Below are positions 1-64,000 of a DNA stretch of 64,000 nucleotides, in pieces; position 1 is the first letter of the stretch; every line of letters starts with the position of its first letter. The stretch comes from Salipiger bermudensis (lineage in GTDB: Bacteria; Pseudomonadota; Alphaproteobacteria; Rhodobacterales; Rhodobacteraceae), in NCBI RefSeq assembly GCF_020171625.1, contig NZ_JAIUZY010000007.1, positions 1 through 64,000 on the forward strand, written 5' to 3'. The position numbers and the translations under genes are program-made. The notes beneath the pieces are model-generated. The model had not been told where the DNA came from. It did no database searches and worked only from the letters and a program-made list of their open reading frames with translations.

Positions 1-110
1 GAATTCAGCGCCAGCGCGGCAGCTTCGAGGGCCCGCAAGGCCTGTTGCGTCTGGAATATCCGAACCGGAAGGGGGCGCTGCCGCTGTCGGACCGGAGGTG
101 CAACTTTCAA
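1..110 (+). other. possible 3' end of a truncated gene at the window edge
   Basis: No complete gene can be read here. The frame starting at base 3 gives a plausible C-terminus containing LEYPNRKGALPLSDRR and runs into the stem-loop repeat that follows, with its first stop at 174-176. The real stop of any gene here is therefore uncertain, and the other frames are also open. I do not recognise the product. Confidence 0.2.
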
Positions 111-120
111 AGAGAAGAGA

Positions 121-232
121 GGGGGCTCTGCCCCCTCTTGGCGCTGTGCGCCAATTCACCCCCGAGGTATTTTTGAACCAAAGAAGCCAGAAGCGCTGCG
201 CCCCTGGCTTCTCTTCGTCAAAAATACTCCCG
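121..232. repeat. Rhodobacterales-type intergenic stem-loop repeat, copy 1
   Basis: Two hairpins in series (GGGGGC/TGCCCCC at 121-135 and TGGCGC/GCGCCA at 139-154) are followed by ATTCACCCCCGAGGTATTTT and an AAGAAG motif. The stretch from about 163 to 190 is repeated in inverted form at 206-232 around a short GC spacer, so the whole block can fold into one long hairpin. A second copy with the same order of parts lies at 62519-62581. Position after gene ends suggests a transcription-termination or RNA-stability element; that role is inferred. Confidence 0.65.
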
Positions 233-305
233 CCGGAGGCAGGCCGGATGTCGCCTCTGTGTCCTTGTTCCCGGTCGCGGCAGCGGCGGCCACTGGGGGG
301 GGCGC

Positions 306-560
306 TCAGTGGTTGCGTAGCGCCTCGATGAGCTCGTCCTTGGTCATGTCGGAGCGGCCATCGATGCCGATCTCCTGCGCACGCTCGTAGAGATCGTCCT
401 TCGTCCAGTCCTCGTAGGGTGGCGCCTTTCCGCCCTTTTCGGAGGGGTGCATCTTGTCGTTGGCCTGCGCGTTCGAGATGCGGGCGGCCTTTTCCTTGGA
501 CATGCCCTTGTCGCGCAGATCCTCGTACAGTTTCTCGTTCTTCAGGCTCGGGTCGGGCAT
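306..560 (-). CDS. Rho N-terminal-like (SAP/LEM-fold) small protein
   Basis: An 84-residue, highly charged protein. The N-terminal half (LYEDLRDKGMSKEKAARISN) is typical of small DUF7218-like proteins. The C-terminal 35 residues (W-TKDDLYERAQEIGIDGRSDMTKDELIEALR) match the helix-extended-loop-helix pattern of the Rho N-terminal domain, which binds nucleic acid. No signal peptide or membrane segment. It is a single gene, divergent from prfC. Cellular role unknown; a nucleic-acid-binding or stress-related role is an inference. Confidence 0.75.
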   Translation of the reverse strand: MPDPSLKNEKLYEDLRDKGMSKEKAARISNAQANDKMHPSEKGGKAPPYEDWTKDDLYERAQEIGIDGRSDMTKDELIEALRNH

Positions 561-661
561 GAGAGGTCCTCCTGTGCTGAAGCCGAAACCCGCGAGGCGC
601 GGTCCGAGTTCCGCGCAGGCCGCTCTTCCCTTGGCGCATGGCCGGCGTTATATGCCCGCTC

Positions 662-2269
<1,608 letters not shown>

Positions 2270-2277
2270 ACGCCGGT

Positions 2278-2414
2278 CCGGGCCCTTCTGGGGCCCGGCA
2301 AACGCTCCGGGGGAGCGTTTGAAGCGTTTACGGGCGGAGCCCTAGCCGGCTCGGGCCCTCTGGGCCTGGCAATCTCTCCGGGAGACCGGCTGCGGCGTCT
2401 ACGGGCGAAGCCCA
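2278..2414. repeat. tandem pair of GC-rich stem-loops after prfC
   Basis: Just past the prfC stop two related segments follow one another (about 2279-2343 and 2352-2414). Each reads CGGGCCC..GGGCC, then a CTCCGGG-type hairpin, then TCTACGGGCGAAGCCC or a close variant. The first contains strong hairpins CCGGGCCC/GGGCCCGG and AACGCTCC/GGAGCGTT. Probably transcription termination or an mRNA 3' structure; there is no clean T-run. Confidence 0.5.
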
Positions 2415-2499
2415 TTCGGTCCGAGGCGAAGCGCGAGAAAATCACGGCCACCGCCCTGCCCGCCCTTACGCACATCGTCCTTCTCACAATACTTTCCGC

Positions 2500-2530
2500 T
2501 TGACCTGGAGTACACTCCAGCCCCTAGCAA
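2500..2530 (+). promoter_or_regulatory. MerR-type promoter with operator dyad in a 19-bp spacer
   Basis: TTGACC at 2500-2505 serves as -35 and TAGCAA at 2525-2530 as -10, separated by 19 bp. Between them lies the dyad CTGGAGT-AC-ACTCCAG (2505-2520) with perfect 7-bp arms. An overlong spacer carrying the dyad is the hallmark of promoters activated by MerR-family proteins through DNA untwisting, and the regulator gene starts about 30 bp downstream, so autoregulation is likely. Confidence 0.75.
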
Positions 2531-2561
2531 GGGAGGCGTCGAACGGAGAGGAGCCCGGGTC

Positions 2562-2987
2562 ATGCGGATCGCCGAGTTCGCGCGGGCCACCGGTTTCCCG
2601 GTGGACACGCTGCGCTATTACGAGAAAATCGGTCTCATCGACCCGCCGCTGCGCGACAGCGCCGGGCACCGGATCTATGGCGCGGCAGAGCTGCGCTGGG
2701 CGGAATTCCTGCACAGGCTCAGGACGACCGGCATGTCGATCTCGGAGATGCTGGCCTATGCGCGGGCACGGGCCGAGGGCGATGCCACCGCCCCCGAGCG
2801 CGCGGAGATGCTGCGGGCGCATCGCGCCGAGGTCGCCGCCCGCGTGGCAGAGCTGCAGGACTGCCTGTCCGTTCTCGACACCAAGATCGCCACCTACGAG
2901 GCGATGATGTCAGCAAAGAGAGGACCAGACCATGCCAGATCAGACACAAGAGACCCGGGCCGCGCGCGGCCGCAGGCTGCTGAATGA
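2562..2987 (+). CDS. MerR-family transcriptional regulator
   Basis: A 141-residue regulator. The N-terminal winged helix has the family signature (IAEFARATGFPVDTLRYYEKIGLIDPP), then the wing (GHRIYGAAELRWAEFLHRLRTTGMSISEM), then a dimerising coiled coil at about residues 80-115. There is no conserved metal-binding cysteine pair (only one Cys, C101), so it is more like the small-molecule/stress MerR subgroup (AdhR/NmlR-like) than mercury or copper sensors. It overlaps the next gene by 56 bp, so the pair is one operon. Confidence 0.9.
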   Translation: MRIAEFARATGFPVDTLRYYEKIGLIDPPLRDSAGHRIYGAAELRWAEFLHRLRTTGMSISEMLAYARARAEGDATAPERAEMLRAHRAEVAARVAELQDCLSVLDTKIATYEAMMSAKRGPDHARSDTRDPGRARPQAAE

Positions 2988-3333
2988 GATCGACGGCGCC
3001 GCCGGCGAGGCGGTGATCGCGGGATTGCAGGACATCGCGCCCGACTTTGCCGAGCTGCTGTTCGAGTTCCCCTTCGGCGACATCTACGCGCGCGACGGGC
3101 TCTCCCTGCGCGATCGCGAACTCGCCACCGTGGCGGCGCTCTCGGCCATGGGCACCGCGCCGAAGCAGTTGGGCGTGCATGTGCATGGCGCGCTGAATGT
3201 CGGCGTGACGCGCGAAGAGATCGTCGAGGTGATGATGCAGATGGCGGTCTATGCGGGCTTTCCCGCAGCGCTCAACGCGCTGGCCGTCGCGAAAGAGGTG
3301 TTCACGGCACGCGAAGGCGACGCCTCCGACTGA
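2932..3333 (+). CDS. carboxymuconolactone decarboxylase / AhpD-like protein
   Basis: 133 residues with the CMD fold pattern: LSLRDRELATVAALSAMG, a helix with LGVHVHGALNVGVTREEIVEVMMQMAVYAGFPAALNAL. The AhpD catalytic CXXC is absent, so this is a gamma-carboxymuconolactone-decarboxylase-like member and not a peroxidase reductase. It starts inside the merR coding end with its own ribosome site (GAGGACC). Such genes often sit with MerR regulators of the AdhR type; the substrate is unknown. Confidence 0.85.
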   Translation: MPDQTQETRAARGRRLLNEIDGAAGEAVIAGLQDIAPDFAELLFEFPFGDIYARDGLSLRDRELATVAALSAMGTAPKQLGVHVHGALNVGVTREEIVEVMMQMAVYAGFPAALNALAVAKEVFTAREGDASD

Positions 3334-3353
3334 CCCGCCCCACCAAAGGCAAC

Positions 3354-3377
3354 GCGGCGCGCCTTTCAGCGCGCCGC
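3354..3377. terminator. hairpin between convergent genes
   Basis: A 9-bp perfect stem GCGGCGCGC/GCGCGCCGC with a six-base loop between the convergent CMD-like and OmpA-family genes. No clear T-run on either side, so its terminator function is only probable. Confidence 0.45.
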
Positions 3378-3414
3378 GGTCCGTGTCTCAGGTCGTCATA
3401 TCAGGCCCGGAGGT

Positions 3415-5601
3415 TCAGCTGCCCTGAAGCAGCGACGTGATGCGCCGCACCGCCGCGCGGCGGTTGGCGCGTTCGGAGGTCTGCGTCTCGACGGCGAGAT
3501 CGCTCTCGCCATAGCCCTGCAGCACCATGTTCTCCGGCGGCACGTCGAAATACTCGGTCAGCGCGAGTGCCACGGATTCCGCACGACGATCCGAGAGCGC
3601 GAGGTTGTAGCCCCAGCCGCCGGTTGCGTCGGTGTGGCCCTCGATCAGGAACACCTCGGCGGGGTTGTCGGCGATCACCTTCTTCATCGCGTTGCCGAGC
3701 GCCGCGAGCGCCTGCGCTTCCTGCGGGCGGATCGCTGCGGAGCCGGTCTCGAAATTGATCGAGTCGACGCTGATCTCGGGCACCAGATGGCGCACGGTGT
3801 CGATGTTGCGGATCTGGTTCAGCGAGAAGGTCCGGCCCACGTCGGTCCCGTTATCGGCCGCCAGCGCTGCCGCAAGTTCGGCCTCGCCAACCTCGCGGAT
3901 GTTCATCCGGCGCTGGGTCTGCTGCGTCTGCGGCAGTTCGTTGACAACCACCTGCCGCTCTTCCTGCGTGTCGTCGAAGAGCACGATCTGCTCCCCGTCC
4001 GGCAGGGTGCGGATGCGGCGCAGCACACGGCCGTCCGCCGCCTTCACGGTCTCGACCGCGTTGCCGTCCTGATACTCGACGACGGTGCGGGTGGAGCCAT
4101 CGTCGTAGCGATAGGTCGTCACGTCCGAGCCGGGACGGCGCAGGAGCACGTCGTCATTGCGCAGCACGCGGTACTGGCCGTTCTCTTCCACCACGATGCG
4201 GTCGCCGCTGTTCTCCACCACCTTGGCGTCGTTCGAGAGGATCTTGCTCAGGGCAACGGCGCCGAGACCGGCCACCGCGGCGGTGCCGAGCTTGCGGATC
4301 ATCTCGTCGCGGTTGTCGTCGTCATCGTCGTCGGCGCGATCCCGCTCTCGGTCCTGCGCGTTGGATTCGCCGATGCGGGTGCTGAAGTCCTCGTCCGAGC
4401 TGCGCACGTCCTCGTCCGACACCTCTTCCTCGACCACTTCGGGCTCGCCCGCCTCTTCGAGGCCGAGCGCCGCGGCTGCGGCCCCGAGCTGCTGTGACAC
4501 GCGCGCGGCGGCATCGGCCTGCTCCTGGTCCGAGACCTCCTCGGGCTCTGCCTCAAGGCTCGACTCCTCGGCATTGGCCTCGGTCTGCGTCTCTGTCTGC
4601 GTATCGGCCTCTGCCGCGCTCTCGGCGTCGGCCTCGGGCGCCGCTCCTTCAGGCGCGTTCTGGGACCCGGCCTGCTCCAGAGCGTCGCGCAGTTCGTCGG
4701 CCCCTTCGGTTTCGGCAGACTGCGCGTCGGTGGATGGCGCGTCGCTCTCTGCGCCCTCGGCCTCGGCGGTCGGCGCTTCATCAGGTGCGGGCTGAGTTTC
4801 AGCCTCTTCGAGTGCCTCGCGCAGCTCGTCAGCCCCTTCGGTGTCGCCGGCCTGCTCGGTGTCGCCGGCCTGCGCGTCGGCTCCCGCTGCAGCGGCAGGT
4901 GCATCCTGCGCGCCTGCGCCTTCTGCGCTGGCGGGTGCGCCCTGAGCGTCGGCACCTGCTGCAGCGGCAGGTGCATCCTGCGCTTCGGCCTCTTCAGGTG
5001 CGTCGGTCAGTTCTTCGGTGCTCTCGGTCTCGGCGTTGGCAGCCGCGGAACCCGAAGCTGCGTTGGCAGCGCCCTGGGCCTCGCCAGACTGCGCTTCGGT
5101 CGCCGGTGCCTCGGCAGGCGCGTCCGACGCGTCTGCCTCAATGGGTGCCTCCGCCTCCTCCGCCGCGGATGTGTCCGCCTCGGCGGCAGGCGCGTCTGCC
5201 GTCGCATCCGGAACCTCGACCTCTGCCGTGGCATTGCCCTGCGCGCTCAGTTCCTGCGAGTCCTGCTCCTGAGCATCGGTCGCCTGGGCCTCTTCGGTCG
5301 CGGCGCCCTGTCCGTTGCCATTCAAGAGCGTTTCGGCGTCGGGCAGCTGGGCCACGCGCTCGCAGTTTACGCCCTCGGCGGTCTCACCGGTCTCGCACAG
5401 CGCCTGCAGCCGCTTCAGTTCGGCCACCACCTCTTGGCGGTTGAGGTTGTCCGTCTCGAACCCCACGTCGAGCGACCCGTCTCGGGCGCCTTTCAGGATC
5501 TCCTTCGGCGTCATGCCGTCGATCCCTTGCGCGACAGCCGGCAGTGTCAGGCTGGCCATCATCACCAGAGCCGTGGTGGTTCTCAGAAGCGGTTTAGTCA
5601 T
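3415..5601 (-). CDS. OmpA-family outer-membrane protein with long acidic Ala/Glu-rich region
   Basis: 728 residues from the ATG at 5601. It has a signal peptide (TKPLLRTTTALVMMASLTLPAVA, cleavage after AVA), then a conserved N-terminal segment (IDGMTPKEILKGARDGSLDVGF). About residues 95-400 are low-complexity Ala/Glu/Asp/Gln with short repeats such as GADAQGAPA and ELREALEEAE. A poly-Asp stretch and a possible membrane-associated helix (LGTAAVAGLGAVALSKIL) precede a beta-rich segment, and the last 120 residues form the OmpA peptidoglycan-binding domain (FETGSAAIRP, EGHTDATG, LSDRRAESV, GYGESDLAV, RRAAVRRI). Known Rhodobacteraceae homologues are OmpA proteins of unknown exact role. Cell-envelope tethering is inferred. 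Confidence 0.85.
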   Translation of the reverse strand: MTKPLLRTTTALVMMASLTLPAVAQGIDGMTPKEILKGARDGSLDVGFETDNLNRQEVVAELKRLQALCETGETAEGVNCERVAQLPDAETLLNGNGQGAATEEAQATDAQEQDSQELSAQGNATAEVEVPDATADAPAAEADTSAAEEAEAPIEADASDAPAEAPATEAQSGEAQGAANAASGSAAANAETESTEELTDAPEEAEAQDAPAAAAGADAQGAPASAEGAGAQDAPAAAAGADAQAGDTEQAGDTEGADELREALEEAETQPAPDEAPTAEAEGAESDAPSTDAQSAETEGADELRDALEQAGSQNAPEGAAPEADAESAAEADTQTETQTEANAEESSLEAEPEEVSDQEQADAAARVSQQLGAAAAALGLEEAGEPEVVEEEVSDEDVRSSDEDFSTRIGESNAQDRERDRADDDDDDNRDEMIRKLGTAAVAGLGAVALSKILSNDAKVVENSGDRIVVEENGQYRVLRNDDVLLRRPGSDVTTYRYDDGSTRTVVEYQDGNAVETVKAADGRVLRRIRTLPDGEQIVLFDDTQEERQVVVNELPQTQQTQRRMNIREVGEAELAAALAADNGTDVGRTFSLNQIRNIDTVRHLVPEISVDSINFETGSAAIRPQEAQALAALGNAMKKVIADNPAEVFLIEGHTDATGGWGYNLALSDRRAESVALALTEYFDVPPENMVLQGYGESDLAVETQTSERANRRAAVRRITSLLQGS

Positions 5602-5716
5602 TGTGCGTCCTTTCCTCCGGACCGCCGTGAAGGGGGGCGGTTTGAAAGTCACAACGCGGAAGCACGGGTTTTGTTCAATGCGCAGGCAGAACGCCGCCGA
5701 TCCGGGCAGTCGCCGG

Positions 5717-6967
5717 TCAGAGCGCCGCCATCAGGCGCGCCTTCTCGCCGGCATCGTCGAGGCGCGAGAGCGCCGCGGCCAACTCCTCGAGCGAGCGGAT
5801 CGAATGCCCGGCGCGGAAGCTGTCGACATGGGGTAGCATGGCGCGAATGCCGGCGGCCTTTGGTGCGAAACCGTCCCAGCGCAGCAGCGGGTTCAGCCAG
5901 ATCAGCCGACGCGCCGAAAGATGCAGCCGCTCCATCTCGTGGGCCAGCGCGCCGGCATCGTCGCGGTCGAGCCCGTCGGTGATCAGCAACACCACCGCGC
6001 CCTGCCCCATGACCCGGCGCGACCAGTCGCGGTTGAAGGCATGCAGGCACTGGCCGATGCGGGTACCGCCCTGCCAGTCCTGCGCCTCGGCCCCGGCGGA
6101 TTTCAGCGCCGCATCCACGTCGCGCGTCGCGAGATGGCGGGTGATGTTGGTCAGCCGCGTGCCGAAGGTGAAGGCGTGGACCCTGGCCCAGCCGGCGCCC
6201 TTTTCGTTGGCCACCGCGTGCAGGAAATGCAGCACCATGCGGGAATATTGCGACATCGAGCCCGAGATGTCGCAGAGCACAACGAGGTTGGGCCAGCGCG
6301 GACGCGGCTTGAGATAGGACAGCTCACGCAGCTCTCCCCCCTGCCGCATGGAGCCGCGCAGGGTGCGGCGCCAGTCGATGCGCCGCCCGGCATGCGCCGC
6401 GATGCCCCGGCGGGAGGGGATCGGTTTCACCGGCAGCGTGAGCCGCGCGATCATGCGCTTGGCCTCGGCGATCTCCTCGGTCGACATCTGCTCGAAATCC
6501 AGCGTCTTGAGCTTTTCCTCGGCCGACAGGGTGAAGGAGCTGTCGACCTCGATCCTCGTCGCCTCCTCCTCGCCTTCGGGCTGCGGGATTTCGGGCATCT
6601 GGTCGCCCAGCAGCGCCTGCGCGGCACGCTTCTCGGCGGATTGAGCAACCTTCTCCTCCTGAACGCCGCGCACCGCCGGCAGCATCATCGACATCATGTG
6701 CTCGAGGTAGCGCGGATCGCGCCAGTACAGCCGGAAGACTTGGGCGAAGACAACGCGATGCTCGGGGCGGTTCACGAAGCAGGCGTGCAGCGTCCAGTAG
6801 AAGTCCATCCGGTCGGTGAAGCCCGCCGCCGCCACGGCGCGGATCGCGTCGATCACCCGGCCCGGCCCCACCGGCAGCCCGGCCCGCCGGAGCGCGCGGG
6901 CGAAATGGATGATGTTCTGCGCGAGCCGCGGGTTCTCCGGCAGCGCAATGGGCACGTATTCGGGCAT
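5717..6967 (-). CDS. VWA domain protein, CoxE-like
   Basis: 416 residues. The N-terminal helical part (NIIHFARALRRAGLPVGPGRV) is typical of the CoxE family of AAA-ATPase partner proteins. The von Willebrand A domain starts near residue 220 with a MIDAS motif (LCDISGSMSQYSR) and later GGTRIGQCL and LITDGLDRDD. CoxE-type proteins work with a MoxR/CoxD ATPase to mature molybdenum hydroxylases such as CO dehydrogenase. Removing the prophage would put this gene within about 7 kb of the coxMLSG genes, although no MoxR ATPase is visible in the window. The start at 6967 has a GAGGCGAG ribosome site; a longer frame upstream lacks family sequence. Confidence 0.85.
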   Translation of the reverse strand: MPEYVPIALPENPRLAQNIIHFARALRRAGLPVGPGRVIDAIRAVAAAGFTDRMDFYWTLHACFVNRPEHRVVFAQVFRLYWRDPRYLEHMMSMMLPAVRGVQEEKVAQSAEKRAAQALLGDQMPEIPQPEGEEEATRIEVDSSFTLSAEEKLKTLDFEQMSTEEIAEAKRMIARLTLPVKPIPSRRGIAAHAGRRIDWRRTLRGSMRQGGELRELSYLKPRPRWPNLVVLCDISGSMSQYSRMVLHFLHAVANEKGAGWARVHAFTFGTRLTNITRHLATRDVDAALKSAGAEAQDWQGGTRIGQCLHAFNRDWSRRVMGQGAVVLLITDGLDRDDAGALAHEMERLHLSARRLIWLNPLLRWDGFAPKAAGIRAMLPHVDSFRAGHSIRSLEELAAALSRLDDAGEKARLMAAL

Positions 6968-7340
6968 CTCGCCTCTGCTCTCACCGGCATCGCGCGGGCG
7001 CCGGGGTCCTCTCCGTCGGGTCCGGCCAGCGAAGCGCATCGCGAGGCGCGGGGCAAGGGCTTCCTTGGTCGCGGACCCGGTCGGGTGTGCCGCTCGGTCA
7101 CGCCGGAGAGAGGGGCCTCCCCGCCCGCGCGGCGCTCCTGGCCCTGACGCGGCACCGCGGTCATCGCGTGGCGCGCCCGGGCGTGGCACTTGAACCGCAC
7201 GTCACTCAGCGGGCGCGCCTTTGCCGTCGCAGCCAAGGGCCGCGCCCGACCAAGACCGACCGGCAGTCCGCACTCGTTAGGCCGTCAACGCCGCGGGCTC
7301 ACGGAAACCTCGGCGGTCCGTCGCTTCATATCGCGCTGCG
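6968..7340. other. intergenic stretch without a convincing gene
   Basis: 373 bases between the VWA gene and glnE (both on the minus strand). Open frames exist on both strands but look like shadow frames of GC-rich DNA. I see no clear hairpin, repeat or promoter. Confidence 0.5.
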
Positions 7341-10118
7341 TCAAGTCTCGGGCGCCGGCAGGGCGGCGTCGATGATATCGGCGGCGCGCGCGGTCATCTC
7401 GGTGAGCTTCTCGCGCAGCGCGTCGGGGCCGTCCGTCCCGGTCAGACGGGTCAGGAAGGCGCAGCCCCCGGCGCCAAGCTCGGTCGGGTCGAGCGCGCCC
7501 TCGGCAATCAGGCGGGCGCCGATCTGCAGGCTCCAGCACAGCCGGTAGGTGGCGGCGAGGTGGTCGGCATCCGCCTTGCTGAGCCAGCCCTCGCGCGCCG
7601 CCATGGCAAGCCCGCGCGTGGTGCGCCGCGGCGCCTGCCCCGAGAGCAGCGCCCCGGCCTGCGCGGTCAGCTCGATGTCCTGCATCCGGCCGCGCCCGAT
7701 CTTGGGATCCCAGACCGCGCCCTGCCCCTTCGCCGCCGCGATGCGCGCCCGCATCGACGCAAGCTCTGCCAGCACCTTGTCGCGCGGCGGCGGGCCGGCG
7801 AGCAGCTTGGCGCGCAACGCCTCGACATCCTCGGCCAGCGCGGCGGGGCCGGCGACGACCCGGGCCCGGGTCAGCGCGAGATGCTCCCAGACCCACGCCT
7901 GGTCACTCTGGTAGCTGCGGAACGACTCCAGCGAGGTCGCCACCGGCCCCTGATTTCCCGAGGGCCGCAGACGCATGTCGATCTCGTAGAGCTTGCCCTC
8001 CGCCATCGGCGCGGTCATCGCGGTGATCGCGGCCTGTGTCAGCCGCGAGTAGTATTGCCGCGTGGGCAGCGGGCGCCGTCCGTCCGAGGCCTCGACCCCG
8101 TCGGGATCGTAAATCGAGATCAGGTCGAGATCCGAGAGCGCGTGCAGCCGCCGCGCCCCGAGCGAGCCCATGCCCACCACCACCGTGCCGCGCCCCGGCG
8201 CGGGGCCATGCTTGCGGGCGAACTCGGCCTGCACCACCGGCAGGACGGCGGCCAGCGACGCTTCGGCAAGGTCGGCGTAATGCTCGCCCGCCTCCTCCGG
8301 CTCGCTGAGGCCGCGCAGCAGGTGCACCCCGGCGCGGAAGTGCCATTCCTTCTGCCAGCGCCGCGCCATGTCGAGCCGGGTCTCGTAATCGTCCTCGCGC
8401 GCAAGCACGTCCTTCAGCTCGGCGGTGAGCGCGGCAGCCCCGGGCCACGGGCTGAAGAAATCGCCGCCGATCACCGCATCGAAGACGCTGGAATTGCGCG
8501 ACAGGTGCCGCGCCAGATCCGGCGAGGTCGAGACGATGTCGATCAGCAGGTCGATGAGCTGCGGATTGGCCTCGAACAGCGAGAACAGCTGCACCCCCGC
8601 CGGAAGCCCTGCGAGGAAGCCGTCGAAGGCCGAAAGCGCCTCCTGCGGCTTTGCGGCCTTGGCCAGCCGTCCGAGGATCTCGGGCTTGAGCCGCTTGAAG
8701 ATCTCGACCGCCCGGCCCGAGCGCAAGGCCGGGTAGTTCGGCCAGCGCGCCACCAGTTCGCTGCGCTCGATCTCGTCGGGCACGTCCGCCTCGCAGGGCG
8801 CGTCGGGTGCGAAGAACCCCTCGGTGAGCTCGTGCACCTCCTCGAGCCGGCGCTTCAGGTCCTGCTCGAGCTCGGCGCGGTCGCGGCCGCAAAGCGCCGC
8901 CAGCCGCTCGAACTCGGCCTCCGAGCTGGGCAGCTGGTGGGTCTGGGCGTCGCGCAGCATCTGCACCCGATGCTCGATCTCGCGATGGGCGCGGTAATGC
9001 TCGGTAAGTTTCTCGGTGACGCTCTGCGGCACCCAGCCGGTCTCGGTCAGCACCCGAAGCCCGTCGACCGTGCCACGCACCCGCAGCTCCGGATCGCGCC
9101 CGCCGGCGATGATCTGGCGGGTCTGGGTGAAGAACTCGATCTCGCGGATCCCGCCGCGGCCCAGCTTCATGTCGTGCCCCGGCAGGGTGATCGCCCCGTG
9201 CCCGTGCTTGTCGCGGTAGCGCAGCCGCATGTCATGCGCGTCTTGGATGGCGGCGAAATCCAGATGCCGGCGCCACACGAAGGGGCGCAGCGTCTCGAGA
9301 AAGCGCTCGCCCGCCGCGACGTCCCCGGCGCAGGGCCGCGCCTTGATATAGGCGGCGCGCTCCCAGGCCCGGCCAAGGCTTTCGTAGTAGCGCTCGGCCG
9401 CCTCCATCGAGATGCAGACCGGCGTCACCGCCGGGTCGGGGCGCAGCCGCAGGTCGGTGCGAAAGACGTAGCCCTCGCCGGTCAGATCGCCGAGGCTGCC
9501 AGACATGCGCCGCGTGGCGCGGACGAAGGCGCTGCGGGCCTCGTGGAAATCGTCGCGCTCGAAACGGGTCTCGTCGAACAGGCAGATCAGGTCGATATCG
9601 GAGCTGTAGTTGAGCTCGAACGCGCCCATCTTGCCCATCGCCAGAACCACCATGCCGCCGGCAGTCGGGATGTCGTCCTCGCTCGCGCCGGGCAGCTTGC
9701 CGCGCCGGATCTCGCGCGCGATCGCCGCCTGCAGCGCCTTCTGCACCGCGACATCGGCAAAGCGCGTCAGCGCGCCGGTCACCTCCTCAAGCGTCCAGAC
9801 GCCTGCAAGGTCCGACAGCCCCGCCAGAAGCGCCACGCGGCGCTTGGCCTGCCGCAGCGCCCCGTCGACCTCATCGGGCACCCCGGCGTCGAGCTCTTCC
9901 AGAAGCGCCGGCAGCGCCGCGTCGGGATCGTCGAGCGCGGCTTGCAGCCAGCCGGCTTCCTTGCGGATGAGGCCCTGAAGATAGGGGCTGGTGCTGCCGG
10001 CGCCCTCGATCAGCGTGGCGATATCGCCCTCGGCCCAGGGCGTGGCGGCAAGCGCCTCGGCGCCAAGTTCTGGCTCGAAGGGGCGCGGCAGGCGGGTGAT
10101 GCGGGAAGCAAAGGTCAT
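7341..10118 (-). CDS. glnE: glutamine synthetase adenylyltransferase / adenylyl-removing enzyme
   Basis: 924 residues, the usual two-domain length. Each half is a nucleotidyltransferase domain. The N-terminal (de-adenylylating) half shows AMGKMGAFELNYSSDIDLICLFD with the DxD pair, and LRLRPDPA. The C-terminal (adenylylating) half shows GMGSLGARRLHALSDLDLISIYD and MRLRPSGNQGPVATSL. It controls GlnA activity in response to the nitrogen signal protein PII. The start at 10118 gives MTFASRITRLPRPFEPEL; the upstream in-frame extension is not conserved-looking. A monocistronic unit, divergent from the YbaK-type gene. Confidence 0.95.
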   Translation of the reverse strand: MTFASRITRLPRPFEPELGAEALAATPWAEGDIATLIEGAGSTSPYLQGLIRKEAGWLQAALDDPDAALPALLEELDAGVPDEVDGALRQAKRRVALLAGLSDLAGVWTLEEVTGALTRFADVAVQKALQAAIAREIRRGKLPGASEDDIPTAGGMVVLAMGKMGAFELNYSSDIDLICLFDETRFERDDFHEARSAFVRATRRMSGSLGDLTGEGYVFRTDLRLRPDPAVTPVCISMEAAERYYESLGRAWERAAYIKARPCAGDVAAGERFLETLRPFVWRRHLDFAAIQDAHDMRLRYRDKHGHGAITLPGHDMKLGRGGIREIEFFTQTRQIIAGGRDPELRVRGTVDGLRVLTETGWVPQSVTEKLTEHYRAHREIEHRVQMLRDAQTHQLPSSEAEFERLAALCGRDRAELEQDLKRRLEEVHELTEGFFAPDAPCEADVPDEIERSELVARWPNYPALRSGRAVEIFKRLKPEILGRLAKAAKPQEALSAFDGFLAGLPAGVQLFSLFEANPQLIDLLIDIVSTSPDLARHLSRNSSVFDAVIGGDFFSPWPGAAALTAELKDVLAREDDYETRLDMARRWQKEWHFRAGVHLLRGLSEPEEAGEHYADLAEASLAAVLPVVQAEFARKHGPAPGRGTVVVGMGSLGARRLHALSDLDLISIYDPDGVEASDGRRPLPTRQYYSRLTQAAITAMTAPMAEGKLYEIDMRLRPSGNQGPVATSLESFRSYQSDQAWVWEHLALTRARVVAGPAALAEDVEALRAKLLAGPPPRDKVLAELASMRARIAAAKGQGAVWDPKIGRGRMQDIELTAQAGALLSGQAPRRTTRGLAMAAREGWLSKADADHLAATYRLCWSLQIGARLIAEGALDPTELGAGGCAFLTRLTGTDGPDALREKLTEMTARAADIIDAALPAPET

Positions 10119-10219
10119 GCCGCCTATATGGCGGAGCGCGGCGGGATTGCGCAATGCCCTGCGCTTGCAGCCCGGCGCGCGACGCGCTCTAACCGGCCCG
10201 TCAAGAACAGGAGACCCCC

Positions 10220-10687
10220 ATGAGCAAGAGCCTCAAGCGCGTCCGCGCAGCACTGGAAGACGCGGGGCTGACCCCGGAGATCCGCGAGGTCGGACAGGCC
10301 CGTACCGCGCAGGAGGCCGCCGACAGCGTCGGCTGCGAGATCGACCAGATCGCCAAGTCGATCATCTTCCGCGCCGAAACCAGTGGCGAGGCGGTGCTGT
10401 TCCTGACCGCCGGCGGCAACAAGGTCTGCGCCGAGAAGGCCTCGGCGCTGGCGGGCGAGCCTCTGGGCAAGGCGGATGCGACGCTGATCCGGAGCCAGAC
10501 CGGCTTTGCCATTGGCGGTGTCTCGCCGGTGGGGCATCTCAATCCGATCCGGGCGTGGATCGACCCGCGGCTGCTGGAGTTCACCACCATCTGGGCCGCC
10601 GCCGGAACCCCGCGCCACGTCTTCGCCCTCGAGGCGCACCGCCTGCCCGAGCTCACCGGCGCGGTCGCGGCGGAGTTCACGCTCTGA
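10220..10687 (+). CDS. YbaK/EbsC-type aminoacyl-tRNA deacylase
   Basis: 155 residues with the YbaK/ProX-like editing domain: EVGQARTAQEAADSVGCEIDQIAKSIIFR, then FLTAGGNKVCAEKAS, QTGFAIGGVSPVGHLNPIRAWIDPRLLEF and IWAAAGTPRHVFALEAHRLPELTGA. The conserved lysine (AKSIIF) and the GGVSPVGH loop are present. Such stand-alone domains hydrolyse mischarged tRNA; which tRNA cannot be told. A ribosome site (AACAGGAG) precedes the ATG. Confidence 0.9.
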   Translation: MSKSLKRVRAALEDAGLTPEIREVGQARTAQEAADSVGCEIDQIAKSIIFRAETSGEAVLFLTAGGNKVCAEKASALAGEPLGKADATLIRSQTGFAIGGVSPVGHLNPIRAWIDPRLLEFTTIWAAAGTPRHVFALEAHRLPELTGAVAAEFTL

Positions 10688-11019
10688 GCCGACGCCGAGC
10701 TTGGGTCTCTGGGGCTTGGCGCCGCCACGCAGCGGGCGGCGCGGGACGATGCGGGGGGCGGAGCAGTCGGTCGGCGATATCGCCCATAACGTCGCTGATC
10801 ACGCCCCCGGGCGCGGTTACACGCCCCCGAGCAGGTCCACGGCGCTGCCCAGCGTGAGACATGGTCAGCCGCGAGGCATGAGCAACCGTGAGGAATGGGC
10901 GGCAGTGAGCCATGGCCAGGCGGCTGGTATCGTTCGACCGCGCCGAGCCCACCGGCCCTGCCAGCCGGGCGCGAAATGCTTGACCCCGGTGGCGGGAATG
11001 CTACGGAGAGCGTCACGGT
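10688..11019. other. intergenic stretch upstream of the tRNA gene
   Basis: 332 bases between the deacylase gene and the tRNA. No convincing coding frame on either strand. It should hold the tRNA promoter, but I do not see a strong -35/-10 pair. Confidence 0.5.
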
Positions 11020-11096
11020 GGGCCTGTAGCTCAATTGGTTAGAGCAGGGCGCTCATAACGCCTTGGTTGGGGGTTCGAGTCCCTCCGGGCCTACCA
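11020..11096 (+). tRNA. tRNA with CAT anticodon (elongator Met or Ile2)
   Basis: A full cloverleaf of 77 nt with encoded CCA. The acceptor arm pairs GGGCCTG with CGGGCCT, D-arm GCTC...GAGC, anticodon stem GGGCG/CGCCT with loop CTCATAA (anticodon CAT at 11054-11056), and T-arm GGGGG-TTCGAGT-CCCTC. A CAT anticodon fits elongator tRNA-Met or tRNA-Ile2 with lysidine; I cannot separate these by eye. The 3' end from 11078 is the prophage attachment core and is restored exactly by integration, so the tRNA remains functional. Confidence 0.95.
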
Positions 11097-11101
11097 AAAA
11101 T
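11078..11101 (+). repeat. attL core
   Basis: 24-bp sequence starting AGTCCCTCCGGGCCTACC and ending in AAAAAT. It covers the T-stem 3' strand, acceptor stem and CCA of the tRNA and is identical to 50915-50938. Inside the prophage the motif GATGTGGACCACG (11129-11141) recurs near attR, a candidate integrase arm site. Confidence 0.93.
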
Positions 11102-11167
11102 TGCAAAAAATGCAGTAAATTCAAGGACGATGTGGACCACGATACCTGCTCACTGGTCCATATGAAA

Positions 11168-11395
11168 TCAACTACTTACAAGCGAACTGGACCCTCCGAA
11201 TCCAGCCGACCAGCCGAACCGAACCTCCTCCGGTCGCCCTACCCGCCCGCACCTCGAGCACCGGAGCCGGGCCAGCGCTGCGTCGGTCATCACCCACCCG
11301 GTCGCGTCCCGATCCTCGCGCGGCAGGACGGCCATCATGATGGTGCTGTCGCGCCCGCAGGCGCAGGTTAGCAGCGCGTAGTGTCCGCGGCGCAT
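11168..11395 (-). CDS. small phage zinc-ribbon-like protein
   Basis: 75 residues; Cys pairs CAC (residues 11-13) and CSRC (46-49) suggest a metal-binding ribbon. Between them DSTIMMAVLPREDRDATGWVMT looks ordered. First gene inside attL, read towards the tRNA. Function unknown; moderately confident that it is real because codon use and Cys spacing look protein-like. Confidence 0.5.
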   Translation of the reverse strand: MRRGHYALLTCACGRDSTIMMAVLPREDRDATGWVMTDAALARLRCSRCGRVGRPEEVRFGWSAGFGGSSSLVSS

Positions 11396-11402
11396 GGCGC
11401 TT

Positions 11403-11603
11403 CTAACTTGACTGCTTCACAAGACGGAAATTTTGCCAGAGCCGCTCTGGTGCCGTGGCGGGCTCGATGCCGGCTGACAGTGCCAAGGCCGTCGCCGCGT
11501 CGATTAAGCTAGCAAAGGCCGCGACGGCATCCCCCTCACATTCAATCGCTGCCATTCTTGCCAGCCCAGAGACCCGCTTAGCGTGATTTTCTAAGATCGG
11601 CAT
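11403..11603 (-). CDS. small hypothetical phage protein
   Basis: 66 residues from the ATG at 11603 (MPILENHAKRVSGLARMAAIECEGDAVAAFASLIDAATALALSAGI). Helical, no Cys or membrane segment. Preceded by AGGGGAGGGG as ribosome site. Part of a leftward series of very small genes. Function not recognised. Confidence 0.55.
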   Translation of the reverse strand: MPILENHAKRVSGLARMAAIECEGDAVAAFASLIDAATALALSAGIEPATAPERLWQNFRLVKQSS

Positions 11604-11616
11604 TTCCCCTCCCCTC

Positions 11617-11829
11617 CTATTTAACACTTTCGATGAAGAACGCGGCCGCCGCCATGAAGATCAGTGCAATGACCACTATCCCGATAATCGCCCCTTGATC
11701 TTCTTCCGGAACATCCAGGACCAGACGCCCTCCACATTTCGTGCACGGCTTACTGCCGCGTTCCAGACGCCTTCTCGTCCTCCAACCGCAATTTGAACAG
11801 CGGAGGGGAGCTGCTCCTCTTGGCGCCAT
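11617..11829 (-). CDS. small zinc-ribbon membrane protein
   Basis: 70 residues. A CxxC-x14-CxxC zinc ribbon (CSNCGW...CTKCGG) is followed by an acidic linker and one transmembrane helix (IIGIVVIALIFMAAAAFFI) near the C-terminus. This two-part layout suggests a membrane-anchored small regulator or host-interaction protein; role unknown. It sits 14 bp upstream of the next gene in the same series. Confidence 0.6.
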   Translation of the reverse strand: MAPRGAAPLRCSNCGWRTRRRLERGSKPCTKCGGRLVLDVPEEDQGAIIGIVVIALIFMAAAAFFIESVK

Positions 11830-11841
11830 CGCCTAGCCCTC

Positions 11842-12069
11842 CTATTTGGCTTCTTGGATCTTCCAACGCGGCTCCCCCTGATCTACGGGGCGTTCCTTCC
11901 AGCACTCGAACAAAAGGCCGTCGCCAGCATCGCTGACCGTGAACCGCGAGAACGTGCCACCCTCGGCGTCCGCCTCTTTGGCGCGCAAATCAAACCAAGC
12001 CCACGAAGCCGCCTCGTCACCGACCACATATGGATCGAAAGTCTGGGCTATAAAAAATGGTTCGGTCAT
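11842..12069 (-). CDS. small hypothetical phage protein
   Basis: 75 residues from the ATG at 12069: MTEPFFIAQTFDPYVVGDEAASWAWFDLR, then GTFSRFTVSDAGDGLLFECWKERP. Acidic, beta-rich appearance. Not recognised. The 12070-12245 gap upstream contains no clear gene. Confidence 0.5.
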   Translation of the reverse strand: MTEPFFIAQTFDPYVVGDEAASWAWFDLRAKEADAEGGTFSRFTVSDAGDGLLFECWKERPVDQGEPRWKIQEAK

Positions 12070-12245
12070 CGCCTTGCTCCTCAAACTCGCGCCTGGTGAC
12101 CGGGCTCAGTTGATCTGCACATCGCCCCCACGCCGTCTCGGTCACCACGCTATCGTGCGGGCCGGATCGCGCTGCGCAGGGCGTCGAAGTCGTGAAGCAT
12201 GGTTTGCGCCCTCGCGGCGTCACCGAACGTATGCAACCGGCATAT

Positions 12246-12416
12246 TCACCGCGTAGAACTTTGGTCAGCATACCACGATGCAGAAGCGATCAGGAGAGCC
12301 TCACTCTGGAGCTTGCCTCTTCCGACGTGCTCTGTACCGGATTCATCTGAAATCGTGCATGACCAACGCTCAGCAGAACTTTCCAGAGGCCGTTCGACAA
12401 TCTTGATCTCAGGCAT
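12246..12416 (-). CDS. very small hypothetical protein
   Basis: 56 residues (MPEIKIVERPLESSAERWSC, ending ASASWYADQSSTR). ATG at 12416 preceded by GGAGAGAACG, a good ribosome site, nine bases after the previous stop. No domain recognised. Short, so moderate confidence. Confidence 0.45.
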   Translation of the reverse strand: MPEIKIVERPLESSAERWSCTISDESGTEHVGRGKLQSEALLIASASWYADQSSTR

Positions 12417-12425
12417 CGTTCTCTC

Positions 12426-12563
12426 CTACCTCGCCCGCGCGCGGCAGAAATATCGAAACAGCGATAGAAATGCGGCTCCAGCGGCATCAGCCGCGCCCCA
12501 ACCCACTCGAACACCGAAGCCGGCCAAGACCGCCACGGCAATAATTTCCCACGTATACAGCAC
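12426..12563 (-). CDS. very small single-pass membrane protein
   Basis: 45 residues with a GTG start: VLYTWEIIAVAVLAGFGVRV, then WGAADAAGAAFLSLFRYFCRARAR. One hydrophobic helix and a basic tail. GGAGAG lies a few bases upstream. It falls 12 bp after the preceding gene and 9 bp before the next, in line with a tightly packed series. Confidence 0.4.
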   Translation of the reverse strand: MLYTWEIIAVAVLAGFGVRVGWGAADAAGAAFLSLFRYFCRARAR

Positions 12564-12575
12564 TTCGTTACTCTC

Positions 12576-12854
12576 CTATTTGAACTCCGCCCACTCAAGC
12601 TCGCAGGAGACGATCTCGCCACCCTCGACCATGAGCCGGCCCCTCTGTTGAAATGCGGCCTCGGCCTCCTCTCGCGAGCCAAAGCCCGCACCGAAAGCGG
12701 CGACGTAGCTCCACCCGGTGCGGCCAAGCTGATCGTAGTCATCCATCCAGAATAGCCGCGCGCCGCCTGGACAGACGCACTCGATGATCCAGTAGGAGCC
12801 TGGCGGCCACGCTTCTCCGGTCGAACCGTAGTGCTTCGCAATCGTCGGCAGCAT
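12576..12854 (-). CDS. hypothetical phage protein
   Basis: 92 residues, rich in aromatic and glycine residues (WPPGSYWIIECVCPGGARLFWMDDYDQLGRTGWSYVAAFGAGFGSREEAEAAFQQR). The C-terminal half looks like a short domain that follows an input track, then EWAEFK. No membrane segment. Not recognised. The ATG is preceded by AGGGGAGCGAGGCG. Confidence 0.55.
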   Translation of the reverse strand: MLPTIAKHYGSTGEAWPPGSYWIIECVCPGGARLFWMDDYDQLGRTGWSYVAAFGAGFGSREEAEAAFQQRGRLMVEGGEIVSCELEWAEFK

Positions 12855-12869
12855 CGCCTCGCTCCCCTG

Positions 12870-13172
12870 TCAGATCTTACGCTTCTCGCGCTCGAAATCA
12901 GCGAACCCGCGCATACTTGGGGCGCCTTCCCGGCTGCGCTGGCGGTGCAGCTCCTCGACTTCCTCCTCCGAAGCCTTGCGAGCAGGCGCATCGTGCAAGC
13001 CATCGCCGTCCGGAGCATCATCGGTCATGTCGAGGTGCCAGAGATCGCCGTTGCGCGTGTCTCGGATGATCTCGGCGGTCCTCGTCGCGACCTCGGTCAC
13101 AAACGGCGTGGACTTGTGGTCGTCGCCATGCGGATCAATGCCAGCATCGCGAAGTAGTTGAAAAAACGTCAT
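12870..13172 (-). CDS. hypothetical acidic phage protein
   Basis: 100 residues (MTFFQLLRDAGIDPHGDDHKSTPFVTEVATRTAEIIRDTRNGDLWHLDMTDDAPDGDGLHDAPA, then a charged helix SEEEVEELHRQR). Start at 13172, after GGAGCGCGAT. No family recognised. Same transcription direction as its small neighbours. Confidence 0.55.
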   Translation of the reverse strand: MTFFQLLRDAGIDPHGDDHKSTPFVTEVATRTAEIIRDTRNGDLWHLDMTDDAPDGDGLHDAPARKASEEEVEELHRQRSREGAPSMRGFADFEREKRKI

Positions 13173-13205
13173 ATCGCGCTCCTGCGGCGGCACAGATCTG
13201 CTATC

Positions 13206-13352
13206 TCAGACTAGCCCGAAAAAGAAGGCCAACCCAGGGAGGACAAACAGCGCAAGGACTAACCCGAGCACCACGACAGGTCCACCTGTCCGTTTGCCAA
13301 CCTCCCAAGCAATCATCCCCGCACCGATTATCAACCAGACCCAAACGAACAT
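13206..13352 (-). CDS. very small two-helix membrane protein
   Basis: 48 residues: MFVWVWLIIGAGMIAWEVGKR, a short polar turn, then GGPVVVLGLVLALFVLPGLAFFFGLV. Two transmembrane helices and nothing else, like a small holin, toxin or membrane effector. A strong ribosome site (AAAGGAGCG) is eight bases before the ATG, and the stop of the preceding small frame is 12 bp upstream. Confidence 0.5.
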   Translation of the reverse strand: MFVWVWLIIGAGMIAWEVGKRTGGPVVVLGLVLALFVLPGLAFFFGLV

Positions 13353-13364
13353 GCCAGCGCTCCT

Positions 13365-13481
13365 TTACTGGACATCCTCCCACGGCGCACCGCGGATCAG
13401 GGTTAGAATTGGCCGGTGGCGCGCGGCCAGCATCGACCATAGCCACCATTCATTCGGGAATTGGATCAGCCACGGCGCCAC
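13365..13481 (-). CDS. very small hypothetical protein
   Basis: 38 residues with a GTG start: VAPWLIQFPNEWWLWSMLAARHRPILTLIRGAPWEDVQ. Tryptophan-rich, amphipathic. AGGAGCGAGGC precedes the GTG. Directly upstream, an in-frame remnant ending VTWWCAGPVAFAAEHK (stop at 13491) has no start codon and may be the tail of an eroded gene. Low confidence on size alone. Confidence 0.35.
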   Translation of the reverse strand: MAPWLIQFPNEWWLWSMLAARHRPILTLIRGAPWEDVQ

Positions 13482-13793
13482 GCCTCGCTCCTATTTATGC
13501 TCGGCCGCGAATGCGACCGGGCCGGCGCACCACCAGGTTACCAGCCTGTTCCCCGCCGCATCCTCGCGGACCGGCTGGCCGATGCGCCAGAGCTTCGGGG
13601 TGGGGCAAAAAGGCTATCATTAACCACATACCCCCCGCCCGATGCTCCAGTACAGCTTGAAGGAATCTGAAAGGCGACCAGAGCGCACAGCCAGCAGTTG
13701 CAGATCACATCAGATTCGCGCTAGAGACGCTACGGATGGACCTTTTATGAAACTTGAATAGCGTTCCACTCCGAGCAATGTGGGGCGCAAACA
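13482..13793. other. control region between small leftward genes and the rightward cargo trio
   Basis: Holds the startless remnant frame (13491 to about 13610, minus strand) and an AT-richer leader for the rightward ATPase gene. I do not see a convincing -35/-10 pair. Base composition changes here, becoming visibly richer in A/T from about 13.65 kb. Confidence 0.4.
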
Positions 13794-15305
13794 ATGGCCA
13801 ATTGGCACATCGATGAAGTAGATGACCTACTAAGCCTGGATCAGCTTGACGTAAGTTTTCCTCCTAATAAGCGTGAAGATGTCCAAAATGCTAGGGTCAT
13901 GGCATTCTTGCTGAGACGTAGAATTATTCGACCGATCTCCAGAAATGCCTCGGCACGCCAAAGGTCGGCATCTCGCGCGTCTAGAAGTCTTGCAAAACGC
14001 CTATCACGGCGCCTTATAGTTCAAGCAAAACGTGGTAGAGATACTGAGTACGACACTCAATCTCTCAAGCGCGCTCTGATTGCGCAAAGAAAGCCTTCGA
14101 TACTTCTCGACAGCTTTGTCGCAGAGAGAAGCTCGAACTGGGTTCCGATGTTCCAGCGCATTAAGTACAAGCGAAAGTCCCAGGTGGAAGTGAAGGACTT
14201 CTCCTTCCTAACCAATCCTAACGGCACAATCGAGACGCTGCGAGAGATTGCGGAGCATGAAGCAAGCGTGTACTCGTCGCAAATTCACTTTCGAGATCTC
14301 GTATGCTGCGACATAGGCGCTTGGTTGATACTGGCTGTCATGCGGCAACAAATGGCAGCAATCTTCACTGGGGGTGCCATTTCCGATGAATTGATCGAGG
14401 TTATAACTGCACTAGAGATGACGAATGCTCTGCGAATGAGCTTACCAACGCCTGATCCGGATCGGATTTCATCGGAAGTCTGGGCGTTCCCTCTTCGCGC
14501 TCGTCGGCCAGCAGGAACTAGTACCTCGTCCACCCAGTTCCTCGATCCGCAGGATGCCGAAGAAGTCGCCACGGATCTCTGCGACGCGATCAACACTTGG
14601 CTGACTGAATGCGCACAACAGAACCTGAACCGTGATGGCCGGAGAAACGTGCTCAGATTGGTCGCAGAAACTCTGGACAACGCCGAGCGGCACGCGCGCC
14701 CAGACTACGAGAACGATGGCGACTGGATGATGACCGGCTTCATGTCCGTGACGGACACCGAATCAGAGCGGCGCTTCCAGTGCCAGATCGCCTTCCTTAG
14801 TGTTGGTTCGCCCATTTCCGAGACAGTACGTAACTGTGACGCTGCCACCAGAACAAAAATGGAAGAGTACGTAACGAAACATCAATCAACGTACCCTACC
14901 ATGAAGCATGCCGATCAGCACTTGCGAACGGTCTATGCACTACAAGATTTTGTTAGCAGGGACCGGAAGGCACACGAGGAACAGCGTGGAGGCACCGGTT
15001 TTAGCGACATTATTGGCGTGTTTGCCGACCTAGCAGGCCATGAGAACCCGGACGTTTTCGCTAGACTGGCGGTTGTTTCTGGCCACACCTGCCTCCATTT
15101 GAGTAGGGACGAGTGTGACAGTGCAGTCACAGCCAGTGTAGGCAAGCCTTTCAATATCTGGTTGAATGATGAGCATAGTAGTGTCATGCCGCCGCGTAGC
15201 GAGTCCATTGTGGAACTTGAGACTGAGCTCGCCGGCACGCTTGTGACTATGTGCTTTGAGTTCGATCCTGACTACTTAGAGAGAACACATGATGGTAGAG
15301 ATTGA
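13794..15305 (+). CDS. GHKL/HATPase-type ATP-binding protein (candidate accessory or defence gene)
   Basis: 503 residues, AT-richer than its neighbours. Residues about 40-80 are very basic (ARQRSASRASRSLAKRLSRR). Around 165-215 lies a segment (DIGAWLILAVMRQQM) that may be a STAS-like fold. Residues 255-490 look like a GHKL ATPase: N-box ETLDNAERHA (292-301) and glycine-rich ATP lid GGTGFSDIIG (399-408). No histidine-kinase phosphoacceptor or membrane segment is visible. It overlaps the DUF4325/STAS-like gene by 17 bp, so the two are translated together; such ATPase/STAS pairs resemble anti-sigma partner-switch modules. Its ATG lies within an operator-like palindrome. Role in phage exclusion or host control is inference. 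Confidence 0.7.
   Translation: MANWHIDEVDDLLSLDQLDVSFPPNKREDVQNARVMAFLLRRRIIRPISRNASARQRSASRASRSLAKRLSRRLIVQAKRGRDTEYDTQSLKRALIAQRKPSILLDSFVAERSSNWVPMFQRIKYKRKSQVEVKDFSFLTNPNGTIETLREIAEHEASVYSSQIHFRDLVCCDIGAWLILAVMRQQMAAIFTGGAISDELIEVITALEMTNALRMSLPTPDPDRISSEVWAFPLRARRPAGTSTSSTQFLDPQDAEEVATDLCDAINTWLTECAQQNLNRDGRRNVLRLVAETLDNAERHARPDYENDGDWMMTGFMSVTDTESERRFQCQIAFLSVGSPISETVRNCDAATRTKMEEYVTKHQSTYPTMKHADQHLRTVYALQDFVSRDRKAHEEQRGGTGFSDIIGVFADLAGHENPDVFARLAVVSGHTCLHLSRDECDSAVTASVGKPFNIWLNDEHSSVMPPRSESIVELETELAGTLVTMCFEFDPDYLERTHDGRD
13795..13808. promoter_or_regulatory. operator-like palindrome over the ATPase start codon
   Basis: The 14-mer TGGCCAATTGGCAC shares 12 of 14 positions with the prophage operator GTGCCAATTGGCAC, including the perfect palindrome GCCAATTGGC, and overlaps the ATG at 13794-13796. 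It could let the prophage repressor block this gene. Chance or coding constraint (ANWH) remains possible. Confidence 0.45.
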
Positions 15306-15618
15306 TCTAGGTTCGCTGACCAAGGCGAACTCGAAGGTACTCGCAGGCCATATCCGTGGCGTCGCGGCGAGTGAGTTCTACAAGCTGGATGAGCTGGAGG
15401 TTTCCGGAAGCGAGCCGCTGACGATCGTCGCTCCGCAGCACTTGGAGACGATCTCGCCGTCGTTTGTTCAGGGCTTTTTGGGTGAGACGATGAAGAGGAT
15501 AGGCCCTGCCGCGCTTAGCGCGCGACTGGACTTCTCAAGGCTCAAGCCCTTTCTTCAGGATGACTTCGAAATCGGAATTCAACGTTTGACACTTCGATCC
15601 GAAGTAGAGAGACACTAA
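15289..15618 (+). CDS. DUF4325 / STAS-like small protein
   Basis: 109 residues. The pattern LDELEVSGSEPLTIVAP then ISPSFVQGFLGETMKRIGPAALSARLDFSRL fits DUF4325, a STAS-like fold in which a conserved Ser/phenylalanine/GFLG segment follows a beta strand. STAS-like proteins commonly partner with GHKL ATPases, which phosphorylate or bind them. Two start codons (ATGATG at 15289 and 15292) lie within the end of the ATPase gene. Soluble. The next frame follows almost at once (+1 frame) with no normal start. Confidence 0.7.
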   Translation: MMVEIDLGSLTKANSKVLAGHIRGVAASEFYKLDELEVSGSEPLTIVAPQHLETISPSFVQGFLGETMKRIGPAALSARLDFSRLKPFLQDDFEIGIQRLTLRSEVERH

Positions 15619-15619
15619 T

Positions 15620-16129
15620 ATCTGCGGCGAGTGTCAAACTCCTGGCTTAGACTGGGCAGCGATTGTATCCGCGATCTCTGCCCTTCTTGCTTTTGTTTTC
15701 TCTTTTGCGCAATGGCTCCTCTCTGAAAGACGTTCATCCGCCCGTGACAAGCGGGATCAGTTCTTCGAGACAGTAAAGAATCCGATTTCAAAGCACATCG
15801 ACCGCCTCAAAGATTTGCAGATTGAAATATTTCGATGGGAATCAAACACTGTCGAAACTGACTTTTCATTCATGTTTGAGAGAACGGCCCGTTATGTGCA
15901 GGATCTAAACAGAGACCTAAACCATCTCAGAGATAGTGAGTTTGAGGATTGCTGGGACTGGCTATCCATTAACACAGATGACCTCGTTGAGTGCGTGGAC
16001 GAGGTTTACTGGGAAACCAGGAACCTACATGTCCGCACGTTCACAAACAATCTGAACAGACTTGTCGAGACGCTGGATCAAGCTGTGTCATCAAGTCGGC
16101 CACGCTACAAGGCAAGAAGAACGAGATAG
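15620..16129 (+). CDS. membrane-anchored helical protein, start unclear
   Basis: The frame is open from after a TAG at 15605-15607 and encodes one membrane helix (AAIVSAISALLAFVFSFAQWLL, about 15656-15721), then a basic turn (SERRSSARDKR) and about 130 residues of acidic helices (HIDRLKDLQIEIF, LNRDLNHLRDSEFEDCWDWL, NNLNRLVETLDQAV). There is no ATG, GTG or TTG before the membrane helix; the first is TTG at 15815. Either an ATC/ATT start, a +1 shift from the STAS-like gene, or a sequence error must explain this. Third member of the cargo trio; likely membrane partner, function unknown. Confidence 0.5.
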   Translation: MCGECQTPGLDWAAIVSAISALLAFVFSFAQWLLSERRSSARDKRDQFFETVKNPISKHIDRLKDLQIEIFRWESNTVETDFSFMFERTARYVQDLNRDLNHLRDSEFEDCWDWLSINTDDLVECVDEVYWETRNLHVRTFTNNLNRLVETLDQAVSSSRPRYKARRTR

Positions 16130-16239
16130 CGCCCATCCATCCGAACACGCGACCGAGAAGCCGCTTTTCACCCCAAGACATGACGCAGTATACTCCCCAC
16201 TGCGCGCTTTGATCGTCTTCTTCGCCCTGCCCTCGCTCC

Positions 16240-16533
16240 TCAGTTGGATCCACTTTCCTGAGCCACCTCGCCCGAACTACCGTCCCGATCATTCCACCCC
16301 ATCAGCTCTTGGAAGCCTGCGCTCGCGATGCCGATGACTGCAGAGAGCAGCGCCACGCCTATTGCCAACCGCCACTGCGCGTTGCGCTGGCGTCGTTGCA
16401 GAACTGCATGGATCTCACCGAATTCGGTCGGACTGTCAGTCACGATCTTAGGAACAACAGCAGCCTGCGCGAGACGCATGTGCAGCTTGCTGTCTGGCCA
16501 CTTCGAGGCGTCACCCTTCTGATATTCAGCCAT
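16240..16533 (-). CDS. small phage membrane protein
   Basis: 97 residues from the ATG at 16533 (MAEYQKGDASKWPDSKLHMRLAQAAVVPKIVTDSPTEFGEIHAVLQRRQRNAQWRLAIGVALLSAVIGIASAG). A soluble N-terminal half, one transmembrane helix near residues 55-75 and a short acidic tail. GAGGGG is five bases upstream of the ATG; a GTG at 16539 would add two residues. It follows the 16543-17022 gene by a few bases. Not recognised. Confidence 0.6.
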   Translation of the reverse strand: MAEYQKGDASKWPDSKLHMRLAQAAVVPKIVTDSPTEFGEIHAVLQRRQRNAQWRLAIGVALLSAVIGIASAGFQELMGWNDRDGSSGEVAQESGSN

Positions 16534-16542
16534 CTTCACCCC

Positions 16543-17022
16543 TCAGATCTTGTTCCGTGACTTGCGGACGTTCGCGGCGTTCTGCTCGGCAGCCACCATG
16601 TCGAGCAGGTCGGTGATATCGTCACCCTCGGCATAGAGCGCCGATCCGTTGCCGCGCACCGTGTGGACGTAGACCAGCATACCGCAAGACCAAAGCCGCT
16701 CAATCACTTGCCGCGCGTGAGCCGGTGAAAAGCCGATGCAGAGCGGCGTGGCGAAGAAAACTTGATCTCCAGCGGGTAGAAGCGCTCCCATCGTGTCGAG
16801 GAACGCAGCCCGCTCTTTCAGCAGCCCCGGCCAGTTGGTGGTGCGCTTGCCGGTCACGTCATCCACGATCAGCGCGGAAACGTCGCGCATCCCGAGCATC
16901 GATTCCGTAACGCCCCACGCGCGGGCGCGGGCGATCTGTTCGCCCCGAGACGGCAGGCGCTCGTTCACCGTGATGATGGCCCACTTCCCATTGAAGTGCC
17001 CTGCTTCCTTACCGTCGCTCAT
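16543..17022 (-). CDS. hypothetical phage protein
   Basis: 159 residues, mixed alpha/beta: NGKWAIITVNERLPSRGEQIARARAWG, then SALIVDDVTGKRTTNWPGLLKERAAFLDTMGALLPAGDQVFFATPLCIGFS, AHARQVIERLWSCGMLVYVHTVRGNGSALYAEGDDITDLLDMVAAEQNAANVRKSR. The end is faintly like the tail of a serine-recombinase catalytic domain (residue order only), but no catalytic serine context is clear, so I leave it unnamed. Divergent from the zinc-ribbon gene, across a promoter region with direct repeats. Confidence 0.6.
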   Translation of the reverse strand: MSDGKEAGHFNGKWAIITVNERLPSRGEQIARARAWGVTESMLGMRDVSALIVDDVTGKRTTNWPGLLKERAAFLDTMGALLPAGDQVFFATPLCIGFSPAHARQVIERLWSCGMLVYVHTVRGNGSALYAEGDDITDLLDMVAAEQNAANVRKSRNKI

Positions 17023-17046
17023 TCGCCGCCGCTTTCTGTCTGCTTT

Positions 17047-17106
17047 CTGTATTTGATAAGCAAACGTCTTACTTCGATCAATGCGCTCTCTTACTGTATT
17101 TGATAA
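17047..17106. promoter_or_regulatory. 13-bp direct repeat pair in a divergent promoter region
   Basis: CTGTATTTGATAA occurs at 17047-17059 and again at 17094-17106, 47 bp apart, between the divergent genes at 17022 (minus) and 17129 (plus). AT-rich with TTTGATAAT, so it may include -10 elements or a regulator site. Confidence 0.4.
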
Positions 17107-17128
17107 TTAAGTAGGTCCGGAGGCACCG

Positions 17129-17323
17129 ATGCTGTTCGATAAGAGCGAGATCCCGCGCGACAGATTTCTTGTCCGCATGCGCGTCGTCGATGCTGGCGAC
17201 GGGATGATCCGTTTTCAGTGTCGCGCCTGCGATCACGACACCGGCTGGATCGAGGATCGCTGGACCATAACCGAGAACCGGCGCGGACAACCGTGCCCGC
17301 GCTGCAACCCCAAGTCCAACTGA
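17129..17323 (+). CDS. small zinc-ribbon protein
   Basis: 64 residues with CRAC...CPRC (about residues 31-34 and 56-59), spaced as a zinc ribbon, and DRFLVRMRVVDAGDGMIRFQ before it. AGGTCCGGAGG is a strong ribosome site before the ATG. About 150 bp upstream of the nuclease gene and in the same direction, so possibly co-transcribed. Likely nucleic-acid or protein binding. Confidence 0.6.
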   Translation: MLFDKSEIPRDRFLVRMRVVDAGDGMIRFQCRACDHDTGWIEDRWTITENRRGQPCPRCNPKSN

Positions 17324-17472
17324 TCCCAAGATCACCGGTTCGGTGATCCGGGCATTGCGGCGCGCAACCAGATTTATTTCTCCAAGAGCTGCGGAACTGG
17401 GTCGACGATCCGTGGCCGGTCGGGTTTCATGCGGCAGAGCAGTTTCAGAAAAAAGCCTGTACGGAGGAAGCG

Positions 17473-18747
17473 TTGCAGACCAACACCGAGCGAGAAGAGC
17501 CGATGGGCGAAAGCGCCTTCGAGGCGCTGTTCGTCAACAATGACGATCTCCATCAGCTCGAGGCGTATCTTAACCGGTTCAACCCGATCCGGGTGATGGG
17601 AATGCAGCACCAGGAGATCCGCCATTCAGCGATTCTTGCCTGGTTGCTAAATCCGCAGGAAAGCCACGGTTTTGGTGACAAGATACTTCGGGCCTTCCTA
17701 TGCGCCGCTTTCCAAGGTCGCAGAGAAGACGGCCAGCCAAGCGCGCTGCAGATCGCCCAGGCGGATCTGCGCGATGCGGTAGTGCGGCGCGAGTGGCAAG
17801 ACATCGACATCTTCATCCTTTTGCCCCGGCTGAGTTGCGCCGTCATAGTCGAGAACAAGTTTCACGCTCGGCAGCACGAGGGGCAGCTGGCGAAATACGC
17901 AGGGCGCGCGCGCGAGATCTACGAGGGGCATGACGAGATACCGCACGTGCGCGGGATCTTCCTCACACTGCACGACGAAGATCCGGCCGACCCCTCATTT
18001 GCGCCAATCCAATATCAGGCGCTCTGCGAGATACTGCCTGCGATCCTGGCCCGCGAAGCGCAAACCGTGGATGCCGACGTTGCAACTTTCGTGCGCCACT
18101 ACATCGACATCATTCAGGAGGCCTCGGGCATGAGCAAGGAACGGACCGAGATGGAGAAGTTGGCGCGCGATCTCTATCGCACGCATCGCAAGGCGCTTGA
18201 TTTCATCTGGGAGCACGGCGAAGAAACCGATTTCACGTTCGCCGTCGAAGCGGTGTTTGGAGAGCAGTCGGAGCGAGGCTCGGTGACCGAGGTCGAAGGG
18301 TTCGAGGTGCTTTTCTACTGGAACAGCACGGACACCGTCTGCTTCTTCCCGAAAGCCTGGTCCGACGCGATAGGGAAGGAAAATATACACCTGGAGGGTT
18401 GCGAGAACTATTGGTCTGGCCATCCGCTTGCCTGCTGGATGCAGCTCTTCACGAATGAAGATGGGGGCGGGACACTGCGCCTCTACTCCGAGGTCGGACC
18501 GATTAAGGATCGGAAAGCCAGAACCGCACTGATCGACAAGATCACGGCGGCGAAGCTACCGAAAACGGGCTTCCAGCGGACGGCGACAGCTCCAAACAAG
18601 CGCTATTCGAAATTCCTCAAGGGCAATATCGTCGAGATCAAGGATGCGCAGGACAGTGAAGAGATTGGGCGCGCCATGCGCACGCTGCTAAGTCGTTTTG
18701 CACCTGTGTTCGACGGGGTGGCAGATGTCCTGCCAGACTTTGCGTAA
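17473..18747 (+). CDS. PD-(D/E)XK nuclease superfamily protein (PDDEXK_4-like)
   Basis: 424 residues from a TTG start with GGAGGAAG upstream; an ATG at 17503 is the alternative. Residues 46-66 (HQEIRHSAILAWLLNPQESHG) and the motif D110-I-D112...VIVENK (E127, K129), then Q138, match the PD-(D/E)XK nuclease core of the PDDEXK_4 family. The C-terminal 250 residues (LDFIWEHGEETDFTFAVEAVF..VLFYWNSTDTVCFFPKAW) probably recognise the target. Proteins of this family are common in defence or accessory loci; substrate unknown. High-GC codon use like the phage, unlike the AT-richer trio. Candidate anti-phage cargo, inferred. Confidence 0.75.
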   Translation: MQTNTEREEPMGESAFEALFVNNDDLHQLEAYLNRFNPIRVMGMQHQEIRHSAILAWLLNPQESHGFGDKILRAFLCAAFQGRREDGQPSALQIAQADLRDAVVRREWQDIDIFILLPRLSCAVIVENKFHARQHEGQLAKYAGRAREIYEGHDEIPHVRGIFLTLHDEDPADPSFAPIQYQALCEILPAILAREAQTVDADVATFVRHYIDIIQEASGMSKERTEMEKLARDLYRTHRKALDFIWEHGEETDFTFAVEAVFGEQSERGSVTEVEGFEVLFYWNSTDTVCFFPKAWSDAIGKENIHLEGCENYWSGHPLACWMQLFTNEDGGGTLRLYSEVGPIKDRKARTALIDKITAAKLPKTGFQRTATAPNKRYSKFLKGNIVEIKDAQDSEEIGRAMRTLLSRFAPVFDGVADVLPDFA

Positions 18748-18874
18748 TACAGCGTGATCGATGGGCAAACCGCCATTCTTTCGGCACATGGCATCAAGCA
18801 GCACATGGAACGCATGTCGCTAAAGCTCTCCGAGCGGTCGAACGGTTCCAGTCCAGAAAACGCCGGAGGCCGAT

Positions 18875-19210
18875 ATGGCATTCATCTTGAAGCGGCACGA
18901 GGTTCTGGTCGCTGGCTATGGCGCGGCCTTCTTCTACGCGAAGAACAAGAGCCAAGCGCGGGCGCGCGCCTTCCGGGCTATGCAGCCAGCAAACGCCGCG
19001 ATCACCTTCAAGCGGTTCTTGCAGATGCGCCCCGCGATCACCGAAGTGAAGATGCCGGCCGGCTTCGGGCGAGAGATCGAGGTCAACGGCAAGCCCGCGC
19101 ATTGGGTAGAGCATGCGGGCGGCAACAGCGTCCGCTTCGCGTATCCCGACAGCGACACCATCTTGCTCACGCACGAGGCTGATGTGCGCGAGATTGAACC
19201 GATCCAGTAA
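18875..19210 (+). CDS. hypothetical phage protein
   Basis: 111 residues, basic N-terminus: MAFILKRHEVLVAGYGAAFFYAKNKSQARARAFRAMQPANAAITFKRFLQ, then a beta-rich part ending DTILLTHEADVREIEPIQ. GGAGGCCGAT is the ribosome site. No family recognised. It lies after the nuclease gene in the same direction. Confidence 0.6.
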   Translation: MAFILKRHEVLVAGYGAAFFYAKNKSQARARAFRAMQPANAAITFKRFLQMRPAITEVKMPAGFGREIEVNGKPAHWVEHAGGNSVRFAYPDSDTILLTHEADVREIEPIQ

Positions 19211-19302
19211 CCCCGGCACGAAGGGCCGTGCGCAGACGTCGGCCTCGTATCGCTTCAAGGTCCGGAGTGCGGACGTTGCAGACATTCCGAGTGGCGGTGA
19301 AC

Positions 19303-19932
19303 CTACGGCCTTGAGAGTAGCAGTCGGATGCCCGCATACCCGAAGATCGCTGCGAACATCCCCTCGATCACACGGCGCGCTTTTTGGTAAGCGCGCCCCA
19401 TGACGCTGGTCGAGAAGATCAGGGCATAGCCAACATTGACGATCATACCCAACACAGCGCAGCCCGCCATCATGATTGGGATCGTGTAGGACGGCGCGTC
19501 AGGACGCAGCCCTAAGGACATAATTGCTATCCATCCCAACACGGCCTTCGGATTTGAGAGATGAAGCACCATGCCCTTGCAATAGAGCGCCCATTTTCCT
19601 GCCAAGGGGATCATAGCCGTCTGACCAGACCCACGCGCCAACGCTGAACGCGCAGATTTCCATGCTAGATAGAGCAGATACAGGCCGCCAGCGACCTTGA
19701 TGGCGAAAATTGCTTCGGCGTAAGCGGTGAGCGCGGTGGAGATGCCACTCGCTGCAAGAACGGCCCAGAAGAGGCTGCCCGTTACCACGCCAAGGGCCAA
19801 AGCAACTGCACGTGGGCGTCCTTGGTGCATGGCAACCCCCATGATCGCCAATGTGCTCGGTCCAGGGCTTGCTATCGCGATCAAGTAGGCCGCGAAAACG
19901 GGCAGCAGATGGTAGATCTGATTGGTCATCAT
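19303..19932 (-). CDS. LysE/RhtB-family amino-acid exporter
   Basis: 209 residues from the ATG at 19932, five to six membrane helices. The signature region IASPGPSTLAIMGVAMHQGRPRAVALALGVVTGSLFW is diagnostic of LysE/RhtB translocators, followed by LYLLYLAWKSARSAL and LHLSNPKAVLGWIAIMSLG. These proteins export lysine, homoserine, threonine or related small molecules. In a prophage this is a cargo (moron) gene, perhaps of use to the host. It converges with the 18875-19210 gene. Substrate cannot be told. Confidence 0.88.
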   Translation of the reverse strand: MMTNQIYHLLPVFAAYLIAIASPGPSTLAIMGVAMHQGRPRAVALALGVVTGSLFWAVLAASGISTALTAYAEAIFAIKVAGGLYLLYLAWKSARSALARGSGQTAMIPLAGKWALYCKGMVLHLSNPKAVLGWIAIMSLGLRPDAPSYTIPIMMAGCAVLGMIVNVGYALIFSTSVMGRAYQKARRVIEGMFAAIFGYAGIRLLLSRP

Positions 19933-20699
19933 GAAAGTACCAGTCGCTTGATACAGCTCTACCAAGCATCTTAACGGCTAATTTTCGGTACGATAGGATT
20001 TGATGAGGGTCTAGGCGAACGTCCGCAACGGGCTCGAAGCGGTCATTCTCTGCGCTCCGCCCGAAGGTCCACAGACGGTAGCGAACGGTCGAACGGACCC
20101 AGTCCATGAAACGCCGGGAGGCCGGCACGGAACCCTGCCTTGATGCGCGTATTGGCGACGGAATCGTCAAATAATTTACCAATAGTGCTGGTCCCTATCC
20201 ACTGGGATAGTGGTCGAGAATTTGCTCTATAAGCTGTCAGGTCGGCCGGCAAATTTCATGTACAATCGAGAGATTCCATAGAGTCAGGAAGCCCCACCCA
20301 AACCGAGGTTTCGAACCCCCGCTGGACAAAATCTATTGTGTCACTGCCGGGCCGGTCCGGGTTCGGAGGGTGCTCTCAGACCTCAAAGCCTGACCACCTA
20401 AGTTTAGCAACGTCGTCTGCAGTTTTCCAGGTTAATGGCGCGGGGCGGGAGAGGATCCCGCGCGGACGTCATCTCAGTTTCTGAGCGGAATCTGGACACC
20501 CACCGCCGAGCGTTCTGTACTGGAACTTCACCTACAACCTGGTCAGTAGCCGCTGCGCGGGACGAATCTACCCTCTGCGCACATACCCTCTGTTTCGCGC
20601 GAGACGTCGCGAGCGGTCCGGCCCAACCGCTTAGATGTCGTGTCCTAGAGCGATTCTTCGATAACAGGTCGCTCGCACGACCGGGATGATCCCACGATA
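19933..20699. other. long stretch without a supported gene
   Basis: About 770 bases between the LysE gene and the lipoprotein gene. Open frames on both strands lack protein-like composition. One segment (minus strand GGGGGTTCGAAACCTC at about 20300) resembles a tRNA T-arm but no cloverleaf can be built. Possibly decayed cargo DNA. Confidence 0.5.
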
Positions 20700-20975
20700 T
20701 CAGTCAACGCAAATCGGGGTGCCACCAGTGGTTAAGAGAGGCTCAGAGTACGGGCGGCCATTCGGATCAATCGCCTCGTAGACCGCGCAGTTCGACTCAT
20801 CGTAGCCGATCCGGCTGTCTCTATAGTCCAAGCGCTGGTCCACCCTTTGAAACGCTGTAACCTCCGCACTGGGCAGCATATCGTTCTCGAGATTCCCGGT
20901 TGGTTCCATCGTCTCGCCCATTTGACACGCAGCGAGGGACCCTGCGAGAAGAATGGGAAGGAGTATTTTAATCAT
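20700..20975 (-). CDS. small lipoprotein
   Basis: 91 residues. Signal peptide MIKILLPILLAGSLAAC with a lipobox (LAAC, cysteine 17), then QMGETMEPTGNLENDMLPSAEVTAFQRVDQRL and a C-terminal GGTPICVD. Preceded by GGAGATG. Prophage lipoproteins often act in superinfection exclusion or alter the host surface; here that is only an inference. No homologous family recognised. Confidence 0.7.
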   Translation of the reverse strand: MIKILLPILLAGSLAACQMGETMEPTGNLENDMLPSAEVTAFQRVDQRLDYRDSRIGYDESNCAVYEAIDPNGRPYSEPLLTTGGTPICVD

Positions 20976-21218
20976 CAGTCATCTCCAAACTGCGTGGGGT
21001 GGTGTTAGTAAACTCGCGAACAGGCGGTCCGGCTCACGGGTTGCTGGCCCGCCGTCTCGACCGATCGGCTGCCGCAGCCTTTATTAGTGGCTTTGTTCTC
21101 GAATTTGAAGCGCAGAAACACTCTATTCAGTGTTTGCCGTCGGGGTCTGAACGACCGGTGTCGGACAGAAGCCCTCGCCAAAACTATCCGGCCAAAAACG
21201 GCGGCTTCTGCCCCTCTC

Positions 21219-21243
21219 TAAAAGGGCCGGTGATGCCCGGCCC
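21219..21243 (-). terminator. Rho-independent terminator of the late operon
   Basis: Read on the minus strand, GGGCCGG-loop-CCGGCCC is followed by TTTTA. It lies about 95 bp past the stop of the last lysis-module gene (21339). Confidence 0.75.
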
Positions 21244-21248
21244 GCCCA

Positions 21249-21314
21249 CCGCCGGCACCGCGCCGGCGGATCTCGTCAGGCCCGTCGCCCGCCGGCGCTG
21301 CGCCGGCGGATCTG
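21249..21314. repeat. tandem GC hairpin pair
   Basis: The 25-mer CCGCCGGC-R-C-Y-GCGCCGGCGGATCT occurs twice, at about 21249-21274 and 21289-21314, each able to form a GCCGGC/GCCGGC hairpin. Directly upstream (in transcription) of the late terminator; likely a 3' structural element. Confidence 0.5.
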
Positions 21315-21338
21315 GCAAGACTCGAAACACTCGATGGC

Positions 21339-21734
21339 CTACCTGCGGGCGCGCGATGGCGTCGGATCGGCCGGGATCTGGAGGCCCGCGTGGGCCATCG
21401 CCTCGCGGTAGTAGCGCAGCACCAGCCTGTCGAGGACGCCATCGCCGGGCACGAGCTGCTCGATCTTCTCCGGAATGGAATGCTGGGCGTGATGGATCGC
21501 GAACGCCTTGACCTCCTCGAACCCCGCGTCCGTCCCGCGGGCGAGCGCAGCTTCAACGCCGCTCTTGATCGCGGAATGCAGCGCCTCGCGTGCATCACGC
21601 TCGATCGCGATCCCCGTGGCGGCGGTGAAGGCACTGGCGGCGCGGTTGATGATGATGGTCAGGATGATGCCGAAGAGGCCGAGCAGCGCTTCCTGCAGCC
21701 CCGCATCGGCGAGAAGAGATCTCAGAATGTCCAT
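21339..21734 (-). CDS. probable holin
   Basis: 131 residues from 21734. An N-terminal transmembrane helix (EALLGLFGIILTIIINRAASAF, residues about 14-35) is followed by a long amphipathic region (AIERDAREALHSAIKSGVEAALARG, IEQLVPGDGVLDRLVLRYYREAMAHAG), a layout common in class-III-like holins and LL-H-type holins next to endolysins. It directly follows the amidase gene. A holin role is inferred from size, topology and place. Confidence 0.65.
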   Translation of the reverse strand: MDILRSLLADAGLQEALLGLFGIILTIIINRAASAFTAATGIAIERDAREALHSAIKSGVEAALARGTDAGFEEVKAFAIHHAQHSIPEKIEQLVPGDGVLDRLVLRYYREAMAHAGLQIPADPTPSRARR

Positions 21735-21812
21735 GAGGGTGTTCCTTGTTGGAGAGGCGGCACAGCGCCGCGGAGAGGACCAGCGCAAGACGCCAGTCGG
21801 TGACGGGGAGGA

Positions 21813-22364
21813 TCATTCGCCGGCCAGCGCGCGGCTGGCGGTGTCTCGGATCTCGGCCAGGCGCCAGCGGAGCCTGCTCGCGGCGGTGTAGTCCGGGTCG
21901 GTCGCCGGATCAGCGTCGACCGGCGGCAGCGCCCCGGCGAGCCACTTCGCCAAATTAAAGCCCGGGCACGCCTTGGCCGCGTATTCGTTGTGGCCGCTGA
22001 TCTTGAGGCCCGGCCCATAGGTGCTATCGAGATCCGCCAGCAGCTCGCGCAGCGCCGCATCCTGTGCCTCGGTGAAGTGATCCGAGAAGGCGTCCGTCTC
22101 CGCGCTGCCGTGGCCGCCGAACAGCGACACGCCGATGGTCCCGGTGTTGCGGCCTTTGACATGCGCCCCGGTGCGCTCGATCGGACGCCCGGTCGCCACC
22201 GTGCCGTCGCGATCGATCAGGAAGTGATAGCCGATATCAGACCAGCCGTTATCCTCGACGTGCCAGCGTTTGACCTCCGCCACCTTGTCCGCGGTCGGGC
22301 GGCCATCCATCCAGCCGGCCCGTGTCGCCGTCGCGTGAACAATGATCTCTGTGATGGTCCGCAT
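21813..22364 (-). CDS. N-acetylmuramoyl-L-alanine amidase (endolysin)
   Basis: 183 residues from the ATG at 22364. Amidase_2 (T7-lysozyme-like) zinc enzyme that cuts the peptidoglycan stem peptide. Motifs: IIVHATATR (first zinc His), KVAEVKRWHVEDNGWSDIGYHFLIDRDGTVATGRP, GAHVKGRNTGTIGVSLFGG, and ISGHNEYAAKACPGFNL (His and Cys ligands). No signal peptide, so it needs a holin to escape. A terminator lies directly before its start, which may limit its expression until late transcription. Confidence 0.92.
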   Translation of the reverse strand: MRTITEIIVHATATRAGWMDGRPTADKVAEVKRWHVEDNGWSDIGYHFLIDRDGTVATGRPIERTGAHVKGRNTGTIGVSLFGGHGSAETDAFSDHFTEAQDAALRELLADLDSTYGPGLKISGHNEYAAKACPGFNLAKWLAGALPPVDADPATDPDYTAASRLRWRLAEIRDTASRALAGE

Positions 22365-22375
22365 CTTTATCTCCA

Positions 22376-22404
22376 AATAGAAAAGCCCGGCGCGATGGCC
22401 GGGC
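22376..22404 (-). terminator. terminator/attenuator just before the endolysin gene
   Basis: Minus strand: GCCCGGC, six-base loop, GCCGGGC, then TTTTCTATTT. Its T-run ends about 12 bases before the amidase ATG. Confidence 0.75.
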
Positions 22405-22521
22405 ATTAGGGTTGTCTTCAACTTGTCGATCTGCTCATGTCCGCGAGCGAGTGCTGCGGTAGGCCTTCTTTCCCCAGGTCATGCCGCCTCCCCCAGGCGG
22501 ACGCGGCGCTCGCGCTTAGCC

Positions 22522-22950
22522 TCACCAGAAATGGGTTCGGGTCAGGTATCGCTCGCCGCGGTAGCAGGAATGCAGAACATCGGCGAAGGTCTGGTCGATC
22601 ATGAAATCGGGGATCGGGACGTAGAGGCGTCCCCATTCCTGCCGCCCCTCGCCACGCTCCTGTGGCCGGTCCTTGAAGTGCGCGCCCGGGATCCGAACCC
22701 CTTTGCCTCGAGCGCCGAGGAAGACCTCGATCCCACGATACTCACAATCGCCGCGCAGCTTGACCGCGCCACCCGCTAATTCGCTCGCGCCACCATCTTG
22801 GACCGATGTCAGGACCGTCCGCTCGAACGGCGTTGTCACCGGCCAAAACCGGGTCTCCGCCAACGGCGCGAAGAGATAAGCCAGCCCGAACAACAGAAAA
22901 GCCCCGACTAGTCCGCGGTACTGCCGCAGCGTTGCGCGTGTATGGGTCAT
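22522..22950 (-). CDS. membrane-anchored lysis-module protein
   Basis: 142 residues. A short basic N-terminus, one membrane helix (GLVGAFLLFGLAYLFAPLA) and a periplasmic part with two cysteines (GDCEYRG and HSCYRGERY) that could form a disulfide. Overlaps the preceding membrane gene by 4 bp (ATGA). Position suggests a role in lysis, for example a spanin-like or holin-control protein; no family recognised. Confidence 0.6.
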   Translation of the reverse strand: MTHTRATLRQYRGLVGAFLLFGLAYLFAPLAETRFWPVTTPFERTVLTSVQDGGASELAGGAVKLRGDCEYRGIEVFLGARGKGVRIPGAHFKDRPQERGEGRQEWGRLYVPIPDFMIDQTFADVLHSCYRGERYLTRTHFW

Positions 22951-23249
22951 TTCCCCAGACGCTCCCTGATGATGGATTTTACGAACTCCCGATCGGCCAG
23001 CACCGCGGCAACGATGTCGAGGAGCATGTATCCGAACGCGGTCAGCACCATGACGACAAGCGTCTCGCTCCGGCCGGTCCAGTCCGCGACCTCGGGCGTC
23101 TGGCTGTAGCCGATGCCCGCGCTGATCGCGGCGATGAAGACGCGCCCGACGAACGGACGCGCCCTGTTTCTCTCGATGACGATCAAGGCCCCGGCGGCAA
23201 GCGCGACCCAGAATTCAAGTGGTTTGCCGAGCACGTTGCCTCCGGTCAT
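22947..23249 (-). CDS. small multi-pass membrane protein, holin candidate
   Basis: 100 residues from 23249: helix 1 (PLEFWVALAAGALIVIE), helix 2 (FIAAISAGIGYS), helix 3 (ETLVVMVLTAFGYMLLDIVAAVLA), and a charged C-terminus. Three helices with small size fit a class-I holin. Its ATG sits directly at the end of a terminator T-run. Confidence 0.65.
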   Translation of the reverse strand: MTGGNVLGKPLEFWVALAAGALIVIERNRARPFVGRVFIAAISAGIGYSQTPEVADWTGRSETLVVMVLTAFGYMLLDIVAAVLADREFVKSIIRERLGK

Positions 23250-23271
23250 AAAAAATCCCGCCGGCGGCGGG
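23249..23271 (-). terminator. terminator between tail and lysis modules
   Basis: Minus strand: CCCGCC-GCC-GGCGGG followed by ATTTTTTATG, so the T-run merges with the start codon of the membrane protein gene. Probably an attenuator that needs antitermination or limits lysis gene expression. Confidence 0.75.
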
Positions 23272-23281
23272 TGGTGTCGTT

Positions 23282-23611
23282 CTAGCGGTAGCGCCAGAGG
23301 CTGACGGCGAGCCACATGACGAGGCGCCGTATCAGGCTGATGTCCTGCGTTCGCAGGATCTCGTGGAACACCGCGCCCGCAGTGATGCGGTCCCAGCCAT
23401 CGACCAGCAGCCAGTCGTGCACGCAGGAGGCCTTGAGGTAGGTCGGGTCACAGGGGTCGAAGATCCACCGCACGCCGGCTGGGATCGAGACATCGAAGAC
23501 GAAGCCGGCCGGCACCACGACCAATGCGCCCGAGCCCTCTCGACCGATCTCCCAACGTAGGGAAACCTCGTTCCGGAAGAACTGGTCAGGAAGGCCAGTG
23601 AACCGGGTCAT
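23282..23611 (-). CDS. DUF1353 phage protein
   Basis: 109 residues from 23611. The core VVPAGFVFDVSIPAGVRWIFDPCDPTYLKASCVHDWLLVDG...AGAVFHEIL is the DUF1353 pattern, found in many phages near tail and lysis genes, with conserved His-Asp-Trp. Function unknown; a peptidoglycan- or structure-linked role has been guessed from context. Its start overlaps the DUF4376-like gene end by 26 bp. Confidence 0.8.
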   Translation of the reverse strand: MTRFTGLPDQFFRNEVSLRWEIGREGSGALVVVPAGFVFDVSIPAGVRWIFDPCDPTYLKASCVHDWLLVDGWDRITAGAVFHEILRTQDISLIRRLVMWLAVSLWRYR

Positions 23612-23999
23612 CGTAATCCGCCGGGATGTTGCCGGCATCCTTGAGCGCCCAGCTCGCGGCCATGACCGCCTGCACCCACGCCATGCCGACCTCGGCCAGC
23701 TCCACCGCCTGCGCGCCGGTGAGCATGTGCTCGGTATTGGCGTCGTCGCGGAAGAGGATGTCGGCGCTGGTGTCGTTTGCCGCAACTCGTGCAGCCCCGC
23801 GCTGAAGAAGCGAGAGCATCACGGTCTGGTCGAAGGGCAGCCCGCGCACCGGCACGTCGCCAATGCCGGTGACGGTCACGGTGGTGCCGGCAGCGATGAG
23901 CTGGTCGCGGTGCGCGTGCAGGGCGTCCCGGCGGCGGCCCTGTTCCTGCGCCGCCTTGTCCTCGACGGTGATCATCTGGGAAAAATCGATGTTGGGCAT
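23586..23999 (-). CDS. DUF4376-like phage tail-fibre accessory protein
   Basis: 137 residues. RRRDALHAHRDQLIAAGTTVTVTGIGDVPVRGLPFDQTVMLSLLQRGAARVA...ILFRDDANTEHMLTGAQAVELAEVGMAWVQAVMAASWALKD matches the DUF4376 pattern (short coiled start, then the D-x-N-x-H-x-L box). Such proteins follow tail fibres and may help fibre assembly. Overlaps its upstream neighbour by one base. Confidence 0.75.
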   Translation of the reverse strand: MPNIDFSQMITVEDKAAQEQGRRRDALHAHRDQLIAAGTTVTVTGIGDVPVRGLPFDQTVMLSLLQRGAARVAANDTSADILFRDDANTEHMLTGAQAVELAEVGMAWVQAVMAASWALKDAGNIPADYDDPVHWPS

Positions 24000-24361
24000 C
24001 AGATAGACTCCTCGGTGGGCGCTTCTTCCGGCTCGGGCTCGGGTTCCGGCTCGGGTTCCGGGGTCTCGTAGATCGGGAGAACCACCGGCCCATCCGACAC
24101 GTTTTCAAGCGTCGCCGGAAAGCGGGTTTCCTCGGGCGCGTTGTAGCCGTGCGGCAGGATCACCGGCACGGTCAACTCGCCTGCCTCGTCACGGGTCACG
24201 TCCCCAGCGAACCAGTAAGAATTGATCGCAGAGCGCGGCAGGGTCGCGCCGTTCGGCAGGTCGGTGAAGTCGAACACCTCATCGTTGAGGGTCAGCGCGT
24301 CACCGGCTTTCGAGAGAGTGAGCCGCTCGTCACGGCGCATGGGAGAGAGGGGGATATCCAT
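23999..24361 (-). CDS. hypothetical tail-associated protein with Pro-Glu repeat
   Basis: 120 residues. N-terminal beta-rich part (LSKAGDALTLNDEVFDFTDLPNGATLPRSAINSYWFAGDVTRDEAGELTVPVILPHGYNAPEETRFP) and a C-terminal run of Pro-Glu dipeptides. Small proteins of this form sit behind tail fibres in alphaproteobacterial phages. Function unknown. Confidence 0.65.
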   Translation of the reverse strand: MDIPLSPMRRDERLTLSKAGDALTLNDEVFDFTDLPNGATLPRSAINSYWFAGDVTRDEAGELTVPVILPHGYNAPEETRFPATLENVSDGPVVLPIYETPEPEPEPEPEPEEAPTEESI

Positions 24362-24373
24362 GAGGTTACTCCT

Positions 24374-25480
24374 TTACTTCCAGCGCCCGACGGCATGGAG
24401 GTGCAGATATGTCGGGTATCCAGAACTGGGCGCATTGCTCGACGAGAGGCGGAATACCTGCATGTCGTTCGAGTAGTTGGCGGTTACATAGCGAGTCACT
24501 GCGGCATGACCGCGAAGCGTGCCACTAGCGTCAGTCTGACAAGCCCCCTGAACGCTTGGAGGCGCCGAAAATGAGGCCGGAAATGTCCAGTTGAGCGCGC
24601 CGCTTCTGTAGGGGTCGGCATAAGTTCCGGCGCCGTTTGCGCGGGTGTCGCCAGCGTCGATCACGTGCCAGCATTCCATCGTGCCGTCGGCGTATTTCGT
24701 GTAGTGGCCGTTGGCGTTGCTGCCGCGCTCGATCACAGCACCGGTCGGCGCGCCGCCGTCCCATGATACCGCGCCCAGCAGGTTCCCGTGGTGAACTACG
24801 CGGTGGCCGCCGGGGTTTTCGGTGTCACCCGGCAGGGAATTGGTGAAGATCTCGCTCCCAACGAGCAAGGACCCCCAAGGGTTGAGGTACATGCGCGGGT
24901 AGACCTGATCTGTCGAGGTCGTCGTGCCGGGGTAGCAGTAGAAGAGAAGGCCGACCCGGTTCGGTTCGTTGTCGTGCTGGACCGAACCGATAGCTGCCTT
25001 TCGCCGTCCTGACCCATCCGGGCGCCCAAAAGCAATGTGCCCACCGGGGAGACCGCTGAAAGCAGTGCCACCAGCGAAGGCGTTCACCTTTACTGTGCCC
25101 AACGCTTCGCCCGAGGCGGCGCCTGACGGATCGAACGCTTCTTTGGCGGCAATGACCTGACTTGCCTCGCTCCAAAGAGGCACGCTAATTGTCAGCGCAG
25201 AGGCCGAAAGCAGCATTCGACGAACACCGCCCGTTACGATCCCGATCTGGTTCTCTCCTGGCCGAAAGAACCCGGTATCCGGGTCGGAAAGCCAGGCGAG
25301 GGACGGCGCCGCCGCAGTTCCGTTCGTGAGTTCGGTCAGCAAGTCAGCTGGCGTAATCCCCTCCAGTTCGCTGATGAACGTGTTCACGAGCCACGAGAAC
25401 AGGGCCAGCGTGCGGGGATTGAATGTGGCCGGATCATTGAGGCTTGGAAGCGCCGGCGCCGGGGTGAGTTCGATCGTCAT
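24374..25480 (-). CDS. putative tail fibre / receptor-binding protein
   Basis: 368 residues. N-terminal helical part probably attaches to the tail (LALFSWLVNTFISELEGITPADLL). The motif LSDPDTGFFRPGENQIGIVTGGVRRMLLS is a phage tail-fibre signature (GF-R-P-x-N-x-I-G). After a central part the C-terminal ~120 residues, from GAVIERGSNANGHYTKYADGTMECWH, form a domain seen at the tips of phage fibres. It overlaps the next gene by 4 bp. Likely determines host range. Confidence 0.8.
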   Translation of the reverse strand: MTIELTPAPALPSLNDPATFNPRTLALFSWLVNTFISELEGITPADLLTELTNGTAAAPSLAWLSDPDTGFFRPGENQIGIVTGGVRRMLLSASALTISVPLWSEASQVIAAKEAFDPSGAASGEALGTVKVNAFAGGTAFSGLPGGHIAFGRPDGSGRRKAAIGSVQHDNEPNRVGLLFYCYPGTTTSTDQVYPRMYLNPWGSLLVGSEIFTNSLPGDTENPGGHRVVHHGNLLGAVSWDGGAPTGAVIERGSNANGHYTKYADGTMECWHVIDAGDTRANGAGTYADPYRSGALNWTFPASFSAPPSVQGACQTDASGTLRGHAAVTRYVTANYSNDMQVFRLSSSNAPSSGYPTYLHLHAVGRWK

Positions 25481-26385
25481 GTGAGACCCTCGATTTCGAG
25501 CTGCACGATTGAGACCCCCGCCTTGCGGAGCGGGATCTCGTAGTCTTGAAAAAGGCCGTAGGTCATGGCGCCGAGGTCGCCGATCAGGCTTTCGTCGGCG
25601 TAGTAGACGGCGGGCGTGTCGCGGAGACTGTTCAGCACCCGCTTGACCCGGCCCGCCCCGGAAGCGGGCATGGCGAAGTCGAAGTTGACCGGATCAGATT
25701 TCGCGCGGGGCACGATGGTCCAGCTGCCAAACTCGTCGACCTGCTTGGTCGAGAAGCTCGTCAACCCGATGGTCGTCCCTTCGAGCGTGGCCCCGAGCTG
25801 CACCACCTTCCCGAGCACAATCTGACCTGCGCGCGCTAGGCCCACCCCGGAGCCGATGGTAATGTCGATCGTGTAGCCAGGGTATGCTGCCAGGCCCGTG
25901 AACAGCGCCTCGGTAACAAAGCCGTCGATGTCCGTGGTGAAGAACGTGAACCAGTCGACGATCTCGGTGGCATCCACGAGCGACTGTGTGACGTCGAAGG
26001 TCTCATTTGATGCTGCGTCCGTCACCTGAACCCGGACTTGCGCCGCGGCCATGTTGAAGAACGCGATACCGGTCACGAGGCTCGGCGCGGTCAAGCTGTA
26101 GGTGATAGTGCCAGCGTTCTGCACCTGGTCGCCGAGCCGCTGGTCGAAAGCCTTCCAGCGGTTCGTGGCGCCGACCTCGATCCACCACGTTCCATCGTCC
26201 GTGCTCGGATCATGGCCCTGGTTCGATCCTTGCGCGCTCTCGTAAACCTTGTGCGCGGACAGAACATTGACACGTGCACCCGCCGCGTAGGTCGTGCCGG
26301 CATTCCACGCTGGGTTGTCGTCCTCGCCCACATTGCTGTCGGCGAGAATCGCTTCAGTGATCGCAATCGGCGCTATCACTTTCAT
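25477..26385 (-). CDS. phage tail tip/fibre protein with carbohydrate-binding-like segment
   Basis: 302 residues. Residues about 25-75 (PAWNAGTTYAAGARVNVLSAHKVYESAQGSNQGHDPSTDDGTWW) follow the CBM5/12 pattern (W-x-x-GTxYxxGxxV...VYxS...N-x-x-P...WW), which binds polysaccharides in other proteins. The remainder is beta-rich. It starts within the tape-measure stop (4-bp overlap), where a distal tail protein would be expected. Function in surface recognition is inferred. Confidence 0.65.
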   Translation of the reverse strand: MKVIAPIAITEAILADSNVGEDDNPAWNAGTTYAAGARVNVLSAHKVYESAQGSNQGHDPSTDDGTWWIEVGATNRWKAFDQRLGDQVQNAGTITYSLTAPSLVTGIAFFNMAAAQVRVQVTDAASNETFDVTQSLVDATEIVDWFTFFTTDIDGFVTEALFTGLAAYPGYTIDITIGSGVGLARAGQIVLGKVVQLGATLEGTTIGLTSFSTKQVDEFGSWTIVPRAKSDPVNFDFAMPASGAGRVKRVLNSLRDTPAVYYADESLIGDLGAMTYGLFQDYEIPLRKAGVSIVQLEIEGLT

Positions 26386-29300
26386 GCTTCGCTCCTTTCA
26401 GGGGGAGTGCCAATGATATCGGCCTTCTCCGCGAGCTTTCGCATCTTGGAGAGATCACGGCCCGAGCGCAGGCCGAGCTGGGTCGTCGTGTCGCGAAGGT
26501 CGGCCAGCTCCTTCCGGAGAAGCCGCAGCTCCGCCAACTCTTCGCTTCGACTGAGCATCCCCCGCGTCTGGGGCGCGCTGTAGTATCGAGCCGGGCCCGT
26601 CACTTCCAGTTCCGGGCCGTTCTCGCCGACGAGGCGCAAACCCCCAGCGTGCAGGCCGCCGGCCGCAAAAGCTGGCACCCCGCCAAGATCCCGGATCTGC
26701 TTGCGCAGGCTATTGAGCGTGCTGGAGCTGCTTTTGACCGAAGCGTTGTATTTTCCGATCTGCGCCTGCAGCCCATCCGCCCCGTAGAAGGTCGAACGGA
26801 AGCCCGCGAGATCGTCGCCTTTGCGATAGCTGTAATGGCTCGCGTCATACTCGATGCGTCCGTTCGATCCGACGCGCAGGATGGCGTCGCCGCTGCCTTT
26901 GCGCAGGCTGACGCCCGTCTGCCGCTCAAGCGCTTCGATCTGGTCGATGATCGCTCGCCCTTGCGAGGGCAAGGCGCTATTGGACTGGACCGCCGTCGAA
27001 AGGCTGTTTTGCAGCGACGTGATCCGGGCCGCCCGCTCTGCCGCCTCGGCCTGAGCAACCAGCTCTGCGCGGTGCTGATTGATAGCCATGCGCAGACTAT
27101 CGAGTGAGTTCCGGACGGCCGCCATTGGCGATGCCATCTGGTCGCGTGTGGCGTTGACGTACCAGCTCGAAAACGCACTCGACGGGTCGAACACGAACGA
27201 GCCGCCGAGCCGAAGCGTCCCGACGCTGCCGCCTTGTATAGCCTCGAGCATAGAGCGCTGTGCCGCGGTCAGGCCCGACAGGTTGACGTGCCCGTTCAGA
27301 ACCCGGTTGATCGCGCTGGAACCGGACGAAAGAAGGTTGACGAAGTTCCAGCCCGCCTGCCCGATACCGCTGCCGTTCATCTTCGCCACGATGGTGCGCG
27401 CCACGCCGCCTGCCCCAGCCAGAAGCTGGCCCAGATAGTCTGCACCGAGCCCTCTGATCGCACCCGTCAGTACCTCTGCTCGGACGTTGCGCGCGACCGC
27501 GCCACGGCCCGCCGCGATCTGCTTGAGGTAGTTCGAGGCGAAGCCACTGAGGGAGCCGAATTCGACGCCGCCCTTGACCGTGCGCCATGTCTCGCCATCT
27601 CCGCTGGCCAGCTGTCCGATGAAGGTCTTGCCGAGACCGTGGATCCCGCGGGTTTCGAGCCAGCCGGTGATCCCCAGAGAGCGATCGCCGCCGTTGGCGA
27701 GCTGGTCGAGAAAGAGCTGATCGAAGGCGGTGATCCCCTCTGGGTTCACCATGGCAGAGATCTTGCGCTGGATGTTGGCGCTCTGGGTCAGCAGCAACTT
27801 GCGCTGCGCCGTGGTGACCGAACCCGCGAAAGCCATCGCCACGGTCACTGCACGCGCCGCGCTGGTAGAGGCGTTGAGCAGCAGCCTACGGCGATTGTCC
27901 GGCATCCGGGACGCCAGCGTGGCTGAGATCGTCACCGCGTAGTTGCCCTGCCGTTGCAGCAGCACCCGGCGCTGATCGGCGGTCAGCTCGGCCGAGAACG
28001 CCGCTTCGATCATCGCAGAGTAACCACCGGCGCCGTCGAAGACGATTTTCCGGATCTCCTTCGAAGCGGACAGCGAGGCCCGCACCGCCACGGAGTAGCT
28101 GCCGGTATTGGCGAGAGCGAGCTTGATGGCATCCTGGTCCTCGCCCGACGCGAGCGCGACATTGACCACCCGCGCCAGTTCGCTGTTGCCGGCCAAGGCC
28201 ACGGCGATCTCGTCGTGGTCGAGTTGCGAGCCCATCACCAGATTGATCGTTCGGGTCATCGCTTGGATGGTGTCGAGCGCGAGCCGCTTGCTGCGGATGT
28301 CGAGATCGTCCCCCAGCGCGAAATCGACCGTTTTCAGGTGCTCCGATGCTTGCGTGACTGCGAGCCAGCGTAGATCCGGGGTCAGGTCGGGAGCCCGAAC
28401 CGCAAACTCGATGCTGCTCTCGATGCCGTTGGCCGCCGCCGCGATGAGCGCCTTCACATCGGAGGGTATGTTGGCCTCAGGCAGAAGATCCACGGTCACC
28501 TGCAGGCGTTCCTTCAGGTAGTCGTAGGAGAACATCTCAGCCTGCTCGATGGCGGCCTGCAGACTGCCGATCCGGTTCTCGAACCCCGCAAGATCCTCAG
28601 GCGCCAGGTTGTCGGTCGACTGCAGGTAGTCGTTGAGCTCGTTGAGCACGTCGACCTGCTGCTGAGCCAGGTGCTCGATGGCCGACTGCGCGGCCCCCTC
28701 AAGCTCGGAGACCCCCGCCAACAGGTTTGCCTGCGCCCGCACGTTGGCTTCGATCCGGCGATACTCGAGCGCGGAGGAAGCCTGCGCCCGGGCCGCATCC
28801 AGATAGCCATTCGCCACGCCACTGAAATCCCGCGCCGCATCGATGTCGCCGCCGCGCGCCGCCGAAAACGTCGCACTCAATTCCTTGGTGAGGGCCGCGA
28901 GCTGCTGCGCCGGCGAAAGCGCGCTACTGCTGGCCGAGGTCAGGTCCCGAAGGAAGTCGCGAAGCGTGTCCGCGGCCCGCAGCCAGTCGCCAGCCGCCTG
29001 GGCCGCCGAGGATGCCATGCTCGACGCTTCAGAGATCATCCCCGAGATCGCCGACGAGGTGCTGCCGACGAGACCCGAGAGCATCGCGGCAAAGTCGTTG
29101 ACGGCCGGCAGGATCTTGTCGAGCGCACCCGACATGGAGATGAGTGCCGCGTAGGTCTCACGGCCCTTCTCAGTGGTCAGATCGAGCCCCTCGACCATGG
29201 AGCGGAACTGCTCGCGGGTCTCGGGCATAGCATAGCCCAGATCGGACAGCGCTTCAGTCGTCTGCCGCGTGAGGATCGCAAGCTGCTCGGCCTGCCCGTA

Positions 29301-32270
29301 GAACGCGGCGAAATAGGCCGACGTCGCTTCGGTGAAGGTTTCAAGGTCACCGAAGACCTGCACGAGCTTCGACGCGGTGTCGGCGCCCTGCAGCCCAATG
29401 TGGAAGACCGCCTGGCCGAGCGTGTCGAACACACCGTTTACCGTATAGAGGTGCTGGCTCAGTCGCTGCAGGGTTTCAAACGCCCCTTCCCCTTCGAGCT
29501 GCAGCTTGGCGAACTCCTCGTTCACGTGCTCGATCGTCTCGGTCGTCGTCCGCGGCATGAGCAGATCGAACGGGGTTTTCTTCTTGCCCAAGGCTTCAAC
29601 CTTGCGGCCCCAGTCGGTCAGCACCACGACCTGTTCCGACCACGTGCCGATGATCGCACCCGCCGCCGCGTTGGCGAGGTTCAGCATCTGCTCCTCGATG
29701 AGCTTGGCGATGTCTTCTTCGGAGAGTCCCTTCGTCGACAGCTTGAACTGGTAATCAAAGCTGTCGAGAGCGTCAGTCGCGAGGTTCAGGCTCTCGGCCA
29801 CAGAGCGCACGCTCTCCCCCACATCCAGCACTGCTGCAGTGATCGGGTCTGCGATCTCGGCGGAGGCCGCGTCGTAATCGGTGCTCTTGTTCTTCTTCAT
29901 CCCCCAGAAGCGCGACGTCTCGGTCTTCGAGAAGGTCTCGACCAGAGCGTCCATGTCCTTGATCGTCACACGGATGCCGCGGTCCAGCTCCTTCGTCTTC
30001 TTCGAGAAGAACGACACGAGGCCGACCACCGCCGCCAACGGCGCGGCAATCGCTCCCACGGCGCCGGCGATGGCGGTCAGGCTCCCGGTGGCGGCCGCGC
30101 CGACTTGCGCACCGATGGTCCCGACAAGGCCGCTGATGCCGCCGCTCATGAAGCTGCCGACCGCGAGGCTGAACCCCTGACCCACCGAGCCGAGGATCGA
30201 GCCGACCGAACCGAGCAGGCCCAGACTTCCGCCACCACCAACGCCCGCGCCGCCGATACCGGCAGCGTTCGCGGCTGTGCCGAGCAAACCTCCGCTGCCG
30301 CCGAGGCCGAGGGACAGCATGATCTTGTTGCGCGCGGCGGTGGCGATCATATCGGTGAGCAGACGCTTGAAGCTCGACCAGATGCTCTGCGCGAAGCTCT
30401 CGAAGTCCTTGAGACCGCTGAAGAGGAAATCCGAGAATGCGCCGGTCAGGTCATCGACCAGCGGCAGACTGCTCGCCAGCTCATCGTTCAACTTCCCGAC
30501 CGCCTTGTCATAGGCGCCCTGCGACAGCCCGTGATTAAGTAGCGTGTCGAGTTCGGCCAGCTCGGCGTTGTACTTCTTCACCGGATCGGCATCGAGTTCG
30601 AGTTGCTTAACCTGATCGCGCAACTTCTCGACAGCCTTGGCCGCCTTACCGGCAGCGCCGCCACTGCCATCACCGCCGGAGCCGCCAATACCAGAAACCT
30701 GCGCGACATAGTCGCCCGCTGCCGCTGCGCCAGCCGCCGTTTCGTCGGTAGTGGTGGACACGGCGTCCGAGAGCGCCGCAACCGCTGCACGAGCCGGGCC
30801 AAACGCCTCCGAGATTGTACCCGCCGCATCGCTGAAAGCGCCCTCGGCAGCATCGCCAGCCGCCGCACCCGCCGTGTAGAGCTTACCCGATGCCTCGCTT
30901 GCTGCAGTGGCGACACCCAGCAGGCTGTCACCGACGCCCTCGAAGCCTTCCGTTTGTTGGAGCGCGTTCCCGACGCGCCAAATGAAGTCGTGGAACGCAG
31001 TTGCCATCTCCGAGAGACGGATCAAGAAGCTCGACTTCATCGAAAGCCAGACACCGTCGAGACGCGACGGGATTGCCGCGGCAGAGGCGACGATCCCCTG
31101 CCAAACCCCAGCCGCCACATCGCCAAGCATACCGAGAGCTTTGCCAAAACCTCCCACAGCAGAGACAAGGCGTCCGAACCAGTAGATCGCCTCCCCGAGG
31201 CCGACGACCATAGCGCCAATAACGGTGCTTATCGCCACCCCCTTCAACGCCCGCAGCGCCGTCGTCAGCCCCTTGATGCCGACACTGGCAAGCGCCGCGC
31301 CGCGCGACGTCGCTCCGAGCGCCATCTCGAGCGCTACAGACTGACGCACGGCGGCCACCGCAGCGCTCACGTAGGTGGTGCCAACCGAGATCGCGAGGCG
31401 CGCACCGAAAATCACGGCGGCAGTCCCGGCGACCGTCGCAACTTGACCGAAGTATTGGCTGGCTTCTCCCAGCACCTGGACGACCGGCTGAAGTGCAACC
31501 GCGAGGTTGGCGCTCGCGCGCGCCGCAGCCTCGAGCGCAGGCGCGGCGGCTGCGCCGATCGTCTGGCCAAGGCCCGTCCATGCCGCAGCCGATTCCCCGA
31601 GCGCGATCCGCGCCTCATTCAGGGCGGCAATGGCCTCTTCGCTCATCACCGCGCCAAGCTCTTCCGCCCGCGTGCCGAGCCGCGCCATTTCTTCGCCGTT
31701 GTTGGACAGAAGCGGCAGCAGAGCAGTCGCATCCGAGGCCATAGCCTCAAGGTAGAAGGTCATCTCCTGCTGGCTTGCGCCGGCCTTCTCGAGGCTGCTC
31801 ACATACAGTTGCAAAGCGTCGGGCCCCGAGAGCTTCTGGAACTGCTCGGCAGTCACCCCGACCTTCGGCGCAACCTTCTCGAAGAAGTCCGCCATCGGCC
31901 CGCCGCCGGTCTGGATGAAGTCGCCGACCCGGTCGTTCACATCCTTCAGGATGTCCGAGAGCTTATCCTGCTCGATACCCACGGAACGGGCGCCAAACGC
32001 CCATTTCTGGAAAACTTGAGAATTGGCGTTCGAGAGCCGCGAGAACGTCTGCACCTCTCTCGCCGCGTTTGCCGAGGACGTCGCAAGCGCGGTGATCCCC
32101 CCGGCCGCTGCGGCGATGCCCGCGGTCGCCGCAGCCACGCCACGCGCCAAGGAGGCGAAGCGATTCTGCATCCCGTCCGAGGTCGACATCGCGCGGCGCG
32201 CGCCCTGCTCGAATTGTGCGCTGTCGAGGCCGAGGTTTACCCTCAGCGATCCGATGACCGATTGCGACAT
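26382..32270 (-). CDS. tape measure protein
   Basis: 1962 residues, by far the longest gene. It sets tail length and moves into the host envelope at infection. N-terminus typical (VIGSLRVNLGLDSAQFEQGARRAMS), followed by Ala/Gly-rich hydrophobic helices (VAAATAGIAAAAGGITALA; FSLAVGSFMSGGISGLVGTI and LAAVVGLVSFFSKK near 700-760). About residues 1280-1500 hold some eight ~27-residue repeats and about 1500-1690 six repeats of 30-31 residues (GIHGLGKTFIGQLASGDG type). The C-terminus has a coiled coil. No lytic domain motif noticed. Directly follows the tail chaperone genes. Confidence 0.92.
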   Translation of the reverse strand: MSQSVIGSLRVNLGLDSAQFEQGARRAMSTSDGMQNRFASLARGVAAATAGIAAAAGGITALATSSANAAREVQTFSRLSNANSQVFQKWAFGARSVGIEQDKLSDILKDVNDRVGDFIQTGGGPMADFFEKVAPKVGVTAEQFQKLSGPDALQLYVSSLEKAGASQQEMTFYLEAMASDATALLPLLSNNGEEMARLGTRAEELGAVMSEEAIAALNEARIALGESAAAWTGLGQTIGAAAAPALEAAARASANLAVALQPVVQVLGEASQYFGQVATVAGTAAVIFGARLAISVGTTYVSAAVAAVRQSVALEMALGATSRGAALASVGIKGLTTALRALKGVAISTVIGAMVVGLGEAIYWFGRLVSAVGGFGKALGMLGDVAAGVWQGIVASAAAIPSRLDGVWLSMKSSFLIRLSEMATAFHDFIWRVGNALQQTEGFEGVGDSLLGVATAASEASGKLYTAGAAAGDAAEGAFSDAAGTISEAFGPARAAVAALSDAVSTTTDETAAGAAAAGDYVAQVSGIGGSGGDGSGGAAGKAAKAVEKLRDQVKQLELDADPVKKYNAELAELDTLLNHGLSQGAYDKAVGKLNDELASSLPLVDDLTGAFSDFLFSGLKDFESFAQSIWSSFKRLLTDMIATAARNKIMLSLGLGGSGGLLGTAANAAGIGGAGVGGGGSLGLLGSVGSILGSVGQGFSLAVGSFMSGGISGLVGTIGAQVGAAATGSLTAIAGAVGAIAAPLAAVVGLVSFFSKKTKELDRGIRVTIKDMDALVETFSKTETSRFWGMKKNKSTDYDAASAEIADPITAAVLDVGESVRSVAESLNLATDALDSFDYQFKLSTKGLSEEDIAKLIEEQMLNLANAAAGAIIGTWSEQVVVLTDWGRKVEALGKKKTPFDLLMPRTTTETIEHVNEEFAKLQLEGEGAFETLQRLSQHLYTVNGVFDTLGQAVFHIGLQGADTASKLVQVFGDLETFTEATSAYFAAFYGQAEQLAILTRQTTEALSDLGYAMPETREQFRSMVEGLDLTTEKGRETYAALISMSGALDKILPAVNDFAAMLSGLVGSTSSAISGMISEASSMASSAAQAAGDWLRAADTLRDFLRDLTSASSSALSPAQQLAALTKELSATFSAARGGDIDAARDFSGVANGYLDAARAQASSALEYRRIEANVRAQANLLAGVSELEGAAQSAIEHLAQQQVDVLNELNDYLQSTDNLAPEDLAGFENRIGSLQAAIEQAEMFSYDYLKERLQVTVDLLPEANIPSDVKALIAAAANGIESSIEFAVRAPDLTPDLRWLAVTQASEHLKTVDFALGDDLDIRSKRLALDTIQAMTRTINLVMGSQLDHDEIAVALAGNSELARVVNVALASGEDQDAIKLALANTGSYSVAVRASLSASKEIRKIVFDGAGGYSAMIEAAFSAELTADQRRVLLQRQGNYAVTISATLASRMPDNRRRLLLNASTSAARAVTVAMAFAGSVTTAQRKLLLTQSANIQRKISAMVNPEGITAFDQLFLDQLANGGDRSLGITGWLETRGIHGLGKTFIGQLASGDGETWRTVKGGVEFGSLSGFASNYLKQIAAGRGAVARNVRAEVLTGAIRGLGADYLGQLLAGAGGVARTIVAKMNGSGIGQAGWNFVNLLSSGSSAINRVLNGHVNLSGLTAAQRSMLEAIQGGSVGTLRLGGSFVFDPSSAFSSWYVNATRDQMASPMAAVRNSLDSLRMAINQHRAELVAQAEAAERAARITSLQNSLSTAVQSNSALPSQGRAIIDQIEALERQTGVSLRKGSGDAILRVGSNGRIEYDASHYSYRKGDDLAGFRSTFYGADGLQAQIGKYNASVKSSSSTLNSLRKQIRDLGGVPAFAAGGLHAGGLRLVGENGPELEVTGPARYYSAPQTRGMLSRSEELAELRLLRKELADLRDTTTQLGLRSGRDLSKMRKLAEKADIIGTPPERSEA

Positions 32271-32301
32271 CGACTGGCTCCCGCGTTGTCGGATTGAATT
32301 G

Positions 32302-32324
32302 AGGCGTGCCGGTGAGGCACGCCT
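32302..32324 (-). promoter_or_regulatory. hairpin between tail chaperone and tape measure genes
   Basis: AGGCGTGCC, five-base loop, GGCACGCCT; no T-run on the minus strand. It sits between the chaperone stop (32324) and the tape-measure start (32270); probably an mRNA-processing or translational element. Confidence 0.4.
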
Positions 32325-33045
32325 TAGGGGCGCACTTTTGCGCCGCTGCGCATTGCGAGCCCGATGAAATAGCCGCGCACCTGTGCGTGCTGCAGCTCCT
32401 GCGAGACAGGCGGTTCGCCGGCCTTCTCGCCGCTCTTTGACCCGGTAACCGGCTCGTATTTTGGAAGCTTCTTCGGATCGTGAAACGAGTAGGAGACCAG
32501 AGCGGCCAGCTCATGACTGAGCTGGCGCTGCTCCTCGAACCTCATCCGGCGCGCCTTGGCGCAACCTTTGAGGATCCAGCCGATCTCCGCCGGCGTCAGG
32601 CGCCAGAAGCGCTCGTAGTCCTGACCCGCCGCGAGCCAGTGTTCGAGCAGAAGCGTCAGCTCGTCTTTGCCGCCTTGGTCGCCTTGCGTCCGTTTCCCGA
32701 GGTCGCACCCTCGTCCACTTCCGTGGCGGCGCCATCGCTTTCCGCCGCCGGGAACGCCGCCTGAACAGCCTTGCCGATCAGCTCGGAGGCCTTGCCGATG
32801 CCAAGATCGTCGATCATTTCGCCGACGTCCTTCTGGGTCAGGGTCTCATCGTGGTCGACGCCGACATAGAAGATGCGCAGGACGCTGCGGACATCGCCCG
32901 GGGTGTCATTCAGCTTCTGCACGCCCTGCACCAACGTCTCACCGTAGAGGTCCTGGTAGCGCACCAGAGCGTTGGTGTTGAGGTGCAGATGATGGGTCGC
33001 ACCGAGAGCCGTGAAGCTGATCGCGCCGCGTTTCGAGTTGGTCAT
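32324..33045 (-). CDS. tail assembly chaperone, frameshifted G-T form
   Basis: Reading 33045 down to the heptamer at 32692-32698, then slipping -1, gives about 240 residues: 118 from the G part and 122 from the T part. The T part continues open (DELTLLLEHWLAAGQDYERF, RLTPAEIGWILKGCAKARRMR, then LSHELAALVSYSFHDPKKLPKYEPVTG) to TAA at 32324-32326 and looks like a tail-chaperone T domain. It lacks a start of its own before ATG 32545. In siphophages such G-T products coat the tape measure during tail assembly. The join is inferred from sequence. Confidence 0.75.
32656..33045 (-). CDS. tail assembly chaperone G (unshifted form)
   Basis: 129 residues. GAISFTALGATHHLHLNTNALVRYQDLYGETLVQGVQKLNDTPGDVRSVLRIFYVGVDHDETLTQKDVGEMIDDLGIGKASELIGKAVQAAF is typical for small G-type chaperones between the tail tube and tape measure genes; the last 30 residues are disordered and basic. 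Made when ribosomes do not slip at the heptamer. Confidence 0.8.
   Translation of the reverse strand: MTNSKRGAISFTALGATHHLHLNTNALVRYQDLYGETLVQGVQKLNDTPGDVRSVLRIFYVGVDHDETLTQKDVGEMIDDLGIGKASELIGKAVQAAFPAAESDGAATEVDEGATSGNGRKATKAAKTS
32692..32698 (-). promoter_or_regulatory. -1 frameshift slippery heptamer GGGAAAC
   Basis: On the minus strand, in phase as G-GGA-AAC at codons 117-118 of the G protein, it fits the X-XXY-YYZ rule. It lies 36 bp before the G stop, and the -1 frame then stays open for 122 codons. Confidence 0.75.
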
Positions 33046-33087
33046 GTGGTATTCCTCAAAGTTCGGCCAGGCATTGGGCCAGAAACA

Positions 33088-33121
33088 CGAAAGGCGGCGC
33101 CGGGTCGGCAGCCGCCTTTCG
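33088..33121. terminator. inverted repeat after the major tail gene (attenuator)
   Basis: Perfect 11-bp arms CGAAAGGCGGC/GCCGCCTTTCG around a 12-base loop. On the minus strand it follows the tail-tube stop (33145) and precedes the chaperone gene; T-rich but broken tail (CCTTTCGTGTTTC). It could partly stop transcription so that tail tube protein is made in excess. Confidence 0.55.
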
Positions 33122-33144
33122 TCAGGTCATTTCAGAGGCTGGGA

Positions 33145-33585
33145 TCAAGCCGCGGCGGTGCCGCGCGTCCAGGCCACGTCTCCGGTGGTGCGGATCGAGA
33201 TGCTCATCCCGACGATCGCGCCGACGTCGTTCGCCTCGAGCTGCGGCGTCGGGAATCCCCGGAACTCGAAGACATCGCCCGAGGACTGGCTCGGGGCGGC
33301 CGGCAGCGTGGTCCGATAGTAAATCGAGTCGGATGCCGCCTGGTCCGCAAGCTGCTGCTCGTAGCCGGCGGGCGTATAACCGCACGGGATGGAAATCACG
33401 CCCGCGTCCTTCAGACCCTTGACGTATTCCTTGAACCCGTTGGGGCTGTCGAGCGAGGTGGCTTCCTGGTAGTCGGTCTCGACGGTCGGAACCGCGATCC
33501 CCTTGGCCTCGGGAATTGCTTCCCAGGTGGTGCCGTCGAGCGAGCGCTCGACCGTGGCACCATAGGCGATGAACTGATCGCTCAT
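33145..33585 (-). CDS. major tail (tube) protein
   Basis: 146 residues. YGATVERSLDGTTWEAIPEAKGIAVPTVETDYQEATSLDSPNGFKEYVKGLKDAGVISIPCGYTPAGY, then a beta-rich FEFRGFPTPQLEANDVGAIVGMSISIRTTGDVAWT. Fits the phage tail tube (TTP) fold with its long beta hairpin, and lies in the usual place between the DUF3168-like gene and the chaperones. Confidence 0.85.
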   Translation of the reverse strand: MSDQFIAYGATVERSLDGTTWEAIPEAKGIAVPTVETDYQEATSLDSPNGFKEYVKGLKDAGVISIPCGYTPAGYEQQLADQAASDSIYYRTTLPAAPSQSSGDVFEFRGFPTPQLEANDVGAIVGMSISIRTTGDVAWTRGTAAA

Positions 33586-33596
33586 CTTTCTCTCCT

Positions 33597-33986
33597 TCAG
33601 GTGGTGGTGTGATGGACGAAAAAGTCCAGTGAAACGCGGAAGGGCCGGTCCGCTTCGTCTGTGCCGCCCTCACGTCCATTCCGCGCATTCGCGAAAAGAA
33701 CGGCCTGGAAGAGCCCGCCGCGATAGCCGGTCAGGCTATTGCGCACAGCGCGGGCAAGGAGCTTCGCGGCGCCGTAGCTCTCCGCTTGGCAGTCGATCTG
33801 GACGCGCGCCGCTGAGACGCCGTTGCGCCCGTTGGTGGTGTGACCTTCGACATCGGAGATGACGCGTAAGATCACGGCAGGAAGCGGCTGACCTTGCGGA
33901 TGCGCCCCCCAGTTCACCCGTGTCCCGGCGATATCGGCAACGGCAGGAAAGCCGCGCAAAAGCGCTCGAAGCTGTTTTTCCATCAT
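33597..33986 (-). CDS. tail terminator-like protein (DUF3168)
   Basis: 129 residues from the ATG at 33986 (MMEKQLRALLRGFPAVADIAGTRVNWGAHPQGQPLPAVILRVIS...VQIDCQAESYGAAKLLARAVRNSL). This is the DUF3168 / HK97 gp10-neighbour family, structurally tail completion proteins that cap the tail tube. ATGA overlap with the preceding gene. Confidence 0.82.
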   Translation of the reverse strand: MMEKQLRALLRGFPAVADIAGTRVNWGAHPQGQPLPAVILRVISDVEGHTTNGRNGVSAARVQIDCQAESYGAAKLLARAVRNSLTGYRGGLFQAVLFANARNGREGGTDEADRPFRVSLDFFVHHTTT

Positions 33987-34540
33987 TCCCACCCTGCCGC
34001 GCGTGCGGCCCGCGCTTGCGAGCGCTGCAGCGCGCTCGAGATCTCGAACCAGAGCTCTTTTTGCAGACGCTGAAGCATGGCCTTGTGGTCCTGATCCCAG
34101 GCTGGCCGCATGTAGGGGGTCGGCTCTACATTGACCGAGCCGAACTCCTGGACCCACACCTTGATGCCGTCCGCCTTCGTCTGCGCTTTCTCAGGGCCCA
34201 TGAAGAGCTCGACATGTGGCGCCGCGCCGCCCTTCTTCGCAGCGCGCCTCGCAGACCGAAGCGCACTGGCCGCCTCGAGCCGCGTGCCCCCGCTCTTCAT
34301 GACCTGCGCGAATTCGGCCTTGCCGATGTCCGCCGCCGCCCCCTTGGCCTTGGCGGAGACCTCGACGCTCTCGATCAGATCGCCGGTATCTTCTGGCGCG
34401 AGGCGTCGTGCAATTCGCGCCATGGGCTCCATAGCACTGATCCCCGCCCGGCGCAGCGCGGCCTTGCCCGTGGCCTTGGTCATCTTCTCGAGCTGCGTCT
34501 CAAGCTCGGCGAAGCCCTGCAACGTCACATTGCCCTTCAC
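33983..34540 (-). CDS. HK97 gp10-like neck/tail-joining protein
   Basis: 185 residues. LQGFAELETQLEKMTKATGKAALRRAGISAMEPMARIARRLAPEDTGDLIESVEV...VELFMGPEKAQTKADGIKVWVQEFGSVNVEPTPYMRPAWDQ matches the HK97 gp10 family: helical start, A-P-x-D-T-G-x-L box, E-F-G and P-P-x-RPAW motif. Required for head-tail joining. Overlaps neighbours by 4 bp on each side. Confidence 0.88.
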   Translation of the reverse strand: MKGNVTLQGFAELETQLEKMTKATGKAALRRAGISAMEPMARIARRLAPEDTGDLIESVEVSAKAKGAAADIGKAEFAQVMKSGGTRLEAASALRSARRAAKKGGAAPHVELFMGPEKAQTKADGIKVWVQEFGSVNVEPTPYMRPAWDQDHKAMLQRLQKELWFEISSALQRSQARAARAAGWE

Positions 34541-34881
34541 TGGTCGAGCCTCGCGCTGCCGGTGATCTCAATCCACTGCCGCCGCTTGACCTCTTTCAGC
34601 CCGACGATGTCGAACGTGAGCCCCTCGCTGGTCAGCCGATCCTTTGGCGTGATGCCCGCGATAAATGGCGACCAGCGCACCCGGAAACGCGACATGAGGC
34701 TCGACGCCACCTCACCGGCGCGCCATCGCTCGCCGTCCGAGACGTCCGAACGGCTGGCCGGCACGGGCTCACCGTGAACCTCGAACGATCCAGTCTCCGA
34801 CGTGAAACCGTCATCGTCTCCATCGCGGCGCAGAAACTGCACCTCTCGGTCGAGATCGCTCCACCGAAGATCACTCACCAT
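34537..34881 (-). CDS. head closure / head-tail adaptor protein
   Basis: 114 residues. WSDLDREVQFLRRDGDDDGFTSETGSFEVHGEPVPASRSDVSDGERWRAGEVASSLMSRFRVRWSPFIAGITPKDRLTSEGLTFDIVGLKEVKRRQWIEITG has the SPP1 gp16-like adaptor pattern (RFRVRW, I-T-x-x-D-R-L, F-D-I-V-G). Plugs the head after DNA packing. Confidence 0.87.
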   Translation of the reverse strand: MVSDLRWSDLDREVQFLRRDGDDDGFTSETGSFEVHGEPVPASRSDVSDGERWRAGEVASSLMSRFRVRWSPFIAGITPKDRLTSEGLTFDIVGLKEVKRRQWIEITGSARLDQ

Positions 34882-35453
34882 CCCGCCACCCGACGGTTTC
34901 CGAAGACCTTGCGCATCTCCCCCACGTCCATCGGCGTGCCTTGATCGTAGGCCACGCCGATCATGTGGATGATCGCGTTCTGATCGTCAGCCCGCGGCGC
35001 GAGCAAAGAGACCTCGTCGCCCCCCCCTAGCGGAAGATCGTATCCCGCCGAGAAGTCCACCCGCACCGGCGCGGGCCTGTCCGACAGCGCGGGCAGACCA
35101 GCATCACGATCAAGGCCGACAGACCAGAATGGCGCCGACTCGGTGACATACCAGGATGCGGCATCGTAGGTCTGCTCGACATGCTCCGCGTCAAGATAGG
35201 TGATCGCGGTGACCTCGCGGAGCGGCAGAACCGGCAGACGGGCCGGGAAGAGCCAGCCATCCAGCGCAATGCTGAAATCCGTGGGCTGCATCACGCGGCC
35301 AGTAAAATCCTCGTAGCGCGCCATCTCGGCGCGGACCAGATGCGTCAGCCGCGCGTCGTCTGCGTCGCCGCTGACACGCAACGCCGCCTTCAGGACGTCG
35401 AGCTCGACCACGAGACCTTGAGGATTGCTTCGCTTGACCAACATCCGGCTCAC
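34875..35453 (-). CDS. head-tail connector protein (HK97 gp6-like)
   Basis: 192 residues. VVELDVLKAALRVSGDADDARLTHLVRAEMARYEDFTGRVMQPTDFSIALDGWLFPARLPVLPLREVTAITYLD is the pattern of gp6-like adaptor proteins that form a ring under the portal. C-terminal PMDVGEMRKVFGNRRVAGW. Overlaps the adaptor gene by 7 bp and the next small gene by 4 bp. Confidence 0.85.
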   Translation of the reverse strand: MSRMLVKRSNPQGLVVELDVLKAALRVSGDADDARLTHLVRAEMARYEDFTGRVMQPTDFSIALDGWLFPARLPVLPLREVTAITYLDAEHVEQTYDAASWYVTESAPFWSVGLDRDAGLPALSDRPAPVRVDFSAGYDLPLGGGDEVSLLAPRADDQNAIIHMIGVAYDQGTPMDVGEMRKVFGNRRVAGW

Positions 35454-35644
35454 TTCGCCGCCTTGTTCTTCGGCGCCGTCACGGCCTTATTCTTCGGCGC
35501 CGGCTCTGCCTTCGCCTCAGACTTCGCTTTCTCAAGGACGCCACTATCGACGAGGTGCGCAACATCGCCCTCACGCGCCTCGCGCTCGTCACCTTCGTCA
35601 TACCATTTGTCGCCCTGATGCGGGCGCAGGACCGTGAACTTCAT
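35450..35644 (-). CDS. small hypothetical head-region protein
   Basis: 64 residues: FTVLRPHQGDKWYDEGDEREAREGDVAHLVDSGVLEKAKS, then a basic tail with a repeated APKNKA motif. Proteins of this shape lie between the capsid and connector genes in many HK97-type phages. Function unknown. Confidence 0.65.
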   Translation of the reverse strand: MKFTVLRPHQGDKWYDEGDEREAREGDVAHLVDSGVLEKAKSEAKAEPAPKNKAVTAPKNKAAK

Positions 35645-35709
35645 GGGTCAATCCTCCATCGGCTTACTGAGAGGGCGGGGAACCCCGCCCTCCTGAGAAA
35701 GCCGAAGCC

Positions 35710-36912
35710 TTATGCGACGAAGCCGAGATCGCCGTAGATGAAGGCCTCGGGGCGGTAGACCGCCAGGGCGAGGCGCTCTTCGGCGAGCAGGGTCACCATG
35801 TTGTTGGTGAAATCCTTGTCGACGTAGCCGGCCTCGACCCGGGCATCCCAGCGGTCGAAAATCTGCGCGCCGAGCTTGAAGGCGCCGGTCAGGAACTTGT
35901 CGACGCCCATGGCCTGGGTCGGCACCACCGGCAGACCCCAGAGGGTCGGCGAGAGCGTGCCCTGCGGGTTGCCGATGATGTAGCGGCCCTCGCTGTCCTT
36001 GGTCAGCTCGATGCGCGCCCAGTCGATCGGGTTCATCACGTGGCCGGTCGCCGGATACTCGGCCAGCGCCGCCTGCAGCATTGCGAGACGCATGGTGTCG
36101 ATGGCGGTCGCGCCGGCCGGCGTGAACGCCGCCGAGTATGCGGTCGCGTTGACCACCAGGCCAGACAGGTTCTGCCCACTGCCGTCTCCGTTCAGGAGCT
36201 GGTTCTCCTCGGCGTAGGACAGGCCGTAGATCAGGCGCTGGTCGATCATCGAGCGCAGGAAGGACACATCGTCGAGCGCCTGCCGGCTGGCCTTCATCCA
36301 GTGCGCGATCACCTTCGCGGACGAGCTCTTCAGGTCGAGCTTGATGTCCGACTGCGGCTTGGTCGCGCCCTCGGCCACCGGCGCTGCGTTGTTGTTAAAA
36401 CCGGTCTCCTGCACGTACTCGATGGTGTTGCCATCCATACGGCCCTGCGAGAGCAGGTCGCGCACCGTCATGCGGCGCTGCGCCTGCTCCTGCACGCCCG
36501 GAAGGCGGGTCGGCGCGGCGCCGTCGCCGACGGAGCCATCGGCATCGGTGGTGAGCGTCGTGAGGTCTGCCTTGACCCGCAGATCGGCCTTGCCGCTGCT
36601 CGGACCGCTCTCGAGCCAGGCCTTGACCCGCTCATCCTCGACGAAGCGCTGGCCGAGCGACTTGCGCTCTTCCTGGTCACCATCGCCGCGGCGCGCCATC
36701 TTCTGCTCGAGCTCGGTCATCTGGCCGGTGATCTCGTTCATCTTCAGAAGCGCCTCGTCGGCGGTTTCCTTGATCTTGGAGCTCAGCTCTTCGCCGGACT
36801 TGGCCTTGCCAAGCGCTTCCTCGGCGATGGCCTTGACCTCGTTGATCGACTTCTCGTGCGTAGCCTTCATCTCGGCGGCAAGCTGCTCCGCCGTTTTCTT
36901 ATCTCCCGACAT
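35710..36912 (-). CDS. major capsid protein (HK97 fold)
   Basis: 400 residues. N-terminal ~110 residues form a charged coiled-coil scaffold (delta) domain (EQLAAEMKATHEKSINEVKAIAEEAL...QMTELEQKMARRGDGDQEE), removed by the protease in this phage type. The mature part has the P-loop and A-domain signatures: VQETGFNNNAAPVAEGATKPQSDIKLDLKSSSAKVIAHWMKASRQALDD, LSYAEENQLLNGDGSGQNLSGLV, DWARIELTKDSEGRYIIGNPQG. Placed after the protease gene as expected. Confidence 0.93.
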   Translation of the reverse strand: MSGDKKTAEQLAAEMKATHEKSINEVKAIAEEALGKAKSGEELSSKIKETADEALLKMNEITGQMTELEQKMARRGDGDQEERKSLGQRFVEDERVKAWLESGPSSGKADLRVKADLTTLTTDADGSVGDGAAPTRLPGVQEQAQRRMTVRDLLSQGRMDGNTIEYVQETGFNNNAAPVAEGATKPQSDIKLDLKSSSAKVIAHWMKASRQALDDVSFLRSMIDQRLIYGLSYAEENQLLNGDGSGQNLSGLVVNATAYSAAFTPAGATAIDTMRLAMLQAALAEYPATGHVMNPIDWARIELTKDSEGRYIIGNPQGTLSPTLWGLPVVPTQAMGVDKFLTGAFKLGAQIFDRWDARVEAGYVDKDFTNNMVTLLAEERLALAVYRPEAFIYGDLGFVA

Positions 36913-36941
36913 GGGAACCTCCGATTTTTAGGGGTTGGCCT

Positions 36942-37619
36942 TCAGGCCGTCATGGCGCGCAGAAATGCGAGCCCATCATCCGCGTCGGCAGGTTCCCCCT
37001 GCCCTTTCAGGTGGACGCGCGCGGCACGCTCCGCCTGCGAGTTCGAGAGCCCCAAGGACCCCTTGAGCAGCTGCTCGAACTCCCGCTCAGTGAGCCGGTC
37101 CCCGGCCTTGAGCTTTTCCGTGATCTCGTGAACCGCTTTCGCGGCCTTGACGCTGGCGATGGTGGCGTTCTCGTTGGCGCCGATCGAGACCACCGACACC
37201 TCGAGCAGATCGAGCTTCTCCAGCGTCCAGACATGGGTGTCGGTATCGACCGAATACTCGCGGATCCGGTAGCCGATCGAGAGGCCGTCGATGTCGCCTT
37301 CCTTGAGAAGCGCATAGGCCTCTTTGGCCTGCTGCACGCCCATGTTCAGTTTGCCGACCATCAGCAGACCGTGGTCGTCCTCTTCGGCCTCGAGCCACTT
37401 GCCGATCGGGCGGCTGGCGTCGTGCTGCCAGAACATCTTCGGCATCGTGCCCTTCGCGCGGTGGTCGGCCAGGCTTTCAAGGAAGGCCCCCTCGGCGACG
37501 ACATCGCCATAGCTGTCCGGCTCACCGCCGAAGGTCGAGCCGTACCCCTCGAACTCTCCGGTCTCCTTCAGCGCCTTGATCTCGAGGATCGGGTTGGCAA
37601 CCTTATTGATCGGGTCCAT
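36942..37619 (-). CDS. prohead protease (HK97 family U35)
   Basis: 225 residues from the ATG at 37619. Serine protease that matures the capsid: EGYGSTFGGEPDSYGDVVAEGAF, FWQHDASRPIGKW with the catalytic His, and GDIDGLSIGYR with the catalytic Ser. The C-terminal third is charged and probably self-cleaved. Its start overlaps the portal end by 17 bp. Confidence 0.92.
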   Translation of the reverse strand: MDPINKVANPILEIKALKETGEFEGYGSTFGGEPDSYGDVVAEGAFLESLADHRAKGTMPKMFWQHDASRPIGKWLEAEEDDHGLLMVGKLNMGVQQAKEAYALLKEGDIDGLSIGYRIREYSVDTDTHVWTLEKLDLLEVSVVSIGANENATIASVKAAKAVHEITEKLKAGDRLTEREFEQLLKGSLGLSNSQAERAARVHLKGQGEPADADDGLAFLRAMTA

Positions 37620-38832
37620 CGCCTGTCTCCATGTTCGAACCTGCTTCGGTGATCGGCACGTTCTGCATCTGCAGCCGCGGCACATCCCCGCCCGCCACCG
37701 GGCCGAGGTTCTCGCGCTGGCGCACCTCGTTGATCGTCAGCCAGCCGTTGCTGAGGCCCGACTGGTAGAACTTCGAGCGGCTCGCGCTGTCCCCGCGCAG
37801 CAGCCCCTCAATATTGAATTCGACGTACATGCCCCGCGCCCGCTCCGCTGCCGTGAGCAGTTGCTTGTTCACCGCCTGCTCGATCCTCTTGAGGCGGCGG
37901 CGCAGGGTGAACTTCTGAAAGGCGAGCGTCTGCTGCTCGAGACCGGTGCCCCAGCTGCTGCTCTTCTCGGTGTGTCCGACCATGTGCGGCGGCACGCCGA
38001 AGAAGCGGCAGATCTCCTCGACCGAGAAGCGCCGACTTTCCAGCATCTGCGCGTCCTCGGGGTTGATGGTAAAGGGCACCCATTGGGTGTCGCCCTCGAG
38101 GACCATCGGGCGGCCAGCGTTCTGCGCACCGACGAACTTATCGACGAGCTTGGTCTCGGCAAGCTCGCGCTTCTCGGTGCTGAGCCAGTCCTTGAACGAG
38201 AGAGCGCCCGAGGGCCGCATGCCATTCTTGAAGGTGGTCGATGCCGCCCGGTCAACCGCGCGCGAGAGCCCGAAGGCCTGCCGCCCGAAGTGCAGCGTCG
38301 ACATGCCGCCAAGGGGGTTTCCGCCGAAGCCTCGGATGTGCAGCACACCGTCATCCGTACGCTCATACTGCTGCCCCTGCTCGGTCCAGCGGTACTGCAG
38401 CGCCCCGTTCGCCAGGCGGCGTACCGTCACCAAGTCCGGGCGGATCGGCACGAGGGACAGTATCTTGCCTTGGTCGTTCACCTCCTTCGCCGCGTAGGCG
38501 TTGCCCCAGAGCTCGAGCGAGGCGGCGATGAACTCCCAGAAATCGAGCGCCGTCTGGTCGAAGTTCGGGCTGTCGTGCAGCAGCCGGAAGAGCGCGTGAT
38601 CGCGCGCCACCTCCCGCCCTTCGCTACCCGCGCTGTAGGTCATCATCGGCAGCGAGCCGATCGTGCCCGCCAGCAGGTTCGTGCAGGCCCAGACCGCAGA
38701 GAGGCCAAGCACGGTGCTGTCGCTGACCACCTCGCCGCTGTCGGCGACCTGCGCTGAGGGGCGCCAGCTCTCGGCCTCGGTCAGCGACACCGGGCGCACG
38801 AGCGCCGACTTGATCCATTGCGTCAGTTTCAA
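37603..38832 (-). CDS. portal protein (HK97 family)
   Basis: 409 residues. Motifs of phage portals: VSDSTVLGLSAVWACTNLLAGTIGSLPMMTYS, HALFRLLHDSPNF, ELWGNAYAAKEV, VLHIRGFGGNPLGGMS, EEICRFFGVPPHMVGHTEKSSSWGTGLEQQTLAFQKFTLRRRLKRIEQAVNKQLL and the C-terminal NGWLTINEVRQRENLGPVAGGD. Overlaps terL by 4 bp. Forms the DNA entry vertex. Confidence 0.94.
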   Translation of the reverse strand: MKLTQWIKSALVRPVSLTEAESWRPSAQVADSGEVVSDSTVLGLSAVWACTNLLAGTIGSLPMMTYSAGSEGREVARDHALFRLLHDSPNFDQTALDFWEFIAASLELWGNAYAAKEVNDQGKILSLVPIRPDLVTVRRLANGALQYRWTEQGQQYERTDDGVLHIRGFGGNPLGGMSTLHFGRQAFGLSRAVDRAASTTFKNGMRPSGALSFKDWLSTEKRELAETKLVDKFVGAQNAGRPMVLEGDTQWVPFTINPEDAQMLESRRFSVEEICRFFGVPPHMVGHTEKSSSWGTGLEQQTLAFQKFTLRRRLKRIEQAVNKQLLTAAERARGMYVEFNIEGLLRGDSASRSKFYQSGLSNGWLTINEVRQRENLGPVAGGDVPRLQMQNVPITEAGSNMETGDGPDQ

Positions 38833-40523
38833 GTCGAGGCCTCCAATGCGGCGAAATAGTCATCCATCCGCGCTGGCGCGGTCGGGTTCAGGCTCATAAG
38901 CCAGACAGCATTGAAGAGTGCCATCAGCGGGTCGATCTTGCCCGAGCCGCTGACCGCCTTGGTGACCACCACGGCGTTGCCCTTCATCTCGGTCTTCGCG
39001 TTCCCCACGCACCAGGTCATCAGCGCCTGCTCTGCGTGCTTCATTGAGCCGTCGTAGAGCTTGCGCTCTGTGCCCTTGATCGCCCCGTTAAGGCGGTAGC
39101 CCTGGCTAACCGGCACGAGCATCTCAGTCGGAATGCCGTCGAGCTCGAGCGCGTCGACGATCGCCGCCACCCCTTCCGGGTCGAGCCCGACAGCGGCCTT
39201 CTGCGGCAGCACCCCGGCGCGGTGCAGGTCGCCCACCAGCGCCACCAGTTCCTCGACGTCCTGCGTTGGCGTCTCGCAGATCACCATCTCGCCGGCCTTC
39301 TCGAAATCGCGCAGGATCGGTGCGATCTTCTTGCGCCGCTCGAGCGCCACCGGATGCACCCAAGCCTTTGACCAGCTGAGCCAGCGCCGCGTGTGCCGCT
39401 CGCGGCCGAGCACGGTCAGCCCCAGAAGGTCATCCATGCCGCCGCCGTCGATCCCGGCCACGCAGACCTCAGAGCGCCGGATCAGCTCGGCAAGCGTGAG
39501 ACCAGGCAGCACCGCCTCCTCCCAGTGGTCGGCCCCGATCCACCGGTCATTATGCAGGCCCATCCCGATCTGGATGTTGAGGTGCTGCGAGGCCCAGATG
39601 ATCTCGGCCTCGATGCCCTCCTGCCGCCGCGCGGCGTATTGGTCCTTAAGGATCGGCAGGTTCACCGAGAGCCCGAGGTTCGGCGTTACCATCGGCCAGA
39701 GCGCTGGGTCGCGCCAGGGCTTATCCTTGGCGAGCTGGATGCGCTCGGGGAACTCGTAAAGCACGGGCAGCATCCGGACACCCTCGGTGATCTGGCCATC
39801 ACGGATGCCGCGGGCGAACTCGAGCTTGGTCTTGAACACGCCCATCGGCGGCACGTCCGACTGGGTCGTGATGTAGACCAGCAGCGCGTGCGGGTTCGTC
39901 ACCATGCCGCCCGTGATCTGAGCGATCACTCGGTCGGCGTAGGATCGTGCGGCGATGATGTGCAGCTCGTCGATAATCGTGAGCGCCGGGATTTCGCCCG
40001 TGACCACGCCCATGTCGAAGGTCTTCACCGCCAGCGTCGCGCCGGTCTTGATCCGCGTGATCGTCTTCAGGTGCTCCTGCACGTGGAAGATCGCGGCGAG
40101 CTTGGGGTTCGCTTTGATCATCCCGTGCGCCTGGTCGAAGCACCGCTGCGCCACGTTTTGCGTTGGCCCGAGGATCAGCATCTGCGCGTTGGGTCGTTCC
40201 CAGAGCAGCAGCGCGGTGAGCCCCAGCGCCGCCGAGTATGTCGTCTTTGAGTTCTTCTTCGGCACCAGCGCGAAGACCTCGTTGACCAGCGGCAGGCCGG
40301 TCTCCGGATCCTCAGAGCCGAAGGAAGCGCGCACGATGTCGCGGAACCAGTCACCCGCGGCCTCGGCCAGCCGCGGCTGGCCCGGCACGTCCGGAAGCTG
40401 CAGCCCGTTGAAGAAGTTCACCGCACGGGTCGCCCGGGCCTTGTTCACCGGCAGCGCCGCGATCGGCGCCTCACCGCGCCGAAGCTTCTCCTCCCAGTCA
40501 GGACACGCGAAGTCGAACGCCAT
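38829..40523 (-). CDS. terminase large subunit
   Basis: 564 residues. N-terminal ATPase with Walker A-like VPKKNSKTT, a Walker B region LTIIDELHI, and coupling motif YITTQSD; C-terminal RNase-H-like nuclease with acidic residues (VAGIDGGGMDDLLGLTVL; AAVGLDPEGVAAIVDAL). Typical Terminase_1/HK97 type. Drives DNA packaging through the portal. Four bases after terS. Confidence 0.94.
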   Translation of the reverse strand: MAFDFACPDWEEKLRRGEAPIAALPVNKARATRAVNFFNGLQLPDVPGQPRLAEAAGDWFRDIVRASFGSEDPETGLPLVNEVFALVPKKNSKTTYSAALGLTALLLWERPNAQMLILGPTQNVAQRCFDQAHGMIKANPKLAAIFHVQEHLKTITRIKTGATLAVKTFDMGVVTGEIPALTIIDELHIIAARSYADRVIAQITGGMVTNPHALLVYITTQSDVPPMGVFKTKLEFARGIRDGQITEGVRMLPVLYEFPERIQLAKDKPWRDPALWPMVTPNLGLSVNLPILKDQYAARRQEGIEAEIIWASQHLNIQIGMGLHNDRWIGADHWEEAVLPGLTLAELIRRSEVCVAGIDGGGMDDLLGLTVLGRERHTRRWLSWSKAWVHPVALERRKKIAPILRDFEKAGEMVICETPTQDVEELVALVGDLHRAGVLPQKAAVGLDPEGVAAIVDALELDGIPTEMLVPVSQGYRLNGAIKGTERKLYDGSMKHAEQALMTWCVGNAKTEMKGNAVVVTKAVSGSGKIDPLMALFNAVWLMSLNPTAPARMDDYFAALEAST

Positions 40524-40526
40524 GGC

Positions 40527-41009
40527 TTAGTGCCTGGTCTCGTTGTCGAAGAGCGTGTCGAGCTCCTCCTCGGCCTGCATCGCCGCGGCGCGGGTGATTT
40601 CCTTCTTGCCCTTCGGCGCGGACCGTCCGGCAGCCTCGGCCTCACGCCGGTAGCGCGCGTCGAGTTCCGCCTGGTGCTCCCGCTCGAGGATCTGCCGCAA
40701 CTCCTTCATTGCCGAAACGTTGCCGCCATCGGCGGCCTTCTGCAGCTGAAGCAGGTTCTTCGCCCTTGCCTCTGCCAGCGCCATCTCCCGCGCGTTGGCC
40801 CGGTTGATTTTGCCGTTTTGAAAATAATGCTTCCGAAGCGTCGGCGCCGAGATACCCATCTCCTCTGCGATCCGCGCAAGGCTCAAACCTGACAACAGCA
40901 ACGTCCTGACTTTGTTCGCATTTTCCGCACTCGGCAGATGCTCATTGCGCCCCGGCTCTCCGCGTTTCGGGTTGATCGGATCACCGAGCAGATCAAATTC
41001 CAGAGCCAT
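40527..41009 (-). CDS. terminase small subunit
   Basis: 160 residues. N-terminal helix-turn-helix (ANKVRTLLLSGLSLARIAEEMGISAPTLRKHYF) for DNA recognition, then a long oligomerising coiled coil (EMALAEARAKNLLQLQKAADGGNVSAMKELRQILERE) and an acidic C-terminus that would contact the large subunit. Directly before terL. Confidence 0.9.
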   Translation of the reverse strand: MALEFDLLGDPINPKRGEPGRNEHLPSAENANKVRTLLLSGLSLARIAEEMGISAPTLRKHYFQNGKINRANAREMALAEARAKNLLQLQKAADGGNVSAMKELRQILEREHQAELDARYRREAEAAGRSAPKGKKEITRAAAMQAEEELDTLFDNETRH

Positions 41010-41201
41010 GAGAAAAAATCTCCGCGTGAGGGGAGCGCGGGTCTTCGGCCGCGCAGGTTCTAAACTTTTGCCTCACCCCCCCGATCAGTGGGGGCGGGCC
41101 CGGAGGCAGCACCGCTCTGGCCCACCCGAATGATCAGGCTGGACACGACGCGGTGCCGCCGCCCATCCTCACGCTGTTGGAATCAGTGAGGAAATCTTTG
41201 A
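41010..41201. other. non-coding region before terS, candidate cos site
   Basis: About 190 bases between divergent genes. It contains CACCCCCC-GATCA-GTGGGGG, a possible hairpin, at about 41073-41092. HK97-type phages carry cos just before terS, so this is the likely place for packaging initiation. I cannot point to the cut position. Confidence 0.35.
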
Positions 41202-41462
41202 ATGACATCCGAATACACGCGCGAGCTTCACGCTCTGATCACCGACTCATCGCGTCTTGCGGCACAAACCCACGCGCAGGCGACGTTCAACGCCCACATT
41301 CTTCTTGTCAAAGCGCTGATGTCGAAGGGCATCCTGTCAAAGGAAGACGTGGCCGAGATGGCTGCGATTCTAACCGATGCCGCCGTCGAAACACCCGCCG
41401 AGCTCGAAGACAGGAAGGAAGCCTACCAGTCAGCCGCTATTGCCTTGCTTGAGCTTGAGTGA
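41202..41462 (+). CDS. small hypothetical phage protein on the opposite strand
   Basis: 86 residues: MTSEYTRELHALITDSSRLAAQTHAQATFNAHILLVKALMSKGILSKEDVAEMAAILTDAAVETPAELEDRKEAYQSAAIALLELE. Helical and well formed, likely real although antisense to the late operon and overlapping the end of the next gene by 33 bp. Function unknown. Confidence 0.6.
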   Translation: MTSEYTRELHALITDSSRLAAQTHAQATFNAHILLVKALMSKGILSKEDVAEMAAILTDAAVETPAELEDRKEAYQSAAIALLELE

Positions 41463-41873
41463 GGACTGCAACTCCCGGTCTCGACGTACCCGCTCCACCT
41501 CAGCTCTGAGGAACTCGGTGTCGCCACCTACATTCGTTTGGAGCAACCCAAGCGCGTCCGATGGCGCCCGGATCACAGCTTGGGCCCAGACCCTGAAGCC
41601 GTCCTTCTCCCAGAAACTGACCAGCAGCTTACCGTTGGCGAACTCGATGCGGCGCTGGTCAGGGGGGAGCGCCTTCGCGCCGTCGAAATCGCGCTCATCC
41701 AGACGCTCCACGAAGTCGATGCAGACCGGCACGGTCAGCACCCAACCTGCGAGCCGGATCAGCGCCATCGCCAGGCGCGTGCGCAGCGCGAAACCTCTGC
41801 CCACCGAGATGCGCAGTGATAGGTTCGACATCACATCACGTGATGTCAGGCTCAGTTGCCGGACGTCAGCCAT
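41430..41873 (-). CDS. hypothetical phage protein
   Basis: 147 residues from 41873 (MADVRQLSLTSRDVMSNLSLRISVGRGFALRTRLAMALIRLAGWVLTVPVCIDF). It includes a moderately hydrophobic helix (LAMALIRLAGWVLTVPVC) and a C-terminal charged helix. Starts 22 bp inside the HNH gene end, so translationally linked. Not recognised. Confidence 0.55.
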   Translation of the reverse strand: MADVRQLSLTSRDVMSNLSLRISVGRGFALRTRLAMALIRLAGWVLTVPVCIDFVERLDERDFDGAKALPPDQRRIEFANGKLLVSFWEKDGFRVWAQAVIRAPSDALGLLQTNVGGDTEFLRAEVERVRRDRELQSSLKLKQGNSG

Positions 41874-42232
41874 TCTGCTTTCTCCTGTCTCTGCTTCTCG
41901 CTGTCGTGCCACGCCTTGCTGACCGCCTGCAGGTTCTCCGGATCGAAGAACAGGTCGGGGTCACCACGGTGCGGCGTCTTGTGATCGACCACCGGGCTGT
42001 TCGGCGCCGGGGCCTTGCCGGTCAATCGCACGCCCGTCTGCTGACACACGAAGCCGTCGCGCTTGAGCACCACAAGCCGAAGCCGCTTCCACCTCGCGGT
42101 GTTGTAGAGTGATCGGCCGGGCATGAGGTCTGCCCGCTGCTTCGATCGCTCAGCTTCGGTGACCGGCGCCGCCAGGCGCGTTGGCTGACGCCCAAGGCGC
42201 CCACCGACGCCTCGCCCGCTCAATCTTCCCAT
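41852..42232 (-). CDS. HNH endonuclease
   Basis: 126 residues from 42232. YNTARWKRLRLVVLKRDGFVCQQTGV, then VVDHKTPHRGDPDLFFDPENLQAVSKAWHDSEKQR: the H-N-H residues (DHK, N of PENLQAV, and H of WHDS) are present. Phage HNH enzymes next to terminase assist specific cutting during packaging in HK97-type phages. It lies upstream of terS, separated by two hypothetical genes. Confidence 0.88.
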   Translation of the reverse strand: MGRLSGRGVGGRLGRQPTRLAAPVTEAERSKQRADLMPGRSLYNTARWKRLRLVVLKRDGFVCQQTGVRLTGKAPAPNSPVVDHKTPHRGDPDLFFDPENLQAVSKAWHDSEKQRQEKAEWLTSGN

Positions 42233-42328
42233 GGATTTACCCGCTGGACACAAAAGCGCCCGGCAGCAGGGTCTCTGCTCCGGGCGCGGTTCGGTTCGCT
42301 GGCAAGATGTCAACGATCCTACATTTGG

Positions 42329-42994
42329 TCAAGAGGATTTCCGCCAAGGCGCGGACGGGGGCATCTGATCCGTCACGTCGAAGCCCGTCAAATCGCAGCC
42401 CAAGAGGAAGGTGGACTGCAGCTCCAGGAGTGCAGACCACCACTGCAGCCACCCTCTCCGCATCCGCGCCTGCTCAGCCGCGGTGCCGGTGAAGACGACA
42501 CGGCAGCAATACCCATCGTCACGGCCAAGCTGATGAGAAGGCCAACGACCGAGCCCGTCCCAGATCGACTTCTCTGCGAACCGGCCCCGCCAATGGCATT
42601 TCCACGCGACGGGCTCGCAACGAGAGACGACGCCCTGCCCCCAATCCGGGACGCGACCTTGCCGCGCCAACTCGGCGATCCAGACCGCCATGCGCCGCCC
42701 GCCGCAGCCCTCGGGCAAACTCGAAACCGCCGAGGCCACGAGGTCCGCATCCGGATGCGGCTCAGAGCGCCCGCCGCCATCGATCGAGCAGCCGAGGTTC
42801 GCCCGCTGCATCATCACCCATTCCATCGACACGCCAGGCCGCTCGCCCGCAGCACTGGCCAGCTCGTCGAAGTCCAGCGACACACGCTCCGACTGGAACG
42901 CCCAGACCAGCAGATCCCAGATCGCGACCGGCGTCTTGCCGGCCCTACCCGGACGCACGCGAGGAACTCGGAATTGCGCACCCATCACGCTCAT
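42329..42994 (-). CDS. hypothetical phage protein
   Basis: 221 residues. VAIWDLLVWAFQSERVSLDFDELASAAGERPGVSMEWVMMQRANLGCSIDGGGRSEPHPDADLVASAVSSLPEGCGGRRMAVWIAELARQGRVPDWG, then a cysteine-containing GYCCRVVFTGT. Conserved look, no recognised domain. ATGA overlap with the preceding gene. Probably early or replication-linked by position. Confidence 0.6.
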   Translation of the reverse strand: MSVMGAQFRVPRVRPGRAGKTPVAIWDLLVWAFQSERVSLDFDELASAAGERPGVSMEWVMMQRANLGCSIDGGGRSEPHPDADLVASAVSSLPEGCGGRRMAVWIAELARQGRVPDWGQGVVSRCEPVAWKCHWRGRFAEKSIWDGLGRWPSHQLGRDDGYCCRVVFTGTAAEQARMRRGWLQWWSALLELQSTFLLGCDLTGFDVTDQMPPSAPWRKSS

Positions 42995-43581
42995 GCCGCG
43001 CCCTGCCCTTGCTCAGGCAGCAGCCCCATCGCCCGCGCCTCGAGCTTGGCGTACCAAGCCAGCCACTGCCGATCGTCCTGGTCAGCCACGCCCCGGCGCA
43101 CCCGATCCTCGCGCACCCGCTTGTCGCTTTCGTGCTCGGCGGCGCGTTCCCGAATCCGGCGCCAGTCACCATCGTGCAACGGCGGACGCTTGAGCGCGGT
43201 CAGGAACTGGAACTCCGCGACCAGCGTGCCCTCTTCCAGCGCCTGCGGCCCGCGGGCCGAACCGAACCAGCTTGCGATCACCGGGATCTCTTCGAGCGGG
43301 CGCGGAGCGACGGCCTCGGCCAGTGGCGTGATCGTCGCCATGCGCGGCCAGCCCCGGCGGTCCTTGCCCTCGCCCTTGGTCTTGAGGAACTCGCGGAGCC
43401 GCTCGAGCTGCTCGTCGCTGAGGTAGGCGAGCCCATCGGCGAGATCGACGAGGAACTTGCCATGCTTCTCCTCGGTCACGTTGCCCGGCTTGCGGAAGCC
43501 CCACTCGCTCAGTGGATGGATCAGGATGCGGCGCACGCGGTCACGCTTGGTCTCGGCCTTGGTGGTCTGCTCATCCGTCAT
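42991..43581 (-). CDS. hypothetical phage protein
   Basis: 196 residues from 43581 (AAGGGGG ribosome site). IHPLSEWGFRKPGNVTEEKHGKFLVDLADGLAYLSDEQLERLREFLKTKG, then WPRMATITPLAEAVAPRPLEEIPVIASWFGSARG and a long charged helix with DRQWLAWYAKLEARAMG. Perhaps a replication-associated helicase-loader-like protein given its place after the DUF1376-like gene, but no motif proves it. Confidence 0.6.
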   Translation of the reverse strand: MTDEQTTKAETKRDRVRRILIHPLSEWGFRKPGNVTEEKHGKFLVDLADGLAYLSDEQLERLREFLKTKGEGKDRRGWPRMATITPLAEAVAPRPLEEIPVIASWFGSARGPQALEEGTLVAEFQFLTALKRPPLHDGDWRRIRERAAEHESDKRVREDRVRRGVADQDDRQWLAWYAKLEARAMGLLPEQGQGAA

Positions 43582-43705
43582 GACCGGCCCCCTTCTCAGC
43601 AAAGCTGCGCGACGGACTTATCCACAGCCTGCACGGTCGGATCGAAGTGCGACGGTTTTCTCCTGTCTTTTTCTTTTTCATTTCTTTCTCCTTTCCTCTC
43701 ATGCA

Positions 43706-43786
43706 GCCGACAGAATGTCGGCGGTTCTGTCCGCATTCCGTCCGAAACTGTCACGCGGACAGAACTGGACAGAACCGGACAGGAGT
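43706..43786. repeat. iteron-like array and hairpin, candidate replication control/origin
   Basis: Three tandem 10-bp units at 43757-43786 (GGACAGAACT, GGACAGAACC, GGACAGGAGT), one exact inverted copy of the second unit at 43723-43732 (GGTTCTGTCC), and a hairpin GCCGACA-GAA-TGTCGGC at 43706-43722. All lie in the gap after the DUF1376-like replication gene. One-turn spacing is typical of initiator-binding iterons. Confidence 0.5.
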
Positions 43787-44419
43787 TCAGTTGCGCCAGG
43801 CAGTCACGCCGAGCGCTTCCATTCCTTCCATGATCCGCGCGACTGTGCGGTTGCCTGTTGGGTATGTGTCGCAGAGCCAGTGGTGCAACTGGACGATGAA
43901 GCGCGGGTTGCCGGAAAGGCGCTCGTCGCCGAGATCGGCCACGCTTTTGCGAAGGCGCGAGAGCGCCGTTCGCTCGCGCTCGGCGGCGGCTCGGTCCGCG
44001 CTCTTGTCCCGAGCGTCGATCGCGTCGAGCACGACCTCGACGACGACGTCGTGCATCAGCCTGACCTCGCCGGTCCCGGGGATGCGGCACAGATGCCAAC
44101 CGTAGAGCGGGGAGATGTCGCGCCTAGACCAGCCCTGCCACGTCTCGACCGACATGCCGAGCAGACCCGCCAGAAGCGCGTCGTCGTTCGGCAAAGTTCC
44201 GATCGGGTTCTGGTATCGCGACTTGCACCAGAGCGCCTGCGCGATCGCAAGGACAGCCCATTCGTTGCGCTGCGTTGCGCGGGTGTAGAAATCGCTGTTC
44301 AGCCAGCGGTCATAGTGGAACTTGAAGTAGGAGTGCGCCTCGAGGCGCGTCCCGGAGGGCAGCGGGTAGTCCGGCAGGTCGGTGTTGTCCCGCGCGAGCG
44401 TGATCGTCGCCGTCGTCAT
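43787..44419 (-). CDS. DUF1376-like replication-region protein
   Basis: 210 residues. The pattern AHSYFKFHYDRWLNSDFYTRATQRNEWAVLAIAQALWCKSRYQNPIGTLPNDDALLAGLLGMSVETWQGW is close to DUF1376 (Y-F-x-F, W, Gly-x-L-P-x-D-D-x-x-L-A), a winged-helix-like domain common in phage replication initiators. The C-terminal half ends QLHHWLCDTYPTGNRTVARIMEGMEALGV, resembling another short helical DNA-binding part. Iteron-like repeats follow at once. Confidence 0.7.
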   Translation of the reverse strand: MTTATITLARDNTDLPDYPLPSGTRLEAHSYFKFHYDRWLNSDFYTRATQRNEWAVLAIAQALWCKSRYQNPIGTLPNDDALLAGLLGMSVETWQGWSRRDISPLYGWHLCRIPGTGEVRLMHDVVVEVVLDAIDARDKSADRAAAERERTALSRLRKSVADLGDERLSGNPRFIVQLHHWLCDTYPTGNRTVARIMEGMEALGVTAWRN

Positions 44420-44718
44420 GTCTTCCCCACTTCATTGGACCGGATCGCGCGCCCGGCCCAGTACCGCGCCAGCTCACGCCACAGGCGCATCTTGGCATCG
44501 TCGAAAACCGCCACGTCCCCCTCGAGACGCGCATCGCAGAGCGCGCGCCCGGCGCCCGCGATCTCGCGCAGATCATCATCCGGCCCGCCGCCAATCGACC
44601 GCAGAACGGCGTCGAGGCGCACCAACAGGTCCGGGCACAGATCCATGCCACCCCGAAACAGGGCGACAGCCGTCGCGATCGTCACAAGCCGCGCGCGCGG
44701 ACCCGGATCGTTTCTCAT
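44416..44718 (-). CDS. hypothetical early phage protein
   Basis: 100 residues, start at 44718 in an ATGA overlap: MRNDPGPRARLVTIATAVALFRGGMDLCPDLLVRLDAVLRSIGGGPDDDLREIAGAGRALCDARLEGDVAVFDDAKMRLWRELARYWAGRAI. All-helical. Overlaps the DUF1376-like gene by 4 bp, so it belongs to the early operon. Not recognised. Confidence 0.6.
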   Translation of the reverse strand: MRNDPGPRARLVTIATAVALFRGGMDLCPDLLVRLDAVLRSIGGGPDDDLREIAGAGRALCDARLEGDVAVFDDAKMRLWRELARYWAGRAIRSNEVGKT

Positions 44719-44975
44719 TGCGCACCCCCGACATCTTCGATGAAGCCCCGAAGGAGTGCTGCGGCGACCTCGAGGTCGGCCAGAAAGGCCACGGCGGCGC
44801 GCCCGTCGAGCGTGCCGTTCACGACCGGCAGTATCTCCGCCGACTCGAAACCACGCGGCGGCAATGCCCAGCCGCGCGTGCCGCACTCAAGCTGGTGCAT
44901 GCGCAGATCAAGGTGCCCGAATGGCGCCGTGACCGAGTGGACGATCGGCACCCGATGTGCGCCCTGCCCGCTCAT
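44715..44975 (-). CDS. hypothetical early phage protein
   Basis: 86 residues: MSGQGAHRVPIVHSVTAPFGHLDLRMHQLECGTRGWALPPRGFESAEILPVVNGTLDGRAAVAFLADLEVAAALLRGFIEDVGGAQ. Beta-rich first half. ATGA overlap with the next gene. Function unknown. Confidence 0.55.
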   Translation of the reverse strand: MSGQGAHRVPIVHSVTAPFGHLDLRMHQLECGTRGWALPPRGFESAEILPVVNGTLDGRAAVAFLADLEVAAALLRGFIEDVGGAQ

Positions 44976-45204
44976 GCTGCCCCCATGAAAGACCCCGGCG
45001 CCGCAAGCGACACCGGGGCAGGGTTCAACAGGGAGCTGCGTCGGGGCCCCGCGGCGCTCGGGATAAAAAAGGGTGCGCAGGACATGCTGGCAACTGGGGA
45101 GGAGACAACCAGCTCGGGGACAGCCCCGCGCACCAGTTGGCGAGGTTGGATCCTCGCCAGGCAGGCCCGAACAGGTCGGGCATTCGAATTCTGAAGAGGG
45201 GGTG
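44972..45204 (-). other. early-operon gap with competing small frames and a hairpin
   Basis: One frame ends ...SLAAPGSFMGAA and overlaps the next start as ATGA; another encodes a Trp/Pro/Cys-rich 47-residue peptide from an ATG at about 45180. The minus strand also holds a stem CCCCGG...CCGGGG followed by TCTTTC at about 44990-45020, a possible attenuator. I cannot choose among these. Confidence 0.35.
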
Positions 45205-45408
45205 TCACGTCGACACCTCCCACGGCGCCGACGGCATGGTGACCGGCGCGGTAACTCCTAAAGCGCTGCTGATCCCCACGCGCGGCACATACGCGATCGT
45301 CAGCCCGTCGCGGGTCTCACGGGCCAGCGGCTTGCGGTCCTCGCGCGGGCCGCGCTCGAACGGGCGCATCACCGGCGGGCGGCCGAGGAGGTCGGTCTCG
45401 AAGCTCAT
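45205..45408 (-). CDS. small hypothetical phage protein
   Basis: 67 residues: MSFETDLLGRPPVMRPFERGPREDRKPLARETRDGLTIAYVPRVGISSALGVTAPVTMPSAPWEVST. ATGA overlap with the regulator gene before it. No recognisable domain. Confidence 0.5.
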   Translation of the reverse strand: MSFETDLLGRPPVMRPFERGPREDRKPLARETRDGLTIAYVPRVGISSALGVTAPVTMPSAPWEVST

Positions 45409-45896
45409 TTCGACGCCGCCCGCATCGGCACGGCCCCCTTGGCGCGCGCCTCGCAGAGATCCGCCATAGCGAGGTGCTTCTCGGCAGCTTCGCGGTGCTC
45501 GACGACGGCGCGGCTCCAGTCTTCTTCGCTGGACGACCGCGCCGCCTTGAGACCCGCCTCAACGGCCTCTCCATGTTCCTTGGAAATCTCGCCGATCAGG
45601 TCATAGGGGCAGGCATTGACCGGCGCGTCATGGGTCTGCGCCCGGTAGCTGTCGAAACAGGCGTTCTTGGTGGCGTCCTGCAGAGCCCACGCCCAGAGCA
45701 GCGGCACCTCGGCGTTGCCGTGCTCGATCCGGCTCAGCGTGCCGATGCTGATCGAATGACCGACCGCCGAGGTGATGACCGCAGCGGCAGCTTCCTTGCC
45801 ACCCGCCTCGGTCACGAGGTTCTTGAACATCTGCGCGGCGACTTTGGGCTGCATCTGAAAGGCCTTTTCCTTCGGGTTGACAGGGAGTTGCGCCAT
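45405..45896 (-). CDS. putative phage early regulator (helix-turn-helix)
   Basis: 163 residues. VAAQMFKNLVTEAGGKEAAAAVITSAVGHSISIGTLSRIEHGNAEVPLLWAWALQDATKNACFDSYRA carries an HTH-like segment (ISIGTLSRIEHGNAEVPLLWAWAL). The C-terminal part is helical (GEAVEAGLKAARSSSEEDWSRAVVEHREAAEKHLAMADLCEARAKG). Position, second in the leftward early operon, is where lambda-type phages hold cII; function inferred. Confidence 0.55.
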   Translation of the reverse strand: MAQLPVNPKEKAFQMQPKVAAQMFKNLVTEAGGKEAAAAVITSAVGHSISIGTLSRIEHGNAEVPLLWAWALQDATKNACFDSYRAQTHDAPVNACPYDLIGEISKEHGEAVEAGLKAARSSSEEDWSRAVVEHREAAEKHLAMADLCEARAKGAVPMRAASK

Positions 45897-45940
45897 GCAA
45901 GGAGCATGGAAGACGAACTAAGATCAGGCGCCGAGCGTCA

Positions 45941-46144
45941 TCATGCAGCCCCACGCTCGCTCTCGAGCTTGTTCATTTCGGCGCGGATCGCGGCAACCTG
46001 TTCCTGCGTCTGCTCAAGCCGACGCACGAGACGCTCGTACATTCTCGGATTGCCGGTTGCCCGACGACAAACGGTGGAAGCCGAGACGCTGGTACGCGCT
46101 TCGAACTCTTTCAGCTCACGGAGGATTTCATGATGCTCAGCCAT
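45941..46144 (-). CDS. small Cro-position phage regulator candidate
   Basis: 67 residues from the ATG at 46144: MAEHHEILRELKEFEARTSVSASTVCRRATGNPRMYERLVRRLEQTQEQVAAIRAEMNKLESERG. The first half reads as a short HTH (SVSASTVCRRATGNPRMYERLVRR) and the second as a coiled coil. Divergent from the repressor across the right operator cluster, hence in the place of Cro. An in-frame ATG at 46180 exists but would place the start inside the operators. Confidence 0.6.
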   Translation of the reverse strand: MAEHHEILRELKEFEARTSVSASTVCRRATGNPRMYERLVRRLEQTQEQVAAIRAEMNKLESERGAA

Positions 46145-46154
46145 GCGGACAAAA

Positions 46155-46218
46155 GTGCCAATTGGCACATTATTAGTCAAGTGCCAAATGACACGTTGCG
46201 AGGAATGCCGAACGGCAT
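46155..46218. promoter_or_regulatory. operator cluster 1 (three palindromes)
   Basis: Three 14-bp sites: GTGCCAATTGGCAC (46155-46168, perfect palindrome), GTGCCAAATGACAC (46181-46194) and ATGCCGAACGGCAT (46205-46218), start-to-start 26 and 24 bp. They fill the gap between the divergent Cro-position gene and the repressor gene, as lambda OR does. Confidence 0.8.
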
Positions 46219-46231
46219 TCTAAGCGGGCCC

Positions 46232-46567
46232 ATGGCTGATGATTTTCGCAGCGCCCTCTTGTGGCACATGGACACTTACGAAACGACCATTTCCGACCTA
46301 GCATCAGCGACGGGCGTGTCCCGCGATGTCATCAATAAGCTGAAGGCCCGCGAGAACTCATCGACCACCGTTGAAAACGGGATGCTGATAGCCGCCTACT
46401 TCGGCAAAACTCTGAATGAGTTCATTACGAGACAGGAAGCGACAACTACTTCGAGACTCAACGCGCTCTTCTCTCTGCTTCAGCCAGAAGAGCGGCGACT
46501 TGTGGAAGCACAGATTCGCGGCCTGATCGCCGAACACCAAAGCAGATCGCAGCCTCCGCAAAACTGA
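46232..46567 (+). CDS. phage repressor-like HTH protein (CI analogue)
   Basis: 111 residues from the ATG at 46232, directly after the operators; longer in-frame starts would run through them. FRSALLWHMDTYETTISDLASATGVSRDVINKLKARENSSTTVENGMLIAAYFGKTLNEFI is a full XRE-type HTH domain (recognition helix SRDVINKLKARE). The remaining ~50 residues form helices (LFSLLQPEERRLVEAQIRGLIAEHQ) for dimerisation. It lacks a LexA-like autocleavage domain (no Ala-Gly site, no Ser/Lys dyad), so induction cannot be by classical RecA-driven self-cutting. Confidence 0.75.
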   Translation: MADDFRSALLWHMDTYETTISDLASATGVSRDVINKLKARENSSTTVENGMLIAAYFGKTLNEFITRQEATTTSRLNALFSLLQPEERRLVEAQIRGLIAEHQSRSQPPQN

Positions 46568-46660
46568 GCACCTGCTCTTTTTCCGCACACTCTAGCCGCT
46601 GACACGCCTCGGCCATCCCGCTTGTCACGTCTGAACTCACGCCCTGAAATCCCCGTACTA

Positions 46661-46757
46661 ATGCCTAATGGCATACTCGTTCACCATTCGTACCGCAATG
46701 GGCGACCATTATATGTGCCAAATGGCACTTATCCGTTGACCTAGTGCCAATTGGCAC
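46661..46757. promoter_or_regulatory. operator cluster 2 (three palindromes)
   Basis: ATGCCTAATGGCAT (46661-46674), GTGCCAAATGGCAC (46715-46728) and GTGCCAATTGGCAC (46744-46757) share the core of cluster 1. The last is identical to the best site of cluster 1. They stand between the repressor gene and the rightward operon that ends with the integrase. Confidence 0.8.
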
Positions 46758-46764
46758 ATATTGT
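46736..46764 (+). promoter_or_regulatory. promoter of the rightward operon, with operator in its spacer
   Basis: TTGACC (46736-46741) and TATTGT (46759-46764), spaced 17 bp. The operator GTGCCAATTGGCAC lies entirely within the spacer, so repressor binding must block RNA polymerase. Confidence 0.65.
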
Positions 46765-46832
46765 CCCAACCATCCTCGCCGAAGACGCCTCAGGCCGATC
46801 GCGGGTTTTGACACCTCAGATGGGAGGGACGC

Positions 46833-47174
46833 ATGTTCAAGACAGGGACTTTCACCGCCGTATCGCGCACGCTCTGCTCGCCCGGCGTCGTTCACTTGGC
46901 GCCCGCCGCCGCGCAGGATGCGTGGCTCGCCGCCAAGGAAGCACGCGGTCAGCCGCTGAGCGCCGCGCAGATGGCCCGGCTCGAGGCCATGCCGAGCCAC
47001 TACCCCGGACACGCCGCGATCCCCGAGGCGCCGTTCGTCGAGGTAATCGACTTCGACGACCTCGACGACATCCCCGCTCCGGCACCTAGCGCGCCTGAGA
47101 TCGGTCTGCGCCGCGCCATGCCGGCGATCCGCGCGGCGGTGGCAAAGCTCGCACGCGGCGGAGACGCGGCATGA
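46833..47174 (+). CDS. hypothetical phage protein
   Basis: 113 residues: an Ala-rich first half (SRTLCSPGVVHLAPAAAQDAWLAAKEARGQPLSAAQMARLEAMPSHYPGHAAIP) and an acidic middle (VEVIDFDDLDDIPAPAP), ending in a basic helix. First gene of the rightward operon, ATGA overlap with the next. Not recognised. Confidence 0.6.
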   Translation: MFKTGTFTAVSRTLCSPGVVHLAPAAAQDAWLAAKEARGQPLSAAQMARLEAMPSHYPGHAAIPEAPFVEVIDFDDLDDIPAPAPSAPEIGLRRAMPAIRAAVAKLARGGDAA

Positions 47175-47344
47175 TGGATCGTTCGCATCTCGCCCGCCAA
47201 TGCGAAACCTTCGAGCACCATACCGAAGACGCTCTTGTTTGGCGCCCGCCGCTACTCATCGTGTTCGCGGCGATCCTCGTCTGGGTATGGATCATTTTCG
47301 AGATCCACCAGGTCGTGCACCGCGCCCCCGGACTATTCGAATGA
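47171..47344 (+). CDS. small single-pass membrane protein
   Basis: 57 residues: MMDRSHLARQCETFEHHTEDALVWRPPLLIVFAAILVWVWIIFEIHQVVHRAPGLFE. One membrane helix (LLIVFAAILVWVWIIFEI). ATGA overlaps with both neighbours support it as real. Function unknown. Confidence 0.6.
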   Translation: MMDRSHLARQCETFEHHTEDALVWRPPLLIVFAAILVWVWIIFEIHQVVHRAPGLFE

Positions 47345-47463
47345 CAGCGCCCGCCATCACTAACGGACCCGCCCCTGTCCCTCTGCCGGGCGACCACCTG
47401 TGGTATGCCCGGCAGCTGTCTCAAGCCACATCGCCCACCGTACGCGCATCTCGCGGCGCGTAG
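47341..47463 (+). pseudogene. 5' part of an interrupted small phage gene
   Basis: 40 residues: MTAPAITNGPAPVPLPGDHLWYARQL, then foreign sequence SQATSPTVRASRGA. The native-looking first 26 residues are nearly the same as at 48250-48315, where the reading continues for about 60 more residues. So this is the start of a small gene cut off by an insertion. ATGA overlap with the membrane gene gives it a good start. Confidence 0.65.
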
Positions 47464-48249
47464 AATTCCCCCTTTCTGACGCGGAGCCTCAAGTGGGCGA
47501 AACAGACATGATTGAGCGAACAATGACCAAAAAAATCGATCTCCGGGCCGCCATCACGACGAGGCTATATCCCAGATTGAACATTGCGCAGAAAATTATG
47601 ATTGCTATCATATACTTGAGGGCACGGATCACCACTCACAGAATCACTTCCCTCATGCTGCCGAGCGCGAAGTATCCCTGCGCTCGGCAGCGCCTCGCCG
47701 AGACAACGCAGCTCCTTCGAAGAGAAGCGCTCGGCTTCAGCATTATGGGACAAGCCGCACAGCCAATTGATGTCGGACTGCAGTCCGAGAGCGGAAATGT
47801 TCCTCTATTCGGAGACGAATTTACCGGAGGTGCCATCGCCCCCGGCCGAGGGCCGGCTTTGCCGGCCGGGCAAAGCGCTACGCTGCACTCCTACGGTCGA
47901 CCACGACACGAGAAATCTGGTGAGAGGGGCGGCGCATTCCAGCCAACGCAGTTAAACAAAAGCAACGCTAACAAACAAACTAAAATCGAACCCGCTACAT
48001 CCGCACCGCTGGCTGGAATGCAGCGCACTTGTGACAAGCCTGAGCGCTCGCATCAAGGCAGGCAACTTGAAAATCGTCGGCGCCCCCCTGCCAACTCACC
48101 AATAGTTTACTCGGCGTCATGCTGTGGCGTAAATCGCGCTAGCACACCCACAACCCTGGGACCTTTAGAGCAGCGTCCGCATCAACCTATTAAAGACAAA
48201 AGGGCTCGTCGACGCCGCGCGTCGCCGCAGGGTTCTCGAATCACAAAGC
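47418..48249. other. inserted segment of about 0.83 kb between duplicated gene ends
   Basis: Flanked by a ~68-bp imperfect direct repeat (47350-47417 and 48250-48315 region). Less GC-rich and without a convincing gene; a long open frame runs through it but reads as non-protein composition. A GC hairpin CCGGC/GCCGG lies near 47845-47870. No transposase or clear terminal inverted repeats seen. Confidence 0.5.
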
Positions 48250-48491
48250 CCGCCATCACTCACGGACCCGCGCCTGTCCCGCGGCCGGGCGACCACCTGT
48301 GGTATGCCCGGCAGCTTCGGGCCCTACCCGGCTGGCAGCTTGGCGAGATCCCGGGCGACGTGATGCTCGAGGCCTGCAGCACCGTGATCGCGCTGTCGCA
48401 CGCGCCCGACGAGATCGTCTCGGCGCGCAAGCTGGCCGCCGTCCTGATAGGAGAGATGGCCGGAGCCGGAGGTGAGCATGACAGCTTCTGA
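48250..48491 (+). pseudogene. 3' part of the interrupted small phage gene
   Basis: PAITHGPAPVPRPGDHLWYARQL, then RALPGWQLGEIPGDVMLEACSTVIALSHAPDEIVSARKLAAVLIGEMAGAGG. It lacks an ATG at the expected site (ATCACAAAG instead). Joined to the 5' part it would make an ~83-residue protein. It overlaps the next gene as in an operon. Function unknown; it may be read from an upstream frame or be silent. Confidence 0.55.
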
Positions 48492-48735
48492 CACCCCGCT
48501 TGCGCAGCGCGCCGGCATCCTTTGCAACGATGCGCAATTCCAGCGCTTCGCCGCGGCCCGCTCGGGCTTAGAGGATGGCCAGTTCAGCTCCAGCGCCGCC
48601 GCCGAGTTCCTGCGCACCTTCTGCCGGATCGAGAGCCGCCGCGCTCTCGACACCGACGAGAAAGCCCGCGCCCGCTTCAGCGTCCTGACCACCGAGTTCG
48701 ACGCCTGGACAGGCCGGATCGCGACCCACCGATAA
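48478..48735 (+). CDS. small hypothetical phage protein
   Basis: 85 residues from 48478: MTASDTPLAQRAGILCNDAQFQRFAAARSGLEDGQFSSSAAAEFLRTFCRIESRRALDTDEKARARFSVLTTEFDAWTGRIATHR. Similar short proteins near phage exonuclease or integrase genes are common in alphaproteobacteria. Preceded by GCCGGAGGTGAGC. Function unknown. Confidence 0.65.
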   Translation: MTASDTPLAQRAGILCNDAQFQRFAAARSGLEDGQFSSSAAAEFLRTFCRIESRRALDTDEKARARFSVLTTEFDAWTGRIATHR

Positions 48736-48826
48736 CCGAATGCCGGGCATTCCGCCCGCATCCCCCTGCCGCACATATCTTGGCCGGTGCGCGCGGCAGG
48801 GGGCCACTCATCAGACGGAGGGCCTC

Positions 48827-49441
48827 ATGCCACGCACTTCCGAGAAGACGAACGTTCTACCCTTCGCAGAGCAGGCGCCGCCCTCACCGGAGGCTCTCAC
48901 AGCGGCCTTGGCTGTTGCTGCTGACGAGCACACCCACCGCGCGGCCGAGCTCGTGATCGAGACCAAGAAGGCCTCGACCAGCCTCCTGCAACGAAACCTT
49001 GTGATCGGCTACAACCGCGCCGCCCGGATCATGGAGGCCCTTGAAAGCCTGGGAATCGTCACGGCCGCCGATCATGTCGGCCAGCGGGACGTTGTCGCGA
49101 CGGAGATCCCCGCCGCGCTCCGGATCGCAGAAGACGCGCGCCTTCTCACGTCGGACAAACCTCCGATGAAGGAGACCGAGGCCGACAAGGAGGTCCGGAG
49201 CAACGTCTACGGCGTGGCTGCCGGCGAGCTTAGAAGCTTCGTCAAGCGCTTTGAGCGCCTCGAGGCCGAGAAGAAAGAGATCGCAGACCAGCAGAAGGAG
49301 GTCATGGCCGAGGCCAAAGGCCGCGGCTACGACATCAAGGTGCTGCGCAAGGTGATCGCGCTACGCAAGCGCGACAAGGACGACATCGCCGAGGAAGAGG
49401 CGGTGCTCGAGATGTACAAAGCCGCCCTCGGGATGGAGTAG
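48827..49441 (+). CDS. FtsK-gamma-like winged helix fused to a GapR/DUF2312 domain
   Basis: 204 residues from the ATG at 48827 (GGAGGGCC upstream). Residues about 35-75 (HRAAELVIETKKASTSLLQRNLVIGYNRAARIMEALESLGIV) match the FtsK gamma domain, which reads oriented DNA motifs. Residues about 125-204 (VAAGELRSFVKRFERLEAEKKEIADQQKEVMAEAKGRGYDIKVLRKVIALRKRD...EEAVLEMYKAALGM) match GapR (DUF2312), a coiled-coil protein clamping overtwisted DNA. A combined DNA-binding protein near the integrase, likely shaping phage or host DNA. Both domains are clear; the meaning of the fusion is inferred. Confidence 0.85.
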   Translation: MPRTSEKTNVLPFAEQAPPSPEALTAALAVAADEHTHRAAELVIETKKASTSLLQRNLVIGYNRAARIMEALESLGIVTAADHVGQRDVVATEIPAALRIAEDARLLTSDKPPMKETEADKEVRSNVYGVAAGELRSFVKRFERLEAEKKEIADQQKEVMAEAKGRGYDIKVLRKVIALRKRDKDDIAEEEAVLEMYKAALGME

Positions 49442-49523
49442 CGCGCGCCTGACCTCTGATGCCCATGTCAGCGCCCCAGTGATGGGGCGTTGCGATGTAC
49501 ACCAGACCGCCGTTGGATAGCAC

Positions 49524-49733
49524 ATGCCGACCACTCTCGACTTCGCACCGCGCCTGATGCCAGTAACGCAGGCCGCGCACTACATCGGCGTCAGCCCGTC
49601 AAAGCTCCGCTGCCTTCCGATCCCACGCAAGATCTTGGACGGAAAGCGCGTCTATGATCGCTTCGACCTTGACAGCTATGCCGACGGCCTCGTTACAGAG
49701 GGGGAGGTTGAACCTGACAATGGCGGCTGGTGA
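49524..49733 (+). CDS. AlpA/excisionase-like DNA-binding protein
   Basis: 69 residues: LMPVTQAAHYIGVSPSKLRCLPIPRKILDGKRVYDRFDLDSYADGL. This is the MerR-type winged helix of AlpA/Xis-like excisionases (helix-turn-helix, then K-R-V-Y-D-R wing). It overlaps the integrase start by 14 bp. Such proteins bend att DNA for excision or regulate int. Confidence 0.8.
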   Translation: MPTTLDFAPRLMPVTQAAHYIGVSPSKLRCLPIPRKILDGKRVYDRFDLDSYADGLVTEGEVEPDNGGW

Positions 49734-50838
49734 CTTGAAACTGAAGTATCCGGGCCTGATCCCAAGGCGGAAGAACGGCAAGATCGTCGCGTGGCGTGTC
49801 CGAGTCGAGGGCGATGTAAACCGGAAGATCACTCTCCCGTTTGGCCCGGAGAACCCTGATTTCCACGCGCACTACCGATCGGCGCGCGCTGGCGTGAAGC
49901 TGGCGTCACCCGAGGACCTGTCCCCCGAGCGCGGAACTATGGGATGGCTGATGCAGGCCTACCTAGACCACCTCGAAAAGCAGGTGGCAGCAGGACAGGC
50001 CTCGCCACTGACACTGAAGGAACGCAGGAACCTCGCCGCCTTCATCCTCGGTCAAGAAAGCGAGCAGAGAAACTCTCGAGGCCGAGAATATCGCAGCCTA
50101 CCCCTGACCATTCCGGCGGCCGAGCTCGAGGCATTCAAGGACCGCATGGCCAAGACGCCAGGAAAAGCCCGCAATGTCTGGAAGCTCCTGACCGCCGCAT
50201 ACGATTTCGGGATGTCTCCGGCGAGGAGGTATTGCTCTCTCAACCCGGCCCGCGCGGTGGCAAAGCCAGTCTATAGAAGCCAGGGCGGAGCGACAGCCTG
50301 GACGATCAACGATCTCGAGCGGTTTCGCGAGAAGCACGAGCCCGGCTCAGCCGCGCACCTCGCCCTCACGCTGTTCATGTTCACAGCGTGCAGGATCGGC
50401 GATGCGGTATGGATCGGGAGGGACCAAGAAGAGCGACATGGCGGCGCGATGTGGCTCGCTTGGCAGCCGACTAAGAAGGGGTCTCGGTTTGTGCGCCTTC
50501 CGGTTCTCAAACCTCTCGAGCGAGCCATCAAGGCCCAAAAGGTCGTCGGCCCGTCCTACCTGCTGACCGCTCACGGAAAGCCTTTCGCCAGCCCTGAGGC
50601 ACTGCGGAACCGAATGAAGAAGTGGGTCATCGAGGCCGGCCTTCCGGCAGACCGCTCTTCCCATGGAATTCGGAAGGCAGCCGGGCACCTCCTAGCCCTT
50701 CACGGCGCGACCCAGTACGAAATCATGGCAGTTCACGGTCATGCCAATGCCGCCACCTCGCAGGTCTACACGGAGACGGTGGAGCGTATGCGCCTCGGAG
50801 AGATGGCCGTGTCGAAATTGGCCGGTATGGAATGGTGA
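49720..50838 (+). CDS. tyrosine integrase (site-specific recombinase)
   Basis: 372 residues from the ATG at 49720 (MAAGDLKLKYPGLIPRRKNGKIVAWRVR), chosen as the first start giving a normal arm-binding N-terminus; an in-frame start at 49654 would lie fully in the AlpA-like gene. Catalytic residues: Arg of FTACRIGDAV, Lys region PTKKGSRFVRLPVL, His-x-x-Arg of HGIRKA, His of AVHGHANAATS and Tyr of SQVYTETVER. It ends 77 bp before attR. Integrates at the tRNA 3' end. Confidence 0.93.
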   Translation: MAAGDLKLKYPGLIPRRKNGKIVAWRVRVEGDVNRKITLPFGPENPDFHAHYRSARAGVKLASPEDLSPERGTMGWLMQAYLDHLEKQVAAGQASPLTLKERRNLAAFILGQESEQRNSRGREYRSLPLTIPAAELEAFKDRMAKTPGKARNVWKLLTAAYDFGMSPARRYCSLNPARAVAKPVYRSQGGATAWTINDLERFREKHEPGSAAHLALTLFMFTACRIGDAVWIGRDQEERHGGAMWLAWQPTKKGSRFVRLPVLKPLERAIKAQKVVGPSYLLTAHGKPFASPEALRNRMKKWVIEAGLPADRSSHGIRKAAGHLLALHGATQYEIMAVHGHANAATSQVYTETVERMRLGEMAVSKLAGMEW

Positions 50839-50914
50839 TGTGGACCACGCGAAATCCAGAACGCAGCTCATCCCGATTTATCGTTCAAAATCAACATCGT
50901 TTTAGCGCTATGCA

Positions 50915-50938
50915 AGTCCCTCCGGGCCTACCAAAAAT
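50915..50938 (+). repeat. attR core
   Basis: 24 bp identical to 11078-11101, ending in ACCAAAAAT. Only the core is tRNA-like here; upstream sequence differs. The motif GATGTGGACCACG at 50837-50849 repeats the one inside attL, suggesting integrase arm sites. Confidence 0.93.
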
Positions 50939-50968
50939 GTTAACACAGAGCGGTGCTTCTCAGAATAA

Positions 50969-51376
50969 CGGCACTCCGCTTCTCGCACCGCGGCCCAGCC
51001 CTGTTGGCGTCTTCTTTCACGCCCAGTCCTTGATTTGTCGGCCCCGCCTCTCGCTCGCCGACCCTGTTCCGTCGGCCCATCCCTTGGCGCGCCGCCCGTG
51101 ACCTGCTCCTCCCATTTTTCACGTCCCGACCCCGCCCCAATAGTCGGCGACGCGCGCTTCGAACCTGCACCGTCGGTCACAACTTTCCGGCTCCAACTCT
51201 GGCCTGTTGGCCCCGCCCCGGGCACGTCCTGTCCCTAGGCTGTTGGACCCGCCACTCGCGACCGGCGCCTGCACCGTTGGTTCCGCCTCTTGCGCCATCC
51301 GCCTGCCCTGTCGAGCCTGCCGTTCGCCTCCCCGGAGCGCCGCTCTCGCCGCGCCGAAAGACCCCGCCCTCGTGCC
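50969..51376. repeat. degenerate tandem array with a ~34-bp period
   Basis: Twelve units start with GTYGGNCCCGCC or a decayed form at 50969, 51003, 51037, 51071, 51105, 51143, 51172, 51206, 51242, 51276, 51310 and 51344. Spacing is 34 bp for eight of the eleven steps (others 38, 29 and 36). Unit bodies are pyrimidine-rich and poorly conserved. It fills the gap between attR and the chemoreceptor gene. Period not a multiple of three, so not coding. Function unknown. Confidence 0.6.
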
Positions 51377-51387
51377 GCCAATCGGCA

Positions 51388-52755
51388 CTACCATCCGGCG
51401 TTGGCGACGCGCGGTTCGGGCTCTTGCTGAGGGGCCGGCTCAGGCGCTTCGTCGGCGATACGGAACACCCGCACGCCGTCCGAGAGGGTTCGGCTGTTGT
51501 GGCTCAGGCTGCGGATGGCGCTGGCGGTTTCGTTGACCATCGCGGCGTTCTGCTGGGTCACCGTATCGAGCTGCGAGATGGCGGTGTTGATTTCGCCCAG
51601 CGTCATGGTTTGCTCTTTCAGCCCGTGCACCACCTCGCGGATACGGTCCGAGATCCGGTCGACGCCGGAGAAGATGCTGCCGAGCTCGCCGCTGGCGCGG
51701 CCCACGAGTTCGACCCCGGCCTTCACGTGGGTGCCGCTTTCGCTGATCAGCGCCTTGATCTCCTGCGCCGATTCCGCCGAGCGCTGCGCCAGCGTGCGGA
51801 CCTCGGAGGCCACCACCGCAAAGCCGCGCCCGGCCTCGCCGGCGCGCGCCGCCTCGACCCCGGCATTGAGCGCGAGAAGGTTGGTCTGAAAGGCGATGTC
51901 GTCGATCACCGAGATGATCTGCGAGATCGAATCCGACGAGGTCTCGATGCGCTTCATCGCATCTGTGACATCCTCGACCACCCGGCTGCTGCCTTCGGCG
52001 GCGGTCTTGGTCTCTTCCGCTTCGCGCCCGACCTCGGACGCGTATTCGGCGGCGGATTTGGCGTTGGCGTTGAGTTCTTCGACCGCGGCGGCGGTCTCTT
52101 CCAGCGTCGCGGCCTGAGTCTCGGTGCGCTGCGACAGCTCGTCGGAATTGTCGCCGATCTCGGAGGCGACGCTGTCGATCTCGCCCGAGACGCTTTGCAC
52201 CTGGCGGATCAAGCCGGCGATATGATCGGAAGCGGCGTTGAAGGCATCGGCCAGCTCACTAAGACGATCCTGTGCCGAGAGCCTCACGCGATGCGACAGA
52301 TCGCCGGCGCTCAGCGCCTCGAGCCCCTCGGCGAGGGCGCGGATCGCCTGACGCTGGCCGGTGATCTCGGTCGCGATCTTGGTGATGCGCACGACCTGCC
52401 CGGCCTCGTCGTAGACCGGCGCATAGGTGGCGGAGATCCAGATCACCTTGTCATCTTTGGTGATGCGCGGAAATTCATCCGAGAAAAACTTGCCGGCGCG
52501 AAGATCCTCCCAGAACGTCTGGTAGGCCTCGGTCTCGCGGTAGCGTTTCTGCACGAAGATGCTGTGATGCTGGCCGACGACCTCGCTTTCCTCGGTGTAC
52601 CCGAGTGCCGAAAGGAAATTCTCGTTGGCGCGCAGGATGGTGCCGTCGGGCGCGAAATGGATCACCGCCTGCGTGCGTTCGACGATCTGCAAGATCGCCT
52701 CATCGCCGGTCACTTCGTGCTGGCTGTCTGTCTTCGACTTGCGGAAAAACCACAT
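51388..52755 (-). CDS. PAS-domain methyl-accepting chemotaxis protein, cytoplasmic
   Basis: 455 residues without membrane helices. A PAS sensor domain at residues about 20-140 ([37 protein letters not shown]...[29 protein letters not shown]), then a HAMP-like link and the signalling coiled coil with the hairpin tip [41 protein letters not shown]. It should pass an internal redox or ligand signal to CheA. Acidic C-terminus without an obvious methylase-tether pentapeptide. First chromosomal gene right of the prophage. Confidence 0.93.
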
Positions 52756-52833
52756 GCAAACGCTCCTTCAGGCGGTTCCTGAAGAAGCGGATACATCGAA
52801 AGACCTTTCCAGAGACTGAACAGGCGCGCAGTT

Positions 52834-53832
52834 TTACGCTGCGCGCGCGTCCAGCCCCCGAAGCGCATCCATCGCGATGGCGTAGCTCTTCTGCCGTGCC
52901 TTGGGGTCGTGCATCGCGCTCGACAGGATCAGCTCGTCCGGGCGGTAGCGCTCGATCAGCCGCGACAGACCCGCCGACACCTGCGCCGGGTCGCCGGTCG
53001 CGCTCACGCTCAGCGCCTGTTCGACCATCGCGACATGGCGCGCGTCGGCCACCTCGTGAATGTCGTCCACCGGGCGGGGCAGCTTGCCGGGGTGACCGAT
53101 GCGCAGGTTGATGAAGGCCTGCTGCTGCGAGGTCTTGAGCCGCAAGGCCTCGGTCTCGGTCTCGGCCGCCCAGACATTCGCCGCCAGCATGAAGCGCGGT
53201 TCGTCGGTGATGCCGGGCTGAAAGCGGTCGCGATAGATCTCCACCGCCTGCTCCAGCGCGTCGGGGGCGAAATGCGAGGCGAAGGCATAGGGCAGCCCAA
53301 GATGCGCCGCGAGCTGCGCGCCATAGAGCGACGAGCCGAGGATCCACACCGGCACATGCGTGCCCTCGCCCGGCACCGCGCGCACCGGCTGGCCTTCGCG
53401 GGCTTCCTGGAACAGGCCGATGAGCTCGACCACGTCCTCGGGGAAGCGGTCCGACGAGGCGTGGTTGCGGCGCAGCGCCATGGCGGTGATCTGGTCCGAG
53501 CCCGGCGCCCGCCCGAGCCCGAGATCGATGCGATCCGGGAACAGCGTCGCCAGCGTGCCGAACTGCTCGGCGATGACGAGCGGCGAGTGGTTGGGCAGCA
53601 TGACGCCGCCGGCGCCGACGCGGATCTTGCTGGTGGCGGCGGCCACCTGACCGATCACCACCGAGGTCGCGGCCGAGGCGATGCCCACCATGTTGTGGTG
53701 CTCGGCCAGCCAGAAGCGGTGATAGCCCAGACGCTCCACATGGCGCGCCAGATCGAGCGTGTTGTTCAGCGCGTCGCGCACGGTGCCGCCTTCGGGTACC
53801 GTGGAGAGATCGAGAACGGATGCGGGGATCAT
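52834..53832 (-). CDS. LLM-class (luciferase-like) flavin-dependent oxidoreductase
   Basis: 332 residues from 53832. [89 protein letters not shown] is the classic luciferase-like monooxygenase family (MsnO8 subgroup), using reduced flavin. Substrate unknown. It lies between the chemoreceptor and the cox cluster. Confidence 0.9.
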
Positions 53833-53950
53833 AGCGGGCCTTTCTGTAGCGTCGTCCTCCCGCATATAGGCATGAACCCCGGGACTTGAAGATGCAAAGA
53901 CCCCCGGCCCTTGTCGGACCGGGGGTCATGTCACACGGGCGTGAGGCGGC

Positions 53951-54739
53951 TCAGGCGGCGGCCTTCACCGCGCGTTTGGTCAGCACCGCGATCAGGTGGG
54001 CGCGGTAGTCGCCCGAGCCGTGCAGGTCCGAGATCATGCCGTCGCCCGAGAGCGACAGACCCTCGAGCGCGTCGGCGCCGAAGGAGTTCGACAGCGCGTC
54101 CTCGGCCTCGGACCAGCGGAACACGCCGTCCTCGGAGGCGCCGGTCACCGCCACGCGCACGCCATCGGCGTATTTCGCCAGGAACACGCCAACCAGCGCA
54201 AAACGCGAGGCGGGCTGCTCGAACTTGATGTAGGCCGCGGCCTCCGGCACCGGGAATTTCACCGCGGTGACGATCTCGCCCTCTTCGAGCGCGGTGGTGA
54301 ACATGCCCTCGAAATAGTCGTCCGCCGCGATCTCGCGGGTGTTGGTGACGATGGTCGCGCCCGAGGCCAGCGCCGCCGCCGGGTAGCAGGCGGAGGGGTC
54401 GTTGTTGGCGAGGCTGCCACCGATGGTGCCGCGGTTGCGCACCGCCGGGTCACCGATATTGATCGCGAGATAGGAGAGCGCCGGGTAGGCCTCGGCCACC
54501 TCTGCCGCCACCGTGGCATGGGTGGTGCCACCGCCGATGGTGACGGTGCCCCCCTCGATCGTGACGCCCTTGATCTCGTCGATCTGCGCGAGACTCACCA
54601 GCACCGACGGCGCCGCGAGGCGCGCTTTCAGCGAGGGGATCAGCGTCTGACCCCCGGCCAGCGGCTGCGCCTCGTCCTTGCCCAGCGCCGCCACCGCGTC
54701 GGCGACGGTGGTCGGGATCTCCAACTCGAAGCTGTACAT
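53951..54739 (-). CDS. coxM: CO dehydrogenase-type medium subunit (FAD-binding)
   Basis: 262 residues. FAD-binding motifs: AGGQTLIPSLKARLAAPSVLVSLAQIDEIKGV and TIGGSLANNDPSACYPAAALASGA, then the C-terminal CO_deh_flav_C domain. It passes electrons from the 2Fe-2S subunit to FAD. Last of the leftward order coxG-coxS-coxL-coxM. Confidence 0.9.
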   Translation of the reverse strand: MYSFELEIPTTVADAVAALGKDEAQPLAGGQTLIPSLKARLAAPSVLVSLAQIDEIKGVTIEGGTVTIGGGTTHATVAAEVAEAYPALSYLAINIGDPAVRNRGTIGGSLANNDPSACYPAAALASGATIVTNTREIAADDYFEGMFTTALEEGEIVTAVKFPVPEAAAYIKFEQPASRFALVGVFLAKYADGVRVAVTGASEDGVFRWSEAEDALSNSFGADALEGLSLSGDGMISDLHGSGDYRAHLIAVLTKRAVKAAA

Positions 54740-54848
54740 CTTCCATCCTCCTGTCGAAGGGTCTGCGGGCGCAGCGCCCTGCCCTTCTTCACGGTCCAAA
54801 TACTCAACGATCCGGGGGCGCCGTCAAGCGGTGCCGCCGGAAAGAGGC

Positions 54849-57212
54849 TCAGCCCTGCATCGCTTTCCACACACGGTGCGGCGAAACCGGCATATCCACA
54901 TGATCGACATGGGTGTAGCCGCCCGAATGCAGCGCGTCGATCACCGCGTTGACCACCGCCGGCGGCGAGCCGATGGCCCCGGCCTCGCCGCAGCCCTTCA
55001 CCCCGAGCGGGTTGTGGGTGCAGGGCGTGGCGCAGGAATGGTCCACGAGGTAGAACGGCAGGTCATCGGCGCGCGGCATGGCGTAGTCCATGTAGGACGC
55101 CGACAGGAGCTGGCCGTTCTCGTCGTAGACGCAGCTCTCGAGCAGCGCCTGCCCGATGCCCTGCGCCAGACCGCCATGCACCTGCCCTTCCACGATCATC
55201 GGGTTCACCACGTTGCCGAAATCGTCGGCGGCGGCAAAGCGCTCGATGGTCACGCGCCCGGTCTCGGGGTCGAGCTCCAGCTCGCAGGCATAGGCGCCAG
55301 AGGGATAGGTGAAGTTCGCCGGATCGTAGAACGCCGTCTCCTCCAGCCCCGGCTCGATATCCTCGAGCGGATAGTTGTGCGGCACGTAGGCGGCGAGCGT
55401 CACGTCGCCCCACGCCACCGACTTGTCGGTGCCCGCCACGGTGAACTGGCCGTCCTTGAGCTCGATATCCGCATCCGAGGCCTCGAGAAGGTGGCCCGCG
55501 ATCTTCTTGGCCTTGTTGATGATCTTCTCGGTGGCGCGGACCATGGCCGAGCCGCAGACCGCGAGGCTGCGCGAACCGTAGGTGCCCATGCCGAAGGGGA
55601 TCTTGGAGGTGTCGCCATGCACGATGTCGATCATGCTCTCGTCGATGCCGAGCATTTCGGCCACCACCTGCGGGAAGGCAGTCTCGTGGCCCTGCCCGTG
55701 CGAATGCGCGCCTACCATGACCGAGATCGACCCGGTGGCATTCACCCGCACCGTGGCGGCGTCGTAAAGGCCCGCACGCGCCCCGAGTTGGCCCACGAGG
55801 TTCGACGGCGCGATGCCGCAGGCCTCGATGTAGCAGTTGATGCCGAGACCGCGCAGCTTGCCGTTGGCCTCGCTCTCCTTGCGCCGGGCCTCAAAGCCCG
55901 CGCGGTCGATCATCTCCTCGAGCTTGTCCATCGTCGCGGTGTAGTCGCCGGTGTCGTATTCCACCGCCACCGGGGTCGCATAGGGGAAGCTGTCGATGAA
56001 GTTCTGCCGGCGCAGGGCGATCGGATCGACGCCCAGCTCGCGCGCCGCCTTGTCGACCAGCCGCTCGAGCTGGAACGTGGCCTCCGGGCGGCCCGCGCCG
56101 CGATAGGCATCGACCGGCACGGTGTTGGTGAAAACGGCCTTCACGTTCACCTGGATCGCCGGGGTCTTGTAGTTGCCCGCCATCAGCGTGCCGTGCAGCC
56201 ACGTGGGCACCGACGACGAGAAGGTCGACAGATAGGCGCCCATGTTCGCCAGCGTATCGGTGCGCAGGCCGATGAAGTTGTTGTCGGCATCGAGCGCCAA
56301 CTCGATCTTGGTCACGTGGTCGCGGCCATGGGCGTCGGACATGAACGCCTCGGATCGGGTCGAGGTCCACTTGACGGGGCGGTTGATCTGTCGCGACGCG
56401 AAGGTGACGAAAGCCTCCTCGGCGTAGTGGAAGATCTTGGTGCCGAAGCCGCCGCCCACATCGGGCGCCACCACGCGCAGCTTGTGCTCGGGGATGCCGA
56501 GCACGAAGGCGCCCATCAGCAGCCGGATCACGTGCGGGTTCTGCGAGGTGGTGTAGAGCGTACTTTCGTCATTGGCGCGGTTGTACTCGCCCAGCGCGAC
56601 GCGCGGCTCCATCGGGTTGGCCACGAGACGGTTGTTGATCAGCTCGAGCGTGGTGACATGCGCGGCCTTCGAGAACGCCTCGTCGATGGCCGCCTGATCG
56701 GAGCCGAACTGCCAGTCGTAGCAGAGGTTGTCGTCGAGATCGTCATGCACCTTGGTGGCGCCGGCCTGAAGCGCGGCCTTCATGTCGACCACCGCCGGAA
56801 GCTCGTCGATATCGTAGACGATGGCCTCTGCGGCGTTGCGCGCCTCCTCGAGGCTCTCGGCCACCACCGCGGCGATGGGATCGCCCACGTGGCGCACCTT
56901 GCCCTGTGCCAGAACCGGGTGCGCGGGCTCCTTCATCGGCTTGCCGTTCTTGTCGGTCACTTCCCAGCCGCAGGGCAGACCGCCGATGCCCTCGAAATCC
57001 TTGCCGGTGAAGATCCGCACCACGCCGGGCATGGCCTCGGCCTCGCTGGCGTCGAGACCGGTGATGGTGCCATGCGCCACGTCCGAGCGCAGGAACACGC
57101 AATAGGTCTGGCCGTAAGTGCTGATATCGTCGGTGTACTGTCCCGTGCCTGTCAGGAAACGCACGTCCTCGCGGCGTTTCTGCGAGGCTCCGATGCCATG
57201 ATCCTTGGGCAT
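54849..57212 (-). CDS. coxL: CO dehydrogenase-type large subunit, form II (molybdenum cofactor)
   Basis: 787 residues from 57212. Xanthine-oxidase-family molybdoprotein: [105 protein letters not shown] with active-site Glu. The active-site loop near residue 367 is AYRGAGR, the form II signature, not AYxCSFR of true CO oxidisers. So it may use another substrate than CO. Needs the MoCo that moaA helps to make. Confidence 0.93.
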
Positions 57213-57328
57213 AGAAAACTCCTCCCTGGGTGTGGCGGGCAGCCCCCGCCTTGGCAGATCCCTCCCGGGGGCCGTGATCCGGCGGGTCCTCCTCCCGCCG
57301 GTCCGGCCTGTCCGGTCGTTGGTTCGCT

Positions 57329-57814
<486 letters not shown>

Positions 57815-57910
57815 CAAGTCCTCCCTGGGTGTTCCTGTCTGTTGTTCTTTGCTGGTCGCGGGCCACTTGCCGGCCCGCTGGATCGGATGATCGGGTCGCG
57901 CGTCGCGAGC

Positions 57911-58444
57911 TCAGCTCGAGACCATGCGCTTGAACCATCCCTTCTTCTTGCCCTCTTCCGCAGCCTCGCCCTCGGCCTCCGGCGCCTCCTCGGGATCGGT
58001 AGGCCCTTCGACCGCGTCCTGCAGGTTGGTGAAGAACTGGTCGGCCATCTTCTTGGCGAAGCCGTCGATGATGCGGCTGCCAAGCTGCGCCAGCTTGCCG
58101 CCGACCTTGGCATCTACCTCGTAATGCAGTTCGGTGAGCTCGTCGCCCTTGGCGGTCAGCGTCACGTCGGCGCTGCCCTTCGCAAAGCCCGCGGCGCCGC
58201 CCTTGCCCTCGCCCGACAGCGTCAGGCTCTCGGGCTCGTTGCGGTTCGACAGGACGACCTGCCCCTTGAAGGTCGCCTTCACCGGGCCGACCTTCTGCAC
58301 CACCGTGGCCTCAAAGCCGTCTTCCGGCGAGCCGGTCATCTCGGTGCAGCCGGGCACGCATTGCTTGAGGACCTCCGGGTCGAGGATCGCGGCCCAGACA
58401 ACCTCGCGGGGGGCCTTGATCTCGCGCGTGTCGCTCATCTGCAT
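57911..58444 (-). CDS. coxG: CoxG-like SRPBCC carbon-monoxide dehydrogenase subunit G
   Basis: 177 residues from 58444. REIKAPREVVWAAILDPEVLKQCVPGCTEMTGSPEDGFEATVVQKVGPVKATFKGQVVLSNRNEPESLTLSGEGKGGAAGFAKGSADVTL is the SRPBCC-fold CoxG family, which in CO oxidisers helps membrane attachment of the enzyme. The acidic linker and terminal basic/hydrophobic KKKGWFKRMVSS may touch the membrane. First in the leftward cluster; GGGAGG precedes the ATG. Confidence 0.9.
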   Translation of the reverse strand: MQMSDTREIKAPREVVWAAILDPEVLKQCVPGCTEMTGSPEDGFEATVVQKVGPVKATFKGQVVLSNRNEPESLTLSGEGKGGAAGFAKGSADVTLTAKGDELTELHYEVDAKVGGKLAQLGSRIIDGFAKKMADQFFTNLQDAVEGPTDPEEAPEAEGEAAEEGKKKGWFKRMVSS

Positions 58445-58644
58445 GGTGAGGTCCTCCCTTCTCTTGCTGGCCCCACAATACACGTTGCGTGCGGGGCGCA
58501 TATAAGACCAATGGCGCAGACCAGTGGTGTGTTTCGGGCCGGACCCACCGGGGGACCGGCCATTGCCCGCAGCATGGACAATGCCCTCTTCGCTGCCAAG
58601 CATATTCGTCAGACGCCCCGGCGCGCGCGTCGGGGCGGGCGCCG

Positions 58645-59124
58645 TCAGCCGCCGGCGTAGACCTCGACCGTGGGCAGGTCGGTCAGCGGCGCCTCGATCA
58701 GGCGCATTGCGGCCAGCGAGATGCGGCTGCCGGCGGTGGCCGGTCCGTCGATGGGGGTCAGTGTCACCTGCGCCGATTTGCCAGAGCCAGGGAACACCAC
58801 GCGGCCTTCCTGCTCGGCGCTGACCAGCGGCGTGTCGAGCCAGAAGCCCGGCTTCGAGGGATCGCCCAGCGACACCACGGTGGTGCCGAGCTTGCTTTCG
58901 CCGCCCGCGGAGGGCGCCGACGCGGCGGCGCGCTCTTCGGCGCTGGTGGTGTCGAACTGTTCCTCGGTGCGGGCGCCTGCTGGCGGCGCGATGCCGCTCG
59001 CGGGCCGCGCTTCGGGGCGCGCTGTCTGGGTTGCAGGGGTGGCGGGCTCTTTCTGCTGGGCCGGGAACATGGTCTGGCCACAGGCGGCGAGCAGCAGGAC
59101 GGGGAGGAGGGAATACGCTTTCAT
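58645..59124 (-). CDS. lipoprotein of unknown function
   Basis: 159 residues; signal MKAYSLLPVLLLAACG with lipobox LAAC, then a Pro/Ala/Glu-rich linker and a beta-rich C-terminal half (LGTTVVSLGDPSKPGFWLDTPLVSAEQEGRVVFPGSGKSAQVTLTPIDGPATAGSRISLAAMRLIEAPLTDLPTVEVYAGG). A common, uncharacterised lipoprotein of this group. Divergent from moaA. Confidence 0.8.
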   Translation of the reverse strand: MKAYSLLPVLLLAACGQTMFPAQQKEPATPATQTARPEARPASGIAPPAGARTEEQFDTTSAEERAAASAPSAGGESKLGTTVVSLGDPSKPGFWLDTPLVSAEQEGRVVFPGSGKSAQVTLTPIDGPATAGSRISLAAMRLIEAPLTDLPTVEVYAGG

Positions 59125-59206
59125 ACCGGCAGCCTAGGCCCAATCTTCAGGCCTGACAATCGCCTCTCTCCTTGCCGAGCGGCGCAATCGCGCCTAGGTT
59201 TCGCGG

Positions 59207-60211
59207 ATGGAAAAGCTCATCGATCCCTTCGCGCGCCCGATCTCCTACCTGCGGGTCTCGGTCACCGACCGCTGCGATTTCCGCTGTGTCTACTGCATGT
59301 CAGAGAACATGAGCTTTCTTCCCAAGAAGGAGCTGCTGACTCTGGAAGAGCTCGATCGGCTGTGCTCGACCTTCATCGGGATGGGGGTGGAGAAGCTGCG
59401 CATCACCGGAGGCGAGCCTCTGGTGCGGCGCGATATCCTCAAGTTCTTCCAGTCGATGACCCGGCATCTCGATTCGGGCGCCCTGCGCGAGCTGACGCTC
59501 ACCACCAACGGCTCGCAGCTCGAGAAATTCGCCAAGCCGCTTTACGAGGCCGGGGTGCGCCGGGTGAACATCTCCGCCGACACGCTCGACGAGGGCAAGT
59601 TTGCCGAGATCACCCGCTGGGGCCGCCTGCCGCAGGTGCTGCGCGGCATCGATGCGGCGCAGGCAGCGGGGATGCGCGTCAAGCTCAACGCCGTGGCGCT
59701 CAAGGGCTTCAACGAGGACGAGCTGTTCTCGATGACCGAATGGTGCGCGGCGCGCGACATGGACCTCACATGGATCGAGGTCATGCCGATGGGCGACATC
59801 GGCAACGAGGATCGGCTCGACCAGTACTGGAAGCTGAGCGACCTGCGGTCGCGTCTGGCGGAGCACTACACGCTGACCGACCTGCCCGAGAGCACCGGCG
59901 GCCCGGCGCGCTACGTGCGGCTTGAAGAGACCGGGCAGAAGATTGGGTTCATCACGCCGCTCACGCATAATTTCTGCGAAAGCTGCAACCGGGTGCGGCT
60001 GACCTGCACCGGCGAGCTTTTCATGTGTCTGGGTCAGGAAGACAATGCCGACCTGCGCAGCGCGCTGCGCAACCATCCCGGGAGCGACGCGCCGCTCGAG
60101 GAGGCGATCCGCGCCGCCATCGAGCGCAAGCCCAAGGGCCACGACTTCGACTATTCGCGCCAGAGCGTCGACGGTCGCGTGTCACGCCACATGAGCCACA
60201 CCGGCGGCTGA
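59207..60211 (+). CDS. moaA: GTP 3',8-cyclase (molybdenum cofactor synthesis)
   Basis: 334 residues. Radical SAM cluster CDFRCVYC (C23, C27, C30), SAM-binding [12 protein letters not shown]-terminal second cluster [20 protein letters not shown], and the terminal Gly-Gly needed for MoaC-step partner binding (SHTGG). First step of molybdopterin synthesis, supplying enzymes such as CoxL next door. Confidence 0.95.
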
Positions 60212-60225
60212 TTCCGACTCCCGCG

Positions 60226-60294
60226 AAAAATCTTCGTACGAAGATTTTTTCGCCTGACCGCTTCGCGCCGAAGATTTTTCCTACGAAAAATCTT
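60226..60294. repeat. two related inverted repeats after moaA (terminator)
   Basis: A perfect 24-bp palindrome at 60226-60249 with arm AAAAATCTTCGT, then at 60271-60294 arms AAGATTTTTC/GAAAAATCTT around CTAC. Both share the AAGATTTTT half. T-run on each side, so a bidirectional terminator is likely; the doubling suggests a repeat family. Confidence 0.65.
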
Positions 60295-60486
60295 ACCGCC
60301 TGCCACGGTGACGGCAGGACGTCAGCTCGAGCCCCCGGCGCGTCAGCATACCCCAGCCCGCGCGGCAAAATCCGCCAGCGCTGCGGAAGAAAGTTGGGTC
60401 ACGCGAGGCTTTGTGCCTATACTCGCGCCAATCGGGCCCGAGACCCGCGCAAGAGCAGTGATGGCAGAGGCAGGCAAGAGCAGCAC

Positions 60487-60939
60487 ATGACGAAGAACAC
60501 CGTGACCGTGCGCCCGCTCCGGGCGGCAGACGAAGCGCGCTGGCGCGAGCTTTGGACGGGGTATCTCACCTTTTACGAAGCCTCCGTGAGCGAGGAGGTC
60601 TACAGGACCACCTTTGCCCGACTGCTCGACAGTGACGAGCGCGAGTTCAACGCACTGGTGGCCGAACGCGACGGCGACCTGATCGGCCTCGTACATTACC
60701 TTTTCCACCGCCATTGCTGGCGGGTCGAGAATGTCTGCTACCTGCAGGATCTTTTTGCCGCCCCCGAAGCGCGCGGCACCGGGGCTGGCCGAGCGCTGAT
60801 CGAAGCGGTCTATGCCGAGGCCGACGCGGCCGGGGCGCCCAACGTCTACTGGCTGACGCAGGAGTTCAACCACACCGCCCGGCAGCTCTATGACCGGATC
60901 GGCACCCTGACCCCCTTCATCAAGTACCAACGGACGTGA
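60487..60939 (+). CDS. GNAT-family N-acetyltransferase
   Basis: 150 residues. VRPLRAADEARWRELWTGYLTFYEA start, FLFHRHCWRVENVCYLQDLFAAPEARGTGAGRALIEAVYAEAD (motif A with RGTGAGRA for acetyl-CoA), then NVYWLTQEFNHTARQLYDRIG. Substrate unknown. It touches the next gene (TGATG). Confidence 0.9.
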   Translation: MTKNTVTVRPLRAADEARWRELWTGYLTFYEASVSEEVYRTTFARLLDSDEREFNALVAERDGDLIGLVHYLFHRHCWRVENVCYLQDLFAAPEARGTGAGRALIEAVYAEADAAGAPNVYWLTQEFNHTARQLYDRIGTLTPFIKYQRT

Positions 60940-62318
60940 TGCGCCGACGGCTGTTTCCGGTGCTGATGTGGCTGGCCTCCTGTATGCCGGTCGCAACTCC
61001 GGAGACGGCGAGCCGCGCCGCCGCCGCGCTGGGAGATCTCGGCCCGCTGCCGGCGATGAAGACTTTCCCGCGCACGCAGCCCGCTCCGCCCGCCATCTCG
61101 AACGCGGATCTCGCGCGCGACGTGCTGGACCTGGCCTTCGCGCTGGAATCGGGGCGCCCGCTGGAACAGTTCTCGCGCTTCGAGACACCGATCACCGTCA
61201 CGGTGCGGGGCGAAGCGCCGCCCACCCTGCTGCCGGACCTCGACCGGCTGCTGGCGCGTCTGCGCGGCGAGGCGGGGATCGACATCTCCCGCAAGGATGG
61301 CAGCACGGCCAACGTCACCCTCGTCGCCGTGCCGCGCCACGAGATCCGCCGCCACCTGCCTCAGGCGGCCTGCTTCGTGGTGCCCAATGTCAGCTCGCTC
61401 AAGGAGTATCTCTCCGCGCGCCACAGCCGCCGCGTCAGTTGGGCCGGTGTGGCGCGGCGCACGCGCGTGGCGATCTTCGTGCCTGCCGATGCCGCCCCGC
61501 AGGAACTGCGCGACTGCCTGCACGAGGAGATCGCGCAGGCGCTCGGGCCGCTCAACGATCTCTACCGGCTTGGCGACAGCGTGTTCAACGACGACAACGT
61601 CCACACCGTGCTGACCGGCTATGACATGATGGTGCTGCGGGTGTTCTACGATCCGGCCCTGCGCCCGGGGATGCGCCGCGACGAGGTGGCCGTGCGCCTG
61701 CCGTCGATCCTCGCCCGGCTCAACCCCGAGGGGCGCCTGCATCAGGCCCGCCGCCTTCCCGCCACTCCGCCGGACTGGGGCGCGGCGGTGCAGAGGGCGC
61801 TCGGCCCCGGCACGGGCCCAGACGCGCGCCGCAGGGCCGCGGCAATCGCATTGGGGATCGCCGAGCGCGAGGGCTGGCGCGACCACCGGCTGGGCTTTTC
61901 CCACTACGCCATGGGCCGGGTGCTTCAGGGCAGCGAGCCGGAGGCGGCGCGGCGTGCCTTCCTGCGGGCCAAAGACGCCTTCGAGCACGCACCGGGCACG
62001 GCGCTGCACCTTGCTTATGTCGACGCCCAGCTTGCCGCCTACGAGATCCACGCCAACCGCCCCGAGGCGGCGCTGGCCCTGACCGCGCCGCATCTCAAGA
62101 CCGCCATGCGGCACGAGAACGCGGCGCTGCTCTCGACGCTGCTGATGTTGCGCAGCGAGGCGCTCGTTCTCGCCGGGCGGGCCTCCGAAAGCCGTCTGCT
62201 CAAGCTGGACTCCCTGGGCTGGGCACGATACGGCTTCGGCCCGGACTGGGCCGTGCGCGCCAAGGCGCGCGAGATCGGCTCGCTCAATCCGCTCAAGGGA
62301 GGCAGGGGCGCAGGATGA
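60939..62318 (+). CDS. DUF2927-family lipoprotein/secreted protein
   Basis: 459 residues from 60939. A signal-like start (RRRLFPVLMWLASCMPVATPETA, possible lipobox LASC). Then SNADLARDVLDLAFALESGRPLEQFSRFETPITVTVRG, PNVSSLKEYLSARHSRRVSWAGVARRTRVAIFVPADAAPQELRDCLHEEIAQALGPLNDLYRLGDSVFNDDNVHTVLTGYDMMVLRVFYDPALRPGM is DUF2927, with an HExxQ-like site. TPR-like helices end it. Unknown function; protease-like traits are speculative. Confidence 0.8.
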   Translation: MRRRLFPVLMWLASCMPVATPETASRAAAALGDLGPLPAMKTFPRTQPAPPAISNADLARDVLDLAFALESGRPLEQFSRFETPITVTVRGEAPPTLLPDLDRLLARLRGEAGIDISRKDGSTANVTLVAVPRHEIRRHLPQAACFVVPNVSSLKEYLSARHSRRVSWAGVARRTRVAIFVPADAAPQELRDCLHEEIAQALGPLNDLYRLGDSVFNDDNVHTVLTGYDMMVLRVFYDPALRPGMRRDEVAVRLPSILARLNPEGRLHQARRLPATPPDWGAAVQRALGPGTGPDARRRAAAIALGIAEREGWRDHRLGFSHYAMGRVLQGSEPEAARRAFLRAKDAFEHAPGTALHLAYVDAQLAAYEIHANRPEAALALTAPHLKTAMRHENAALLSTLLMLRSEALVLAGRASESRLLKLDSLGWARYGFGPDWAVRAKAREIGSLNPLKGGRGAG

Positions 62319-62482
62319 TCGTGATCGCTGGGGTTCTCATCGGGGCCATCATCGGCGGGCTGACCGCCAAGCGCCGCAAGGGCGACCTTGCCGATATCGC
62401 GCAATTCGTGGTGGTCTATGCCATCGCCTTCGGGCTGGCCGGGCTGATCGCGACCATCGTGATCGAGAAGCTCGCAGCCTGA
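62315..62482 (+). CDS. small two-helix membrane protein
   Basis: 55 residues: MIVIAGVLIGAIIGGLTAKRRKGDLADIAQFVVVYAIAFGLAGLIATIVIEKLAA. Two membrane helices joined by a basic loop. ATGA overlap with the DUF2927 gene. Known in this group as a conserved apolipoprotein-acyltransferase-like or hypothetical small protein; role unknown. Confidence 0.7.
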   Translation: MIVIAGVLIGAIIGGLTAKRRKGDLADIAQFVVVYAIAFGLAGLIATIVIEKLAA

Positions 62483-62518
62483 GCCGCGCGCCTTGCGGCA
62501 AAGTGAGGGAAGCAATCA

Positions 62519-62581
62519 GGGGCACTGCCCCTCTGGCGCCTGCGGCGCCATTCACCCCGGGATATTTTTGGCCAGAAGAAG
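62519..62581. repeat. Rhodobacterales-type stem-loop repeat, copy 2
   Basis: GGGGC-ACT-GCCCC hairpin (62519-62531), TGGCGC/GCGCCA hairpin (62534-62550), then ATTCACCCCGGGATATTTTT and AGAAGAAG. Same order as copy 1 at 121-190. Confidence 0.65.
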
Positions 62582-62695
62582 ACGGGGCCGCGCGCCAGCG
62601 TGCAAGCGGCCTGCGATTTTCCGCGGGGTCGCATCGGGGGTGGTTGCGACCGGGGCCGCTTCGCGTAAGGTGAGCGCACCCGCAGCGGAGCCCGC

Positions 62696-63880
62696 ATGTT
62701 CGTACCGTTCTTCGAAACCCTTCGCGCCGCGCAGGTGCCTGTCTCGCTCCGCGAGTACCTGACCTTTCTCGAGGCCATGCGCGCGGGGCTTGCGACCTAT
62801 GACGTCGAAGGGTTCTACTACCTCGCGCGCAGCGCCATGGTGAAGGACGAGCGCCATCTCGACCGCTTCGATCAGGCCTTCGCCCACGCGTTCAAAGGGC
62901 TCGACGAGATCGGGCTGGAGCAGATGCTCGAGGCGGTGGACCTGCCCGAGGAGTGGCTGCGCAAGATGGCCGAGAAGCACCTTTCCGAGGAGGAGAAGCG
63001 CGAGATCGAGGCGCTCGGCGGGTTCGAGAAGCTGATGGAGGCGCTGCAGGAGCGTCTGCGCGAGCAGCAGGGCCGGCACCAGGGCGGCAGCAAATGGGTC
63101 GGCACCGCCGGGACATCGCCTTTCGGCGCCTATGGCTACAATCCCGAGGGCGTGCGCATCGGCCAGAACGAGAGCCGGCACCGGCGGGCGGTCAAGGTCT
63201 GGGACAAGCGCGAGTTCCGCAATCTCGACGACAGCGTCGAGCTTGGCACCCGCAACATCAAGGTGGCGCTGAAGCGCCTGCGCCGCTGGGCCCGCGACGG
63301 GGCGCAGGACGAGCTCGATCTCGACGGCACCATCCGCGCCACCGCCGAGCACGGCTATCTCGACGTCAAGACCCGGCCCGAACGCCGCAACGCGGTGAAG
63401 CTGTTGTTGTTCTTCGACATCGGCGGCTCGATGGACCCGCATATCAAGGTGGTCGAGGAGCTGTTCTCGGCGGCGCGCTCGGAGTTCAAGCATCTCGAGC
63501 ATTACTACTTCCACAACTGCCTCTACGAGGGCCTCTGGCGCGACAATCGGCGGCGCTGGGACCAGCAGACCGCGACCTGGGACGTGCTCAACACCTATGG
63601 CTCGGACTACAAGTGTATCTTCGTCGGCGACGCCTCGATGAGCCCCTACGAGATCGCCTATCCGGGCGGCGCCAACGAGCACTGGAACGAGGAGGCCGGG
63701 CAGGTCTGGCTCGAGCGTGCCCGAACGCAGTGGCCCGATCACCTGTGGATCAACCCGGTGCCCGAGCGGCACTGGCCCTACACCCAGAGCATTGGCATGA
63801 TCCGCGAGATCTTCGACGACCGCATGGTGCCGATGACGCTGGACGGCATCGAGCGTGGCATGAAGGAGCTGTCGCGATGA
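62696..63880 (+). CDS. VWA domain protein (CoxE-like, second type)
   Basis: 394 residues. N-terminus FVPFFETLRAAQVPVSLREYLTFLEAMRAGLATYDVEGFYYLARSAMVKDE, middle GTSPFGAYGYNPEGVRIGQNESRHRRAVKVWDKREFRNLDDSVELGTRNIKVALKRLRRWAR, then a VWA domain LLLFFDIGGSMDPHIKVVEELFSAAR (a DxGxS MIDAS). Typically paired with a MoxR ATPase gene, which may lie outside this window. ATGA overlap with the BadF-type gene. Confidence 0.88.
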   Translation: MFVPFFETLRAAQVPVSLREYLTFLEAMRAGLATYDVEGFYYLARSAMVKDERHLDRFDQAFAHAFKGLDEIGLEQMLEAVDLPEEWLRKMAEKHLSEEEKREIEALGGFEKLMEALQERLREQQGRHQGGSKWVGTAGTSPFGAYGYNPEGVRIGQNESRHRRAVKVWDKREFRNLDDSVELGTRNIKVALKRLRRWARDGAQDELDLDGTIRATAEHGYLDVKTRPERRNAVKLLLFFDIGGSMDPHIKVVEELFSAARSEFKHLEHYYFHNCLYEGLWRDNRRRWDQQTATWDVLNTYGSDYKCIFVGDASMSPYEIAYPGGANEHWNEEAGQVWLERARTQWPDHLWINPVPERHWPYTQSIGMIREIFDDRMVPMTLDGIERGMKELSR

Positions 63881-64000
63881 TCCTGGCGGTGGATGGCGGC
63901 GGGTCGACCTGCCGAGTGGCGCTCGAGCATGCTGGCAGCCGCCACGTGGTGAGCCTTGGCGCCGCCAACGTGACCAGTGATTTCGACGGCGCGGTGGCGC
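63877..64000 (+). CDS. BadF/BadG/BcrA/BcrD-type ATPase, partial
   Basis: N-terminal 41 residues only, cut by the window end. MILAVDGGGSTCRVALEHAG with the DGGGS phosphate-binding loop of the ASKHA fold, as in N-acetylglucosamine kinases and BadF-type activators. Overlaps the VWA gene by 4 bp. Confidence 0.8.
   Translation, partial: MILAVDGGGSTCRVALEHAGSRHVVSLGAANVTSDFDGAVA

Follow-up and report, generated by a model that had tools for sequence, protein, structure and literature searches.

The window analyzed here, a stretch of 64,000 nucleotides from Salipiger bermudensis (positions 1 to 64,000 of contig NZ_JAIUZY010000007.1), contains three adjacent genes (A, B and C; 13794–16129, + strand) that raise two questions: whether they form a single system and, if so, what this system does. 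The initial annotation considered them to be a candidate undescribed cargo system, consisting of a GHKL ATPase, a DUF4325/STAS-like protein and a membrane-anchored helical protein, and this interpretation of the locus was partly supported by our analysis.

Organization, prophage context and distribution of the triad

Gene A (13794–15305, + strand; ATG start) encodes a kinase-like protein of 503 aa and overlaps by 17 bases with gene B (15289–15618, + strand; ATG start), which encodes a small STAS/DUF4325-like switch protein of 109 aa. Gene C (15620–16129, + strand) encodes a predicted single-pass membrane protein of 169 aa, if begun at ATC 15620. The three rightward frames were indeed found to be packed and contiguous, and also AT-richer than the rest of the prophage, as initially described, with a GC content of 53.2% in 14001–15000 and 50.9% in 15001–16000, as against 57–61% in the remaining kilobases of 11001–21000 and 62–67% in 21001–46000. 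None of the three proteins yielded an above-chance match to any Pfam, NCBIfam or PADLOC model, and neither tblastn with A against phages and plasmids nor single-protein scans of genomes and viral contigs gave anything useful. In PHROGs, A weakly matched phrog_3364 (function unknown; 2.6e-6) and C had two matches near 0.002.

The prophage that carries the triad is complete, with the three genes at its left end, far from the integrase. It is bounded by two copies of a 24-bp repeat, attL (11078–11101) at the 3′ end of a tRNA-Met (11020–11096) and attR (50915–50938) at the right end. The prophage includes a tail fibre gene (24374–25480), the terminase, portal, protease and capsid genes (35710–40523) and an integrase gene (49654–50838, + strand; phrog_1 integrase, 7e-20). 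An empty site was identified in a genome of the same genus (G1012), in which only 155 bases separate the end of the tRNA match (3879460) from the start of the match to the right flank (3879615). The same flank order was observed in G1020, about 500 bases apart and on the basis of a weak 49-base match, and the two prophage flanks were about 5 kb apart in G1009; the rest of the 20 genomes had no right-flank match, or just 23–24 bases of the repeat. A candidate defence gene of the PD-(D/E)XK type, PDC-S26 (17473–18747, + strand; Pfam PF14281, 1.1e-24; PADLOC PDC-S26, 6.2e-75), is located outside the triad, and the att repeats, the integrase and this match bear out the proposed placement in prophage cargo near a PD-(D/E)XK gene. 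The small genes around PDC-S26 had no matches, and a LysE-type translocator gene (19303–19965, − strand) is present in the same cargo end.

Protein A is rare. In the order-level sample it was found in 5 of 292 genomes, in that of the class in 4 of 385 and in that of the phylum in 2 of 398, with its own genome counted each time. A viral-contig scan with alignment recovered 19 loci and a second scan one new locus; the genome scan gave seven loci, two of them already known, and plasmid matches corresponded to seven records, three of which were examined (H42, H43, H45 and H46 were left out). The dataset, including the window, comprised 32 distinct loci after exclusion of near-identical loci (L023–L025, close to L022; L028, close to L027), duplicates (L035–L047; L050, the same as L018; L051, the same as L009) and two E. 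coli records (L056 and L074). B followed A in 31 of these loci, and a protein with a hydrophobic helix followed B in 30. The exceptions were L021, which ends after B, and L052, which ends near the end of A; in L052, the last part of A, less than 272 bases from the end of the contig, already departs from the family sequence. The three genes therefore co-occur at the relatives whose DNA extends far enough, which is not attributable to chance, and A, B and C constitute a single conserved unit. The initial annotation had made the idea of one system dependent on such co-occurrence and on ATPase and STAS features in the predicted folds, and this test favored it, albeit weakly for the STAS fold of B.

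Where the genome is named, the close relatives come from Alphaproteobacteria (Marivita, Acidimangrovimonas, Pseudorhodobacter, Roseicyclus, Parvularcula and Sulfitobacter). The unit occurs inside prophages and also on plasmids, where tyrosine recombinase or ParAB genes are nearby. At one locus (L012, genome G231; around oriented 2959–3219), A is reduced to about its last 69 residues, and B and C are whole; the truncated A sits behind what we take to be a tRNA 3′ end, and the cut may mark an integration or recombination scar. In L013 (oriented 6584–8962) and L015 (7416–9575), from genomes of two different families, the triad is directly beside what seems to be uvrB, a DNA-damage gene.

Predicted features of the three proteins

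Protein A is predicted to consist of a basic, helical N-terminus (residues 1–127), a STAS-like segment (residues 128–236) and a SpoIIAB-like GHKL domain (residues about 252–490). The motifs on which the GHKL ATPase assignment was initially based, the N-box ETLDNAERHA (residues 292–301) and the ATP lid GGTGFSDIIG (residues 399–408), are both at conserved positions, and the N-box residues Glu292 and Asn296, the G2 glycines 400 and 402, and Gly481 are invariant across 22 sequences of A. Complete GHKL nucleotide-binding sites comprise the N, G1 (DxGxG) and G2 boxes. In A, the N and G2 boxes are present but G1 is incomplete, so the protein lacks the full SpoIIAB/RsbW-type set: Ser336 occupies the usual position of the G1-box Asp, and all 25 A-family members compared have either Ser or Asn there, as against Asp in 7 of 7 of the DUF4325 type. 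Among the chains compared, the closest solved fold to the A model was that of the partner-switch kinase SpoIIAB, the whole domain of which superposes, and the model displays the GHKL fold of the anti-sigma kinase type (SpoIIAB/RsbW). Foldseek alone returned no match at E ≤ 0.001 for A or B, and profile searches of PDB sequences gave nothing useful. A is thus predicted to be a GHKL protein, with the ATPase-type features expected of its fold present in the model; the missing G1 Asp speaks against reading A as a kinase. A MORC- or Hsp90-type GHKL protein was also considered and was dropped, as SpoIIAB scored well above the Hsp90 and topoisomerase rows.

The model of B (pLDDT 92.3) has a STAS-like part and a C-terminal helix (residues 87–108). 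Residues G20, G24, A27, S58 and G62 are invariant across 22 aligned sequences. Ser58 (codon 15460–15462, + strand), at the N-terminus of helix 57–71, is the predicted phosphorylation site. It is found in 22 of 22 sequences and agrees with the VapS pattern, in which helix 2 begins with a conserved Ser/Thr; the residues described on helix 2 of CapS and VapS are S54 and S48 (PMC13373217). The invariant serine is that expected of the STAS-like partner initially proposed, but the structural match of B to the STAS fold is weak. The DUF4325 label fared similarly. The Pfam search of B revealed no DUF4325 match up to E 1, PF14213 (DUF4325; gathering cut-off of 23 bits, which B fails) matched nothing anywhere in its own genome, and assignment of B to DUF4325 by Pfam was consequently dropped; profile comparison with DUF4325-type S proteins was also weak (prob 4.7, P 0.0085). 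Kinship with DUF4325 is nevertheless supported through a related Spirosoma protein (L071) acting as a bridge, as this relative scores 23.1 bits with PF14213 and is matched by the close-clade B profile at 55 bits.

For protein C, the single membrane helix initially noted was borne out as a prediction (15653–15709, + strand; residues 12–30, mean hydropathy 2.15, followed by basic residues), and, with regard to the long acidic helices also noted, the net charge of C is −5 over 169 aa. The frame opens at 15608 and contains no ATG, GTG or TTG before or within the membrane helix; the sole near-cognate codon found is ATC 15620, 2 bases past the stop of B. The first standard start is TTG 15815 and, as there is no earlier ATG, GTG or TTG, the list of open reading frames gives only a 104-aa frame from this position. 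Taking as the putative start of C the nearest plausible in-frame codon between 40 bases before the B stop and the membrane helix, as judged from the sequence, the 17 close loci had an ATG in four cases (possibly five, if the ATG that coincides with the first helix residue predicted in L014 is counted), only GTG or TTG in nine and only a near-cognate codon in four. The last of these are located at the stop of B (ATC in the window, CTG in L049 and L053, ATT in L054). B starts with ATG in 15 of the 17 loci, and the difference from C has a p value of 3.6e-4 (Fisher test, uncorrected for relatedness). The start codons of C would thus fit the pattern of a toxin kept below its antidote. C is also the fastest-changing of the three (dN 0.40–0.59 versus 0.13–0.31 for A and 0.16–0.31 for B; dS was not estimable in five of six A pairs).

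The P2-like clade and possible modes of action

A second clade (L022–L034) was recovered from IMG/VR contigs, with L022 identical (100%) to DNA of E. coli WS1933D. The A proteins of the two clades were aligned by profile comparison (prob 99.5, E 2e-22), and the C proteins were not alignable past the membrane helix. Homology throughout between C and P2-type C was dropped, hhalign giving a prob of 1.5 (P 0.033) over the membrane helix only; an intermediate (L048) was matched by the close-clade C profile at 0.00095 (small set). C of the P2 clade has an ATG, which in 8 of 9 loci falls within the last part of B. No PIN domain match was obtained for C or for three P2-type third proteins; a hydrophobic helix is found instead.

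The triad of two E. coli strains, WS1933D and B2, is located between the portal (gpQ) and replication endonuclease (gpA) genes, with all three genes annotated as 'hypothetical protein'. P2 itself has old and tin at the same site, which is described as a hotspot of anti-phage systems in P2-like prophages (Rousset et al. 2022, PMC9122126; also PMC9519451); old, tin and the other P2-like cargo share the site with the E. coli relatives, but their proteins are unrelated to the triad, as far as PADLOC models show. At least 80% of the triad DNA was carried by 31 of 5426 E. coli genomes, two of which were examined at the locus, and 1123 showed some match; among the 40 matches listed, 38 were short (only 59–106 bases) and confined to the left edge, which is the common border of the site. 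Two triad alleles with 70.7% DNA identity occupy this same E. coli site. PADLOC-DB 2.0.0 contained no convincing model match for A, B, C or their relatives, the best (0.0023) being that of the L016 third protein with a TM model of DRT; the L022 and L016 query proteins were one residue short at the end in the PADLOC and PIN searches of P2-type proteins. Another E. coli P2 hotspot cargo (L076, 4775–6154) encodes a DUF4760 protein and a second protein with a weak PADLOC match to Csx27 (1.6e-5).

The kinase, STAS protein and effector logic appeared in print in June 2026, as CapKS and VapKSC (Chambers et al., EMBO J 2026, PMC13373217). CapK is a STAS-GHKL kinase, activated by ssDNA, and its target is a helix 2 serine in CapS, a STAS protein; it responds to DNA damage and ssDNA, as VapK is thought to do. 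In the VapKSC model, the VapC toxin is released once VapS is phosphorylated; this operon gives E. coli protection against a phage. The triad resembles VapKSC in its gene order (kinase, STAS protein, effector), in a kinase predicted to have STAS and GHKL parts, in a STAS-like protein whose helix 2 bears a single conserved Ser/Thr, with a short C-terminal helix and no wHTH (VapS and B), and in its mobile or defence context. It differs, by published description, in that A has a long basic N-terminus (127 aa) and no G1-box Asp, and in that the third protein is a single-pass membrane protein rather than a PIN nuclease. CapK and CapS similarly combine a GHKL kinase having a STAS part with an adjoining STAS substrate gene, upstream of an effector, but B has no C-terminal wHTH and is too short (109 aa) for a DNA-binding repressor of the CapS kind, and the third gene is fixed here, whereas diverse immune operons lie downstream of CapKS. 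Unlike SpoIIAB/SpoIIAA, A has extra STAS-like and N-terminal parts, and the triad includes a membrane protein in third position and no sigma factor gene. The system cannot therefore be called undescribed in its logic, which the same article reports (PMC13373217), but its membrane-type output would be new. As A and B have the switch parts in the VapKSC order, C is likely to take the place of VapC.

The triad is a real and conserved three-gene system, probably a defensive one, which follows an already known logic but would have a novel type of output. The explanation that we favor, and consider rather probable, is a kinase-STAS-effector unit built like VapKSC, with a membrane effector, functioning as an anti-phage alarm. 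At rest, unphosphorylated B would bind and restrain C, an inner-membrane protein with a single pass and a cytoplasmic part. By analogy with CapK and VapK, phage infection or DNA damage would generate a nucleic-acid signal, which may dock on A at the basic N-terminus, the STAS-GHKL groove or both. The predicted fold and conservation suggest that the SpoIIAB-like GHKL domain would then phosphorylate Ser58 of B, and that phosphorylated B would let go of C. Freed C would harm or depolarise the membrane, such that the infected cell halts before the phage yield. We also propose that, because the start of C is weak or near-cognate and close to the stop codon of B, C would be made with, and below, its restrainer. 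The absence of the G1 Asp in A, the weak STAS match of B and the third proteins that cannot be aligned speak against this explanation.

The first of these weaknesses is the basis for regarding A as an ATP-gated or nucleotide-free scaffold, with B as a structural partner, the altered G1 box having lost phosphotransfer. The replacement of Asp by Ser or Asn throughout the A family, and not in the DUF4325 type, is as this would predict, but the invariance of Glu292, Asn296, glycines 400 and 402 and Gly481 in 22 sequences, the superposition of the whole SpoIIAB domain and the invariant Ser58 of B argue against it, and we give it little credence. The triad may instead be an addiction or prophage-control module, in which damage to host DNA would be sensed by A and B, and C would serve to maintain or induce the lysogen or to respond to stress, with no action on other phages. 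Its presence inside prophages and its plasmid locations close to tyrosine recombinases or ParAB are compatible with such a role, as are the responses of CapK and, putatively, VapK (PMC13373217). However, the E. coli triad occupies the variable gpQ-gpA cargo site, with old/tin and other exclusion genes, rather than the phage control region, and two divergent alleles share this site; we consider the module unlikely.

Alternatively, C could be a membrane sensor (receptor), with the A-B pair as the output, for example switching a sigma factor or transcription. Classical partner switches end in sigma factors, and C, which has a soluble part besides its single TM helix, evolves the fastest, as arms-race sensors may do; yet B has only 109 aa and no wHTH like that of CapS, no further gene was seen in the conserved unit, and the third position is occupied by a nuclease effector in VapKSC (PMC13373217), making this quite unlikely. 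It is also possible that a defence role is already known for the family, with the E. coli relatives being Rst_3HP, the DefenseFinder name of a three-gene system without clear domains, from the P2 hotspot, that was shown to protect against phage P1 (Rousset et al., PMC9122126). The hotspot, the number of genes, the lack of a clear predicted domain and the annotation of the E. coli genes as three 'hypothetical proteins' all agree with this identity. It is nonetheless improbable in our view, as PADLOC-DB, which has models for Tin, Old and AriA, although not demonstrably for Rst_3HP, had no match to the E. coli triad, and as the same report labels TM proteins as such in other systems, and the E. 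coli third gene encodes a clear hydrophobic helix.

DUF4325-type triads with the same layout

The search for DUF4325 in 142 genomes identified eight places in seven genomes. Six of these places were examined (L062 and L063 were left out), revealing two triads (L059 and L060), each with genes for a STAS-GHKL kinase, a DUF4325 protein and a TM protein, and four one-chain GHKL-DUF4325 proteins. Further triads were found on Acinetobacter and Vibrio plasmids (four plasmid records matched, with H50 left out), and both a Marinobacter phage (AS1) and a prophage of Helicobacter carry one. The third gene has an N-terminal hydrophobic segment in 6 of 7 loci (borderline in L060; two segments in L066), and the Novosphingobium locus (L065) has no annotated third gene. 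The alignment of the DUF4325-type kinase with A extended across the STAS as well as the GHKL portion (prob 94.4, E 9.4e-8), and it aligned with the P2-clade kinases at prob 60.5; the matches of A and B profiles to DUF4325-type proteins were near noise (up to 10.3 bits for A10 and 4.2 bits for A11). These triads (L059, L060 and L066–L069) therefore share with ours a three-gene layout, a profile-alignable kinase and a third gene with an N-terminal hydrophobic segment, but they have Asp in the G1 box and a true PF14213 S protein where tested (L059 and L066), and their third proteins are not alignable. No name for this triad type was found in the open-licence PMC literature.

We suggest tentatively, at slightly less than even confidence, that phospho-STAS switches may be a general chassis for mobile defence, with, besides a repressor (CapKS) and a nuclease (VapKSC), an unreported class of single-pass membrane effectors, which would span two or more kinase lineages and range from plasmids of Bacteroidota to P2-like prophages, with a dose set by a weak or near-cognate start (ATC, CTG or ATT) at the stop of the restrainer. 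If this is correct, kinase-STAS control of immunity would extend to membrane effectors, and a single control pair would serve several exchangeable outputs. A toxin-like gene that lacks a standard start and is located at the stop of its antidote would then be a clear case of dose set by initiation strength, and the non-standard start of C would account for gene callers missing or truncating it. The form of the triad in E. coli P2-like prophages makes it directly testable in standard strains and phages. In the one-chain proteins (L057, L058, L061 and L064), GHKL and DUF4325 occur in a single polypeptide, such that kinase and substrate appear to be joined.
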